In this document: positions 1 through 36,081 of the stretch, in pieces
Layout of the letters: each line of letters opens with the position of its first letter
Numbering within the stretch: the stretch's first letter is position 1
The notes under the pieces: model-generated
Database searches by the model: none
The model's input: only the letters and a program-made list of their open reading frames with translations
What the model was told of the DNA's origin: nothing
Origin: a virus
Length of the DNA stretch: 36,081 nt
Reading direction: 5' to 3' (one strand)
IMG/VR virus record: IMGVR_UViG_3300021090_000071
Span: 1 to 36,081 of that record
Translations under genes and position numbers: made by a program

Positions 1-95
1 CTGAGGAAATCACTGTAGCTCTCTACGATCAGACTGTCCGGGGAACGAAGCTGGAGGTCCCCGGCATCATGCTCGGTTGTGGGTGCAGCACATGA
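1..95 (+). CDS. C-terminal end of an upstream gene (partial)
   Basis: Reading frame 3 is open from the window edge to a TGA at 93-95. It gives about 30 residues ending in GIMLGCGCST. The next gene starts at ATG 92 in an ATGA overlap, as in the rest of this operon, which supports this frame as coding. No family can be assigned from so short a tail. Confidence 0.55.
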   Translation, partial: EEITVALYDQTVRGTKLEVPGIMLGCGCST

Positions 96-325
96 CTCTT
101 GCTGGATTTCTCGCTCGTCTTCCGCGTACTGGCTGGATCTTGACAACCCCTTTGGCTCTGATTCGCCGGGCGGATGGCATAGCCTGTCCAATCACCTATT
201 TGTCTGGAGGCCCTAGTCAGACGCCTTTTGCTGTCAGAAAGTGCGCGGATGATCTTGGACTTTCGTACCGCGATACGCAGGCCATTGTTTTAGCTGCTGA
301 CAACGAGGAACGAAGCTGGAGGTCC
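42..325 (+). repeat. 19-base direct repeat pair
   Basis: GGAACGAAGCTGGAGGTCC occurs at 42-60 and again at 307-325 without a mismatch. It is read in different frames in the two places (TKLEV and RSWRS), so protein similarity does not explain it. Confidence 0.6.
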
Positions 326-388
326 TTAGAATCAATCTACCTTCGGGAGAAACTCCTGCGTGCGTGCGGGCTTGCACGGAGGCCGTGA
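92..388 (+). CDS. Small phage protein of unknown function
   Basis: A 98-residue product begins MTLAGFLARLPRTGW. A basic segment with IRRADG and CPITYL lies near residues 25-40, and a helical half follows with LGLSYRDTQAIVLAADN. ATG 92 is chosen over an in-frame start at 77 because it forms an ATGA overlap with the preceding stop. The layout (TGWxL, IRR, CPI, LGL, AADN) looks like a recurring phage hypothetical protein, but I know no function. It is translationally coupled to the MazG-like gene (TGATG). Confidence 0.75.
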   Translation: MTLAGFLARLPRTGWILTTPLALIRRADGIACPITYLSGGPSQTPFAVRKCADDLGLSYRDTQAIVLAADNEERSWRSLESIYLREKLLRACGLARRP

Positions 389-726
389 TGCGCACAAACG
401 GTATGGAGCAGGCTTACGCACTCCACAGAAAAGTCTATGGTGGCGCCCATCAATCTAGGCTGCTGGATCAGCTTTGTGAGGAATGCGCTGAATTAATCGT
501 GGCCGTTCAGCATTTTCGACGCGGGCGGCACGGGATACGCAACGTGATAGCAGAATACGCTGACGTGATTGTTTCTGCGGGGGCGCTCCTTGACACGTCC
601 GAGTTGCAGGAAGAATTGCGTATCACGGTCAATCTGGCTGTGGAGCAGTTGAAAATCCGGCTGTACGAGCTTGAGCTTGCTCAACACGTGGCGGACGGCG
701 GCGCGGATATGATCTTCAGAAGGTGA
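388..726 (+). CDS. MazG-like nucleotide pyrophosphohydrolase
   Basis: A 112-residue all-helical protein. It carries the MazG/all-alpha NTP-PPase pattern: the first helix has LCEECAELIVAVQHF (the ExxE pair) and about 20 residues later comes IAEYADVIVSAGAL (the ExxD pair). These four acidic residues bind Mg2+ in the family, which hydrolyses NTPs or dNTPs to NMP and pyrophosphate. In phages it is usually linked to nucleotide-pool control or to lowering host alarmone signalling. ATG 388 overlaps the previous stop (TGATG) and follows a GGAGG-like site; a GTG at 364 is an alternative start. Confidence 0.8.
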   Translation: MRTNGMEQAYALHRKVYGGAHQSRLLDQLCEECAELIVAVQHFRRGRHGIRNVIAEYADVIVSAGALLDTSELQEELRITVNLAVEQLKIRLYELELAQHVADGGADMIFRR

Positions 727-731
727 AGTAC

Positions 732-935
732 ATGAAAAATCTCTACGTGCGGGATCTCGTTACGCGGGAAATCGTCAACACCGTGCCGGTGTCGAACCCG
801 TCTCCGACGAGTCTTCAGAAGATCATCCGTGGAATGCTCATCAACATGAACACCGACAAGTATTTCGTGGACGACAGCGAATTCGACAAGCCGTCTGGTT
901 CAAGTGGGTGGCAGGAATATGGCGACCGAGACTAA
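732..935 (+). CDS. Small hypothetical protein
   Basis: A 67-residue product beginning MKNLYVRDLVTREIVNTVPV, with an acidic C-terminus. The start is ATG 732, preceded by AAGGTG at a suitable distance; GTG 723 in the same frame would overlap the previous stop. The pattern of a short beta hairpin, a helix with SLQKIIRGML, and an acidic tail suggests a compact domain. No family recognised. Confidence 0.7.
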   Translation: MKNLYVRDLVTREIVNTVPVSNPSPTSLQKIIRGMLINMNTDKYFVDDSEFDKPSGSSGWQEYGDRD

Positions 936-1266
936 GCTCGTTTCAGAAGAGTACCCGGAACCACACGCGCGTTATCTTGTCAAACGCGAGGCTACGGGAC
1001 CTTTCGTCGCCACACCCTGTTATGGTATGCACGCTCCGTGGTGGGTTCCGCTGGTTGCTGATCTCTACCAACCGGGTGGGGTTGTTTTTCCCATGGAACC
1101 GACCGACCGATTTTCTCTGTGGCCCGAAGCGGACGAACGGAAGCTACGTGAAGCGGTGAAGTGGGTGCTGGAAGACTACCACTTCAAGCCGCCGTGGGCG
1201 TGGGGGTCGAACTGGGACATTATAGGGCGGTGGATGGAACGTCTGGAAAGCGCAATGAACCTGTGA
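919..1266 (+). CDS. Hypothetical protein, tryptophan-rich
   Basis: A 115-residue protein starting at ATG 919 (MATETKLVSEEYPEPHARY), preceded by AGGAA. It overlaps the end of the previous gene by 17 bases. It is rich in aromatic residues, with PWWVPL near residue 40, PPWAWGSNW near residue 95, and a C-terminal helix WMERLESAMNL. No known motif is visible. Confidence 0.7.
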   Translation: MATETKLVSEEYPEPHARYLVKREATGPFVATPCYGMHAPWWVPLVADLYQPGGVVFPMEPTDRFSLWPEADERKLREAVKWVLEDYHFKPPWAWGSNWDIIGRWMERLESAMNL

Positions 1267-1275
1267 GAGAAAAAA

Positions 1276-1590
1276 ATGCAGCTTAAGCACCTGATCGAAA
1301 CCCTCAAGAAACATGATCCGAACCTTGTAGTGCCTCACGGATTCGGTTTTCCTCATTCCTATCGTGGCTACTACGAGGATCTCGCCTTCATACCTCGTGA
1401 AAATGTCACCGTTGGGTCGATGCTGTGGGACGCTGAGGTAGCACTCGGCAGTACGTACCAAGGCTGGAAGGGTGGCGACTTCAGAATGGTCGAATATACG
1501 GAAGTGTGGCTGGCGGATGAAGGCCACGAAGGGGAATCCCTCGGGTCGCGTCTCCTCGCCTACATGCTTGCGGAGGCACACAGGCCATGA
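1276..1590 (+). CDS. Conserved phage hypothetical protein (GFGxPHSYRGYY family)
   Basis: A 104-residue protein. The N-terminal half reads LIETLKKHDPNLVVPHGFG, then PHSYRGYYEDLAF and NVTVGSML, then a GSTYQGWKGGDFRM block. I recognise this motif series as a conserved protein found in many unrelated tailed phages, with no established function. ATG 1276 is nine bases after the preceding stop with only a weak ribosome site. The end overlaps the next start by four bases. Confidence 0.8.
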   Translation: MQLKHLIETLKKHDPNLVVPHGFGFPHSYRGYYEDLAFIPRENVTVGSMLWDAEVALGSTYQGWKGGDFRMVEYTEVWLADEGHEGESLGSRLLAYMLAEAHRP

Positions 1591-1934
1591 AAGCCACGAA
1601 CGAAAAAAAGGAAATCAGTCCCGAGGTTGAGCGCGTAGCCGAGCGTGTTCTGGATACTGCTTTCCACGGCATTCATCACGTGGAGCACTGGCATCGCAGG
1701 AAGGCTCGTGGTTCTTCTGGTCTGGAGGTATCGACTGGTCACGATCTCTCTACTTTCGATGGTGACTACTTGACGCGTCTTGTCGTGGCCGCGCACGACG
1801 AGTGTGTGCGCCTGACCATCGAGCCGTCCGGTCGTGGGATGCTTAAGCTCGTTTTTTTTCCACGGGTGCGAGACGGGCGTATGTTCGAGCGCCACGACAC
1901 GATGGAAACAGCCATCGTAAAGGTGAGGAAATGA
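1587..1934 (+). CDS. Hypothetical protein
   Basis: A 115-residue protein with a charged N-terminal helix (MKATNEKKEISPEVERVAERVL). A His-rich stretch HGIHHVEHWHRR lies near residues 27-38, and a mixed alpha/beta C-terminal half contains DYLTRLVVAAHDECVRLTI. The His cluster could bind metal, but no family is recognised. ATGA overlaps at both ends place it in the operon. Confidence 0.7.
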   Translation: MKATNEKKEISPEVERVAERVLDTAFHGIHHVEHWHRRKARGSSGLEVSTGHDLSTFDGDYLTRLVVAAHDECVRLTIEPSGRGMLKLVFFPRVRDGRMFERHDTMETAIVKVRK

Positions 1935-2203
1935 TCCGTAACGTGTTTCTCTTCCAGAACGGGAACATGGCTTGCACGGATGAGAACGGCCAGCAGGTGC
2001 CTGCGGAACAAGAAGCGCCGTGGTTGTCCAGCCTTCGGGAAAAATACCGCCGTGGTGTGGTGGATCTGATGACGATGGTTCACCTGCCGTGGGGTGACAA
2101 CATGGTTCTCGGAGACTTAAATTATTGGACCCCGGAGGATGCCCCCTCCACTGAGGAAAAATGGGCTAAGGCTAAGGCTGCCGCTGACAAGCAGGGTTTG
2201 TGA
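1931..2203 (+). CDS. Hypothetical protein ending in a KWAKAKAAADKQ segment
   Basis: A 90-residue protein. The N-terminus looks like a beta strand with MIRNVFLFQNGN. The last 16 residues include EEKWAKAKAAADKQ, which is nearly identical in protein and DNA to the N-terminus of the large protein encoded at 15359-17269. There the motif begins a longer conserved domain, so here it looks like a truncated copy. The N-terminal part is unrelated and has no recognised function. Confidence 0.7.
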   Translation: MIRNVFLFQNGNMACTDENGQQVPAEQEAPWLSSLREKYRRGVVDLMTMVHLPWGDNMVLGDLNYWTPEDAPSTEEKWAKAKAAADKQGL

Positions 2204-2700
2204 AAATACCGCAGTGGTGGTCGAAGTGGTGGATGTCCACCAAGATTTATCACGAGACTAAGCAGCAGCTTCAGGAAGAACGCTTCCGTAACAGCGATGC
2301 TTTGCGTGCTCTGCATGAAGCTGAACAAAAACTAAAGCGGCAGGTCGAGGCTGCACGGTTGGTTCAGTTATATGTTTCCGCTAAGAGGCATCCGCCTCTC
2401 GGTAAATCGCGTTCTTTATTCTTCGAGCTTCGAATTTCTGACGAAGTGATTTACAGTATGTCGGGTAGCGAGGCGAGCGTGGTTATCAGGGAAGCGTTGA
2501 TAGATAGCGCCACGTACGAGGCCCGCCGGGCAATTACGTCTCTTGACCTTGGCATCGTACATTCGGTGATGCGGGAGGAAGGCATTGGTATTCCGTTTCC
2601 GGTAGAGAGACTTGACGCTAAGGTCCACGACGAGCCTGACGAAGTACGAAAGCAATTGAACCCGGCCCGGCTGGAAATTTTGAAAAGGAACGAGCCATGA
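2200..2700 (+). CDS. Coiled-coil hypothetical protein
   Basis: A 166-residue protein starting at GTG 2200, which overlaps the previous TGA. Residues 1-12 are basic and Trp-rich (KIPQWWSKWWMS). Residues 15-55 form a predicted coiled coil (ETKQQLQEERFRNSDALRAL and onward). The remainder is mixed, with VVIREALIDSATYEARRAI. The Trp-rich amphipathic N-terminus could associate with membrane, but that is a guess. No family recognised. Confidence 0.7.
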   Translation: MKIPQWWSKWWMSTKIYHETKQQLQEERFRNSDALRALHEAEQKLKRQVEAARLVQLYVSAKRHPPLGKSRSLFFELRISDEVIYSMSGSEASVVIREALIDSATYEARRAITSLDLGIVHSVMREEGIGIPFPVERLDAKVHDEPDEVRKQLNPARLEILKRNEP

Positions 2701-2954
2701 AGCACCCGGTGCAGCCTCTCTACAAGGACAGGGACGGAACGGTCAGGTTCTACGAGAACAAGATCATCCGTTATTTGCTGGACGCGGGGCCGTTCGACAT
2801 GAACGCTCTCTCGCGGCTTCCTTTCAGTGACGACGACCGGCAGCAGTTCGCGCAACTCATCGGGTATTCTCTGAGCGGGTACAGTGAACTGAGCTACGTC
2901 AGTGAAGACGCTTTTGGGGCGGCACAAATCGCCGTGAGGGATCTTGCGCTATGA
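2697..2954 (+). CDS. Conserved hypothetical protein (ENKIIRYLLDAGPFDMN family)
   Basis: An 85-residue protein: MKHPVQPLYKDRDGTVRFYENK, then IIRYLLDAGPFDMNAL, then DDRQQFAQLIGYSLSGYSEL and a C-terminal helix. I recognise this pattern as a conserved small protein seen in phage and bacterial genomes, without a known function. It shares ATGA junctions with both neighbours. Confidence 0.8.
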   Translation: MKHPVQPLYKDRDGTVRFYENKIIRYLLDAGPFDMNALSRLPFSDDDRQQFAQLIGYSLSGYSELSYVSEDAFGAAQIAVRDLAL

Positions 2955-3145
2955 ATTCGGCTATTACCATCGCCACTCTGCGCCAGCGTATAGAAATACT
3001 GGAAATCGCGCTCGAAAAGGCGTGCAGGGATGGTCTGGCGGCATCAAAGACGGTGTTGGGTATGACAGATCCGGTGACGGACGAGGAAGTCAAAACCGTG
3101 ATGAATAAGCTCATCGAGGAAGCGGAAAAAAGGAAAGTGACCTGA
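2951..3145 (+). CDS. Small helical hypothetical protein
   Basis: A 64-residue, almost entirely helical protein (ATLRQRIEILEIALEKACRD, then TDEEVKTVMNKLIEEAEKRK). It probably forms a short coiled coil. No family recognised. It overlaps the preceding gene by four bases and the HAD gene by one. Confidence 0.7.
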   Translation: MNSAITIATLRQRIEILEIALEKACRDGLAASKTVLGMTDPVTDEEVKTVMNKLIEEAEKRKVT

Positions 3146-3588
3146 TGGCTCTGGTGTGGTTGTTTCCGGTGGTTCGACGCCCCATCAAGAAATTCACCGT
3201 GGCGGTGGATTTCGATGGGGTTTTGCATTCCTACATCTCGCCGTGGGTGGCACCGCATGTGATCCCTGACCCTCCTGTGGAGGGTGCAATGGAGTGGCTT
3301 TTCAAGACCATTCAAAAATTTGAAGTAGTGATCTTTTCAACCCGGTGCAGGACGTGGCGTGGACGGCGGGCGATGAGACGGTGGCTTCTCTTACACGCTG
3401 GAGCAATATGCTACTACAGCTATCATCTCGACAATATGGCGCGTGGGTTGGAGGACATTCGGTTCAGCTACACGAAGCCGGTTGCCCTTGTCTATCTCGA
3501 TGACCGGGCCATGAGGTTCACGGGGACGTTTCCGACCGTGGACGAAATTCACAAGGCCCGTCCGTGGAATTTTGAGCGAAGGTGGTGA
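3145..3588 (+). CDS. HAD-superfamily phosphatase-like protein
   Basis: A 147-residue protein with the HAD hydrolase motifs. Motif I is VAVDFDGVLHSY at residues 20-31, with the nucleophile Asp in DFDG. Motif II is VIFSTRCRTW with a Ser/Thr. The late acidic motif is YLDDRAMRF. The family removes phosphate through an aspartyl-phosphate intermediate. Small phage members may act on nucleotides or on polynucleotide ends. With an RNA ligase in the same operon, an end-processing role is possible but not shown. Confidence 0.82.
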   Translation: MALVWLFPVVRRPIKKFTVAVDFDGVLHSYISPWVAPHVIPDPPVEGAMEWLFKTIQKFEVVIFSTRCRTWRGRRAMRRWLLLHAGAICYYSYHLDNMARGLEDIRFSYTKPVALVYLDDRAMRFTGTFPTVDEIHKARPWNFERRW

Positions 3589-3594
3589 TTTTGG

Positions 3595-3765
3595 GTGAAG
3601 AGAAACAAAGTCAATAAAGCGGTGAAAACTGTACAGGATTTAGTTGACGAGTTAACGCGTCCAGATAACATGACGCTTGAAGAATACGACGAATTTCTGG
3701 ACGAAATAGGGGGCGACATTGACGGGCGTGAACGAACACATCGCGTGCGCGGCTATTCGGTATGA
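3595..3765 (+). CDS. Small acidic hypothetical protein
   Basis: A 56-residue product starting at GTG 3595, preceded by GAAGGTGG. It has a basic N-terminus (VKRNKVNKAVKTVQDLVDEL) and an acidic middle (TLEEYDEFLDEIGGDIDG). It overlaps the next gene by 38 bases in another frame. Codon use and the ribosome site support it. No function recognised. Confidence 0.6.
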   Translation: MKRNKVNKAVKTVQDLVDELTRPDNMTLEEYDEFLDEIGGDIDGRERTHRVRGYSV

Positions 3766-3967
3766 GGGACTCGTGTGCTCGGTGCCTTGTCCGGGACGGC
3801 ACGGTGACGTGATTTCGCGTATGCGTGCTCTCGGGTTACCGAGGGAGTCCGTCAACGTTGTCAATCAAGGCTTTCTCACGAGCACGGGCCGCTTTGTAGA
3901 TCGTCAGGAGGCTGCGAAAATTGCGGGTATGTCGAAGGACCAGCTTTTTACGGAGGATATGTGGTAA
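3728..3967 (+). CDS. Conserved phage hypothetical protein (HIACAAIRYEGLVCSVPxPGRH family)
   Basis: A 79-residue protein starting at GTG 3728. It has HIACAAIRYEGLVCSV, then PGRHGDVISRM, then QGFLTSTGRFVDRQEAAKIA. I recognise this as a small protein conserved widely among tailed phages, with no proven function. A TTG at 3719 is a longer in-frame option, but the family normally begins just before HIACAAI. The end overlaps the next gene. Confidence 0.8.
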   Translation: MNEHIACAAIRYEGLVCSVPCPGRHGDVISRMRALGLPRESVNVVNQGFLTSTGRFVDRQEAAKIAGMSKDQLFTEDMW

Positions 3968-4350
3968 CACCCGGAGATGAGTTGACGCGAGAGGAAGTGG
4001 AATCGCGTTGTCTGACACTGCCTGACGGGGATCATCCGCATATTGCTGAAATTCTTGCTCATGATGCTGCACTTCGTGTTCGCGCGGAGAGTCTACGAGA
4101 AGCATTGGAAGGTATGATGTGGCAGTTCGCTTACTGGTCTGACGACGCTGGAGGATTCACGACCGGGGGGCTGTCGGCTCTCGAAACTGCCTTTGAACTT
4201 CTTGGATGGGAAGACCCGCGTCCGTGCCCGGAAGGGCGGTGTGACGAATCCGGTTGCATGAAGCGGTCTACTTGTGGCATTCCGACTTCGGCGGGATATC
4301 GGAGAGTGTGCGGAGATCATTACCGGGCCATCGAGGAAGTAAAAAAATGA
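3961..4350 (+). CDS. Zinc-ribbon-containing hypothetical protein
   Basis: A 129-residue protein starting at GTG 3961, directly after ACGGAGGATAT. The middle has FAYWSDDAGGFTTGGLSALETAFELLGW. The C-terminal third has Cys/His spacing typical of a zinc-binding module (CPEGRCDESGC, then STCG, then RRVCGDHY). The zinc module likely serves binding. The overall family is known only as phage hypothetical. Confidence 0.72.
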   Translation: MVTPGDELTREEVESRCLTLPDGDHPHIAEILAHDAALRVRAESLREALEGMMWQFAYWSDDAGGFTTGGLSALETAFELLGWEDPRPCPEGRCDESGCMKRSTCGIPTSAGYRRVCGDHYRAIEEVKK

Positions 4351-4721
4351 GTGTCTTTCACAAGGATCGGGAATGGTGGACAAAATTTCGTGACGACGCG
4401 AACGTCATGACGGAGCATTCCGCTGTGCTTGGCGGCGTGCTCTGTCGTTGGTGGGGAGACGATGAACCTCCGCCGGGTGTTCACGTCATCGCGGAGCTTC
4501 TCAAGATTCCAGCGATAAAGCGAGAGGACCCGGAGAAATTGATTACCGCCTTTCTGAAACGCTACGACGAGGTTTTCCCATTTGTGGAAACTGATCGTCA
4601 GATCGCGCAGGTACATGGCATCGAATGGCCGGGTCCTGATTTCAACTGGAGCAAGGAACTGGCTGCGTTGCGGGATTTCGTCGGTGAGAAGGAGGACCAT
4701 GATGGAAAGATACCTGCTTGA
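4347..4721 (+). CDS. Hypothetical protein with a WTKFRDDANV segment
   Basis: A 124-residue protein starting at ATG 4347 in an ATGA overlap. Near its N-terminus EWWTKFRDDANVMTE is almost identical, at protein and DNA level, to a piece of the tail-terminator-like gene at 17685-18350. The rest has helices such as KLITAFLKRYDEVFPF and resembles no family I know. It overlaps the next gene by 23 bases. Confidence 0.7.
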   Translation: MSVFHKDREWWTKFRDDANVMTEHSAVLGGVLCRWWGDDEPPPGVHVIAELLKIPAIKREDPEKLITAFLKRYDEVFPFVETDRQIAQVHGIEWPGPDFNWSKELAALRDFVGEKEDHDGKIPA

Positions 4722-5085
4722 CGCTCAGCTTCACAAGAACCGCTGGCGCCACGACCGGCCCTTCAAGGAAAATATGTTGGCCGTGATGGAGGTGGCATGG
4801 ACGGATGCTTTCATGGCGATCACGGAAGACGAGAAATTCAAAGCTGCCTGTGGAGCAGCGCTTCTTTGTGGGAGCGAGGAAGACAAGGAATGGATCACAG
4901 TGCAGTTGAGGGGGCTTGGGGCGGTCAGCGCCATGATTAACGCTTCGAGGGTAGGGTTGTCTGTGAATGGGGAATCGTTCGCGGCCATTGGTGAAGAGTG
5001 TGAAAAGGTCAAGCGGGATTATTCGCTTCACGACCTGTGGTGCGCAACCAAGGAGAAGCTGAATGTCTCAGCACATCGCCTGTAA
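4699..5085 (+). CDS. Hypothetical protein
   Basis: A 128-residue protein with a strong start: AAGGAGG seven bases before ATG 4699. A second ATG follows immediately. The N-terminus is MMERYLLDAQLHKNRWRHDRPFK, followed by helices (ENMLAVMEVAWTDAFMAI, FKAACGAALLCG). Mostly alpha-helical, with no motif recognised. It overlaps the next gene by 23 bases. Confidence 0.72.
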   Translation: MMERYLLDAQLHKNRWRHDRPFKENMLAVMEVAWTDAFMAITEDEKFKAACGAALLCGSEEDKEWITVQLRGLGAVSAMINASRVGLSVNGESFAAIGEECEKVKRDYSLHDLWCATKEKLNVSAHRL

Positions 5086-5260
5086 GCTCTGCATCGCCAC
5101 CGAGGGGCTTCTCGGGTCGAACATCAAGAACCTCCCGACGACGGAAGAGGAAATGTTCACCCACCTCGAATCCGTTCATCACATCATCGTGCGTCGGAAG
5201 GGTGAAACCGACGAAGCGGCGGAAGCACGATACAGGCGGGAGTACCCCGAGGCCACATGA
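5063..5260 (+). CDS. Small zinc-finger protein
   Basis: A 65-residue protein beginning MSQHIACKLCIATEGLLGSN, followed by MFTHLESVHH. This gives a C-x2-C ... H-x4-H pattern, consistent with a single classical zinc finger. Small proteins of this kind are common in phage early operons. DNA or RNA binding is likely by family but not shown here. The C-terminus is charged. The ATGA overlap leads into the next gene. Confidence 0.75.
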   Translation: MSQHIACKLCIATEGLLGSNIKNLPTTEEEMFTHLESVHHIIVRRKGETDEAAEARYRREYPEAT

Positions 5261-6006
5261 CACCGGAGCAGGCGCCGTCCGAAATTCAGCAGCTTCCTGA
5301 GAAGCCGACGCGGATGCAGCTACGTGAATTTTTGACAGCCAACCCGCTGGACCCCGCGGTGGACGACTGGATCGGTCGGTTGCTGAAAAATCTTGCACTG
5401 TCGGCGCAAACGGACGGGAAAGGGGGGTTCACCGAGAAGCAGGCTTTCGGGCTCTTGAGGTGGGCACTGGAAGCTGTGGTCCACGAAGCTTTGCTGCTTC
5501 TGACCCTCAACGGGGAGGTATCCGTTTCGGTAGGGAAGGATGGTGAACCGCTGTTCAAGGCGTGGAGCGCCGAGCGTATCGCCAAGGCACAGGCTTACCT
5601 TGCTTTCCGGAAGCCCTCTGAGGCCGTAGTGCCTTCCGAGGCGCCTCTACTTCCTCCTGAGCCCTCCAAGGCCGCTCTTGCCCCGCCTGAGCCTCTTCCA
5701 GTGCTCCCCGAGGAAAGCCATCGGGAGTCTTGTGCCTCCCTCGTTGGGACTGTATTAGAAGAGCATTCCTCCTCTGCCAAGCCTGAAAAACCTCCAGTCA
5801 AGAAATCTCAATGGTCTGCTACAAAAAAATCAGCGCAGGTATTTGAGCCTAGAAAAGCAAGACCGTCGAAGCCACAACCTCCTATTGTGTCACGTCCTGT
5901 GCTTCCTTCCATTCCTTCGCCGTCTTCACTGCCAGACGTGAAGAAATGGGACGGTAAGCTGAGACATCTGGATGAGGATGTGCCGCTGGTGAAGAGGAGT
6001 AAGTGA
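5257..6006 (+). CDS. Hypothetical protein with Pro-rich C-terminal half
   Basis: A 249-residue protein. Residues 1-125 are probably folded and helical, including QLREFLTANPLDPAVDDWIG and KQAFGLLRWALEAVVHEALLLLTL. From residue 125 onward it is Pro/Ala/Ser/Lys-rich with repeated PPEP-type turns, so probably disordered. No family recognised. An N-terminal domain with a long flexible tail suggests binding or scaffolding, which is inference. Confidence 0.7.
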   Translation: MTPEQAPSEIQQLPEKPTRMQLREFLTANPLDPAVDDWIGRLLKNLALSAQTDGKGGFTEKQAFGLLRWALEAVVHEALLLLTLNGEVSVSVGKDGEPLFKAWSAERIAKAQAYLAFRKPSEAVVPSEAPLLPPEPSKAALAPPEPLPVLPEESHRESCASLVGTVLEEHSSSAKPEKPPVKKSQWSATKKSAQVFEPRKARPSKPQPPIVSRPVLPSIPSPSSLPDVKKWDGKLRHLDEDVPLVKRSK

Positions 6007-6170
6007 TGGCTGAAAAACCAGTTCCGGTTCTTTGCTCTGATCCTTTGAAGATTTCGTGCAGGAAACCGGCATCGCGGTGGGGAATGCCCGTGCGTGAAGT
6101 GGAACCGTGCGCGTCTTGTCGTACGCGTCTGGCGAGGAAGCGGAAGAAAGAGGAACGGATCTCGAAATGA
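6006..6170 (+). CDS. Small Cys-containing hypothetical protein
   Basis: A 54-residue product starting at ATG 6006 in a TGATG junction with the previous gene. Four cysteines (residues 10, 18, 35, 38, the last two as CASC) may bind zinc. The C-terminus is strongly basic (RTRLARKRKKEER), which suggests nucleic-acid binding. The end forms an ATGA overlap with the next gene. Confidence 0.6.
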   Translation: MAEKPVPVLCSDPLKISCRKPASRWGMPVREVEPCASCRTRLARKRKKEERISK

Positions 6171-6502
6171 AAATGCGGGTGCTTCAACGTTTCGATGGGA
6201 CTGTGATCTCGGCTCCGAACAAGGGGGAGTTTCAGGTGATTCTTCGGGACCTCACGGATACAAAACGTTCGGAGGAAAAGGCCATCATGAATCTCTGTGA
6301 CGTTTCGAAAAATGACCTGCATCTCGTTGCCCCCGGTGCGATTTTCGACTGGACGATTTACTGGCGCCCCCATCCGACGAAGGAGAGCGGGCAGAGTCTT
6401 TCAAAAATACGGTTCTCGCGGAAGCGTTGGACGAGAGCCGAAATTCAACAGATCAAGCAGAAGGCCCGCACGCTTGGAATTTGCTTTGGACTAAAACCGT
6501 GA
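6167..6502 (+). CDS. Conserved hypothetical protein
   Basis: A 111-residue protein starting at ATG 6167: MKMRVLQRFDGTVISAPNKG, then EFQVILRDLTDTKRSEEKAI, then VAPGAIFDWTIYWR and a basic C-terminal helix. The order of a beta-rich front with RDLTD, then PGAxFxWTI, then a basic tail matches a small family I have seen annotated as hypothetical in bacteria and phages. Function unknown. Confidence 0.72.
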   Translation: MKMRVLQRFDGTVISAPNKGEFQVILRDLTDTKRSEEKAIMNLCDVSKNDLHLVAPGAIFDWTIYWRPHPTKESGQSLSKIRFSRKRWTRAEIQQIKQKARTLGICFGLKP

Positions 6503-6747
6503 ACATCACACAAATACTGGACCAACTTTTTTCGTCGAAAGCAGCCTTCAAGTCTTTGTGTTGCGTCTTCTGCGAGGAAGGCCGGGAGAGGCATCGTCGT
6601 GTTTTTCTCATAATGGTAAAAGGTGGCACTGTTGTGCCTGTCTGCTCGGACTGCATGATCGTGAACCTTCCGTGGGGAAAAATCGGAATGGAAGTCATTG
6701 ACAAAAAATCTGAAATGAAACTGGTTGGAGCACGTGAGGTGAACTGA
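6499..6747 (+). CDS. Small zinc-ribbon hypothetical protein
   Basis: An 82-residue protein starting at GTG 6499, overlapping the preceding TGA. Two Cys pairs (CCVFCEE near residue 21 and VCSDCMI near residue 51) flank a beta hairpin, as in a four-Cys zinc ribbon. The C-terminal half is basic and hydrophobic. No exact family. Confidence 0.68.
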   Translation: MNITQILDQLFSSKAAFKSLCCVFCEEGRERHRRVFLIMVKGGTVVPVCSDCMIVNLPWGKIGMEVIDKKSEMKLVGAREVN

Positions 6748-7187
6748 TGAAAGCGACGGGCACCGTTTGGGCCGGTCCGAAGGGACCGGAGAAAACCCCT
6801 GAGAACGAGCGACTGCGGAAAATTATTCGAGAGCGTAACCTTGACATCGAGATGTTGACAGCGCGTGTGTCCGCGCTTCAGAACACTGTCACACACCTCG
6901 TTGGCGATGTAGTACCTCGTCAGCCGGATGGGATGAGGATATGCCGGGTGTTGTCGCTAGAAGACCTCTGGCAGGCGTTTATGCGGGGAGCGCTTGAGGT
7001 GTTGGGCTTCAACAGCAAGAGGGGCTACGGGCACATTCCAGCAGAGCTACTTCGTTCAGCGGCTGATGCTTACGTGAAGTTCGTCATCGAGGAGGAGCGT
7101 GCTCAGATCAAGGCTTTTGCCGAGCGCAAAAAAGTGGTTGACAGCGCCATCGTTACAGGTGTAAAAAGTGAGGCTGGAGGCTCATGA
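6747..7187 (+). CDS. Coiled-coil hypothetical protein
   Basis: A 146-residue protein. Residues 15-55 form a coiled coil (NERLRKIIRERNLDIEMLTA and onward). A central segment follows with SLEDLWQAFMRGALEVLGFN, and then a C-terminal helix. It starts in a TGATG junction and ends in an ATGA overlap. No family recognised. Confidence 0.7.
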   Translation: MKATGTVWAGPKGPEKTPENERLRKIIRERNLDIEMLTARVSALQNTVTHLVGDVVPRQPDGMRICRVLSLEDLWQAFMRGALEVLGFNSKRGYGHIPAELLRSAADAYVKFVIEEERAQIKAFAERKKVVDSAIVTGVKSEAGGS

Positions 7188-7366
7188 AGACCTGCCCGCA
7201 CTGTGGTTGGCGTCCTCTTGTCGGACTTCAGCCGCACGATCAGAACTGCCCTTACTGGTACACCGAGCACGCGCCTCGGGAGTGTGGCTGGTGTGGTGGG
7301 CCATCTACGGAGGACGGGAGCGAACTCGCACATCTTCCGGTGTGTCCGTGGAGGAGGCGGAAATGA
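7184..7366 (+). CDS. Small Cys/His-rich protein
   Basis: A 60-residue product with two similar halves: CPHCGWRPLVGLQPHDQNCP and then CGWCGGPSTEDGSELAHLPVC. Each has C-x2-C followed by His and a further Cys, so two zinc knuckles are likely. The composition fits a nucleic-acid- or protein-binding zinc protein. Function unknown. Confidence 0.68.
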   Translation: MKTCPHCGWRPLVGLQPHDQNCPYWYTEHAPRECGWCGGPSTEDGSELAHLPVCPWRRRK

Positions 7367-7497
7367 TATTTGACGGGGGTGGCAGCGTAGATCCTTTCAT
7401 AGAAGAAATGCGGCAACAGTATGAAAGGATCTTGGAAAAGCGGATTCCAGCGCTTCCACCGGAAACGGTTTCTGCACAGCACGTATGTTGTAATTGA
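7363..7497 (+). CDS. Short hypothetical ORF
   Basis: A 44-residue product starting at ATG 7363 in an ATGA overlap: MIFDGGGSVDPFIEEMRQQY and onward, ending HVCCN. Coupling to the preceding gene supports translation. Too short for a family call. Confidence 0.5.
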   Translation: MIFDGGGSVDPFIEEMRQQYERILEKRIPALPPETVSAQHVCCN

Positions 7498-7503
7498 CAC
7501 CCG

Positions 7504-7683
7504 GTGGCCTGTTGGTGTGACGCAATTACCATCGAGGGGTTGGATGGAGTCGTCAAATCATTGGGGGATGCCTTGAGAGCAGAACTTCGAATTCTTCAGG
7601 AAGAGAATGCCACTCTCAAGGCACAGCTTACGGAAGCGCAGTTGAGACCGGCCCAAGAGGAATTGTTGGAGAAAAACACGTGA
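7504..7683 (+). CDS. Short coiled-coil ORF, start uncertain
   Basis: The frame is open from 7498 to a TGA at 7681-7683. From GTG 7504 it gives 59 residues: a front part with ACWCDAITIEGLDG, then a clear coiled coil (LRAELRILQEENATLKAQLT). No good ribosome site precedes GTG 7504, and TTG 7540 is an alternative. A 70-base gap without a gene follows before the RNA ligase. Confidence 0.45.
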   Translation: MACWCDAITIEGLDGVVKSLGDALRAELRILQEENATLKAQLTEAQLRPAQEELLEKNT

Positions 7684-7753
7684 TCCTCCGACCCTCTATT
7701 TTGTACGCATGGTCACATCTCACGTGCCGGGAAAATTCGTGTAAGGAGAAACC

Positions 7754-8164
7754 GTGAGCGAATACCACAAGATCGAAACACTCTACGAGCGCGACGACGC
7801 CACGCATCGGCTTAAACAGCCTCTCGTGTTCAAGAACCGCGTGTATGGAATCGTTAATCCGTGGGTCTTCACCGAGAAGATCGACGGCACAAATATCCGC
7901 TGCGCTTGGCATCTCGGGAAGGTGACGTTCGGTGGCAAAACGGACGCCGCACAAATTCACGCCGATCTCGTCAGATGGCTCTACGAGCACGTCACGCCCG
8001 AAACATGCCGCGTGGCGTTTGCAAACCACGCCGAAGAGCATCCGGTGGTTCTCTACGGCGAAGGGTACGGGGCGGGCATTCAGAAGGGTGGTGGCGATTA
8101 CTCGCCCGAGAAACGCCTAATTCTTTTCGACGTGCTCATCGCGGATGAGGCGGAACGTGGCTAG
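7754..8164 (+). CDS. RNA ligase (Rnl2-type), N-terminal part up to an in-frame TAG
   Basis: It starts at GTG 7754 after AAGGAGAAACC. Residues 37-44 are FTEKIDGT, the KxDG nucleotidyltransferase motif whose Lys takes the AMP; VLYGEGYGAG and LILFDVL follow as in RNA_ligase (PF09414) proteins. These enzymes seal RNA ends using ATP. A TAG at 8162-8164 ends the frame after 136 residues, but homologous sequence continues in the same frame to 8392. The family usually has two Trp at this point (WWL), so TGG to TAG is the simplest explanation. Truncated here, it lacks the late motifs. Confidence 0.85.
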   Translation: MSEYHKIETLYERDDATHRLKQPLVFKNRVYGIVNPWVFTEKIDGTNIRCAWHLGKVTFGGKTDAAQIHADLVRWLYEHVTPETCRVAFANHAEEHPVVLYGEGYGAGIQKGGGDYSPEKRLILFDVLIADEAERG

Positions 8165-8392
8165 TGGCTAAGTGACGAGAACGTGCGCGACGTGGGCGCC
8201 AAACTAGGGCTCGACGTTGTTCCTCTCGTCGGCACGATGACGCTTTCGGATGCGACAGAAATGGTCCGAGCGGGATTCTCGTCGCGTCTTGGCAAGAGAC
8301 AGGCCGAAGGTGTCGTCGGTCGTCCCGTTGAGGCGCTCTTCGACAAGAAGGGGCATCGGCTGATCGTGAAACTGAAAACGAGGGACTTCTGA
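8165..8392 (+). pseudogene. RNA ligase, C-terminal part after the in-frame TAG
   Basis: This is in the same frame as the N-terminal part. It begins WLSDENVRDVGAKLGLDVVP and contains RQAEGVVGRP (motif IV, Glu-Gly) and a final IVKLKTRDF (motif V, Lys residues), all needed for catalysis. GTG 8183 could start a separate fragment but has no ribosome site. The part is well preserved, so the TAG is recent, suppressed or read through, or a sequence error. With readthrough the full protein would be 212 residues, the usual size. Confidence 0.75.
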
Positions 8393-8395
8393 ACC

Positions 8396-8866
8396 ATGAG
8401 TAACATTTTCGTACACTCGCCACACCTTCCGGTTTTCGAATACGATGGAGCTTTCAAGTGTTTTGACTGCGGTGCGACATGGGGAGCGCTGCCGGATCAT
8501 CCGGAGATGCCTGCAACCTGTGTATCTCGTCGTGGTAAATCTCTCAGACTGGATTTCGAGTGTTTCAAAAGCGACGTAGAGGCGGGTCGAGCGGAGCATG
8601 TCGCTTTACCGGTTGTCCTTCGTGACGACAAGGATCGAACGAGAGCGGACATCGTTGCCGAAGCGATGGAGGAAGTCAGAAAAACCCATCTGGCATACGA
8701 TGTCGCCAAGGAAAAAGCCAACGCGGCGGTGAGTAATGTGAACGAAGCGCTTCTCAGCGCAAACCGGGCGCAGGTTGCGCTCGATACGGCCCTTACAGAA
8801 TTGAAAAACACTGCCCCCTACGGATCGAAGTGGAACACACCGAGAAAAGGAGAATCAGAATCATGA
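8396..8866 (+). CDS. Hypothetical protein with zinc knuckle and coiled coil
   Basis: A 156-residue protein. The N-terminus has FKCFDCGATWGALPDHPEMP with two further cysteines nearby (TCVSRR, FECF), a probable zinc site. Residues 80-145 are a long helix (RADIVAEAMEEVRKTHLAYD and onward), probably coiled coil. Its stop overlaps the Tas-like start (ATGA at 8863), so the two are translationally coupled. It could act with the array system, but no function is recognised. Confidence 0.7.
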   Translation: MSNIFVHSPHLPVFEYDGAFKCFDCGATWGALPDHPEMPATCVSRRGKSLRLDFECFKSDVEAGRAEHVALPVVLRDDKDRTRADIVAEAMEEVRKTHLAYDVAKEKANAAVSNVNEALLSANRAQVALDTALTELKNTAPYGSKWNTPRKGESES

Positions 8867-9744
8867 CCACAACCCTCGAAGAACCCGAAACCACTCACGT
8901 CGAAGACGATCTTGAAGCACCGCTCATTCCGCTCGCCAAGCTGAGGAAGGACCTCCAGAAGGCAGCGGAGACCCTTTCCCCGCACGAGGCCCGGTATCTG
9001 GTCAGCGTGTACTACCAGCTACAGGACCTCCGGATCATCCTGAACAATCAGGAGAAATCCAACATCAAGCGGGAGCGCCCGCACGCCGCGGTGAGCTTCT
9101 TCCTCAAGCAACTCAAGGCGGTCGAGCGTCAGGTGGCGCAGGTGCTCGACACCTACAGCGAGTCGAAGGAACTAGGGAGGTGGGTACGGCAGATTGTCGG
9201 CATTGGGCCGATCATTTCCGCGGGGCTGCTCGCGCACATCGACCTGAACACCATGCCGCACGTCTCGAACCTCTGGTCTTTCGCCGGGCTCAATCCCACG
9301 ATGAAGTGGGAGAAGGGACAGAAACGTCCTTACAACGAGAACCTCAAGGTCCTTTGCGCCGGGAAAATCGGGCAGAGCTTTGTCTACAACCAGAACCGTC
9401 CGAACGATATCTACGGGAAGGTGTACGCCAAGCGGAAGGAACTGGAGGTTCAGCGGAACGAAGCGGGGAATAACGCGGAGAAAGCTGCCGAGATTCTGCA
9501 AAAGAAACGGTTTGACAAGAAGACCGTCGCCTACCAGAACTACATCGCCGGGAAATTTCCGCCTGCGCACATCCACGCCCGAGCGCGCCGGTATGCCGTG
9601 AAGCTTTTCCTGAGCCACTATTGGGCCACAGGACGGGCCATGGCTGGACTTCCTGTGACGGAGCCGTACGCGATTGCCGTGTTGGGTCACTCTCCCGAGA
9701 GCAAGATCAATCCGCCGTATCCACCGAAGCCTGCTACCTCGTGA
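8863..9744 (+). CDS. Tas-like protein (IS110 C-terminal / Nop-like domain, no nuclease); TasA-like
   Basis: A 293-residue protein from ATG 8863 after AAAAGGAG. Residues 20-105 are helical with a coiled coil. Residues 106-175 match the Tnp_20 (IS110/IS116) C-terminal domain: VGIGPIISAGLLAHI at 112-126, WSFAGLNPT at 138-146, KGQKRPYNENLK at 151-162. A basic helix ARRYAVKLFLSHYW follows at 241-254. The IS110 N-terminal DEDD (RuvC-like) domain is absent, there is no HNH, and no insertion-sequence ends are seen. Its stop codon lies inside the first repeat of a dual-spacer array. Tas proteins of TIGR systems use a Nop-like domain related to IS110 to hold a dual-spacer guide RNA; the version without nuclease is TasA. 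Automatic annotation would probably say transposase. Confidence 0.82.
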   Translation: MTTTLEEPETTHVEDDLEAPLIPLAKLRKDLQKAAETLSPHEARYLVSVYYQLQDLRIILNNQEKSNIKRERPHAAVSFFLKQLKAVERQVAQVLDTYSESKELGRWVRQIVGIGPIISAGLLAHIDLNTMPHVSNLWSFAGLNPTMKWEKGQKRPYNENLKVLCAGKIGQSFVYNQNRPNDIYGKVYAKRKELEVQRNEAGNNAEKAAEILQKKRFDKKTVAYQNYIAGKFPPAHIHARARRYAVKLFLSHYWATGRAMAGLPVTEPYAIAVLGHSPESKINPPYPPKPATS

Positions 9745-10628
9745 AGTCCAAGCTGGATGTGTGAGCCAACTAAAGTGTGGAGTCCATCTATTGTGTGCGA
9801 ACCATTATTTCCGTATTTCCGTGTCACCCCACCCGGTGAGTGTGAGCCAAAATCGAGATGAATTCCATCGTCCACGGCGCGAGCCATTAGGCGTGAGTCA
9901 GGAAGCAGATGACAACCAAACTCTGCGTACGGGCCAGTTTTACCGGTGAAGACCACGACTCGTGTGCGAATCAGGATAATCTGTGGAACACCAAAATCTC
10001 GTGTATGGGTCAATACAAAGGTGAAACCCGAACCAGTCGTGCGAACCAACCGATTAGTGTAGTCCAGCTTTAGTGGTGTGAACCGTAGTAGTTGTGGAAA
10101 CCTGAGCCGGGAGTGTGAGTCAGAAGCGTCGTGAAGTCCATTGGAATACGTACGAGCCAACGTCTTCTTTGAATTCCACCCATCTGGTGCGAATCAGATT
10201 CCCTGTGGAGCCCCGTATAAAGGGTATGAGCCAGCCCACCGATGAACTCCAAACCTCCGGCGCGAGTTAGCGAACGATGTGAAACCCGAGATCCATGTAC
10301 GAGCCACCTTAAGCGTGAAATCCAAATATGGAGCGCGAGTCAACGTGATGGTGGATTCCAAATATTTAGCGCGAGTCAACAGCATTAAGTGAACTCCAAA
10401 CCGTACGTGCGAGTCCAGAGGGTTGAATGAAAACCACAGCCGTGCGAGTCAGGTATCAGGGCGCAATCCAGCGATCAAGTACGAGTCCAGCGAATTTGTG
10501 AACTCCATCAGGTAAGTGCGAGTCCAAAACTATCGTGAAATCCAGCCAACGAGTGCGGGTCACCAAACTTGTGAAAACCACTCAACAAGTACGAGCCACC
10601 AAAACTGAAAACCACAAAAGACGAGCAT
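9741..10628 (+). repeat. TIGR-like dual-spacer repeat array 1
   Basis: About 48 ten-base units alternate between type A (consensus GTGAANTCCA, also GTGAAAACCA) and type B (GTGCGAGYCA or GTACGAGCCA). Starts are mostly 18 or 19 bases apart, e.g. A 9741, B 9759, A 9777, B 9795, and A 10315, B 10333, A 10351, B 10369. Spacers are about 8-9 bases and all different, so a full A-B period is 36-37 bases, as in TIGR arrays. One pair near 9813-9830 is decayed. Two B units are adjacent at 9877 and 9891. The array begins inside the Tas-like stop codon and ends just before the ribosome site of the next gene, so it is probably co-transcribed with it. No protein frame survives. Confidence 0.85.
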
Positions 10629-10646
10629 ACCTTTTAGGAGGACTGG

Positions 10647-10898
10647 ATGAAGTGGAAAGAGTGGAAGAACAGTTCGGGCTGGCTGGCCTTTAAGATATCT
10701 TTTTTCTACGATACGCTGGCAGCGCTTGGATTTTTCTTGGCCTTCAAGATGCTGATTCCTGCCTTACCGTGGTGGAGGTGTCTCCTCGGGGCGTTTTTTT
10801 CGGTGTGGGCGTCAAACATAGCCATGCGCAGTCGGTTCGAGATGACCCTCATCGAGCACGTGAACAAAGCGCTAGACAAGTATCTGAGCAAGCCCTAA
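10647..10898 (+). CDS. Small membrane protein between the two arrays
   Basis: An 83-residue protein starting at ATG 10647 after TTTAGGAGGACTGG. Two hydrophobic segments (residues about 17-37 and 40-57, FYDTLAALGFFLAFKMLIPA and CLLGAFFSVWASNIAM) suggest two transmembrane helices, followed by a short charged tail. No family recognised. It sits directly after array 1. Confidence 0.75.
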   Translation: MKWKEWKNSSGWLAFKISFFYDTLAALGFFLAFKMLIPALPWWRCLLGAFFSVWASNIAMRSRFEMTLIEHVNKALDKYLSKP

Positions 10899-10916
10899 AA
10901 TGGGGACGGAGGTTCA

Positions 10917-11423
10917 ATGATGTCTTTGGTATTCGTGGACTGTGAGGCTTACGGGGGTGCTCCAAGCGTGGGGCGTCTGACGGAATTCGGGGCCGTGACG
11001 TATCCGAAGAAGGTTACCTTTCATGGGGTGCTGCTGTCTACGCGTCCCTCGCTGGCGAATCCGGCAGTCCCCGAGCGCGTCTCGGATATGTCCGAAGACC
11101 ACTACCACGAACTCGCATCGGGCGTGTTCTTTAGCTTCGATGCGTGGCTCCGGGAAAATACGACCGGGCGTCCGGTCTTCGTTTCGGACAATCCGGCCTT
11201 CGACTGGCAGTGGATCAACGACCTGTTCTGGAGGACCCTCGGGCGTAATCCCTTCGGTCACTCGGCCCGCAGGCTCGGAGACTTCTACGCCGGACTCGTA
11301 AACGATTTCTACAAGACGCAGAAGTGGAAGGATTTTCGAGTCACGAAGCATACGCACCACCCTGTCGATGACGCCATGGGAAATCTGGAAGCGTTCGAAC
11401 GTCTTCTCAAGGGGGAACGATGA
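10917..11423 (+). CDS. 3'-5' exonuclease, DEDDh type
   Basis: A 168-residue protein with the DEDDh fold motifs. Exo I is VFVDCEAYG with Asp and Glu at residues 8 and 10, followed by a conserved TEFGAVTY strand. Exo II is FVSDNPAFDWQWIN with Asp near residue 98. Exo III is HTHHPVDDAMGN with His and Asp near residues 146 and 151. Family members such as DnaQ epsilon, RNase T and oligoribonuclease remove 3' nucleotides using two metal ions. ATG 10917 is preceded by ACGGAGG, and ATG 10920 follows at once. Lying between the arrays, it could trim guide RNAs or serve the Tas-like protein; this is inference. Confidence 0.82.
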   Translation: MMSLVFVDCEAYGGAPSVGRLTEFGAVTYPKKVTFHGVLLSTRPSLANPAVPERVSDMSEDHYHELASGVFFSFDAWLRENTTGRPVFVSDNPAFDWQWINDLFWRTLGRNPFGHSARRLGDFYAGLVNDFYKTQKWKDFRVTKHTHHPVDDAMGNLEAFERLLKGER

Positions 11424-11470
11424 AAATACTCCGTCAAGTTCTCAAAAAGGTGGGGTTGAAAATAGAGTCT
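11420..11470 (+). CDS. Very short ORF (16 codons), possibly a linking peptide
   Basis: ATG 11420 overlaps the exonuclease TGA (ATGA) and gives MKILRQVLKKVGLKIES before a TAA. The start is well placed for coupling, but the product is tiny and basic. It may only carry translation towards the next start at 11474. Confidence 0.3.
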
Positions 11471-11473
11471 TAA

Positions 11474-11695
11474 ATGATCCCCGACGAGTGGTACGACCGG
11501 TTCGAATGTCTGGCGAGGGAACTGGCGTGTGAGAGAGTGTATCTGGAGTCGCACAGCTATACTCACATAACCCGGTTTGACACCGCCGCGGTTCCCGGTT
11601 ACGTGTATGCGCCGTGGGTTCCTTTCTACGTTAACGGTAGAGAAGCGAAAGAAGCGTGGTCTGTGTTGTTTAGTATTGCGGGTTGTACGGCCTGA
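11474..11695 (+). CDS. Hypothetical protein before array 2
   Basis: A 73-residue product: MIPDEWYDRFECLARELACE, then RVYLESHSYTHITRFD and PGYVYAPWVPFYVNG. It has no motif I recognise. The final codons overlap the first, imperfect unit of array 2 (about 11690). The ribosome site is weak, so the start is less certain. Confidence 0.6.
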   Translation: MIPDEWYDRFECLARELACERVYLESHSYTHITRFDTAAVPGYVYAPWVPFYVNGREAKEAWSVLFSIAGCTA

Positions 11696-12147
11696 ACCAT
11701 CCAATGTGTGAAAACCATAGACCCGGTGTGAGCCATCCGGAGAGTGAAGTCCAAAATCAATGAGCGAAATTCCTGACAACCTGTACGAGCGATTCATGAA
11801 ATATTTGATAAGCTCGCACGAGTCATTCAAAAGGTGAAACCCACGCTTCAAGTACGAGTCATTCAAACGGTGAAATCCATTCGTTCAGTATGAGCCAACC
11901 CCTATCGTGAATCTCCCTTGTACGAACCGAGGTAGCCAGTGTACTCCTGTCAAGGCGCGTGAGACAATATACAGGTGAAACCCACAGGAGTTTGTTCGAG
12001 CCCATCAGGACGTAAGCCAAATCCGAAGCGAAATCCCGGCTGTGTGTGCGAGTCAGGTCAATAGCGAACCCCAACTCATTTGTACGAGCCAACGGTTAAT
12101 GTGAAAAACCATCTGTCGAGTGCGAGCCATTAGTCGGGTGAAGCCCA
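11690..12147 (+). repeat. TIGR-like dual-spacer repeat array 2
   Basis: About 25 units share the array 1 consensus. Type A occurs at 11708, 11744, 11834, 11870, 11975, 12101 and 12138, type B at 11726, 11816, 11852, 11888, 12046, 12082 and 12120. Spacing is mostly 18-19 bases with unrelated spacers. Units at 11764, 11796, 11920 and 12010 are degenerate or out of phase, so this array is more decayed than the first. It begins within the stop codon of the preceding gene and ends about 24 bases before the tRNA. The shared repeats imply one Tas protein could use both arrays. Confidence 0.8.
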
Positions 12148-12171
12148 ACGGTGTCGATGCGTATTTTTTTC

Positions 12172-12247
12172 CGGGGTGTAGCTCAGGGGGTAGAGCGCCT
12201 GCCTTGGGAGCAGGAAGTCGGCGGTTCGAGTCCGCCCACCCCGACCA
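12172..12247 (+). tRNA. tRNA-Pro (anticodon UGG)
   Basis: All four stems pair: acceptor CGGGGTG with CACCCCG, D stem GCTC with GAGC, anticodon stem CCTGC with GCAGG around loop CTTGGGA (anticodon TGG, then G37 as usual for Pro), and T stem GGCGG with CCGCC around TTCGAGT. The 3' CCA is encoded (12245-12247). It follows array 2 after a run of seven T, so RNase P cleavage here would also define the 3' end of an array transcript. Confidence 0.95.
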
Positions 12248-12378
12248 CTTTTCCTTACGTGTGTAATACGGAGATTCGTTTTCCCTGACAAGGCCATTTT
12301 TTCCTCCTCCACAATTTACCTTCTCTTCGGTCGTGTATGAAAATGTATAGGGACCAAACTATCCTTTCGGAGTTTTCA
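12248..12378. other. Gap after the tRNA
   Basis: This holds no supported gene. There is a T-rich stretch (CATTTTTTCC near 12297) without a convincing stem, and the motif ACTATCC at 12358-12364, which recurs before other genes in the window. Confidence 0.5.
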
Positions 12379-12693
12379 ATGAATGACGTGCTCCAGTTTA
12401 TCGGCAAAAAACTTCTTGAAAAAACGGCCTTGAACGAGGGTGGTAATACACACAATCTGCCTCCTCTTGTCCCCATGTGGGTTCTGAAGGAAGGCTACGA
12501 GCCTATCGACTACAGGGTGCCTGAAGCAGGTGAGTTTTTCTTCTCGCTCCTTCGCGGTGAACGCGTCGTGGAAGCCAAGGACAACAGTGGTGGGATGCGT
12601 GTCGTCCTCCGGTATGTCGGTAAAGAAATTATGGAGCAAAAACTCAGCAGGCTGGACGTTCCATTCCCTGAAGCGTTGGAGCCGATCTACTGA
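12379..12693 (+). CDS. Hypothetical protein
   Basis: From ATG 12379 (after TCGGAG) this is a 104-residue product: MNDVLQFIGKKLLEKTALNE, then a middle with PMWVLKEGYEPIDYR and a C-terminal helix. ATG 12337 in the same frame would add 14 residues but lacks a ribosome site. The N-terminal helix FIGKKLLEKTAL loosely recalls the LLE tag found in the following genes. Function unknown. Confidence 0.65.
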   Translation: MNDVLQFIGKKLLEKTALNEGGNTHNLPPLVPMWVLKEGYEPIDYRVPEAGEFFFSLLRGERVVEAKDNSGGMRVVLRYVGKEIMEQKLSRLDVPFPEALEPIY

Positions 12694-12701
12694 CTATCCA
12701 G

Positions 12702-13160
12702 ATGAAGGGTCACAAATGGGATAGCCCTTCCATTGGTAATTGGCTGAAATACCTAAAGCGTGGACCCCGTATCGAAGAAGAGGAAGACGTGAAAATCAAG
12801 AGCGTTCTCACTCAACATCTCGAAGCCAGAGTTTCCCCGACCGAGCCGAACCCGCGGGATTACGATGTCTTCGGTCGAGCGATAGCCTCCTATATCAAGG
12901 CTGGTGGTTCGGTTGAGGAAATTGCGCAGCGCTGTAAGCCTGAGATGCCACAGGGTGTGGATCAAATTGAGTGGGAGACAGTCAGACGACGTGCTCTGGA
13001 TTACTTGAACTCCTCCACGACGAGTTACGGAAAAAACAACGACGCGAGTCAGCGTGCTCCGGGACGGACTCTGGCTACCGATTTGCGCAACCTTCTCGAT
13101 GATGTTCTCGATGAATTGTCAGGGTGGACTACAGGACAAAGCTCACTAGATGAGCCATGA
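12702..13160 (+). CDS. Hypothetical protein carrying the LLE-type tag
   Basis: A 152-residue ORF from ATG 12702. A GTG at 12789, after GAGGAAGAC, would start VKIKSVLTQHLEARVSPTEP, which resembles the N-terminal tag of several downstream proteins (MKI/V-x-x-x-LTxRL-x-E) and has a better ribosome site, so the true start may be 12789. Residues 50-110 are helical (YDVFGRAIASYIKAGGSVEE and onward). No known family. Its stop overlaps the next start. Confidence 0.65.
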   Translation: MKGHKWDSPSIGNWLKYLKRGPRIEEEEDVKIKSVLTQHLEARVSPTEPNPRDYDVFGRAIASYIKAGGSVEEIAQRCKPEMPQGVDQIEWETVRRRALDYLNSSTTSYGKNNDASQRAPGRTLATDLRNLLDDVLDELSGWTTGQSSLDEP

Positions 13161-13708
13161 TCCATCCCAAGTTCAAGGTCCGTGTTCCACGCAGGCGCCC
13201 GTCTTATATCGTCTCTGAAGCCTTCGGCTCGAAGTATCATCCCGGTTGGCTGATGGAGCGGGTCAGGGGACGCTGTTTCGAGTCGGCCAAAAAAATGGCT
13301 CAGGAGTTTCGAGACAAAATTTACAAGCAGGAATTCCCTCACGCTCCGCTCTCATCGGCCTACATCAAATGGAAAATCAGGAGAGGTCTGGACACTCGCA
13401 TCCTGATTGCCACGAAAAAATACATCCACGCCATTGGGGTCAAGCAGCTTCCTCATGGAGCCTTGATCGGCTTTATACACAAAAATCGCATTGACATCAT
13501 CAAGACGAAGACAGGAATCAGAACCCGTGTTCTTCCGTACCGCCTGCTGGCCCGGTGGCTGGAGTATGGAACAAAGACCTCGCCGCCACGTCCTCACTGG
13601 CGCCCAATAATGAAGCTCTGGAAGGAGCAGGCACGTACCCTGTACCGCCGTGTAATTGTTCGTGAGGTCACCCACGAAATTCGAAAAGCCCTGAAAGCGG
13701 CCCGGTAA
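13157..13708 (+). CDS. Neck/tail-completion protein, HK97 gp10-like
   Basis: A 183-residue protein. The C-terminal part has LARWLEYGTKTSPPRPHWRP followed by a basic helix, the ExGT...PxRPxxRP signature of HK97 gp10-like minor tail proteins. Upstream is a basic helix and beta region (KKYIHAIGVKQLPHGALIGF). These proteins sit at the head-tail junction or tail end and help connect or terminate the tail. The assignment rests on the signature and the structural-gene context. Confidence 0.65.
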   Translation: MIHPKFKVRVPRRRPSYIVSEAFGSKYHPGWLMERVRGRCFESAKKMAQEFRDKIYKQEFPHAPLSSAYIKWKIRRGLDTRILIATKKYIHAIGVKQLPHGALIGFIHKNRIDIIKTKTGIRTRVLPYRLLARWLEYGTKTSPPRPHWRPIMKLWKEQARTLYRRVIVREVTHEIRKALKAAR

Positions 13709-13767
13709 CAGGACTATCTCTCCGAGCCATTTCCTTTTTGACCACGATGGCTTGAAAGAGGTTTGGC

Positions 13768-14241
13768 ATGGACCCGGAAGCGGCGCTGGCACGAGCCGAG
13801 CAAGCTCTCAGAGACGAAAACATCGACGAGGTGATCTCGGCTTTGGAAGACTACTGGTCGTGGCGGGAGAAGGGTGGCTACGAGCCCGAGGGAGGCGATA
13901 GCCGGGCACGGGCCATAGGTAACCGGCTTCACAGTGCTTCGAGAGGTCCTCGGGTTGACGACGCCTTCATACGGGGTGTCGTGACGGGACTCCTTGTGGA
14001 GGCGCGGTCTCGTGTGAAGAGAGATGATTTTGCCACCATTTCGGACAAGCTGAAGGCTCGGCTTGTGGTTCACGTGACTGATAGCACCGGGAAATTCGGC
14101 ACGACACCATGGTCTGTGGACTTTGGGGAGCCGGACGAGGAAAACCTTACCAAATACGCTACGGCTCTGAATCTTACTCGTGCCATTCTTTCCGACCCGG
14201 TTACGGGGCAGGTTTTTGTGCGCTGGAAAAAAGAGCTATGA
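13768..14241 (+). CDS. Hypothetical protein
   Basis: A 157-residue protein starting at ATG 13768 after AAAGAGG. The N-terminal helices (AALARAEQALRDENIDEVIS, ALEDYWSWREKGGYEP) are followed by a beta-rich C-terminal half (KARLVVHVTDSTG, TGQVFVRWKKEL). The 59-base gap before it contains GACTATCT, a motif that recurs upstream of genes. No family recognised. Confidence 0.68.
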   Translation: MDPEAALARAEQALRDENIDEVISALEDYWSWREKGGYEPEGGDSRARAIGNRLHSASRGPRVDDAFIRGVVTGLLVEARSRVKRDDFATISDKLKARLVVHVTDSTGKFGTTPWSVDFGEPDEENLTKYATALNLTRAILSDPVTGQVFVRWKKEL

Positions 14242-14450
14242 ACGTGGAGACAATCGTCGAGAAACTTGTTGAGAGTCCTCCTCCGCTGAGTATGTCTCTG
14301 ATCGTCAGCAGGCTTATAACGGCGGAGAATCTGTTGCAAGATGTGGCTTCTGTAATTCCTCTTGTTGTTAACGACCCTGACGGTGAAGTCAGGCGGCTCG
14401 TTGCGCTTTTCGAACCGATTAAAGCATTTCTGCGGGAGAGAGTCTCATGA
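14238..14450 (+). CDS. Small LLE-tagged protein
   Basis: A 70-residue helical product. Its N-terminus, NVETIVEKLVESPPPLSM, fits the tag [I/L][V/T]xxL[L/V]E shared by many proteins in this region. The rest is hydrophobic and helical (LLQDVASVIPLVVNDP). ATGA overlaps join it to both neighbours. Function unknown; see the finding on the tag. Confidence 0.68.
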   Translation: MNVETIVEKLVESPPPLSMSLIVSRLITAENLLQDVASVIPLVVNDPDGEVRRLVALFEPIKAFLRERVS

Positions 14451-15121
14451 ACGAACTAATTGTTGGGAACGTGAAGTCGATCCGAGCCGGGGGCTACGGG
14501 GAGTCGGGTATGGTGCGTCGGATTGTTAGCAGGCTCCTAGAAGACGATGACATGCGCAGCCGTATGGATAAATTCACCTCTCCAGATATCGTGGTCCAGC
14601 TTGACGGGAGCGGGAAAATCATTTCCGCTGCCGGGCAGACTCCTGCTGGAAAGAAAGCCGCCATGCAGGTCCTCGGTATGAGCATTGACGCTGCTCAGTC
14701 ACAGTTCACGAACCTGACCGTCGAAGTGAAGGACAACGAATATTGGGGCGAGGCCAAGAGAATTCGGCGTAGTGCCTTGAGCGAAGACGATGCTGGCTTT
14801 AAGCGCAGTGACGAGGACGAAAAGAAAAAGAAATCTGTTGGCTCCAAGGTTACTGGCTTTCTTGACAAGTGGCTGTCGGTAGGCGAGGCACGGGTATCCG
14901 AAGCGGGTGATGATGATGAAAAGCGTTACAGGGTCTTCACCCGCACGTGGTGGAAAGAAGAACCCGGTTGGCCCGGTGGGCTCGAACCCGAGATGGGTGA
15001 AAAGAATTACGGGCATCCCGATGACCTTACGTGGGAGGAAGCACGGGATTATTGCACCAAGTGGAATTCCGAGCATGAGCCGGGGCGGCTTTCACTCAAG
15101 GCCGAATTCGAGGAGCAGTAA
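14447..15121 (+). CDS. LLE-tagged hypothetical protein
   Basis: A 224-residue protein. The tag RIVSRLLEDDD lies at residues 25-35 after a Gly-rich start. A central region with IVVQLDGSGKIISAAGQTPA could be a small domain, followed by a charged linker (DEDEKKKKSVGSK). A C-terminal Trp-rich part (FTRTWWKEEPGWPGGLEPEM, then WEEARDYCTKWN) looks like a separate fold. The whole is unknown. Confidence 0.68.
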   Translation: MNELIVGNVKSIRAGGYGESGMVRRIVSRLLEDDDMRSRMDKFTSPDIVVQLDGSGKIISAAGQTPAGKKAAMQVLGMSIDAAQSQFTNLTVEVKDNEYWGEAKRIRRSALSEDDAGFKRSDEDEKKKKSVGSKVTGFLDKWLSVGEARVSEAGDDDEKRYRVFTRTWWKEEPGWPGGLEPEMGEKNYGHPDDLTWEEARDYCTKWNSEHEPGRLSLKAEFEEQ

Positions 15122-15349
15122 ATGAGCATGGTGAAATTCGCCACTCTTTGTGACCAGTGCGGGAAGCGGTCGGAAGAATACACTGCTTGGCCTTCGTGCG
15201 AAGGCTGTGGAGATGAAGTCTGCGATGATTGCGGTCGGGTCACGAAAACCGGAGACGGGGACCGGCCAGACAAAGCTATCTGTAAGAAGTGTGAAAAAGA
15301 GAGTGGCTCCTCGACTGCCGAAGGCATCGTGGAAAAACTCATCAGGTAG
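15122..15349 (+). CDS. Zinc-binding protein with C-terminal LLE-type tag
   Basis: A 75-residue protein with four Cys pairs: CDQCG, CEGCG, VCDDCG and ICKKCE, consistent with two treble-clef or cross-brace zinc sites. The last residues AEGIVEKLIR match the tag without its final Glu. ATG 15122 follows GAGGAGCAGTAA. The tag placed at the extreme C-terminus argues that it works as a peptide and not as part of a fold. Confidence 0.72.
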   Translation: MSMVKFATLCDQCGKRSEEYTAWPSCEGCGDEVCDDCGRVTKTGDGDRPDKAICKKCEKESGSSTAEGIVEKLIR

Positions 15350-15358
15350 GAGACTCTC

Positions 15359-17269
15359 ATGCCAGCTTTTTTGAAGACCATTCCGGGTGGCGAGGAAAAA
15401 TGGGCCAAGGCTAAGGCTGCTGCCGATAAGCAGTATCCGGGAAAGAAATCTTCGGACCCTGATAGCTACTACGCCATCGTTACAGCAATTACGAAAAAGA
15501 TGGCGCACGTGGAGGGTATCGAGGCGCGGGGTATTGTTGAACATCTGCTGGAAACGGACAACCCTCCTGCGACCGTAGAGCCTGAAGACTACGGCAAATG
15601 CAAGAATTGTCACGAAAATCCACGCGAGCCGGGTTCGGAGCTTTGCGGGGACTGTGAGGAACTTCTTGCGCGTGGTCGTGTTTCTGAGGCTGAGGACGAT
15701 CCGTCTGACGCGAAATTCAAGGAATGGATGAAGAAAGCGGACGACGCCTGCTACCTTAATTATGGGATGTCCATTCACGACTTGCCTGACGTGCCATTCC
15801 GGGATTGGTTCAAGGATGGGGTGACTCCGACTCGTGCGGCAGCCAGAGCCGTGAGGTCGGCTACACGTGGAGAAAGTATTGTGAGAAAGTCGCTCCGCGA
15901 AGATCAGGTGGACGACATTATGGCTTACGAGCAGGGAGACCTTTCTGATGAGAACACGATCAAGCTCTTTCAGGATCTCGTAGATTCCGGGCTTGCGTGG
16001 AACCTTCAAGGTCATTACGGGCGTACGGCCAAGGCGTTGATAGATCAGGGGCTCATCAAGGATACTCACAGCGTGCTGAAAAAGGAAAAGGAAGAGAGCC
16101 TCATTGGGGAAGATGAAAAGAAAATCGTCGCTGCCTTGCTCGAAGGAGACGAAGAGGATGATGCCGTCAACGCGGACATGGCGAGGGTCGGAGGGTTCCG
16201 TAATCTTTCTCCCGAGGAGGAAGAGAGATTCAGACAGTGGGCGCGCGACAACTGGAAGCCGGGTATGCCAAACAACCCGGTGTGGCATCCTATCGTTCGG
16301 GACGAGATCAAGAAGCTGGCCGGGTCGAAAAAGGAAAGCAAGCACAAGAAACTCCGTGAGGGGGAAGACGAAGAATTTGCTCACGGGACGTGTAGCTGCG
16401 AGCTTATTGCCTACCAGAACGAGGACGGTATCTGTACGCACCCGGCTTGTGAAGGTGGCGAGGATAATCACCCTGACTGCGGGGAGATTGTCAGTGGCAC
16501 GCCAAGCAGTGAGGAGTGGCCCAAGTCCTGTCCGGATGCCATGGAGAAACTGAAGCGGCACAAAATCGACCACCCGAAGGAAGAGAGCCTCACTGAAGTT
16601 GGAGAGCACACGCTGGTTATTCGTTCCCTTGATGACGCGCAGGCAGAGTGCTCTCAGGGAGACTGGCATTACGTTTTCACCGGTAACAAGTCAAAAAAGA
16701 ACATCGAGGACGAATTTCAACTGCATCTGCATCTAGCGAATCAGTCTCATCGGAAAAAGGAAAGTTTCACTGAGGATTTCAGGCTTGTTCACGGCGAGAA
16801 TCTGTATTTCTCCAAAGGTGATACGCTGCAACTCAACGCACACCAATCCAAGCTCGGCGAGGGACTGAGCTACCCTGCACAGGTCATCACTGCCGCGGAA
16901 AACGGCATGACAGGGGGTTGGGACGTTTGGGACGGAAAGGCTGAAGACGGAACGGAGGTATCTTTCTATGGCTTCTCCGTGACTGCAATTTCACAAACCA
17001 CCACTCCTGTGGATGAGTCTCGCAGGAGCGAGATTTTCTACAAGGAGCCCTGCAAAATCCTCGTCGTTGAAAAATTGAAGGACGAGAGGGGTATCACCCA
17101 CCTTCGGGAAGCCAACGTGTCTTTCGACAAGGCCAAGCTGGAGGCACTGAAAAAAGCTTATGCGCAGGCTGTTTCTGCGAAGCAGGAATCGTTCATGTTC
17201 GAGGGGCAGGAATTGCTCGCTAGCTACGCCAAGTACCTCATCGAATATCTCTCGGGAAAACTCGGGTAA
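15359..17269 (+). CDS. Large mosaic protein with tags and zinc ribbon, possibly virion-associated
   Basis: A 636-residue protein. Residues 1-50 (GEEKWAKAKAAADKQYPGKK and onward to AITKKM) form a small domain also seen in other phage proteins. The tag RGIVEHLLETDN is at residues 57-67. A zinc ribbon CKNCHENPREPGSELCGDC is at about 80-98. Further tag-like sites include ESIVRKSLRED and KKIVAALLEGDEED. A Cys/His-rich part (CSCELIAYQNEDGICTHPAC) follows near residue 345, and the C-terminal 200 residues are mixed. The modular build with repeated tags separated by acidic linkers suggests a cargo or scaffold protein. Confidence 0.7.
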   Translation: MPAFLKTIPGGEEKWAKAKAAADKQYPGKKSSDPDSYYAIVTAITKKMAHVEGIEARGIVEHLLETDNPPATVEPEDYGKCKNCHENPREPGSELCGDCEELLARGRVSEAEDDPSDAKFKEWMKKADDACYLNYGMSIHDLPDVPFRDWFKDGVTPTRAAARAVRSATRGESIVRKSLREDQVDDIMAYEQGDLSDENTIKLFQDLVDSGLAWNLQGHYGRTAKALIDQGLIKDTHSVLKKEKEESLIGEDEKKIVAALLEGDEEDDAVNADMARVGGFRNLSPEEEERFRQWARDNWKPGMPNNPVWHPIVRDEIKKLAGSKKESKHKKLREGEDEEFAHGTCSCELIAYQNEDGICTHPACEGGEDNHPDCGEIVSGTPSSEEWPKSCPDAMEKLKRHKIDHPKEESLTEVGEHTLVIRSLDDAQAECSQGDWHYVFTGNKSKKNIEDEFQLHLHLANQSHRKKESFTEDFRLVHGENLYFSKGDTLQLNAHQSKLGEGLSYPAQVITAAENGMTGGWDVWDGKAEDGTEVSFYGFSVTAISQTTTPVDESRRSEIFYKEPCKILVVEKLKDERGITHLREANVSFDKAKLEALKKAYAQAVSAKQESFMFEGQELLASYAKYLIEYLSGKLG

Positions 17270-17273
17270 TAAA

Positions 17274-17684
17274 ATGAAAATCAGGAACACACTCGTCTCC
17301 CGGTTGCTGGAAGCTGCTTATGGTTTCGACCTGACTGACATTAGTGGCTCTCGTTGGCAGGAGGTTCTTCAGGCGGTTGGAGCAAGCTCATCGCCGAATC
17401 TCGTCATGACAACAACCACTCGTGGTGCTTCCTACGGAGCGTGGCATTGGCAGGGATCGGGAATTCTGCTGGTTACGAAGAACAATCCAATCACGGGCGA
17501 ATATGCCCCCGACGATTTTGGTGACGGAAAGGGTAAACGCGTGGCGTGTAAGTTGGAAACCGGGTATGCCTCTTACATTGGAATTGAGGGTGATGCCGAG
17601 AAGGTTGCGCTTGCGGCCAAGTTGATAAGGAAATTCGCGGGTTATGTAAAGGGTGTGTCTAAGGGTTCACGGGATTACATCTAG
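17274..17684 (+). CDS. LLE-tagged hypothetical protein
   Basis: A 136-residue protein starting at ATG 17274, four bases after the previous stop. The N-terminus MKIRNTLVSRLLEAAYGF is a clear tag. The remaining domain includes GASYGAWHWQGSGILLVTKN and ends with AAKLIRKFAGYVKGVSKG. It ends with TAG directly before the next ATG, which shows that TAG works as a stop here. Confidence 0.72.
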   Translation: MKIRNTLVSRLLEAAYGFDLTDISGSRWQEVLQAVGASSSPNLVMTTTTRGASYGAWHWQGSGILLVTKNNPITGEYAPDDFGDGKGKRVACKLETGYASYIGIEGDAEKVALAAKLIRKFAGYVKGVSKGSRDYI

Positions 17685-18350
17685 ATGCTCCGCCGTTATG
17701 ACGCCGCCGTAGCCGATTTGCTTTCGATTGCGCTCGAAGGTCAGAAAATCCCCGTCAAGATTTCCCGGCCACGTGTGGAATTCGGTACACAGACAGAAAT
17801 GTTTCCGGAGAGGGCGGCGGAGATCACGTCCGCAATGGAAAACCATATCGCTCAGCTTCCTGCCATGGTTCTTACGCGTTTGAATTGGACGCTCGCCAAC
17901 AATCGGTTCAATCCCGTCCTACACCGCAAGCTCAAGTGGTCCGACGATTTGAACATGGTCAGCCAGAGCCAGCATCCCCTGCCTTACGACATTCCCTACC
18001 AACTGGACATCTGGACGAAATTCCGTGACGACGCGAACGTCCTGACGGAACTGACCCTCATCAAATTCCCCCGCAGGCTTCGTTTCTTGACGGTGGATTT
18101 CGGGAAAGCGTGGGGCTCGAAACGGGCATCGCTCTTCGCCGGGCAGGTTGTGGACAACACGATGTTGGAGCCGGGTCCTGATCGTGAGTGTAGGATTACG
18201 ATTGACTTCATGCTCGAAGCGTGGCTGCCACTGCCGGTGACGAGTATCCGGACCGTCCGCAAAATTATCAAGACCGTCAATCTCGTCTGGATCGAAGACG
18301 CCCGAGGCTTCGACCATCTGGCCTTCGAGAAAGTCGTGGGAGAAGGTTGA
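17685..18350 (+). CDS. Tail-terminator / neck-like structural protein
   Basis: A 221-residue protein. It begins MLRRYDAAVADLLSIALEGQ. The middle has LPYDIPYQLDIWTKFRDDAN, then VLTELTLIKFPRRLRFLTVD and DNTMLEPGPDRECRITIDF, and it ends with the strand EAWLPLPVTSIRTVRKI. The PYD-xx-YQLDIWTKxRxDAN core occurs in myovirus proteins that sit between head and tail or cap the tail. The assignment is by pattern recall and context, so moderate. Confidence 0.6.
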   Translation: MLRRYDAAVADLLSIALEGQKIPVKISRPRVEFGTQTEMFPERAAEITSAMENHIAQLPAMVLTRLNWTLANNRFNPVLHRKLKWSDDLNMVSQSQHPLPYDIPYQLDIWTKFRDDANVLTELTLIKFPRRLRFLTVDFGKAWGSKRASLFAGQVVDNTMLEPGPDRECRITIDFMLEAWLPLPVTSIRTVRKIIKTVNLVWIEDARGFDHLAFEKVVGEG

Positions 18351-18422
18351 ATGGGCAGGCCGGGTGTATCCGACTTGCGTGTACCTGATTTTCTGACTGC
18401 TCGGATTCTAGGAGGCGCCCCG

Positions 18423-18683
18423 ATGTCTAAATTCAAACCCAAGCAGCAGACGGAAGGCTGGAAGGATTTCTGGAAGTTGGACCCGCCTTCGCCGATTCCG
18501 CCTCCTGAGACGCCTGAGCACACGAAGCAGGGGCAGTATATGTGTACGTACTGCATGGGCAGCGGGTGCTTCAAGTGTAACTACAACGGATGGACCGAGG
18601 CCGTCGAGAAAATCGTAAGTAAACTGCTGGAGGGTGCGGAAGACGAATTCAAACGTGGGGAAAAAGGAAAGAGAAGAAAATGA
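18423..18683 (+). CDS. Small zinc-finger protein with LLE tag
   Basis: An 86-residue protein. ATG 18423 is chosen because TAGGAGG lies eight bases upstream; ATG 18351 is an in-frame alternative with no good site. It has CTYCMGSGCFKCNYNGW, a DnaJ-like CxxCxGxGCxxCxxxG zinc motif, followed by the tag EKIVSKLLEGAEDE and a basic tail. Confidence 0.7.
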   Translation: MSKFKPKQQTEGWKDFWKLDPPSPIPPPETPEHTKQGQYMCTYCMGSGCFKCNYNGWTEAVEKIVSKLLEGAEDEFKRGEKGKRRK

Positions 18684-19042
18684 AAGTACCTACAGGGATC
18701 ACGAAACGGCTTCTGGAAACCGGAGAGATGGGTAGGCGGGACATCGAACCGGGTGGTGAACACTACGAGTGGGCGCAGGCGATAAAAAATGCTGCACAGT
18801 TGATTTGTGGCGACGTTCCCGGTTGTAGCTTCGAGCGCATGAATCCTTTCGACGTGTATCAGGGTCCTTATGCGGACCTTCAGATTCCTGTGTTCGGTCA
18901 CGCGAAGCTGTGGGATTCGGGCGAGGAAGGCGGGGAACGTTTTTATCTGGAATACTACGACCACGGTCAACTGGTCGGGTTCGTGGGTTTTTCAGATGAG
19001 GTTGCGCAGCAGCTAGCTGACAAAATCAAAGCGGCGGGATGA
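18680..19042 (+). CDS. LLE-tagged hypothetical protein
   Basis: A 120-residue protein beginning MKVPTGITKRLLETGEMGRR, an N-terminal tag. The body contains EHYEWAQAIKNAAQLICGD and a beta-rich C-terminal half (RFYLEYYDHGQLVGFVGFSD). It starts in an ATGA overlap. No known family. Confidence 0.7.
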   Translation: MKVPTGITKRLLETGEMGRRDIEPGGEHYEWAQAIKNAAQLICGDVPGCSFERMNPFDVYQGPYADLQIPVFGHAKLWDSGEEGGERFYLEYYDHGQLVGFVGFSDEVAQQLADKIKAAG

Positions 19043-19057
19043 GCCGACTGGCCGATT

Positions 19058-20023
19058 ATGACGGAAATTAGACCCGGTAACCGAAGGGTCTCCGAGGCTG
19101 AGCAGATTGTGGGGGACCTCTGCCGGGCTGACGACGGGGAATTCTCCTCCTGTGGGAGGGGGTCCTCCAGCCGGTCTACGGCTCGTTCTGCGCCTCAGAG
19201 CGCCCCTTCCAAGGAAAAGACACCCAAGGAGACGGGCTCTAAGGAGAAGGTCACTCAAGCCATCGCCTACACCCTGCCTGCGGACTGGACCAAGATCACC
19301 CTCGACGATCTTGAAACCGCAACCAAGAAGTGTGCGTCAGAGGGGGGCAAGGAAGACCTCTGTATCCTGAACCCGCCTGTCTGCAAGGGAAACTACGGGG
19401 TGGATCGGAAGGACATGCCTCAGTTCCCGAAGGACAAGGCCGAGGAACTCGTGCAGGCACTCCGGGACAAGAAGGTGCCGGTGGACGAGGTTGAGGTTCC
19501 GGTGAAGGATCTCAAGGCCACGCAGGACGAGATCAACGCGAAAAAGGTCATCGGGATGGCGAAAGCCATGAAGGGCGGAACCTTTCATCCCGGTGGCGCC
19601 GTGTATGTCAGCAAGGACGGTTACGTCCTCGATGGGCACCACAGGTGGGCGGCTGCGTGGTTGCTCGACCGTGACTCGAAAATCAAGGTTGTGCGCCTCG
19701 GGATGGACATGGATCATCTGCTTGCTTTTGCCGACGAATACTCCGCCCCGAAAAAAGGCTTCGATGAAGCGGAGCGTATCGTTAGGGGATTTCTTGAGGT
19801 TGAACTGAAGCCACGTGTTACTTTTGACGGGAAAACTTATGTCGTCCGTTCTCGGACATTGGAAATTCCCGACTTCGCCTCTATGGACCGCATTGCTGTC
19901 TTACAGTGGTTGTCAAGAAATACGTATGCAACCGGGTACAGTAAAGCTCCTAATCCGTTGACTGGAATAGGCGGGGCGATCAAGTTGAAGGTGGAGTCTG
20001 TTGTTGAACGACTTCTCTTGTGA
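19058..20023 (+). CDS. ParB-like nuclease-fold protein with tags
   Basis: A 321-residue protein. The N-terminus has a tag-like RVSEAEQIVGDLCRADDGEF and then a low-complexity Ser/Lys linker. Residues about 150-235 resemble the ParB/sulfiredoxin fold: VEVPVKDLKATQDEINAKKV, then AVYVSKDGYVLDGHHRWAAA with the DGHHRW motif. The tag AERIVRGFLEVEL follows, and the protein ends in VESVVERLLL. ParB-like domains bind nucleotides or cut DNA in some families. The role here is unknown; the tags suggest delivery with the virion. The ribosome site for ATG 19058 is weak. Confidence 0.72.
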   Translation: MTEIRPGNRRVSEAEQIVGDLCRADDGEFSSCGRGSSSRSTARSAPQSAPSKEKTPKETGSKEKVTQAIAYTLPADWTKITLDDLETATKKCASEGGKEDLCILNPPVCKGNYGVDRKDMPQFPKDKAEELVQALRDKKVPVDEVEVPVKDLKATQDEINAKKVIGMAKAMKGGTFHPGGAVYVSKDGYVLDGHHRWAAAWLLDRDSKIKVVRLGMDMDHLLAFADEYSAPKKGFDEAERIVRGFLEVELKPRVTFDGKTYVVRSRTLEIPDFASMDRIAVLQWLSRNTYATGYSKAPNPLTGIGGAIKLKVESVVERLLL

Positions 20024-20038
20024 TTTAGGGGAGGAAAT

Positions 20039-20191
20039 ATGGACCCACTTACACTCATCATCGTCATCCTCGTAGTTCTTTGGGCTCTTGGAATGTTAGG
20101 TGGCTATAGTATTGGCGGAGTGCTCCACCTGCTACTCGTTATTGCGGTCATTGTTCTTCTTGTCAGGCTGATTCAAGGAAGGCGTCTATGA
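20039..20191 (+). CDS. Lmo0937-like small membrane protein
   Basis: A 50-residue protein from ATG 20039 after GGGGAGGAAAT: MDPLTLIIVILVVLWALGML, a GGYSIGG turn, then HLLLVIAVIVLLVRLIQG and a basic end. Two hydrophobic helices around a Gly-rich turn match the small Lmo0937-type membrane proteins common in bacteria. Function unknown. It is unusual inside a phage structural block. Confidence 0.7.
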   Translation: MDPLTLIIVILVVLWALGMLGGYSIGGVLHLLLVIAVIVLLVRLIQGRRL

Positions 20192-20212
20192 AAATCGAGA
20201 GGGGAAAAACCG

Positions 20213-20887
20213 ATGAAACGACCGTGTGATTGCCAGATGCACTCCTGTCGTCATGTGGGCGAGTGTCCGAACGAGGGAACTGTGTTCCTTCCATACTACG
20301 GGTTTCCTCTCTTTTACTGTCCTGCGTGTGCGGCCAAGGCTCCGAAGCCTGAACCGCTGGAGCCAGCCGAATCCATCGTTGAAGTGAACCTTCAGCCGGT
20401 GGATACGAAAGGAGCCGGGTTCAGGTGTGCAGGGTGTGACGAGTGGGCGTACGACAAGGATTGGGCGCGCGTAAATCGGGACGCTGAGGGGAACCGAGTC
20501 ATCGTCAAGGGTGGTGTTTTTGCCGACCTTCACGGTGAGGCGTTCAAGGCTTATTACTGTTCGGACTGTGCAAAGGGGGCACCCGTGAAAAATGTAGAAC
20601 ACATTGTGGAAGCCCTGTTAAACGAGGAAGGCTTGACGGATTTCGTGGTCGCCCGATACATTCTTGCACGCCATGACGGAGATTCGGAGGGTGCGAAGGA
20701 AATCCAAGCGGGGATGCGGAAGCTGTTCGGTTCGAGTTGGAGCAGGGCCGCGAAATCGTACGGTGACCCCGACGATCCGGCACAGCGCGATGCCGTGCTT
20801 GCTAAGGCAACCGCAATTGTGAGTGGTGCGTCTCACGATACGATTCAGCAGTTCATACAGCTAGTCTTTCCAGACGACATAATCTGA
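20213..20887 (+). CDS. Cys-rich protein with two internal tags
   Basis: A 224-residue protein. Zinc-type clusters are CDCQMHSCRHVGECP, then YCPACAAK, CAGCDEW and YCSDCAKG. Tag-like segments are AESIVEVNLQPVD (about residues 53-65) and EHIVEALLNEEGL (about 129-141). The C-terminal domain from about residue 140 is helical (FVVARYILARHDGDSEGAKE and onward). The first tag separates two zinc modules and the second separates zinc from the helical domain, so the tags act as linkers. Confidence 0.7.
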   Translation: MKRPCDCQMHSCRHVGECPNEGTVFLPYYGFPLFYCPACAAKAPKPEPLEPAESIVEVNLQPVDTKGAGFRCAGCDEWAYDKDWARVNRDAEGNRVIVKGGVFADLHGEAFKAYYCSDCAKGAPVKNVEHIVEALLNEEGLTDFVVARYILARHDGDSEGAKEIQAGMRKLFGSSWSRAAKSYGDPDDPAQRDAVLAKATAIVSGASHDTIQQFIQLVFPDDII

Positions 20888-20909
20888 CTATCCTTCTGAG
20901 AGGCATTCG

Positions 20910-21314
20910 ATGAAAGTCAAAAGTGGCCTGACCCGGCGTCTCGTTGAAAGCAGCCAGACGTTTTTCGACGCGTATGTGGACGCGGCGTTGTGGAGCAGCA
21001 CTGACAACGTGGATGATTCTGGCGGCGAGCCGTTGGACAAGAATTACGGCAGAGAAGATATCGAGCCTGACACGTTGGCGAAGATGAAGCAGGATTGTGA
21101 CGCCTTCATACGCGACAACGACGCGGATCTCCGCGTGTCAGGTCTTTCTGATGAGCAAGCCGGGCATTATTTCTGGTTGAACAGAAACGGCCACGGTACA
21201 GGGTTTTGGGATCAGGGGGACGATCCGGTTTTCAAAAGATTGGATGATGCTTCCGATAAATTCGGGTCCTTTGATCTTTTCGTTGGGGACAACGGAAAAA
21301 TCGACGGGAGCTAG
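20910..21314 (+). CDS. LLE-tagged hypothetical protein
   Basis: A 134-residue protein beginning MKVKSGLTRRLVESSQTFFD, a variant of the N-terminal tag with VE in place of LE. The body is acidic (DNVDDSGGEPLDKNYGREDI and onward), with a Trp-containing end. GACTATCC lies 16 bases upstream of the start, and GAGAGG serves as ribosome site. It ends with TAG. Confidence 0.7.
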   Translation: MKVKSGLTRRLVESSQTFFDAYVDAALWSSTDNVDDSGGEPLDKNYGREDIEPDTLAKMKQDCDAFIRDNDADLRVSGLSDEQAGHYFWLNRNGHGTGFWDQGDDPVFKRLDDASDKFGSFDLFVGDNGKIDGS

Positions 21315-21316
21315 GA

Positions 21317-21625
21317 ATGAAAATCAGAGGTACGCTTACCGAACGGCTTTTCACGCAGGCTGAATTGCGTGAAGTGGGGCAAAGAGCGCGGCTCAAAGAG
21401 GATCTCGGGACTTGCGAGTGTGCCGACCCCGGTTGTCCGGTGCATACGTTCTCAAGTAAATGCACTGCTCCGGCAGTCGATACGATTTACCGGATGGACA
21501 TGGGAGACGACGAGACGGGTACGCGGATGTGTTCGCCCTGTATCGGAGACGCGCTAGAATCAGGCATTTTCACAACGAAAGACAACGATGACCTCGAAGG
21601 GCTTGCTCGGCGTAACTCTCGATGA
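21317..21625 (+). CDS. LLE-type tagged zinc protein
   Basis: A 102-residue protein beginning MKIRGTLTERLFTQAELREV, a diverged tag. Cys residues CECADPGCPVH and later KCTAP and RMCSPCIGD suggest zinc binding. The start is two bases after the previous TAG. No family recognised. Confidence 0.68.
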   Translation: MKIRGTLTERLFTQAELREVGQRARLKEDLGTCECADPGCPVHTFSSKCTAPAVDTIYRMDMGDDETGTRMCSPCIGDALESGIFTTKDNDDLEGLARRNSR

Positions 21626-21638
21626 ACTGGAGTAACTG

Positions 21639-23171
21639 ATGGACGCCTACATCTATCAAGCCGCCCTGCTCTGCGATGGCTGCGGGGAAAAGATTGTGGC
21701 AGAGTTGACGCGTGCCGGAAAAGCTCCCGAGGACCCCGAGGATGAACACACATATGACTCGGATGATTTTCCGAAGGGGCCGTATTCGGATGGTGGTGGA
21801 GAGTCTGACTCGCCACAGCACTGCGACCAGTGCAACGGCTTTCTGGAAAATCCTCTCACGACAGATGGGTACAATTACGTGAAGGAAGCTGTAGCCGAGG
21901 ACCTGAAAGCAGGGCGTAAGGGTTCGGTGGCTGTCACGGAATGGGCGCCGTTTTACGACATCCCGCTTGAGCAGGACGAATCTATTCATGAGGCTTCAGA
22001 AGAACCGCGACTCGAAGGTCAGTGGCGCGTTTTCTTTTCCCGCAAGTATGGGATGTTCTACATTTCTCCGTCACCCACAGCCGGTGAAGCAAACGACAAA
22101 CTGATCCGCAGCGGGTTTTACTCGAAGGACGAAGCTGAAGTGTTTGCCAAGAAAAAAAACGTGTCCATCGGGAAGGACCCTGTGGCACCGTTTTACCACG
22201 AGCTTCTCCTCATGAAGACGGCTGCAAGTCATGGGGTCAAGTTTGAAGGTAAATTCAGCGAGTCCTACTACACTCTGCGGGGTGAAGCTGTCGATTCCAG
22301 TGAACCCTCAAAGTCTGACCGCGAATTTATCAATAAATCCGACGCTGCAAAAAAGGCGTCGAACCGGGCCGACGCACAGATGAAGGCTGCCACGAAAAAG
22401 AAGGAGGATGTGGGAGGGCTGGTCGCGGGTCTGCTTGGGGAGTCATACGGTGATGACGACGAGGGCACTCCGACCGATGCGGAGCCAGCCGTCTGTTCGA
22501 ACTGCGGAAAAAATTCTCGCGCACCCGGCTCGGAATTGTGTGTGGATTGCAAGGCAGGGTATGAACGAGAAGAAGCGTATAAAGGTGATGATGACATTCC
22601 CCTCGGCTCCGCCTTCCGTCCAGACATGCTGAATATCGGTTCCGTGCTTGTCAACAAGAACAAGACGGGGGTTGAAAATCTTTGTCAGAATTGTCGCAGG
22701 CGTCCTGCGGAAGTTGGAGTCCTGTGCAATGCTTGCACCGATGCATTCGAGAAAAACATGACGAAAGAAGGAAAAGTTTCGTGCAGGACTCCCGAGGAAT
22801 GCCTTGACGAGATTTTCGAGGTGACGACGAGCGCGGCCATCGGCACGTACCCCATGGGTTTCAAGAAAAAGGGTGACAAGTCAAGCCCGCTGGACGACGA
22901 TGAGGGTAATGCTGTGAAGAAGAAAGAAAGTGTCGAGCGTATCGTGGGCAGGCTTCTGGAAGCGTGGCAGGAAACTGAGCTACCGGACGGGATTCTTCTT
23001 CGTAACGGTTCAAAAACTATCCGGGTCGAACCGACTGCTGAGGGCGAAAAAGAGGACTATGAGGTGTGGTACGGGGACGAGGAAACTGGAGCGTGGGATT
23101 CGATTGGTTTTGAAAAAGACTACGAAAAGGCTTGCACGTTAGCTCGTGAACACGCGAAGGAAAATCCATGA
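21639..23171 (+). CDS. Modular protein: conserved DxGYxYV domain plus tags and zinc ribbons
   Basis: A 510-residue protein. Residues 1-95 (MDAYIYQAALLCDGCGEKIV ... ESDSPQHCDQCNGFLENPLT ... DGYNYVKEAV) match a small conserved phage and bacterial protein that usually stands alone. To this are joined a central domain (WRVFFSRKYGMFYISPSPTA), the tag GGLVAGLLGESYGDDDEG, the zinc module CSNCGKNSRAPGSELCVDC resembling one in the gene at 15359, a second module CQNCRRRPAEVGVLCNAC, and the tag ERIVGRLLEAWQE. The C-terminal domain has IRVEPTAEGEKEDYEVWYGD. Growth by addition of modules at tag points is likely. Confidence 0.72.
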   Translation: MDAYIYQAALLCDGCGEKIVAELTRAGKAPEDPEDEHTYDSDDFPKGPYSDGGGESDSPQHCDQCNGFLENPLTTDGYNYVKEAVAEDLKAGRKGSVAVTEWAPFYDIPLEQDESIHEASEEPRLEGQWRVFFSRKYGMFYISPSPTAGEANDKLIRSGFYSKDEAEVFAKKKNVSIGKDPVAPFYHELLLMKTAASHGVKFEGKFSESYYTLRGEAVDSSEPSKSDREFINKSDAAKKASNRADAQMKAATKKKEDVGGLVAGLLGESYGDDDEGTPTDAEPAVCSNCGKNSRAPGSELCVDCKAGYEREEAYKGDDDIPLGSAFRPDMLNIGSVLVNKNKTGVENLCQNCRRRPAEVGVLCNACTDAFEKNMTKEGKVSCRTPEECLDEIFEVTTSAAIGTYPMGFKKKGDKSSPLDDDEGNAVKKKESVERIVGRLLEAWQETELPDGILLRNGSKTIRVEPTAEGEKEDYEVWYGDEETGAWDSIGFEKDYEKACTLAREHAKENP

Positions 23172-23356
23172 ATGTCATTACCAAGCTCGTCGCCCGGCTT
23201 CTCGAAGAGGAAGGCAAGCTGGCTGGTACTGAGGACTGGAGCCCGAAGGACAGGAAAGATGCGTACGATGCCTTTGTCGGTCACGGGAAATATGCTGACG
23301 TTTCAGAGGACGAGCGCCAGAAGGTTATCGCTGATTTCCACGCAAAATATAGTTAG
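23168..23356 (+). CDS. Small LLE-tagged protein
   Basis: A 62-residue protein beginning MNVITKLVARLLEEEGKLAG, a clear tag, followed by a compact helical domain with DWSPKDRKDAYDAFVGHGKY and DERQKVIADFHAKY. It overlaps both neighbours. Function unknown. Confidence 0.7.
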   Translation: MNVITKLVARLLEEEGKLAGTEDWSPKDRKDAYDAFVGHGKYADVSEDERQKVIADFHAKYS

Positions 23357-23595
23357 TGAGTAAAGTTTACCGGCCTGATCCAGACCGTATTTTCATCGGA
23401 GAGACCTGCGTGGCCGAAGAAATTCCGATCACAGTGAAACGTCGCTACCTGTGGGGGCGTGCTCTGGCTGAAGCTCTGGAGGCATTTATTGTGAATCGGG
23501 CCAGCGTGTTCCACGAGGAGCCCCGAATCAGGGTCAGGCCGCTCCTGATGAAACCAGAAGAGATCGAAGCAACAATCTTCTTGGGAGGTCTTTAG
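23356..23595 (+). CDS. Hypothetical protein upstream of sheath gene
   Basis: A 79-residue protein starting at GTG 23356, overlapping the preceding TAG. It has RIFIGETCVAEEIPITVKRR, then LAEALEAFIVNRASVF and IRVRPLLMKPEEIEATIF. No motif is recognised. The position just ahead of the tail sheath gene suggests a structural or assembly role. Confidence 0.65.
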   Translation: MSKVYRPDPDRIFIGETCVAEEIPITVKRRYLWGRALAEALEAFIVNRASVFHEEPRIRVRPLLMKPEEIEATIFLGGL

Positions 23596-23597
23596 CC

Positions 23598-23813
23598 GTG
23601 AAGTACAAGCTGATGAACAAAACCCGGCAGGGAATTCCGCTACTTCTGACGAACACGAACGGGAAGCTGCAAAGCTGGCTTCTTCCGGCTCGTGGGACTC
23701 GGGAGATCGACGGCTACGAGATGTCTCAGGCTGTCACCGACCTTCAGGTGAAGGGATATATCGAGGTCGAGGAAATCCACGAAGCTCCGGTGGAAGTGCC
23801 GGTCGAAGGCTGA
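23598..23813 (+). CDS. Conserved small protein upstream of sheath gene
   Basis: A 71-residue protein from GTG 23598. It has MNKTRQGIPLLLTNTNGKLQ, then SWLLPARGTREIDGYEM and a C-terminal KGYIEVEEIHEAPVEVPVEG. The beta-rich pattern resembles small proteins commonly encoded just before tail sheath genes in myoviruses. Function unknown. Confidence 0.7.
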   Translation: MKYKLMNKTRQGIPLLLTNTNGKLQSWLLPARGTREIDGYEMSQAVTDLQVKGYIEVEEIHEAPVEVPVEG

Positions 23814-23865
23814 AAAAGCACGTGTCCTGTAAAGACGTTTCAACTATCGAATTGAGGAGCAGATC

Positions 23866-26352
23866 ATGACTTACGTCTCTCCGGGCGTGTACACGACGAT
23901 CCTAGATTACAGCCTCTACGTTCCGACTCTTTCGGCGACGATTCTTGGAGTCGTCGGGCTCGCTTCCAAGGGGCCGGTCAACGAGGCGACCTACATCTCG
24001 AATGTTCTTACGTTCGTGACGGCGTTCGGTAATCCAAACCCGAATTATTTTGCTCCCTACGCGGCGCTTCAGTTTCTCCGCTTCGGGCGGCAGATGTTTT
24101 TCGTGCGGGTCGCTGGTCCTACTGCGGCTAATTCCAGTGGTATTCTGCCCGAAAAAACCACGGCTGGAACGGTCACATCCTCGGCGCCGGGTCCGTATTT
24201 CATTCAAAGCGCGGATAATCACGTTCTGCGTGTGAAGGTGGACGCAGGTTCGTTCGTTGTCGTCACTCTGACTAAGGGTGTTCGGACGGCTTCTCAGGTT
24301 GCCGCTGAAATCACCGCTGCTCCGCTCACCGGAGCCACCGTGACAGTCAACACGAATCAGACCATCACGATTACCTCTAACACGATTGGCGCTTCCAGCG
24401 CTATCACCATCGACACGACGGGAAATGGTTCGACGGCGAACGTTCCGCTCGGCTTCACGGCTGCTACCTACAGTGGTGCGGCTGCTACCGCCGGGACGAT
24501 CACTGGCACAGGGGTCAATGAGCCCTATGTGATTTCTACAGGCAGCAATGACGGGTTGACGGTCATCATCGACGGTACGTCCTACGCTGTCACTTTGACC
24601 GCAGGATCGCGTACGGCCTCTCAGATCGCTTCGGACATCAACGCGATCATCACCTCGAACGGGACGGCTTCCTCGCAGGTTGTGGGCGGAAATACGGTGG
24701 TCCGTATCGTGTCGGCTGCGACTGGCACGTCATCCACCGTGCAGATCCTCGGAAGCTCCACTGCGGCCTCTACGCTCGGCTTTGACGCGGCGGTCCATAT
24801 TGGAGTTGCGGCCACGAAGGGCAAGACGACGGGCACGGTTGCAGGACCCTACGTCCTTGGTGCCAACAACACCCTGAAGGTTCGCTTCAACGCCGGGCTG
24901 CTCCGTACAGTGGCTCTCACGGTCGGGTCTCAGACGGCCTCTCAGATCGTCAATTCCATCAATATCGTAATCGGCTCTGCCGGGTATAACGAAGGGCTGG
25001 CCTCGGTAACCTCGGACGGCAAGGTTTCTCTCGCCACCCTCGTGGCGGGCTCGACCGGTTCCGTGCAGGTGGATGCCACTGGAAATGCGCAGTACGGGCT
25101 CTCGCTGGCCACCTCGCAGTTCGCAGGCACAGGCACCGTGGGGCAGACTTCAGTCACGGTTACGGCGCTCACGAAGGGTACGCATGGAAATAGTCTTAAG
25201 GTGGTCATCGGTCCCGCGGCCAACGCTTCAGCCACAGCGTTCAGCCTGCGGGTTTACATGGGAGATGGCTTCGCGGAGGTATTCGACAACCTTCTTGTGA
25301 CACCTTCAACAGACGTGAATTTCGTGGAGACGGCCATCAATGAGGTTTCCACTCTGATTACGGTGGACCAGAATGGCTCTTCCTCGGTCATCCCCGAGGC
25401 TGGTACGACAACCCTTACGGGTGGAGACGATGGAGTTGCCTCGGTGACGGATGCCGACTATATCGGCACGACCACTTCCTTGGGGAAAACCGGACTCCAG
25501 ATTTTCGCCAACGCGGAGGATTTCGACCTGAACTTGCTGGCCGTGCCGGGAGTTTCCTCGGCAGCAGTCATCAACGAGATGCTGCTGCTCTGTTCGACAC
25601 GCGGTGACTGCATGTCCATCGTGGACCCGCCGCTCGGGCTCTCGACGCAGCAGGTCGTGGACTGGCACAACGGCGCTGGCGCCTACTCGGATCATCAGGC
25701 TTTCAATACGTTCTATGGCGCTCTGTATTGGCCATGGCTCCAGATTTACGACGCCACGAACAAAATGAAGGTTTGGGTTCCGCCTTCGGGTCTTGTCGGT
25801 GGAGTGTATGCGTTCACGGACTACAACACCTTCACGTGGATCGCACCTGCCGGTCTCAATCGTGGTCACTTGCTCCAGCCGTTGAAAATCGAGCACAACC
25901 CGGATCTTGGAGAGCGGGATTACCTCTACGGCAATCAGAACGCGGTCAACCCGATTGTGAATTTCCGCAAGGACGGAATCACGGTCTTCGGTCAGCGTTC
26001 GCTTCAGAGAAAGCCAAGCGCTCTTGACCGGGTGAATGTCGTGCGTCTTGTGCTTTATCTGCGGAAGGCTATTGCCACAGCGGTCAAGTACCTTGTGTTC
26101 GAGCCGAACGATCCGATTACGTGGGCGGCTTTCGTGAATCTCGTGGAACCTTACATGGAGATGGTCAAGCAGAATCGGGGCGTATACGACTACAAGGTCA
26201 TCTGCGACAAGGATACGAACCCGCCTGATGCCATTGACAGGAACGAAATGCACGGGGTCGTGGCGATGAAACCGGTGAAGGCCGCTGAATTCCTCGAAGT
26301 GAAATTCGTGCTCACGGCCACGGGCGCCCGGTTTGAGGATCTCGTTTTTTGA
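23866..26352 (+). CDS. Tail sheath protein with three inserted repeat domains
   Basis: An 828-residue protein starting at ATG 23866 after GAGGAG. The N-terminus TYVSPGVYTTILDYSLYVPT and the C-terminal part (RKPSALDRVNVVRLVLYLRK, FEPNDPITWAAFVNLVEPYM, and a final AAEFLEVKFVLTATGARFED) are typical of contractile-tail sheath proteins, which form the contracting outer tube. Residues about 100-422 are an insertion of three ~105-residue copies, each with a strand pair, a TASQI-type helix (TASQVAAEITAA, TASQIASDINAI, TASQIVNSINIV) and Ala/Thr/Gly-rich strands. These copies resemble the flagellin-IN type motif and would project from the sheath surface. Confidence 0.92.
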   Translation: MTYVSPGVYTTILDYSLYVPTLSATILGVVGLASKGPVNEATYISNVLTFVTAFGNPNPNYFAPYAALQFLRFGRQMFFVRVAGPTAANSSGILPEKTTAGTVTSSAPGPYFIQSADNHVLRVKVDAGSFVVVTLTKGVRTASQVAAEITAAPLTGATVTVNTNQTITITSNTIGASSAITIDTTGNGSTANVPLGFTAATYSGAAATAGTITGTGVNEPYVISTGSNDGLTVIIDGTSYAVTLTAGSRTASQIASDINAIITSNGTASSQVVGGNTVVRIVSAATGTSSTVQILGSSTAASTLGFDAAVHIGVAATKGKTTGTVAGPYVLGANNTLKVRFNAGLLRTVALTVGSQTASQIVNSINIVIGSAGYNEGLASVTSDGKVSLATLVAGSTGSVQVDATGNAQYGLSLATSQFAGTGTVGQTSVTVTALTKGTHGNSLKVVIGPAANASATAFSLRVYMGDGFAEVFDNLLVTPSTDVNFVETAINEVSTLITVDQNGSSSVIPEAGTTTLTGGDDGVASVTDADYIGTTTSLGKTGLQIFANAEDFDLNLLAVPGVSSAAVINEMLLLCSTRGDCMSIVDPPLGLSTQQVVDWHNGAGAYSDHQAFNTFYGALYWPWLQIYDATNKMKVWVPPSGLVGGVYAFTDYNTFTWIAPAGLNRGHLLQPLKIEHNPDLGERDYLYGNQNAVNPIVNFRKDGITVFGQRSLQRKPSALDRVNVVRLVLYLRKAIATAVKYLVFEPNDPITWAAFVNLVEPYMEMVKQNRGVYDYKVICDKDTNPPDAIDRNEMHGVVAMKPVKAAEFLEVKFVLTATGARFEDLVF

Positions 26353-26398
26353 GTCTAGACTTTCTAGCTTTGGTATACTATCCTTCTAGGAGGGTAGT

Positions 26399-26905
26399 AT
26401 GGCTGAATGGAGATCGTTGTTCGGGTTTGAAGGGTATTACATGATATCGAACGAAGGACAAGTCATGCGAGTAGCGCCGGGAAGGCACGGAGGAACACGT
26501 CCCGGTTACGTTCTGCGTTCTCGTGTTGACCGTAAAGGGTATCATTCTGTGATGCCATGTGTGGATGGAAAAACAAAGGTGGTATCGCTTCATCGGGCTG
26601 TACTGCTTGCTTTCAAGGGGGAACCGCCGATTGTTGGCATGGAGGCCAATCACGAGGACGGCAATAAAGCAAATTGTCATCTCAATAATTTGAGTTGGGT
26701 GACAAATAGCGAAAACAAGAAACACGCGATGCGCACTGGTTTGCGTAAACGGCTTTTTTCTAAGGAAGACATTACGCAAATCAAGGCATGGTACGCATCG
26801 GGTAGGTTTTCGCAACAGGCCATTGCGGATTTCTATGGTGTAAGTCAGCGTCACATTTCCTTTATTGTGCGTGGAGATATCTACACTGAGGACACGTTTT
26901 CATGA
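26399..26905 (+). CDS. HNH homing endonuclease (NUMOD4-HNH-HTH)
   Basis: A 168-residue protein from ATG 26399 after CTAGGAGGG. Residues 1-25 are a NUMOD4-like start (MAEWRSLFGFEGYYMISNEG). Residues 57-100 carry the HNH core VVSLHRAVLLAFKG, then MEANHEDGNKANCHLNNLSW. The end is a DNA-binding helix-turn-helix (ITQIKAWYASGRFSQQAIAD ... GVSQRHISFI). It is a selfish free-standing endonuclease that cuts a site in related phages without it. The upstream gap contains TATACT and ACTATCC, so it may have its own promoter. Confidence 0.88.
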   Translation: MAEWRSLFGFEGYYMISNEGQVMRVAPGRHGGTRPGYVLRSRVDRKGYHSVMPCVDGKTKVVSLHRAVLLAFKGEPPIVGMEANHEDGNKANCHLNNLSWVTNSENKKHAMRTGLRKRLFSKEDITQIKAWYASGRFSQQAIADFYGVSQRHISFIVRGDIYTEDTFS

Positions 26906-27291
26906 AGGAAATTACGGCTGAGCAGGTCGTGCGCGGACTGTTGGAGGACGATGAAACGACGTACGTTCACCTGCTGAAGACTCGTGGTGGTTCCGTATGT
27001 GGTGCCACTTCTGGTGAATCATACGCAGACATCAATTGGGTGACCTGCCCGAAGTGCCTGAAGATTTATGACGCAGAAGACGATGGTACGAGTGAATCGT
27101 TGCAGGAAGCGCGGGCAGGGCGGCAGGTCACGATTCTGATTGAGACCGATAACGAAGCTTTCACTGACGAACCGAGCTTGGAGTTGGCTCGAATTCTTCA
27201 GTCTCTCGCGTCCGGTAATTTGAACCCCGGAGATTCCATCAACATTCGGGACATCAATGGAAACACTGTCGGCAGCTTCAGGTGGACGTAA
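26902..27291 (+). CDS. LLE-tagged hypothetical protein
   Basis: A 129-residue protein beginning MKEITAEQVVRGLLEDDETT, an N-terminal tag. It then has a Cys site (GGSVCGATSGES ... VTCPKCLKIYD), and a C-terminal domain with RQVTILIETDNEAFTDEPSL and NIRDINGNTVGSFRW. The start overlaps the HNH stop (ATGA), so the homing gene is translationally joined to the operon. Function unknown. Confidence 0.7.
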   Translation: MKEITAEQVVRGLLEDDETTYVHLLKTRGGSVCGATSGESYADINWVTCPKCLKIYDAEDDGTSESLQEARAGRQVTILIETDNEAFTDEPSLELARILQSLASGNLNPGDSINIRDINGNTVGSFRWT

Positions 27292-27294
27292 ATC

Positions 27295-27819
27295 GTGGCC
27301 GAAGCACTGGCGTGTGGGCATCCTAATTGTCTAGCGTGGGCTAGAGAAGGTGCCATTCCGTGTACCGAGTGCGGGAGACCCGTAGACCATTCTCCGATGT
27401 GTCTGGAAAAAGATTCCGGTATCAAGTGCCGGGACTGCGCACGTGGAGATACGCCGACTAGCTGTGACGCTGATTATCGTAGTCAGGAAGTTGAGTCTAT
27501 CGTTGAAGCGTTTTTCACGGAGGATGTAGCCGACACGATTTATCAGCAACTTCGTGCCTTGAGCGGCGGAGGCGGGCTCGGCGGGCTGTCAGCGTGGGGT
27601 GCCCGAGAATTCATAAAGTCGTCTGACTCATTGATGTTCCGTGTCGGTAAGCGGGGTAAAATCACCATCAAGTATGACGAGGGAATGGACGAATATTCGG
27701 TCACTCTCCATAAGCTCGGCAATGGGGGCAGTGTCACGAAGTTGAAGTCGTTGGACATGGTTTACTTCGATCAGCTTGTGGATGTGATCGGTGAATGGGT
27801 AAGTGAGTTTAACCCATGA
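27295..27819 (+). CDS. Zinc-binding protein with internal tag
   Basis: A 174-residue protein from GTG 27295. The zinc part is CGHPNCLAW, CTECGRPVDHSPMCLEK and KCRDCARGD; then the tag variant QEVESIVEAFFTEDVADT near residues 62-79. A C-terminal domain (MFRVGKRGKITIKYDEGMDE, then YSVTLHKLG) follows. The order zinc, tag, domain repeats that of other genes here. Confidence 0.68.
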   Translation: MAEALACGHPNCLAWAREGAIPCTECGRPVDHSPMCLEKDSGIKCRDCARGDTPTSCDADYRSQEVESIVEAFFTEDVADTIYQQLRALSGGGGLGGLSAWGAREFIKSSDSLMFRVGKRGKITIKYDEGMDEYSVTLHKLGNGGSVTKLKSLDMVYFDQLVDVIGEWVSEFNP

Positions 27820-28193
27820 CCCTCGCTCAGTGGTTGGAAAAATCTCCCGTCGTCGGTAAGGTGTACGATAAGGGTGTGTACACGATCCCTGACCAGCTAC
27901 CGGACGACCTTCGCAGGGAACTCTGGAATCTGTCCGATTACCGGGTGTCGTCCGTAACTGGTGGGTCCATTTGGTTGACGAAAAAGAAAACCACCGAATC
28001 AAAGCCAAAAATGACATACGAGTTGGCCATGGCTGCTGCGAAGGATGAAGCCAACCGCCATATGAGGGCGGGTGGGCGCACGAAGTGGGATGAGTCGGAT
28101 TACAACGAAATGGCCAGAGTCTTCAATGAACTGTGGCCGGAAGGGTCGGAGACTGAGAGTATTGTTGAAGCACTCCTTGGGTGTGACCTGTGA
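27816..28193 (+). CDS. Hypothetical protein with C-terminal tag
   Basis: A 125-residue protein. The N-terminal half is mixed (VVGKVYDKGVYTIPDQLPDD and onward). The middle has a helix KMTYELAMAAAKDEANRHMR. The last residues TESIVEALLGCDL match the tag placed at the C-terminus. ATGA overlap at the start. No family recognised. Confidence 0.68.
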   Translation: MTLAQWLEKSPVVGKVYDKGVYTIPDQLPDDLRRELWNLSDYRVSSVTGGSIWLTKKKTTESKPKMTYELAMAAAKDEANRHMRAGGRTKWDESDYNEMARVFNELWPEGSETESIVEALLGCDL

Positions 28194-28396
28194 CTCGCGC
28201 TGAACTCGAAAACCTCGCCTTTAACAAGACGCCGGGAGACTACAAAGCTTTAGACGCAGACGGCGCCATGCGTCTGAATTACGTGAACCCGAAATCTGGT
28301 AACGCTGAATCGTGGCCGATCAGCGCTCTTCCTGTTGAGCACCTTCTCCGCCTTGCCGGGCTTTCGAAGGATACCTTCATCGGGGGGAAAAAATGA
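28190..28396 (+). CDS. Small hypothetical protein
   Basis: A 68-residue product from GTG 28190, overlapping the previous stop: TRAELENLAFNKTPGDYKAL, then a beta hairpin with MRLNYVNPKSGNAESWPIS, and a C-terminal helix. No tag and no known family. Confidence 0.65.
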   Translation: MTRAELENLAFNKTPGDYKALDADGAMRLNYVNPKSGNAESWPISALPVEHLLRLAGLSKDTFIGGKK

Positions 28397-28866
28397 GCGA
28401 GATGGTCGAGTCGTTTGAAAGCACTGATGAGATGCCGCGCATAAATAAAGTAGAGCGGCGGAAACGTAAAATTGCACGTCTTTTCCATCGTCTTCTGATC
28501 GGGCCAACCGACCTTAGTGAAGTGGTCGTCGGTTATTTTTCTACTGGTTACGCTACGCTTGGTATCTGGCATGGTACACGGGCTGCACCGTTTTTCCTGA
28601 CGGTTGACCGTATGCCGGGACCGTATATTTTTTTGCCCTTTATACTTGTTATTCTTGGTGGTTGCATTCTCGTTGCGTGGGCGAAGGAAGGTATTACCGC
28701 TCGAAAGGTGTGTGCGTGGGTGTCTGTTCCGGCGTTTGCGCTATGTACGTTTCTTTCTATCATCACGACTGGAGCGGGTGCGGCACAGATTATTTTTCCG
28801 GCGCTTACAGCACTTTCACTTAGGACTGTGCTTGGTCTAAATGGCCACGAGAAGAAGAGTGAATGA
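28393..28866 (+). CDS. Multi-spanning membrane protein
   Basis: A 157-residue protein. A basic N-terminal part (RRKRKIARLFHRL) is followed by about four hydrophobic segments: the stretch near residues 45-60, YIFLPFILVILGGCILVAWA near 77-96, VCAWVSVPAFALCTFLSIIT near 104-124, and a last segment near 128-148. The arrangement of a charged tail then four helices does not match a known family. It could belong to the lysis or entry set downstream. Confidence 0.7.
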   Translation: MSEMVESFESTDEMPRINKVERRKRKIARLFHRLLIGPTDLSEVVVGYFSTGYATLGIWHGTRAAPFFLTVDRMPGPYIFLPFILVILGGCILVAWAKEGITARKVCAWVSVPAFALCTFLSIITTGAGAAQIIFPALTALSLRTVLGLNGHEKKSE

Positions 28867-29218
28867 TCCAATTCTTCTCACAATTGGCGGCTCCGTCATC
28901 GTCGCAGCGACGGCGCTTGCCACAAAGCTACTGGAAAATCGTTTCGGTTCCAGTGTGCGCAGAATTGACCAAGGTGTTGCCGATATGGCTATCCTTCGGT
29001 CGGATAATAAGGACCTTGACGAGAAGGTCGATATTTGGAAAGAAAAATACTGGAAGCTTTATGAGGAGTGTGCGCACGAGCGGATTGAGAACGCGAACGT
29101 GTTAATGGATGTATCGCGGCTCCAGCGTGAAGTTGATCGGCTTGAAAAAGAACAGAGTCAACAAATATGTCCATTCAGCGGGTGTCCGCTTGATCGAGAG
29201 CAAAAGCCGGAGAAGTGA
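28841..29218 (+). CDS. Membrane-anchored coiled-coil protein (spanin-like architecture)
   Basis: A 125-residue protein from ATG 28841, overlapping the previous gene by 26 bases; GTG 28859 is an alternative. It has one N-terminal membrane helix (ILLTIGGSVIVAATALATKL), then a long coiled coil (DLDEKVDIWKEKYWKLYEEC and onward to RLQREVDRLEKEQSQ). A single anchor followed by a coiled coil is the layout of inner-membrane spanins, so a lysis role is possible but not shown. Confidence 0.68.
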   Translation: MATRRRVNDPILLTIGGSVIVAATALATKLLENRFGSSVRRIDQGVADMAILRSDNKDLDEKVDIWKEKYWKLYEECAHERIENANVLMDVSRLQREVDRLEKEQSQQICPFSGCPLDREQKPEK

Positions 29219-29267
29219 CTATCCCTACGGCCCCCACTACGAACTGTAGAAAGGAAAGGGAGGACCC

Positions 29268-29735
29268 ATGAGCTTCTTCGACGAACTGAAAGTCCTGATC
29301 GCAAAGTATGAAAGTGGCCCCGCGCCAACGCCGGTCTCTTCAGAACCACCGTTCCTGTATCCGGCGAGTCCGCGTTTCGGGTCGAAAAACGAGCAGAAAG
29401 ACATCGGCCCGTGCAATCCGCTCGACCTGCCGGAAGTCAAGGCACGGCTGGCGGAAGGGTACACGTACGCTGGAAACAGGGCGAAGTGGGGCGAGGGACT
29501 TGACAAGGCGGACGCTGAGCTTCGGCGTCTCTGGTCGATGTCCACGCCTGAGTACCAGACGAGCCGTTATCGCCGTTGCGACCCAACCTTCGCCTGCGCC
29601 GGGATCAAGGGTGGTCTGATCGAAATGCCGGGGGCGAATCCGATGTCGCCTCAGAATCTAGACCAGTACGAGGGGTTCACTCTCGAATCGTTCCTTGCCA
29701 ATGTTCAGACCGGTGGTGGACCGAGCGGCGGCTAA
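29268..29735 (+). CDS. Hypothetical protein
   Basis: A 155-residue protein from ATG 29268 after GGGAGGACCC. It has MSFFDELKVLIAKYESGPAP, a Pro-rich stretch, then DLPEVKARLAEGYTYAGNRA, and a segment with SRYRRCDPTFACAGIKGGLI containing two Cys. No known family. GACTATCC lies in the 49-base gap before it. Confidence 0.68.
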   Translation: MSFFDELKVLIAKYESGPAPTPVSSEPPFLYPASPRFGSKNEQKDIGPCNPLDLPEVKARLAEGYTYAGNRAKWGEGLDKADAELRRLWSMSTPEYQTSRYRRCDPTFACAGIKGGLIEMPGANPMSPQNLDQYEGFTLESFLANVQTGGGPSGG

Positions 29736-29744
29736 GATTCGACG

Positions 29745-30278
29745 GTGAGACGAATGTTGATTCTTGTGGGGCGACGGTTAATCCCTGTCGCCCTGCTTTT
29801 CTTTTCAAATATGATACTCGCTCAACCACAGCCCTTGCCGACCCGCAGGCCAACGGTTCCTCCTCCGCCTACGGCTGCCCCTCCGACTCCGGCGCCTACG
29901 TGGACGCCGACCATGGTCCCGATACGGACACCGACTGCGGTCTCGACTGCTACTCCTGTCGGACCGACACCTGTTCCTACGTTGACACCGACTGTCACAC
30001 CAACATTTCCAGTGTCGTTCCCGACTCCTTCTGGTACGCCTGTGCTCAGCGTTCGTGCGCAGCTACGGTTCAAGGCGAGCGCAACCGGTGATCCGGCGAT
30101 GTTTTACTTGGACTATCGAGTGGGTGGCGGGGGATGGAAAGCGGTTCCAATCAGCGGTGAAATATTGGAGTGGATCGGGCCAGAGGACGTGTTGGAGCTT
30201 CGAAAAACCGACGCGACAACTACATCTATCCGTCGTTTCCGTCTCGCGGTTGGCGCGATCCTCGTGCCGGAACGTTGA
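29745..30278 (+). CDS. Secreted or anchored protein with Thr/Pro-rich stalk
   Basis: A 177-residue protein; GTG 29745 or ATG 29754 can start it. The N-terminus RRLIPVALLFFSNMILAQPQ is a signal peptide with a probable cleavage after ILA. Residues about 30-95 are a Pro/Thr-rich stalk (repeats of TPT and PTP type). The C-terminal 75 residues are a beta domain (VLSVRAQLRFKASATGDPAM, GGGWKAVP). Such stalked, exported proteins are uncommon in phage tail modules; host-surface display or decoy functions are possible. Confidence 0.72.
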   Translation: MRRMLILVGRRLIPVALLFFSNMILAQPQPLPTRRPTVPPPPTAAPPTPAPTWTPTMVPIRTPTAVSTATPVGPTPVPTLTPTVTPTFPVSFPTPSGTPVLSVRAQLRFKASATGDPAMFYLDYRVGGGGWKAVPISGEILEWIGPEDVLELRKTDATTTSIRRFRLAVGAILVPER

Positions 30279-30292
30279 ATGTGTAACCCCAT

Positions 30293-30337
30293 AGGGCCGC
30301 AGTACGGACTTCAACGTGCCAGCGGCCCTACTTTTTT
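30293..30337 (+). terminator. Rho-independent terminator
   Basis: AGGGCCGC (30293-30300) pairs with GCGGCCCT (30322-30329) across a 21-base loop, followed by AC and six T. It lies between the stalk protein and the muramidase, so the muramidase, membrane protein and following genes may be a separate transcript. Confidence 0.7.
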
Positions 30338-30348
30338 GAAAGTCTAGA

Positions 30349-30900
30349 ATGTATCTTCCTGCGCCTGTCATTGCTGCTCTTCCCGCCGTCGCGGCACGTC
30401 ACGAGCTAGATGTATACCTGCTCGCTGCTTTCGTGATGCAGGAGTCTGGTGGTGAAACATCAGCATGGAATCCGGAACCGAAATATCGTTACCTGTGGGA
30501 TGTTCGCGATTGGAAGCCTTTTCGGACGTTGACCGCTGATGAAAACGCATCCGAAATTCCACCGGCTGATTTCCATAAACTTGGTGGGCAGCTAGATCAG
30601 GAGTGGTGGGGGCAGCAGGCGAGTTGGGGGCTCATGCAGGTGATGGGAGCCGTGGCGAGAGAGCACGGATTTCGTGAAATCTTTTTCACCAAGTTGTGCA
30701 ACATGGATGTCGGGCTAGCATATGGAGCGCGTCATCTTGCTGGTCTTTTTGCCCGTGGTTTCGATATGCAGGACGCCATCTCGGCCTACAATGCCGGACA
30801 TCCGACGCACGAAAATTACTACAAGTACACCAGCCCGGTTCTTCAATGGGTAGATAAACTCAGGAAAGAGAGGGCTTTTTCCACAGGGGGCACAGCATGA
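30349..30900 (+). CDS. SLT-domain lytic transglycosylase / muramidase (endolysin candidate)
   Basis: A 183-residue protein. It carries the SLT/lysozyme-like motifs: AFVMQESGGETSAWN with the catalytic Glu of QESGG near residue 28, then ASWGLMQVMGAVAREH (GLMQ), and DAISAYNAGHP (AYNAG). The family cleaves the glycan strands of peptidoglycan. No signal peptide is present, and a two-helix membrane protein follows, which suits a lysis cassette. A virion-associated role is also possible. Confidence 0.87.
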   Translation: MYLPAPVIAALPAVAARHELDVYLLAAFVMQESGGETSAWNPEPKYRYLWDVRDWKPFRTLTADENASEIPPADFHKLGGQLDQEWWGQQASWGLMQVMGAVAREHGFREIFFTKLCNMDVGLAYGARHLAGLFARGFDMQDAISAYNAGHPTHENYYKYTSPVLQWVDKLRKERAFSTGGTA

Positions 30901-31280
30901 AAATAATCGCGTGGTTCGCCGCCTTATCCGGCAAGCTCTCGGGATACAGGACGCTGTTTTTTCTTGCGGTGTCTATCATCCTGAAGCTTTTGGCGATCAC
31001 GGGTGTTCTTCATGGCACGAGTGTGGATGCGAACGAGGCTACGGATAAGGTCATTTTGATCGTGTCTGGTCTTTGTGATTTTGCGGCGTTCATCTACCGG
31101 ACTATTTCTACCAAGCCGGGACCAATGGCCCCGCCGTATGTAGGGCCGAATCGCCGTGTGGAAATCAGTGGAGACGCCCCGACGACGGTCAGCATTGTGC
31201 CTGAGCATTCGGTTGTTACGACAACGCCTCCTGATATTGTGGCTGGCACGCAGGTGTTGGTGGAAAAAAAGGAAGAGTAA
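30897..31280 (+). CDS. Holin-like membrane protein
   Basis: A 127-residue protein with two hydrophobic helices (TLFFLAVSIILKLLAITGVL near residues 19-38 and KVILIVSGLCDFAAFIY near 51-67), then a hydrophilic tail rich in Thr/Val/Pro. It overlaps the muramidase by four bases. Position and layout suit a holin, which would let the muramidase reach the cell wall. Confidence 0.65.
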   Translation: MKIIAWFAALSGKLSGYRTLFFLAVSIILKLLAITGVLHGTSVDANEATDKVILIVSGLCDFAAFIYRTISTKPGPMAPPYVGPNRRVEISGDAPTTVSIVPEHSVVTTTPPDIVAGTQVLVEKKEE

Positions 31281-31281
31281 C

Positions 31282-33051
31282 TTGCCGACCAAAGCGCCTT
31301 CGGCTGACAAGATCACCGTCTACCGCACAACATATCCTGATGTGGCGGGTGGAGATCGTGTTGGAGCCGTGGCCCGCATTGACGGTGCTCTTGTCCCAAT
31401 AATCGCCGAAAATATCGAGCACGTGCGGCGTCTGGCATCTGGAGCCGATTTCTCCCCGTTCATTAACCGAATTCAGGCGCTTGAGGTGGTGGCCTCTACC
31501 GCGGAACAGAAAGCCGCGCTCACGGGATTTCCAACCGCCCCGTCCGCTGACAACCCATTCGTTACGAAAGATGGTCTTGGGACGCTCCGTCTTCCTGAAG
31601 AGGGGCAAGGCATCCTGCCGGGTGTCGGTGATTCCACCATCAGTGAATTCGTTGAAGCTCCGGTGGTGACTGCTGACGGTAGTGCTTCCGTATCTCTGAC
31701 GCGAAGCTGGTATGTTTTTCAGGGAGTGTCATACCGTGTCACGGAGACGCACGCGCTTGAACTCAATCAACTGGACGGGGATGGTCAGGGGCTTGCGGCA
31801 GGCGAGGAATACACAGCGCGTCTCGTGCAATCGAAAGGTGACGGGATCACTGAAATCGGACCAGTGGTCGTTAAGGGAGCAAGGGCGGTAATAGGAAGCT
31901 CGGTGCTTCCGGATCTTCCGGCGCTCTCTCTGTCCATCGGGCAGGTGACGGTCTACTACCGTGTGGGCGGGACTTCGATTATTTCTCAGTCAGATGTCTT
32001 ACAGACTGCTGTGAATGGACGTGGAAAACCGACCGTAGGCGTTGGGCTCAGTGTCATTATCGGAACGTTGCGCGCACGTCTCGCTGGAGCACTGGTTGCC
32101 ATCTCAACTGTGACCGAGGTTCCTGTAACGGCGAACTTCAACAACCGGATTTGGCTCAAACCGGATGGTACGTTTGTCGCAGTAGCAGACGATTCTCCGT
32201 ATGTAAACCCGCCCGTGTCCGGTGCGCTATTGATCTGCGATGCAGTCGGCGGACCTAGCTCGGTCACTTCAATCCAAGACGACCGTATTTTTTGGGAGCC
32301 GAATGCTCAAGTCATCGTATTTGGGGTGGTTGGGGCTGAAAGCCGCCTGATGAAGGTTGAAAAAAGATGGCGTGAGCGGCTATATATTCCAAGTGGTGTC
32401 ACAACAATTTATACGAGTGCCGATCTAGGGTTGGGTGCCAACGTACGTATTTCAGCAGTTGCAACCAATTGTGTCGTGGTTCCTGCCGGACCTGTTAATT
32501 TTGATGTTGGGGTTGACGGTGATACGCAGAGATTCGATGCCGCTGTAGGGCTTAGCGTGAGTGGAATCAGCGTTGGGATGAAAGACTTTTCAAGGCTCTA
32601 TCTCTGGCCTTCTCCTCAGATCCTCATTACGTTCAACGCACCTACTACAGATGCAAACGGAATAATTGATGTTACAGTGTTTTTCGAGGAAGTAAATTAT
32701 GACGCGGACGACCGTATTCGGGCTGCTATTCCTTATAGCTACAACATAGACCGGGTTATTGCATACGTAGGCACTCCAGCAAGTCCCATTGGTGGCGGGC
32801 AAACGATTTTCAATCTCCTCCTCACTAGAAATCAGATGAACATTTTCCCGGATAGCGGGCGTCCGACAATTCCGGCAGGGGAAAAGTTTGACATGAACGC
32901 CTACCCGCTTATAACGCTTGGGAAGGCGGGGGATTCGTTGCTCTACCACATGCCGGAAGCGTCAGGGGGCTACAGTTCTGCTTCTGGAGGTGGTAACGGG
33001 GCTAGATCGCTATATGTTGCTCTCGTAATCTACCCGACTCAGGTTGCATAA
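31282..33051 (+). CDS. Large tail-fibre or baseplate-like protein
   Basis: From TTG 31282, after GGAAGAG, this gives 589 residues; an in-frame stretch upstream overlaps the holin-like gene and is ignored. The N-terminus PTKAPSADKITVYRTTYPDV contains a KNPFVTK-like piece further on (ADNPFVTKDGLGTL), which recurs in tail fibre proteins. Most of the rest is beta-rich with many Val/Thr/Gly strands, as in fibres or virion surface proteins. No enzymatic motif seen. Confidence 0.6.
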   Translation: MPTKAPSADKITVYRTTYPDVAGGDRVGAVARIDGALVPIIAENIEHVRRLASGADFSPFINRIQALEVVASTAEQKAALTGFPTAPSADNPFVTKDGLGTLRLPEEGQGILPGVGDSTISEFVEAPVVTADGSASVSLTRSWYVFQGVSYRVTETHALELNQLDGDGQGLAAGEEYTARLVQSKGDGITEIGPVVVKGARAVIGSSVLPDLPALSLSIGQVTVYYRVGGTSIISQSDVLQTAVNGRGKPTVGVGLSVIIGTLRARLAGALVAISTVTEVPVTANFNNRIWLKPDGTFVAVADDSPYVNPPVSGALLICDAVGGPSSVTSIQDDRIFWEPNAQVIVFGVVGAESRLMKVEKRWRERLYIPSGVTTIYTSADLGLGANVRISAVATNCVVVPAGPVNFDVGVDGDTQRFDAAVGLSVSGISVGMKDFSRLYLWPSPQILITFNAPTTDANGIIDVTVFFEEVNYDADDRIRAAIPYSYNIDRVIAYVGTPASPIGGGQTIFNLLLTRNQMNIFPDSGRPTIPAGEKFDMNAYPLITLGKAGDSLLYHMPEASGGYSSASGGGNGARSLYVALVIYPTQVA

Positions 33052-33096
33052 CCCACCGGAGACTATCTTCTCGACGGCAGGTTTGGAGGTACTTAG

Positions 33097-33606
33097 ATGG
33101 CCAGAATGAGCGCGGCTCACCTAGCTCCACAGGGCGGAGGATTCGAGCCTCAGCGTAAATACGATTTCGAAATCAACCTGTTCGGAGTGCCGGGGGCGGA
33201 GCTTATCAAGCTCGCCTGTGTGTCCGCTGGCGTGCCGGATGGCACGAACGAAGTCATCAACCTTCCATACCTGAATGAAGTCATCAAGGTGGCGGGTCAG
33301 GCAAAGTGGGCGAGCGTTCCGCTGGTCGTGCGTGACTTTGTGGACCAGCCTGTTTATTCTGCGTTGATGGCGTGGAGAAAGCTCGTGCAGGACCCTGCGA
33401 CTGGTAACACCGGGCTCGCCTCTACCTACAAGAAACAGGGGGAGCTTTCTTTTATCGGACCGGACGGTGCCGCGGAAAAGAAATTCAAGATGATTGGTAT
33501 TTGGCCTTCAAGCGTCAAGGATGAGGGTGTGAGTTACGCGGAAGGAACTGCTGTTCACACGATCACGATGACGTTGGAGTGCGATAAGGCGATGCCACTT
33601 TTTTGA
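33097..33606 (+). CDS. Tail tube protein
   Basis: A 169-residue protein of the T4 gp19-like fold: the N-terminal strand YDFEINLFGVPGAELIKLAC, then YLNEVIKVAGQAKWASVPLV and FVDQPVYSALMAWRKLVQDP, and the C-terminal strand AVHTITMTLECDKAMPLF. It forms the inner tube of the contractile tail. GACTATCT and GGAGG precede the start. Confidence 0.88.
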   Translation: MARMSAAHLAPQGGGFEPQRKYDFEINLFGVPGAELIKLACVSAGVPDGTNEVINLPYLNEVIKVAGQAKWASVPLVVRDFVDQPVYSALMAWRKLVQDPATGNTGLASTYKKQGELSFIGPDGAAEKKFKMIGIWPSSVKDEGVSYAEGTAVHTITMTLECDKAMPLF

Positions 33607-33610
33607 AATC

Positions 33611-33650
33611 ACATTAGGTTCCTTGGTTTGACCCTGTAATGTCGTTTTCT
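33611..33650 (+). terminator. Weak hairpin after the tail tube gene
   Basis: ACATTA (33611-33616) pairs with TAATGT (33637-33642), with GG and CC able to extend it, followed by CGTTTTCTCC. It is a possible terminator or attenuator that would allow high tail tube expression. Confidence 0.3.
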
Positions 33651-33709
33651 CCTTCACTGCTGACCCCATGAAAAAAAGGCGAAAGCGGAGAGAAGAGAAG
33701 GAGAGAGCG

Positions 33710-34501
33710 ATGACCACGAATCTCAAGCCCGTACCACCGGTTGTTGAAATCCAGCCTCGTACGGCAGGCAGCGTTGAATTGCCCTCGCGAGGGAAGTTTT
33801 ATGGCGCGGCCTGCCCCGATGGAATTGTCGAGATGTTCCCCATGACCGGACGTGAGGAAGCGCTCGTGTCCGGTATGGGGGCTTCGAACATCACGACGAT
33901 TTTTGACACGCTCCTTAAGCGCTGCATGAAAACTGGTCCACCGGTAGAGGAGCTTCTAACGAGTGACCGTTTCTACTTGCTTTTCGTGTTGCGTTCCAAC
34001 AGCTATGGAGAGGATTACACGTTCACGACTAAGTGTCCGTCATGCAGCGCCCGAGTAAACCATACTTCTAAGGTCCCTTCTGATTTCAAGATTCTGTGGG
34101 CCAAGGACGAGTGGGCGGAGCCGTTTTCTGTTACGCTGCCTCGTTCACAAGCTACAGTGCAATTCCGTCTTCTGCGTGGCAAGGATGAAGCGGAGATTCT
34201 TCAGTACGCCAGACGGGAAGAGGCGAAAGCCCGGCTTGAAGATCCTAGCTTCATTTATCGTCTCGCTAAGGCGCTCGTCACGATCAACGGGAAGACACCT
34301 GAAATCCAGACAGCAATGACTTTCATTGAGAATCTGATCGGCGAGGATTGCTCGGCGCTGAAGAACGCCATCGACGATGTGACGCCGGGCGCGGTCACCG
34401 GAGTGGACATCACTTGTACGAACGGGCGATGTGGAGATTTCTTTCGGGTGGATCTGCCTTTCACTGGCGATTTTTTTCGTACTCAACGACGTGGAGCGTG
34501 A
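33710..34501 (+). CDS. T4 gp26/gp51-like baseplate protein
   Basis: A 263-residue protein. ATG 33710 follows GAAGGAGAGAGCG, and an upstream in-frame ATG at 33668 is basic and lacks a good site. It has VELPSRGKFYGAACPDGIVE, then DRFYLLFVLRSNSYGEDYTF, the zinc pair KCPSCSARVNHTS, and the C-terminal CTNGRCGDFFRVDLPFTGDF. This order matches the T4_baseplate (PF12322) type used in baseplate hub assembly. The last codons run through a seven-T stretch (34471-34477), see findings. Confidence 0.75.
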   Translation: MTTNLKPVPPVVEIQPRTAGSVELPSRGKFYGAACPDGIVEMFPMTGREEALVSGMGASNITTIFDTLLKRCMKTGPPVEELLTSDRFYLLFVLRSNSYGEDYTFTTKCPSCSARVNHTSKVPSDFKILWAKDEWAEPFSVTLPRSQATVQFRLLRGKDEAEILQYARREEAKARLEDPSFIYRLAKALVTINGKTPEIQTAMTFIENLIGEDCSALKNAIDDVTPGAVTGVDITCTNGRCGDFFRVDLPFTGDFFRTQRRGA

Positions 34502-34639
34502 GAACCTTTACGAGGAGTATCACCTGCTGATGTACCAGAGCACCAATCGTGGGAAGCTTTAGAAGCCATGCCGGTTTATGACCGGAAATGGTTTGTGCGG
34601 CGTCTGTTGAAGGAATTGAAAGATCAGGCAGGAAGGTGA
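34431..34639 (+). other. Possible small gene split across frames after the baseplate gene
   Basis: In one frame (34479-34562) VLNDVERENLYEEYHLLMYQ looks conserved, ending at a TAG. In the frame one base back, downstream, HQSWEALEAMPVYDRKWFVR continues to a TGA at 34637-34639. Together they resemble the small myovirus protein after gp26/gp51-like genes, whose end reads MPV-x-x-RxWFVxRL. The seven-T run at 34471-34477 could allow frameshifting. ATG 34568 could also start a 23-residue product. Confidence 0.4.
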
Positions 34640-34642
34640 TGT

Positions 34643-36081
34643 GTGGCCGATGAAACTCCGCCGGGAACTGTTGGCGGTGGTGAGGGAATTGACGCTCAGG
34701 GATTCAGTTTCTATCTCGGAGCCGAGGACGCCCTTTCCGAGACGCTGAAGAACGTCGATTCGGCGTTCGCAAAAACCACTGACAGGATGATACAGGGGGC
34801 TGAGAAGCTCACTGCACATCTCGATACGCATTCGACACAGCAGCAGAAGCTCTTCGAAAAATCCGCCAAGGCGTTTCAGAGCACTGTCGAACTGGTTGGG
34901 ACCTCGACGAAACGTGTCTCGACGAGTACGGCAGCCGATGCCAAGAAGTTCGTTTCGGAAATTGCCGGGCTGGAGACACCGAGAACATTTCGTGAAATTG
35001 AGACACAGGGTAGCGCCATGGCTCTTGTGCTCGGAGAGGCGTTCCTCCGAAACGAAAAGGACGGGCGTGCTTGGGTTCGTGCGAACGAGGAAGTCATTCG
35101 TAAGGTGCTGGCTGATTACGCTTTTTTTGGGCGTGAAGCACCGAAGGCTATTCAGCAGGCGGGGGCGGGGTTCAAAACGCCGCCGGGAATGCTGCCGGGA
35201 GGAGGGGCACCACCGGGAGGGGTGCCGGGTATCGGTGGTTTCTTTGGAACAGTCGAGGAGTATATAAAGCGTATCAAGGGGATCAGTGTAGGCGCGACGG
35301 CGCTTGGTGGTTTGGCTTTTGCGGCGGCAAAAAAACTCAGGGATGCCGCAGAAGACACCTACAAGGTCGGGGCTGAGGGTGCCAAGCTCACCATGATGAC
35401 TCAGGAGGACATTTGGCGGCGGTATTCTGAGGCAACTTCGGTCAAGGCACTTACGGGTGCCAAAACGGAAGAACTGGAGAAAATCAGTGTAGCCTTCGCT
35501 AAATTCAAGATCATTCCAACGTCCTTCAAAGAAGGCGCCAAGGCCGCGTTCGAACTGCACGAAGCGACGGGAATGTTGATTGAGGACGCCGCCACGATGA
35601 CGGCGAATTTCCAGAATTACTACGATCTGCAAGGAAAGGCGTTGGATCAGCAGGTCGGTCACGCTACGGCTCTGTCGAAGCTGACTCAACTGGATATCAA
35701 GCAGCAGGCTGAACTCTATGATCGTCTGAAATATGTCGGCTTCGAGCTTAACGCGAACGCAGAGACTACCAAGAACATCGCCACGTCCACGATCAATGCC
35801 GCTGCCGCGATGGCGAAATACGGTGTCAGCACAGAATCCGCTGTCAAGGATCTCACGAGCATCACGGAGGGAGGTCTCGGGGAATACCAGCAGAACATTC
35901 AGTCTCTCGTTCTTGGTGGGGCAAGCCCGGAAGAAGCCATGCGGATGCTCGATGACGTGGTGAACGGTGTTAAAGGCGCACTGGAAAAAGTCACCGCGGT
36001 TAAAAATCAAGCGGCAGAAAATATGTTCGGTCTTGGGCGTGGGTTACCTCACGCTGCGATGGGCCAAGCGCTCGGTGTGGA
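34643..36081 (+). CDS. Tape measure-like protein, N-terminal part (runs off window)
   Basis: The frame from GTG 34643, after GGAAGG, is open to the window end (at least 479 codons). The N-terminal region is helical and coiled (FYLGAEDALSETLKNVDSAF, then AEKLTAHLDTHSTQQQKLFE), then a Gly/Pro linker near residues 175-200, a hydrophobic stretch (ISVGATALGGLAFAAAKKL), and further long helices with repeated Ala/Thr. Length, helical content and position after tube and baseplate genes suit a tape measure or large virion protein. Confidence 0.7.
   Translation, partial: MADETPPGTVGGGEGIDAQGFSFYLGAEDALSETLKNVDSAFAKTTDRMIQGAEKLTAHLDTHSTQQQKLFEKSAKAFQSTVELVGTSTKRVSTSTAADAKKFVSEIAGLETPRTFREIETQGSAMALVLGEAFLRNEKDGRAWVRANEEVIRKVLADYAFFGREAPKAIQQAGAGFKTPPGMLPGGGAPPGGVPGIGGFFGTVEEYIKRIKGISVGATALGGLAFAAAKKLRDAAEDTYKVGAEGAKLTMMTQEDIWRRYSEATSVKALTGAKTEELEKISVAFAKFKIIPTSFKEGAKAAFELHEATGMLIEDAATMTANFQNYYDLQGKALDQQVGHATALSKLTQLDIKQQAELYDRLKYVGFELNANAETTKNIATSTINAAAAMAKYGVSTESAVKDLTSITEGGLGEYQQNIQSLVLGGASPEEAMRMLDDVVNGVKGALEKVTAVKNQAAENMFGLGRGLPHAAMGQALGV

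What the first reader, a model, noticed from the sequence alone, without database searches (positions are those of the whole stretch)
8863..10628. TIGR-Tas-like locus: nuclease-less Nop/IS110-type protein directly followed by a dual-spacer repeat array
Seen: a 293-residue protein with only the IS110 C-terminal (Tnp_20) domain, and from its stop codon about 48 alternating motifs (GTGAANTCCA and GTGCGAGYCA) with 8-9-base spacers that never repeat, period 36-37 bases. Known: TIGR arrays encode ~36-nt guide RNAs with two ~9-nt spacers, held by Tas proteins whose Nop-like domain is related to IS110 and box C/D proteins, and some Tas proteins lack a nuclease. Inference: this is a phage TasA-type system, likely to bind DNA (silencing or regulating a target) and not to cut it.
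Basis: partly seen in the sequence, partly recalled or inferred. Interest (0 to 1): 0.97.

Follow-up and report, generated by a model that had tools for sequence, protein, structure and literature searches.

The report
Phage TIGR-TasA RNA-guided DNA-binding system
This phage carries a small RNA-guided DNA-binding protein with two long arrays of paired 8-9-base guides, a new member of the TIGR-Tas family published in 2025; the array carries an evolutionary signature that its guide RNAs are cut out unit by unit, and a relative in a cultured bacterium gives a first hint that such guides aim at a rival prophage.

Summary
Observation confirmed, interpretation largely supported. ORF 8863-9744 is a nuclease-less Nop protein: its closest solved relatives are TasR (E=6e-16) and TasH (2e-12), then IS110 recombinases, by sequence and by fold (AF2 pLDDT 91.8; top 11 PDB matches all Tas). 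Array 1 (9726-10625, about 24 units) scores 485 bits against at most 19 in shuffles. The 3' half of each edge repeat (GTGCGAGYCA) covaries with the 5' half of the NEXT edge (46/46 standard pairs, P<=1e-5; array 2 18/20), the pairing seen in a processed tigRNA, so the unit and its processing site are readable without RNA data. Over 300 relatives exist in IMG/VR; nearly all those inspected have such arrays. The window's guides have no target in its own 36 kb; 1,859 clade guides hit 2.6 Mb of related-phage DNA only at chance. In one lysogen (Acidobacteriaceae KBS 96), two of six guides match a rival prophage-like element at its excisionase and replication genes (joint P about 1e-3; 7e-5 under a rule chosen afterwards): a lead on natural targets, an open question. 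New member of a known kind; RNA processing and DNA binding untested.

The parts
8863..9744 (+). tasA: 293-aa solo Nop-domain protein, no RuvC/HNH/DEDD domain
   Evidence: Pfam Transposase_20 E 3.6e-4; PHROG 4285 E 4e-44; phmmer TasR 9mty E 6e-16, alignment starts at TasR residue 119, i.e. after its RuvC domain; AF2 pLDDT 91.8 pTM 0.85; Foldseek top 11 = TasR/TasH
9726..10625 (+). TIGR array 1, about 24 units: edge GTGCGAGYCA, spacer A (8-9 nt), loop GTGAANNCCA, spacer B (8-9 nt)
   Evidence: edge-to-next-edge pairing 46/46
9726..9732 (+). 5' truncated edge-like sequence GAAGCCT inside the 3' end of tasA
   Evidence: the same arrangement at the tasA stop codon in L118
9741..9750 (+). first loop repeat; it holds the tasA stop codon (TGA)
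9759..9768 (+). first complete edge repeat GTGTGAGCCA
11690..12147 (+). TIGR array 2, about 12 units, more degenerate, same repeats; edges at 11726, 11783, 11816, 11852, 11888, 11920, 11957, 11994, 12010, 12046, 12082, 12120
   Evidence: edge pairing 18/20, P 0.002-0.003
10647..10898 (+). 83-aa ORF of unknown function between the arrays; not found near relatives
10917..11423 (+). DnaQ/RNase_T-like DEDDh exonuclease between the arrays; probably an ordinary phage gene, not conserved with tasA
   Evidence: Pfam E 0.01-0.02; PADLOC exonuclease effector model E 2.5e-12; no relative near other tasA genes
12172..12247 (+). tRNA-Pro(UGG), 24 nt after the last loop repeat of array 2

Best explanation
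A TIGR-TasA system of a tailed phage with a contractile tail. The two arrays are transcribed as pre-tigRNAs and cut in the middle of each edge repeat into about 36-nt guides (edge 3' half, spacer A, loop, spacer B, edge 5' half). The two edge halves pair through box C/D plus one more pair. [quoted passage not shown] It most likely blocks transcription or replication of other mobile elements that compete for the same host. Shown here: the protein family and fold, the array anatomy, the tigRNA-type pairing, and absence of self-targets in the 36 kb. Inferred from Faure et al. 2025 (PMC12045711): processing, dimer, tandem-spacer DNA binding. Inferred, supported by one relative only: targets are rival prophage or satellite genes.
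For: Homology and fold. Array. Box motifs: in 22 loop repeats box D G 22/22 and T 21/22, box C CC 22/22. Edge-to-next-edge covariation: 46/46 standard pairs (39 Watson-Crick), against 39/48 standard and 22 Watson-Crick within one repeat; every A at position 7 is followed by T at position 4 of the next edge, every A at position 3 is preceded by T at position 8; permutation P<1e-5 for Watson-Crick and 1e-5 for standard pairs; array 2 18/20. The same in relatives L015 and L010 and pooled over 107 loci (77% of variable cells paired between neighbours, 49% within a repeat). Relatives nearly all carry such arrays. Target lead in KBS 96.
Against: No RNA data. Many repeats are degenerate and some units are broken, so part of the arrays may be dead. 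No target found for any window guide; pooled guides match related phages only at chance. The target lead rests on one genome, its strict rule was set after seeing the hit, and it was not repeated in Halomonas NO4 (59% of the genome searched), in Propionivibrio (two tests) or in mycobacteriophages.
Confidence: 0.82

Rival explanations
1. A functional TIGR-TasA whose guides regulate the phage's own genes or fixed host genes (a regulator or an integration/recombination aid) and not rivals.
For: The nuclease-less effector would tolerate chromosomal targets; Faure et al. 2025 suggest regulation or help to integrases.
Against: No own-genome match in the 36 kb for 30 units, none above controls in the 188-kb L015 contig with 105 guides, nor in L010 (68 kb) and L026 (94 kb). 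No guide of the window is shared with any relative, unlike what a fixed own or host target would give.
Confidence: 0.2
2. A decaying TIGR locus: tasA is intact but the arrays are drifting remnants.
For: Repeats here are far more degenerate than in most relatives, with deleted loops, 16-nt spacers and an edge-TTAG-edge fusion; lag-36/37 identity 0.39-0.41 against 0.5-0.7 in most relatives.
Against: Neutral drift would break the edge-edge pairs; they are kept 46/46 with both A-T and G-C forms. Box D G and box C CC are invariant in 22 loop repeats.
Confidence: 0.12
3. An IS110-family transposase relic next to an unrelated repeat tract.
For: Pfam and PHROG labels call the protein a transposase.
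Against: No DEDD domain; closest solved relatives are TasR/TasH, not IS621. The array co-occurs with the gene in nearly all relatives.
Confidence: 0.02

Closest known systems
TIGR-TasA (solo Nop domain, dual-repeat array), e.g. Flavonifractor plautii FpTIGR, Faure et al. 2025 PMC12045711
   Same: Nuclease-less Nop protein, adjacent array of alternating ~10-nt repeats with box D/C, short paired spacers, 36-nt period
   Different: Two arrays (about 36 units in all, against usually 5-15); repeats degenerate; edge box C/D pair itself varies from unit to unit with compensation; no terminator found
Salicola phage CGphi29 TasH and Thermoproteota TasR (PDB 21kl, 9mty)
   Same: Nop domain homologous over residues 48-286; 8-nt spacers as in SpTIGR
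   Different: They carry an N-terminal HNH or RuvC nuclease; this protein has none
Unannotated TIGR-TasA of Microcystis phage Mvi-JY20 (PP438412, XAI95461)
   Same: Edge ATGCGAGCC, loop ACGAAACCC, period 36, array just after the gene
   Different: About 9 units, regular, ends in a terminator-like hairpin; protein 30% identical
IS110/IS621 bridge-RNA recombinases
   Same: Related C-terminal RNA-binding fold
   Different: DEDD recombinase domain and single bridge RNA; neither is present here
Type IV / V-M CRISPR interference without cleavage
   Same: Possible outcome: silencing of rival elements without cutting
   Different: No homology; repeats, guide form and targeting chemistry differ

Membership tests
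TIGR-Tas | Nop-domain protein of the Tas family | tested here: met
TIGR-Tas | Adjacent array of two alternating 8-12-nt repeats with ~9-nt (8-12) spacers | tested here: met
TIGR-Tas | Box D (UG) and box C (CCA) in both repeats | tested here: met
   loop: G3 22/22, T2 21/22, C8 C9 22/22; edge: TG/TA..YCA with compensation
TIGR-Tas | Pairing between successive edge repeats of one tigRNA | tested here: met
   46/46, 18/20
TIGR-Tas | 5' and 3' truncated edge repeats and a terminator after the array | tested here: inconclusive
   truncated edge-like GAAGCCT at 9726; no terminator-like site after either array
TIGR-Tas | Processing into ~36-nt tigRNAs bound by Tas | not testable with these tools
   needs RNA
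TIGR-Tas | Tandem-spacer targeting of both DNA strands | not testable with these tools
   no target known for the window; sequence searches negative
TasA subtype | No nuclease domain fused to the Nop domain | tested here: met
   homology starts after the RuvC domain of TasR; all-helical model
IS110 transposase | DEDD (RuvC-like) catalytic domain | tested here: not met
CRISPR-Cas | 25-36-nt repeats and cas genes | tested here: not met
   10-nt alternating repeats; no PADLOC hit for the protein

The most novel reading that the evidence does not exclude
TasA arrays are RNA-guided superinfection exclusion: phages store pairs of 8-9-nt guides against early genes (excisionase/Cox, replication) of related prophages or satellites and silence them by DNA binding, sparing their own genome. 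The window's two arrays (about 36 guides) would be such a store.
Probability: 0.3. Interest if true: 0.88.

Novelty: new member of a known kind. Interest (0 to 1): 0.6.

Why it matters
The natural targets and the role of nuclease-less TasA are stated as open in the only primary paper found. This locus shows that guide units can be delimited from sequence alone by the edge-to-next-edge covariation, that self-targets are absent from the sequence held, and that the clade has over 300 members in phage data. The KBS 96 case (a lysogen with two co-resident elements) and the mycobacteriophage stem-loop arrays (74 records of phages isolated on M. smegmatis) turn the open question into bench tests. The protein is annotated 'transposase' in PHROGs and in some GenBank records, so the systems are hidden by annotation.

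Tried and rejected
Self-targets in the 36 kb and in whole contigs of L015, L010, L026: none above control orientations. Cross-targets: 631 guides against 1.2 Mb and 1,859 guides against 2.58 Mb: exact hits 8 against 3, 10, 6 in control orientations and 5-11 with shuffled partners. Halomonas NO4, 2.35 of 4 Mb: one exact gap-1 hit of a GC-rich guide in a transporter gene, not convincing. Propionivibrio, two tests: nothing above controls. Capsid-family relatives of the KBS 96 element: no enrichment. Eight mycobacteriophage guide targets against 50,697 phage genomes: no mycobacteriophage match. Exonuclease 10917 as an accessory of TasA: not conserved with tasA. The single-protein search of IMG/VR found nothing because its peptide patterns were too narrow; alignments found the family.

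Full report
What is there. The window is a whole IMG/VR record of 36,081 bases from a phage with a contractile tail (tail sheath, tube and baseplate-hub homologues). ORF 8863-9744 encodes 293 residues. Pfam gives only Transposase_20 and PHROGs a 'transposase' family (4285, E 4e-44). Against the PDB the best matches are TIGR-TasR (9mty, E 6e-16) and TasH (21kl, E 2e-12), then IS621 (4e-5); the TasR alignment begins at residue 119, so the RuvC domain is missing. The AF2 model (34 relatives, pLDDT 91.8, pTM 0.85) is all-helical, and its first 11 Foldseek matches in the PDB are TasR and TasH, followed by IS110-type recombinases.

The arrays. A chain model of two alternating 10-nt motifs scores 485 bits at 9741-10614; the best score elsewhere on the + strand is 14, on the - strand 19, and in shuffles 19. 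A second array of the same motifs lies at 11690-12147 and ends 24 nt before a tRNA-Pro gene. By comparison with TasR (PMC12045711: A-rich loop repeat; edge repeat with an additional pair), GTGAANNCCA is the loop and GTGCGAGYCA the edge. In 22 loop repeats, box D G is 22/22, box D T 21/22 and box C CC 22/22. I read 46 spacers in array 1, all different, 46% GC against 54% for the window.

A covariation signature of processing. In the TasR structure the edge pairs form between two different edge repeats, the 3' half of one and the 5' half of the next, because the tigRNA is cut inside the edge. I tested this unit by unit. In array 1, positions 7 and 8 of edge n pair with positions 4 and 3 of edge n+1 in 46 of 46 cases (39 Watson-Crick). 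Within one repeat the figures are 39/48 and 22; two edges apart, 35/44 and 20. No permutation of edge order in 100,000 reached the observed Watson-Crick number, and a fraction of 1e-5 reached the standard-pair number. Array 2 gives 18/20 (P 0.002-0.003), including one A-T pair where the norm is C-G. In relative L015 position 8 to next position 3 gives 80/112 Watson-Crick against 44 expected, and in L010 17/17 against 6.3; the loop motif shows nothing of the kind. Pooled over 107 loci, variable cells pair in 77% between neighbours and 49% within a repeat. The paper reports the edge pair, and its covariation between arrays; this is the same constraint seen from unit to unit inside an array. It fixes the unit as mid-edge to mid-edge and shows selection on the processed guide. 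That is an inference from sequence; no RNA was seen.

Family. An alignment of three members found 56 relatives in IMG/VR, and a clade alignment found 308 (80 kept) and 25 in GTDB genomes. Nearly all have 35-37-nt-period arrays beside the gene. Most of the nearest relatives are 47-53% identical, and apart from one HAD-type protein hit in L011 nothing else of the neighbourhood is conserved with them. L111, L112, L116-L119 and L123 share the GTG-type repeats. L015 (59% in the best segment, 47% overall) has about 119 guides in six arrays within 13 kb of a 188-kb contig. Microcystis phage Mvi-JY20 carries an unannotated TIGR-TasA.

Targets. The 8-nt 3' overhangs reported for TasR imply a target of the form spacer A followed by the reverse complement of spacer B (my deduction). 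For 30 units of the window there is no match with at most one mismatch, gap 0-2, in its own 36 kb. Clade guides match their own contigs and each other's contigs only at the rate of control orientations and shuffled pairs. The host of the window is unknown, so its host could not be searched.

A lead in a lysogen. Acidobacteriaceae bacterium KBS 96 carries a tasA prophage with six guides (L081; the same guides in IMG/VR record 2522125054_000001, L132). Exact search over the 6.7-Mb genome gave one hit: guide 2, gap 0, at 6,329,962 (about 0.06 expected over all gaps). It lies 25 nt into a gene for an excisionase/Cox-like regulator (phrog_66 E 3e-6, HTH_17). The gene belongs to a roughly 8-kb element with integrase, XRE repressor, replication-like protein, HK97-type protease and capsid. 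Guide 5 matches the same element with gap 0, in the replication-like gene, with mismatches only at the outermost two positions. Of 1,610 clade guides, four hit the 9.3-kb region by that rule and two of them belong to the resident six; shuffled pairs gave 0, 2, 0, 0, 0. The joint probability is about 1.4e-3 if any two mismatches are allowed (0.056 x 0.0245) and about 7e-5 with the rule set afterwards. These are my estimates, before correction for the three lysogens examined. The element's capsid is 68% identical to that of the tasA prophage itself, so it looks like a related, partly lost prophage or a satellite. This fits silencing of rivals but rests on one genome; Halomonas NO4 and Propionivibrio gave nothing convincing.

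Mycobacteriophages. Seventy-four Mycobacterium phage records (those opened are Fromanvirus) have a gene 33% identical to part of TasA, annotated transposase, HTH protein or hypothetical. In front of it, in the same 74 records, is a noncoding stretch with five stem-loops (z = -4.7), each holding two ~9-nt variable segments between CCA, CGA..CCCA and CG. In seven phages the stems and boxes are conserved and the segments differ, with whole units shared in mosaic fashion. This matches the stem-loop TIGR array of PMC12045711. That paper cites the mycobacteriophage review among its phage sources, so it may be in its tables; supplements were not available. Eight of these paired targets matched no mycobacteriophage.

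Verdict. A TIGR-TasA system, new member of a known kind, with two large, degenerate arrays. Membership rests on tested features; RNA processing and DNA binding are untested. How it acts beyond RNA-guided DNA binding is inference.

Noticed in passing
L185:1501-1516 (KB906767.1 at 6,329,962) and 6,329,052: Two of six guides of a tasA prophage in Acidobacteriaceae KBS 96 match the excisionase-like and replication-like genes of another prophage-like element in the same chromosome, whose capsid is 68% identical to that of the tasA prophage.
   Followed up: partly
L003:3525-3845 (Mycobacterium phage Marsha) and 73 more Mycobacterium phage records: Stem-loop TIGR array of five units in front of a tasA-like gene annotated 'transposase' or hypothetical, a few genes from the immunity repressor; spacers hypervariable between close relatives, units shared in mosaic fashion.
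   Followed up: partly
L015 (IMGVR_UViG_3300032156_000001, 85.5-98.7 kb): About 119 guides in six TIGR arrays interleaved with genes around one tasA; by far more than the usual 5-15 units.
   Followed up: yes
L001:4462-4785 (Microcystis phage Mvi-JY20, PP438412): Unannotated TIGR-TasA with a regular array and a terminator-like hairpin at its end; host in culture.
   Followed up: partly
L115/L121/L122/L134 and L159/L160/L171/L177/L180: Related arrays share some guides and differ in others: gain, loss or exchange of whole units.
   Followed up: no
L086 array: Two guides in one array differ by a single base (GAAATAAC/GAAGTAAC with the same second spacer CACTGGTA), as if covering two variants of one target.
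   Followed up: partly
window 26399-26905: Free-standing NUMOD4-HNH homing-type endonuclease just after the tail sheath gene.
   Followed up: no
window 7754-8164: N-terminal part of an RNA ligase (PF09414, E 2e-7); the rest is not in the same frame.
   Followed up: no
window 10917-11423: DEDDh exonuclease (PADLOC exonuclease effector model, E 2.5e-12) between the two arrays, not conserved with tasA.
   Followed up: partly

What the first reader, a model, noticed from the sequence alone, without database searches (positions are those of the whole stretch)
11690..12147. Second, partly decayed array with the same repeat consensus, abutting a tRNA-Pro
About 25 units with the same two motifs lie 1.1 kb beyond the end of array 1. 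No second Tas-like gene is present, so one protein probably serves both arrays. Several units are degenerate or out of register, which suggests an older or less constrained array. The tRNA begins about 24 bases after the last unit, so RNase P could define the array 3' end.
Basis: partly seen in the sequence, partly recalled or inferred. Interest (0 to 1): 0.85.

Follow-up and report, generated by a model that had tools for sequence, protein, structure and literature searches.

The report
Second phage TIGR guide-RNA array
A virus of bacteria carries a second block of paired mini-guide sequences, of the TIGR-Tas kind described in 2025, which very probably feeds guide RNAs to the single nuclease-less Tas protein encoded nearby; it is real, but a new example of a known system rather than a new one.

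Summary
Window 11690-12161 is a dual-repeat TIGR array of about 26 half-repeats (12-13 tigRNA units). Edge repeats (GTGYGAGYCA) alternate with loop repeats (GTGAAAYCCA) at an 18-nt pitch, giving 36-nt units; truncated edges mark both ends. Its chain score is 159; the maximum in 500 dinucleotide shuffles is 24.5. The only Tas gene (8830-9744) passes NCBIfam's TIGR-Tas model (175 bits, cut-off 100), and its predicted structure matches solved TasH and TasR (Z 19-21). It has no nuclease domain, so it is TasA-type. A scan of viral contigs by repeat pattern alone gave 24 loci; all 20 loci then tested lie in contigs that encode a Tas. Several carry two or more arrays with one Tas, up to 22 kb apart, which supports 'one protein serves both arrays'. 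'Older, decayed array' is weakly supported: motif scores equal array 1, box D is worse, and both arrays have register breaks. The tRNA-Pro lies 10 nt past the last edge; no relative shows this, so the RNase P idea is untested. Guides show no excess of matches to the phage's own sequence. In related phages the 36-nt edge-bounded units shuffle as modules (A-B linked 90%, B-next A 39%).

The parts
8830..9744 (+). tasA-type gene, 304 aa, Nop domain only (about residues 48-300); the single Tas of the record
   Evidence: NCBIfam NF052498 TIGR_Tas_endo 175 bits, cut-off 100; phmmer to TasR 9mty 7e-16 and TasH 21kl 2e-12; model matches TasH and TasR at Z 19-21; one match in the record
9741..10629 (+). 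TIGR array 1: loop 9741 to loop 10605, then a 3'-truncated edge (GACGAGC, 10623-10629); about 23 units; starts inside the tas stop region; followed by the ribosome-binding site of the 83-aa ORF
   Evidence: chain score 358, shuffle maximum 31
10647..10898 (+). 83-aa ORF of unknown function between the arrays
   Evidence: no Pfam, PHROG or NCBIfam match
10917..11423 (+). DEDDh-type 3'-5' exonuclease, 168 aa, between the arrays
   Evidence: PDB 3'-5' exonuclease 7t2s 5e-6; PADLOC exonuclease model 2.5e-12; no homologue by tblastn in the TIGR-bearing loci
11474..11695 (+). 73-aa ORF; its stop codon overlaps the first edge repeat of array 2
11690..11699 (+). array 2, 5'-truncated edge repeat GCCTGAACCA (box C kept, box D lost)
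11690..12161 (+). TIGR array 2 as a whole, about 26 half-repeats, about 12-13 tigRNA units, 8-10 of them well formed
11754..11815 (+). out-of-register block in array 2 (degenerate half-repeats at 11764, 11783 and 11796)
11994..12037 (+). parity break in array 2 (edge 11994, ambiguous half-repeat 12010, loop 12028)
12158..12161 (+). 3'-truncated edge repeat (TGCG) that closes array 2, followed by T7 (12164-12170) without a G+C-rich hairpin
12172..12247 (+). tRNA-Pro (anticodon TGG), CCA encoded
   Evidence: ARAGORN; Rfam RF00005 70.8 bits

Best explanation
Array 2 is a second TIGR array of one TIGR-TasA system. It is probably read from the same strand and possibly the same transcript as tas, array 1 and the three small genes between them. 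The precursor is cut within each edge repeat into 36-nt tigRNAs (half edge, spacer A, loop, spacer B, half edge), each bound by a dimer of the one Tas protein. Spacer A pairs with one strand of a DNA target and spacer B with the other, next to it. Because this Tas has no nuclease domain, it would bind and bend the target rather than cut it, and so interfere with a competing element or regulate host DNA. Shown here: the array, its alternation, pitch and truncated ends, Tas membership, and the precedent of several arrays per Tas. Inferred from Faure et al. 2025 (PMC12045711): transcription, processing and targeting. Unknown: the target. The tRNA-Pro could supply a 3' end through RNase P, but this is only compatible, not supported.
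For: Array far above chance. Tas passes the NCBIfam TIGR-Tas cut-off and folds like TasH and TasR. The repeats alone predict Tas: 24 loci found by repeat pattern, and all 20 loci tested lie in contigs that encode a Tas. One Tas with several arrays: G001 has arrays up to 22 kb from its tas, and nine of 59 array-bearing loci of a second, Tas-based set have two or more arrays. Truncated edges at both ends of array 2, as the TIGR paper describes. In related phages A and B of one unit are inherited together (149 of 165) while B and the next A are not (57 of 146), which identifies GYGAG as the edge and the 36-nt A-loop-B block as the module. No excess of self-matches in the predicted target geometry.
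Against: No expression or processing data. No terminator-like hairpin follows array 2. Several units have broken boxes or wrong spacing, so part of the array may be dead. In the window's edge repeats the box C/box D pair shows no covariation. No close relative covers array 2, so its conservation could not be tested.
Confidence: 0.88

Rival explanations
1. Array 2 is a decaying relic of a TIGR array: the repeats remain, but few or no units are loaded, and only array 1 is used.
For: Three register breaks in 470 bp; box D intact in 71% of half-repeats against 96% in array 1 (p = 0.006).
Against: Motif scores equal array 1 (p = 0.69); 36-nt periodicity at least as sharp; 8 of about 12 units have both spacings within range and boxes recognisable; a complete, truncated-edge start and end are kept.
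Confidence: 0.2
2. Arrays 1 and 2 were one array, split by insertion of the three-gene block 10647-11695 (including the DEDDh exonuclease).
For: Same edge and loop consensus; the flanks abut the arrays tightly; the block has no homologue in other TIGR loci.
Against: Each array has its own truncated edges, which an insertion into one array would not create; no target-site duplication or inverted repeats were seen at the block's ends.
Confidence: 0.2
3. The arrays act as RNA-targeting, snoRNA-like guides rather than DNA-targeting ones.
For: Nop domain and box C/D logic are shared with snoRNPs (PMC12045711); no DNA target could be found.
Against: TasR and TasH use DNA targets in the same architecture (PMC12045711); antisense 8-mer matches in the phage sequence do not exceed sense ones (54 against 56).
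Confidence: 0.07
4. Chance or coding-sequence periodicity, or a simple tandem repeat.
For: None found.
Against: Shuffles, controls in neighbouring coding DNA, and only a weak TRF hit in array 1 and none in array 2.
Confidence: 0.01

Closest known systems
TIGR-TasA systems (dual-repeat arrays; Faure et al. 2025, PMC12045711)
   Same: Nop-only Tas protein, alternating edge and loop repeats, 18-nt pitch and 36-nt unit, UG...CCA boxes, truncated edges at the array ends, phage host
   Different: Two arrays with three genes between them, more degenerate repeats than the nearest relatives, a tRNA instead of a terminator after array 2
SpTIGR-TasH of Salicola phage CGphi29
   Same: Phage-borne dual-repeat array directly downstream of a Tas gene; detectable Tas homology (26%)
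   Different: TasH carries an HNH nuclease; one array; different repeat sequence
IS110-family RNA-guided transposases (IS621)
   Same: Nop-like RNA-binding domain (Z 13-14)
   Different: No N-terminal RuvC/DEDD domain here, IS110 model far below cut-off (25.8 of 140 bits), guides in an array instead of a bridge RNA

Membership tests
TIGR-Tas | Tas protein with a Nop domain encoded next to the array | tested here: met
TIGR-Tas | Two alternating 8-12-nt repeats with about 9-nt spacers, 36-nt unit | tested here: met
TIGR-Tas | Box D (UG) and box C (CCA) in both repeats | tested here: met
   in the window's edges UG is UA in about a third and CCA is UCA in about 40%
TIGR-Tas | Truncated edge repeats at both array ends | tested here: met
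   11690 and 12158 for array 2
TIGR-Tas | Rho-independent terminator after the array (typical, not universal) | tested here: not met
   T7 run without a G+C-rich hairpin; nothing called at 12130-12172. A typical feature, not a defining one
TIGR-Tas | Extra edge base pair and box C/D pair supported by covariation | tested here: inconclusive
   No covariation in the window's own edges; significant in relative G001
TIGR-Tas | Array expressed and processed to 36-nt tigRNAs bound by Tas | not testable with these tools
   needs RNA sequencing
TasA subtype | No nuclease domain N-terminal to Nop | tested here: met
   Nop starts near residue 48; residues 1-32 have pLDDT below 50; no HNH or RuvC match
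IS110 transposase | N-terminal DEDD/RuvC transposase domain and full-length IS110 model match | tested here: not met
   NCBIfam IS110 25.8 bits, cut-off 140
CRISPR-Cas | 25-36-nt repeats with spacers of similar size, and cas genes | tested here: not met
   10-nt alternating repeats; the only Cas-linked match near the arrays is a weak DEDDh one (E 0.0097)

The most novel reading that the evidence does not exclude
A TIGR array uses an adjacent phage tRNA, with RNase P, in place of a terminator to set the 3' end of its precursor, and a phage-encoded DEDDh exonuclease between the arrays trims the tigRNAs.
Probability: 0.06. Interest if true: 0.75.

Novelty: new member of a known kind. Interest (0 to 1): 0.36.

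Why it matters
It adds a phage TasA locus with two arrays to a family whose targets, precursor processing and array growth are all open questions. The relatives fetched here bear on the last one: among phages whose array flanks and Tas are nearly identical, whole edge-bounded 36-nt units are reordered, gained and lost, while spacers A and B of one unit stay together. If it holds on a larger set, that says array turnover works by unit exchange at edge repeats, and gives an independent sign, from evolution alone, that the A-loop-B block is the working guide.

Tried and rejected
Self-targeting: A followed by the reverse complement of B, 0-6 bases apart, is no more frequent than three control geometries in the own loci of 83 TIGR loci or in window plus its overlapping contig. 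Cross-targeting among the TIGR loci: six exact A-rcB hits, three of them one site in homologous contigs, against 1-3 in the control classes; too few to claim. Scanning whole collections for 16-18-base targets was left out because chance matches would dominate. Close relatives of the array 2 region: none by Tas, by the neck gene or by blastn in phage records, where only the tRNA matched. The tail-sheath search found one 28.7-kb contig that is 99.97% identical over the last 10.9 kb of the window, but it lies downstream of array 2. Bacterial and archaeal genomes: no relative found with A2. PF00929 in 48 TIGR phage records: none, but the search also missed the window's own exonuclease, so it is uninformative. 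Terminal stems closing the window arrays: none. Promoters: fewer than chance.

Full report
WHAT IS THERE. The window is a 36,081-base virus record with a contractile-tail gene set (tail sheath; baseplate hub). At 11690-12161 two short motifs alternate on the + strand: GTGYGAGYCA and GTGAAAYCCA, usually 18 nt from start to start. The region scores 158.8 in a chain model, against at most 24.5 in 500 dinucleotide shuffles, and its self-identity peaks at lag 36 and lag 18 without any motif model.

SYSTEM. The alternation, 18-nt pitch, UG...CCA boxes and truncated terminal edges are those of dual-repeat TIGR arrays (PMC12045711). The protein at 8830-9744 passes the NCBIfam TIGR-Tas model (175 bits, cut-off 100; IS110 model 25.8 of 140). 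By sequence its best solved relatives are TasR 9mty and TasH 21kl, and its AlphaFold model (mean pLDDT 80.7) aligns to TasH and TasR at Z 19-21 and to IS621 at Z 13-14. The Nop domain starts near residue 48 and nothing before it looks like a nuclease, so it is TasA-type. A public viral collection scanned with the repeat pattern alone gave 24 loci, and all 20 loci then tested lie in contigs that encode a Tas homologue. Tas itself leads to over 100 relatives at 40-53% identity, and 59 of 65 non-redundant loci of that set have an array close by.

WHICH REPEAT IS THE EDGE. Array 2 begins with a 5'-truncated GYGAG repeat (11690, box D lost) and ends with a 3'-truncated one (12158); array 1 ends the same way (10623). 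In five phages with nearly identical Tas and array flanks, whole units recur in different orders. Over 23 related pairs of arrays, when spacer A matches, the spacer B of the same unit matches in 149 of 165 cases; when spacer B matches, the next spacer A matches in only 57 of 146. So the inherited module is A-loop-B, bounded by edges. Pairs of arrays share history, so these counts are not independent events. In relative G001 the edge pair (positions 4 and 7) and the loop pair (3 and 8) covary; in the window's own edges they do not.

ONE TAS FOR SEVERAL ARRAYS. The record has one Tas and an overlapping contig adds none. Precedents are common: G001 has one Tas at 44.7-45.5 kb and arrays at 44.2-49.6, 67.2-69.1 and 72.1 kb; nine of 59 array-bearing loci have two or more arrays, and six arrays lie 600 nt or more from tas.

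DECAY. Array 2 has three register faults and a lower share of intact box D (71% against 96%, p = 0.006), but its motif scores and pitch regularity match array 1 (p = 0.69; 65% and 59% exact 18-nt steps), which has faults too. 'Partly decayed' is fair for some units; 'older or less constrained' is not shown. Two neighbouring units share seven of eight bases in spacer A (TTCAAAAG, TTCAAACG), which looks like a unit duplication followed by change.

THE tRNA. A tRNA-Pro(TGG) starts 10 nt after the truncated edge. Between them is T7 without a hairpin, so no terminator is predicted. No relative has a tRNA within 300 nt of an array. RNase P at the tRNA's 5' end would indeed free the array's 3' end; that is inference from general tRNA biology.

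NEIGHBOURS. The DEDDh exonuclease between the arrays could trim guide RNAs, but no homologue of it was found in the other TIGR loci, so a dedicated role is unlikely.

TARGETS. Under the published geometry (spacer A on one strand, spacer B on the other, adjacent), the window's guides have no match with fewer than two mismatches in 54 kb of the phage's own sequence, and the number at two or three mismatches equals that of control geometries. Pooled over 83 loci the result is the same. Self-regulation by near-perfect match is therefore unlikely; other mobile elements or the host remain open.

VERDICT. A genuine second array of a known kind of system; the tRNA arrangement and the exonuclease are leads, not findings.

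Noticed in passing
L031, L007, L018, L011, L034 (arrays next to tas): Five phages with nearly identical Tas and array flanks differ in unit content and order; spacers A and B of a unit travel together, with single-base changes inside shared spacers.
   Followed up: partly
L030:8852-9101, 12135-12255: In G001 short dual-repeat arrays are enclosed by inverted repeats (12 nt perfect; 27 nt at 85%) that begin next to the outer box C and box D, like a snoRNA terminal stem; possibly a form between dual-repeat and stem-loop TIGR arrays.
   Followed up: partly
L067, L075, L086, L043, L061: In part of the relatives position 2 of both repeats is A instead of T (GAG... in place of GTG...), changed in edge and loop together.
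   Followed up: partly
window 10917-11423: DEDDh 3'-5' exonuclease gene between the two arrays, without homologues in the other TIGR loci.
   Followed up: partly
window 7754-8164: 136-aa ORF with a match to the RNA_ligase Pfam family, upstream of tas.
   Followed up: no
window 19058-20023: ORF with a weak match to a ParB-like phage family; the TIGR paper reports ParB-like genes next to some TasA loci, here it is 9 kb away.
   Followed up: no
window 25198-36081: A second public contig (28.7 kb, G021) is 99.97% identical here and extends the phage by about 17.8 kb with further tail genes and no further array.
   Followed up: yes
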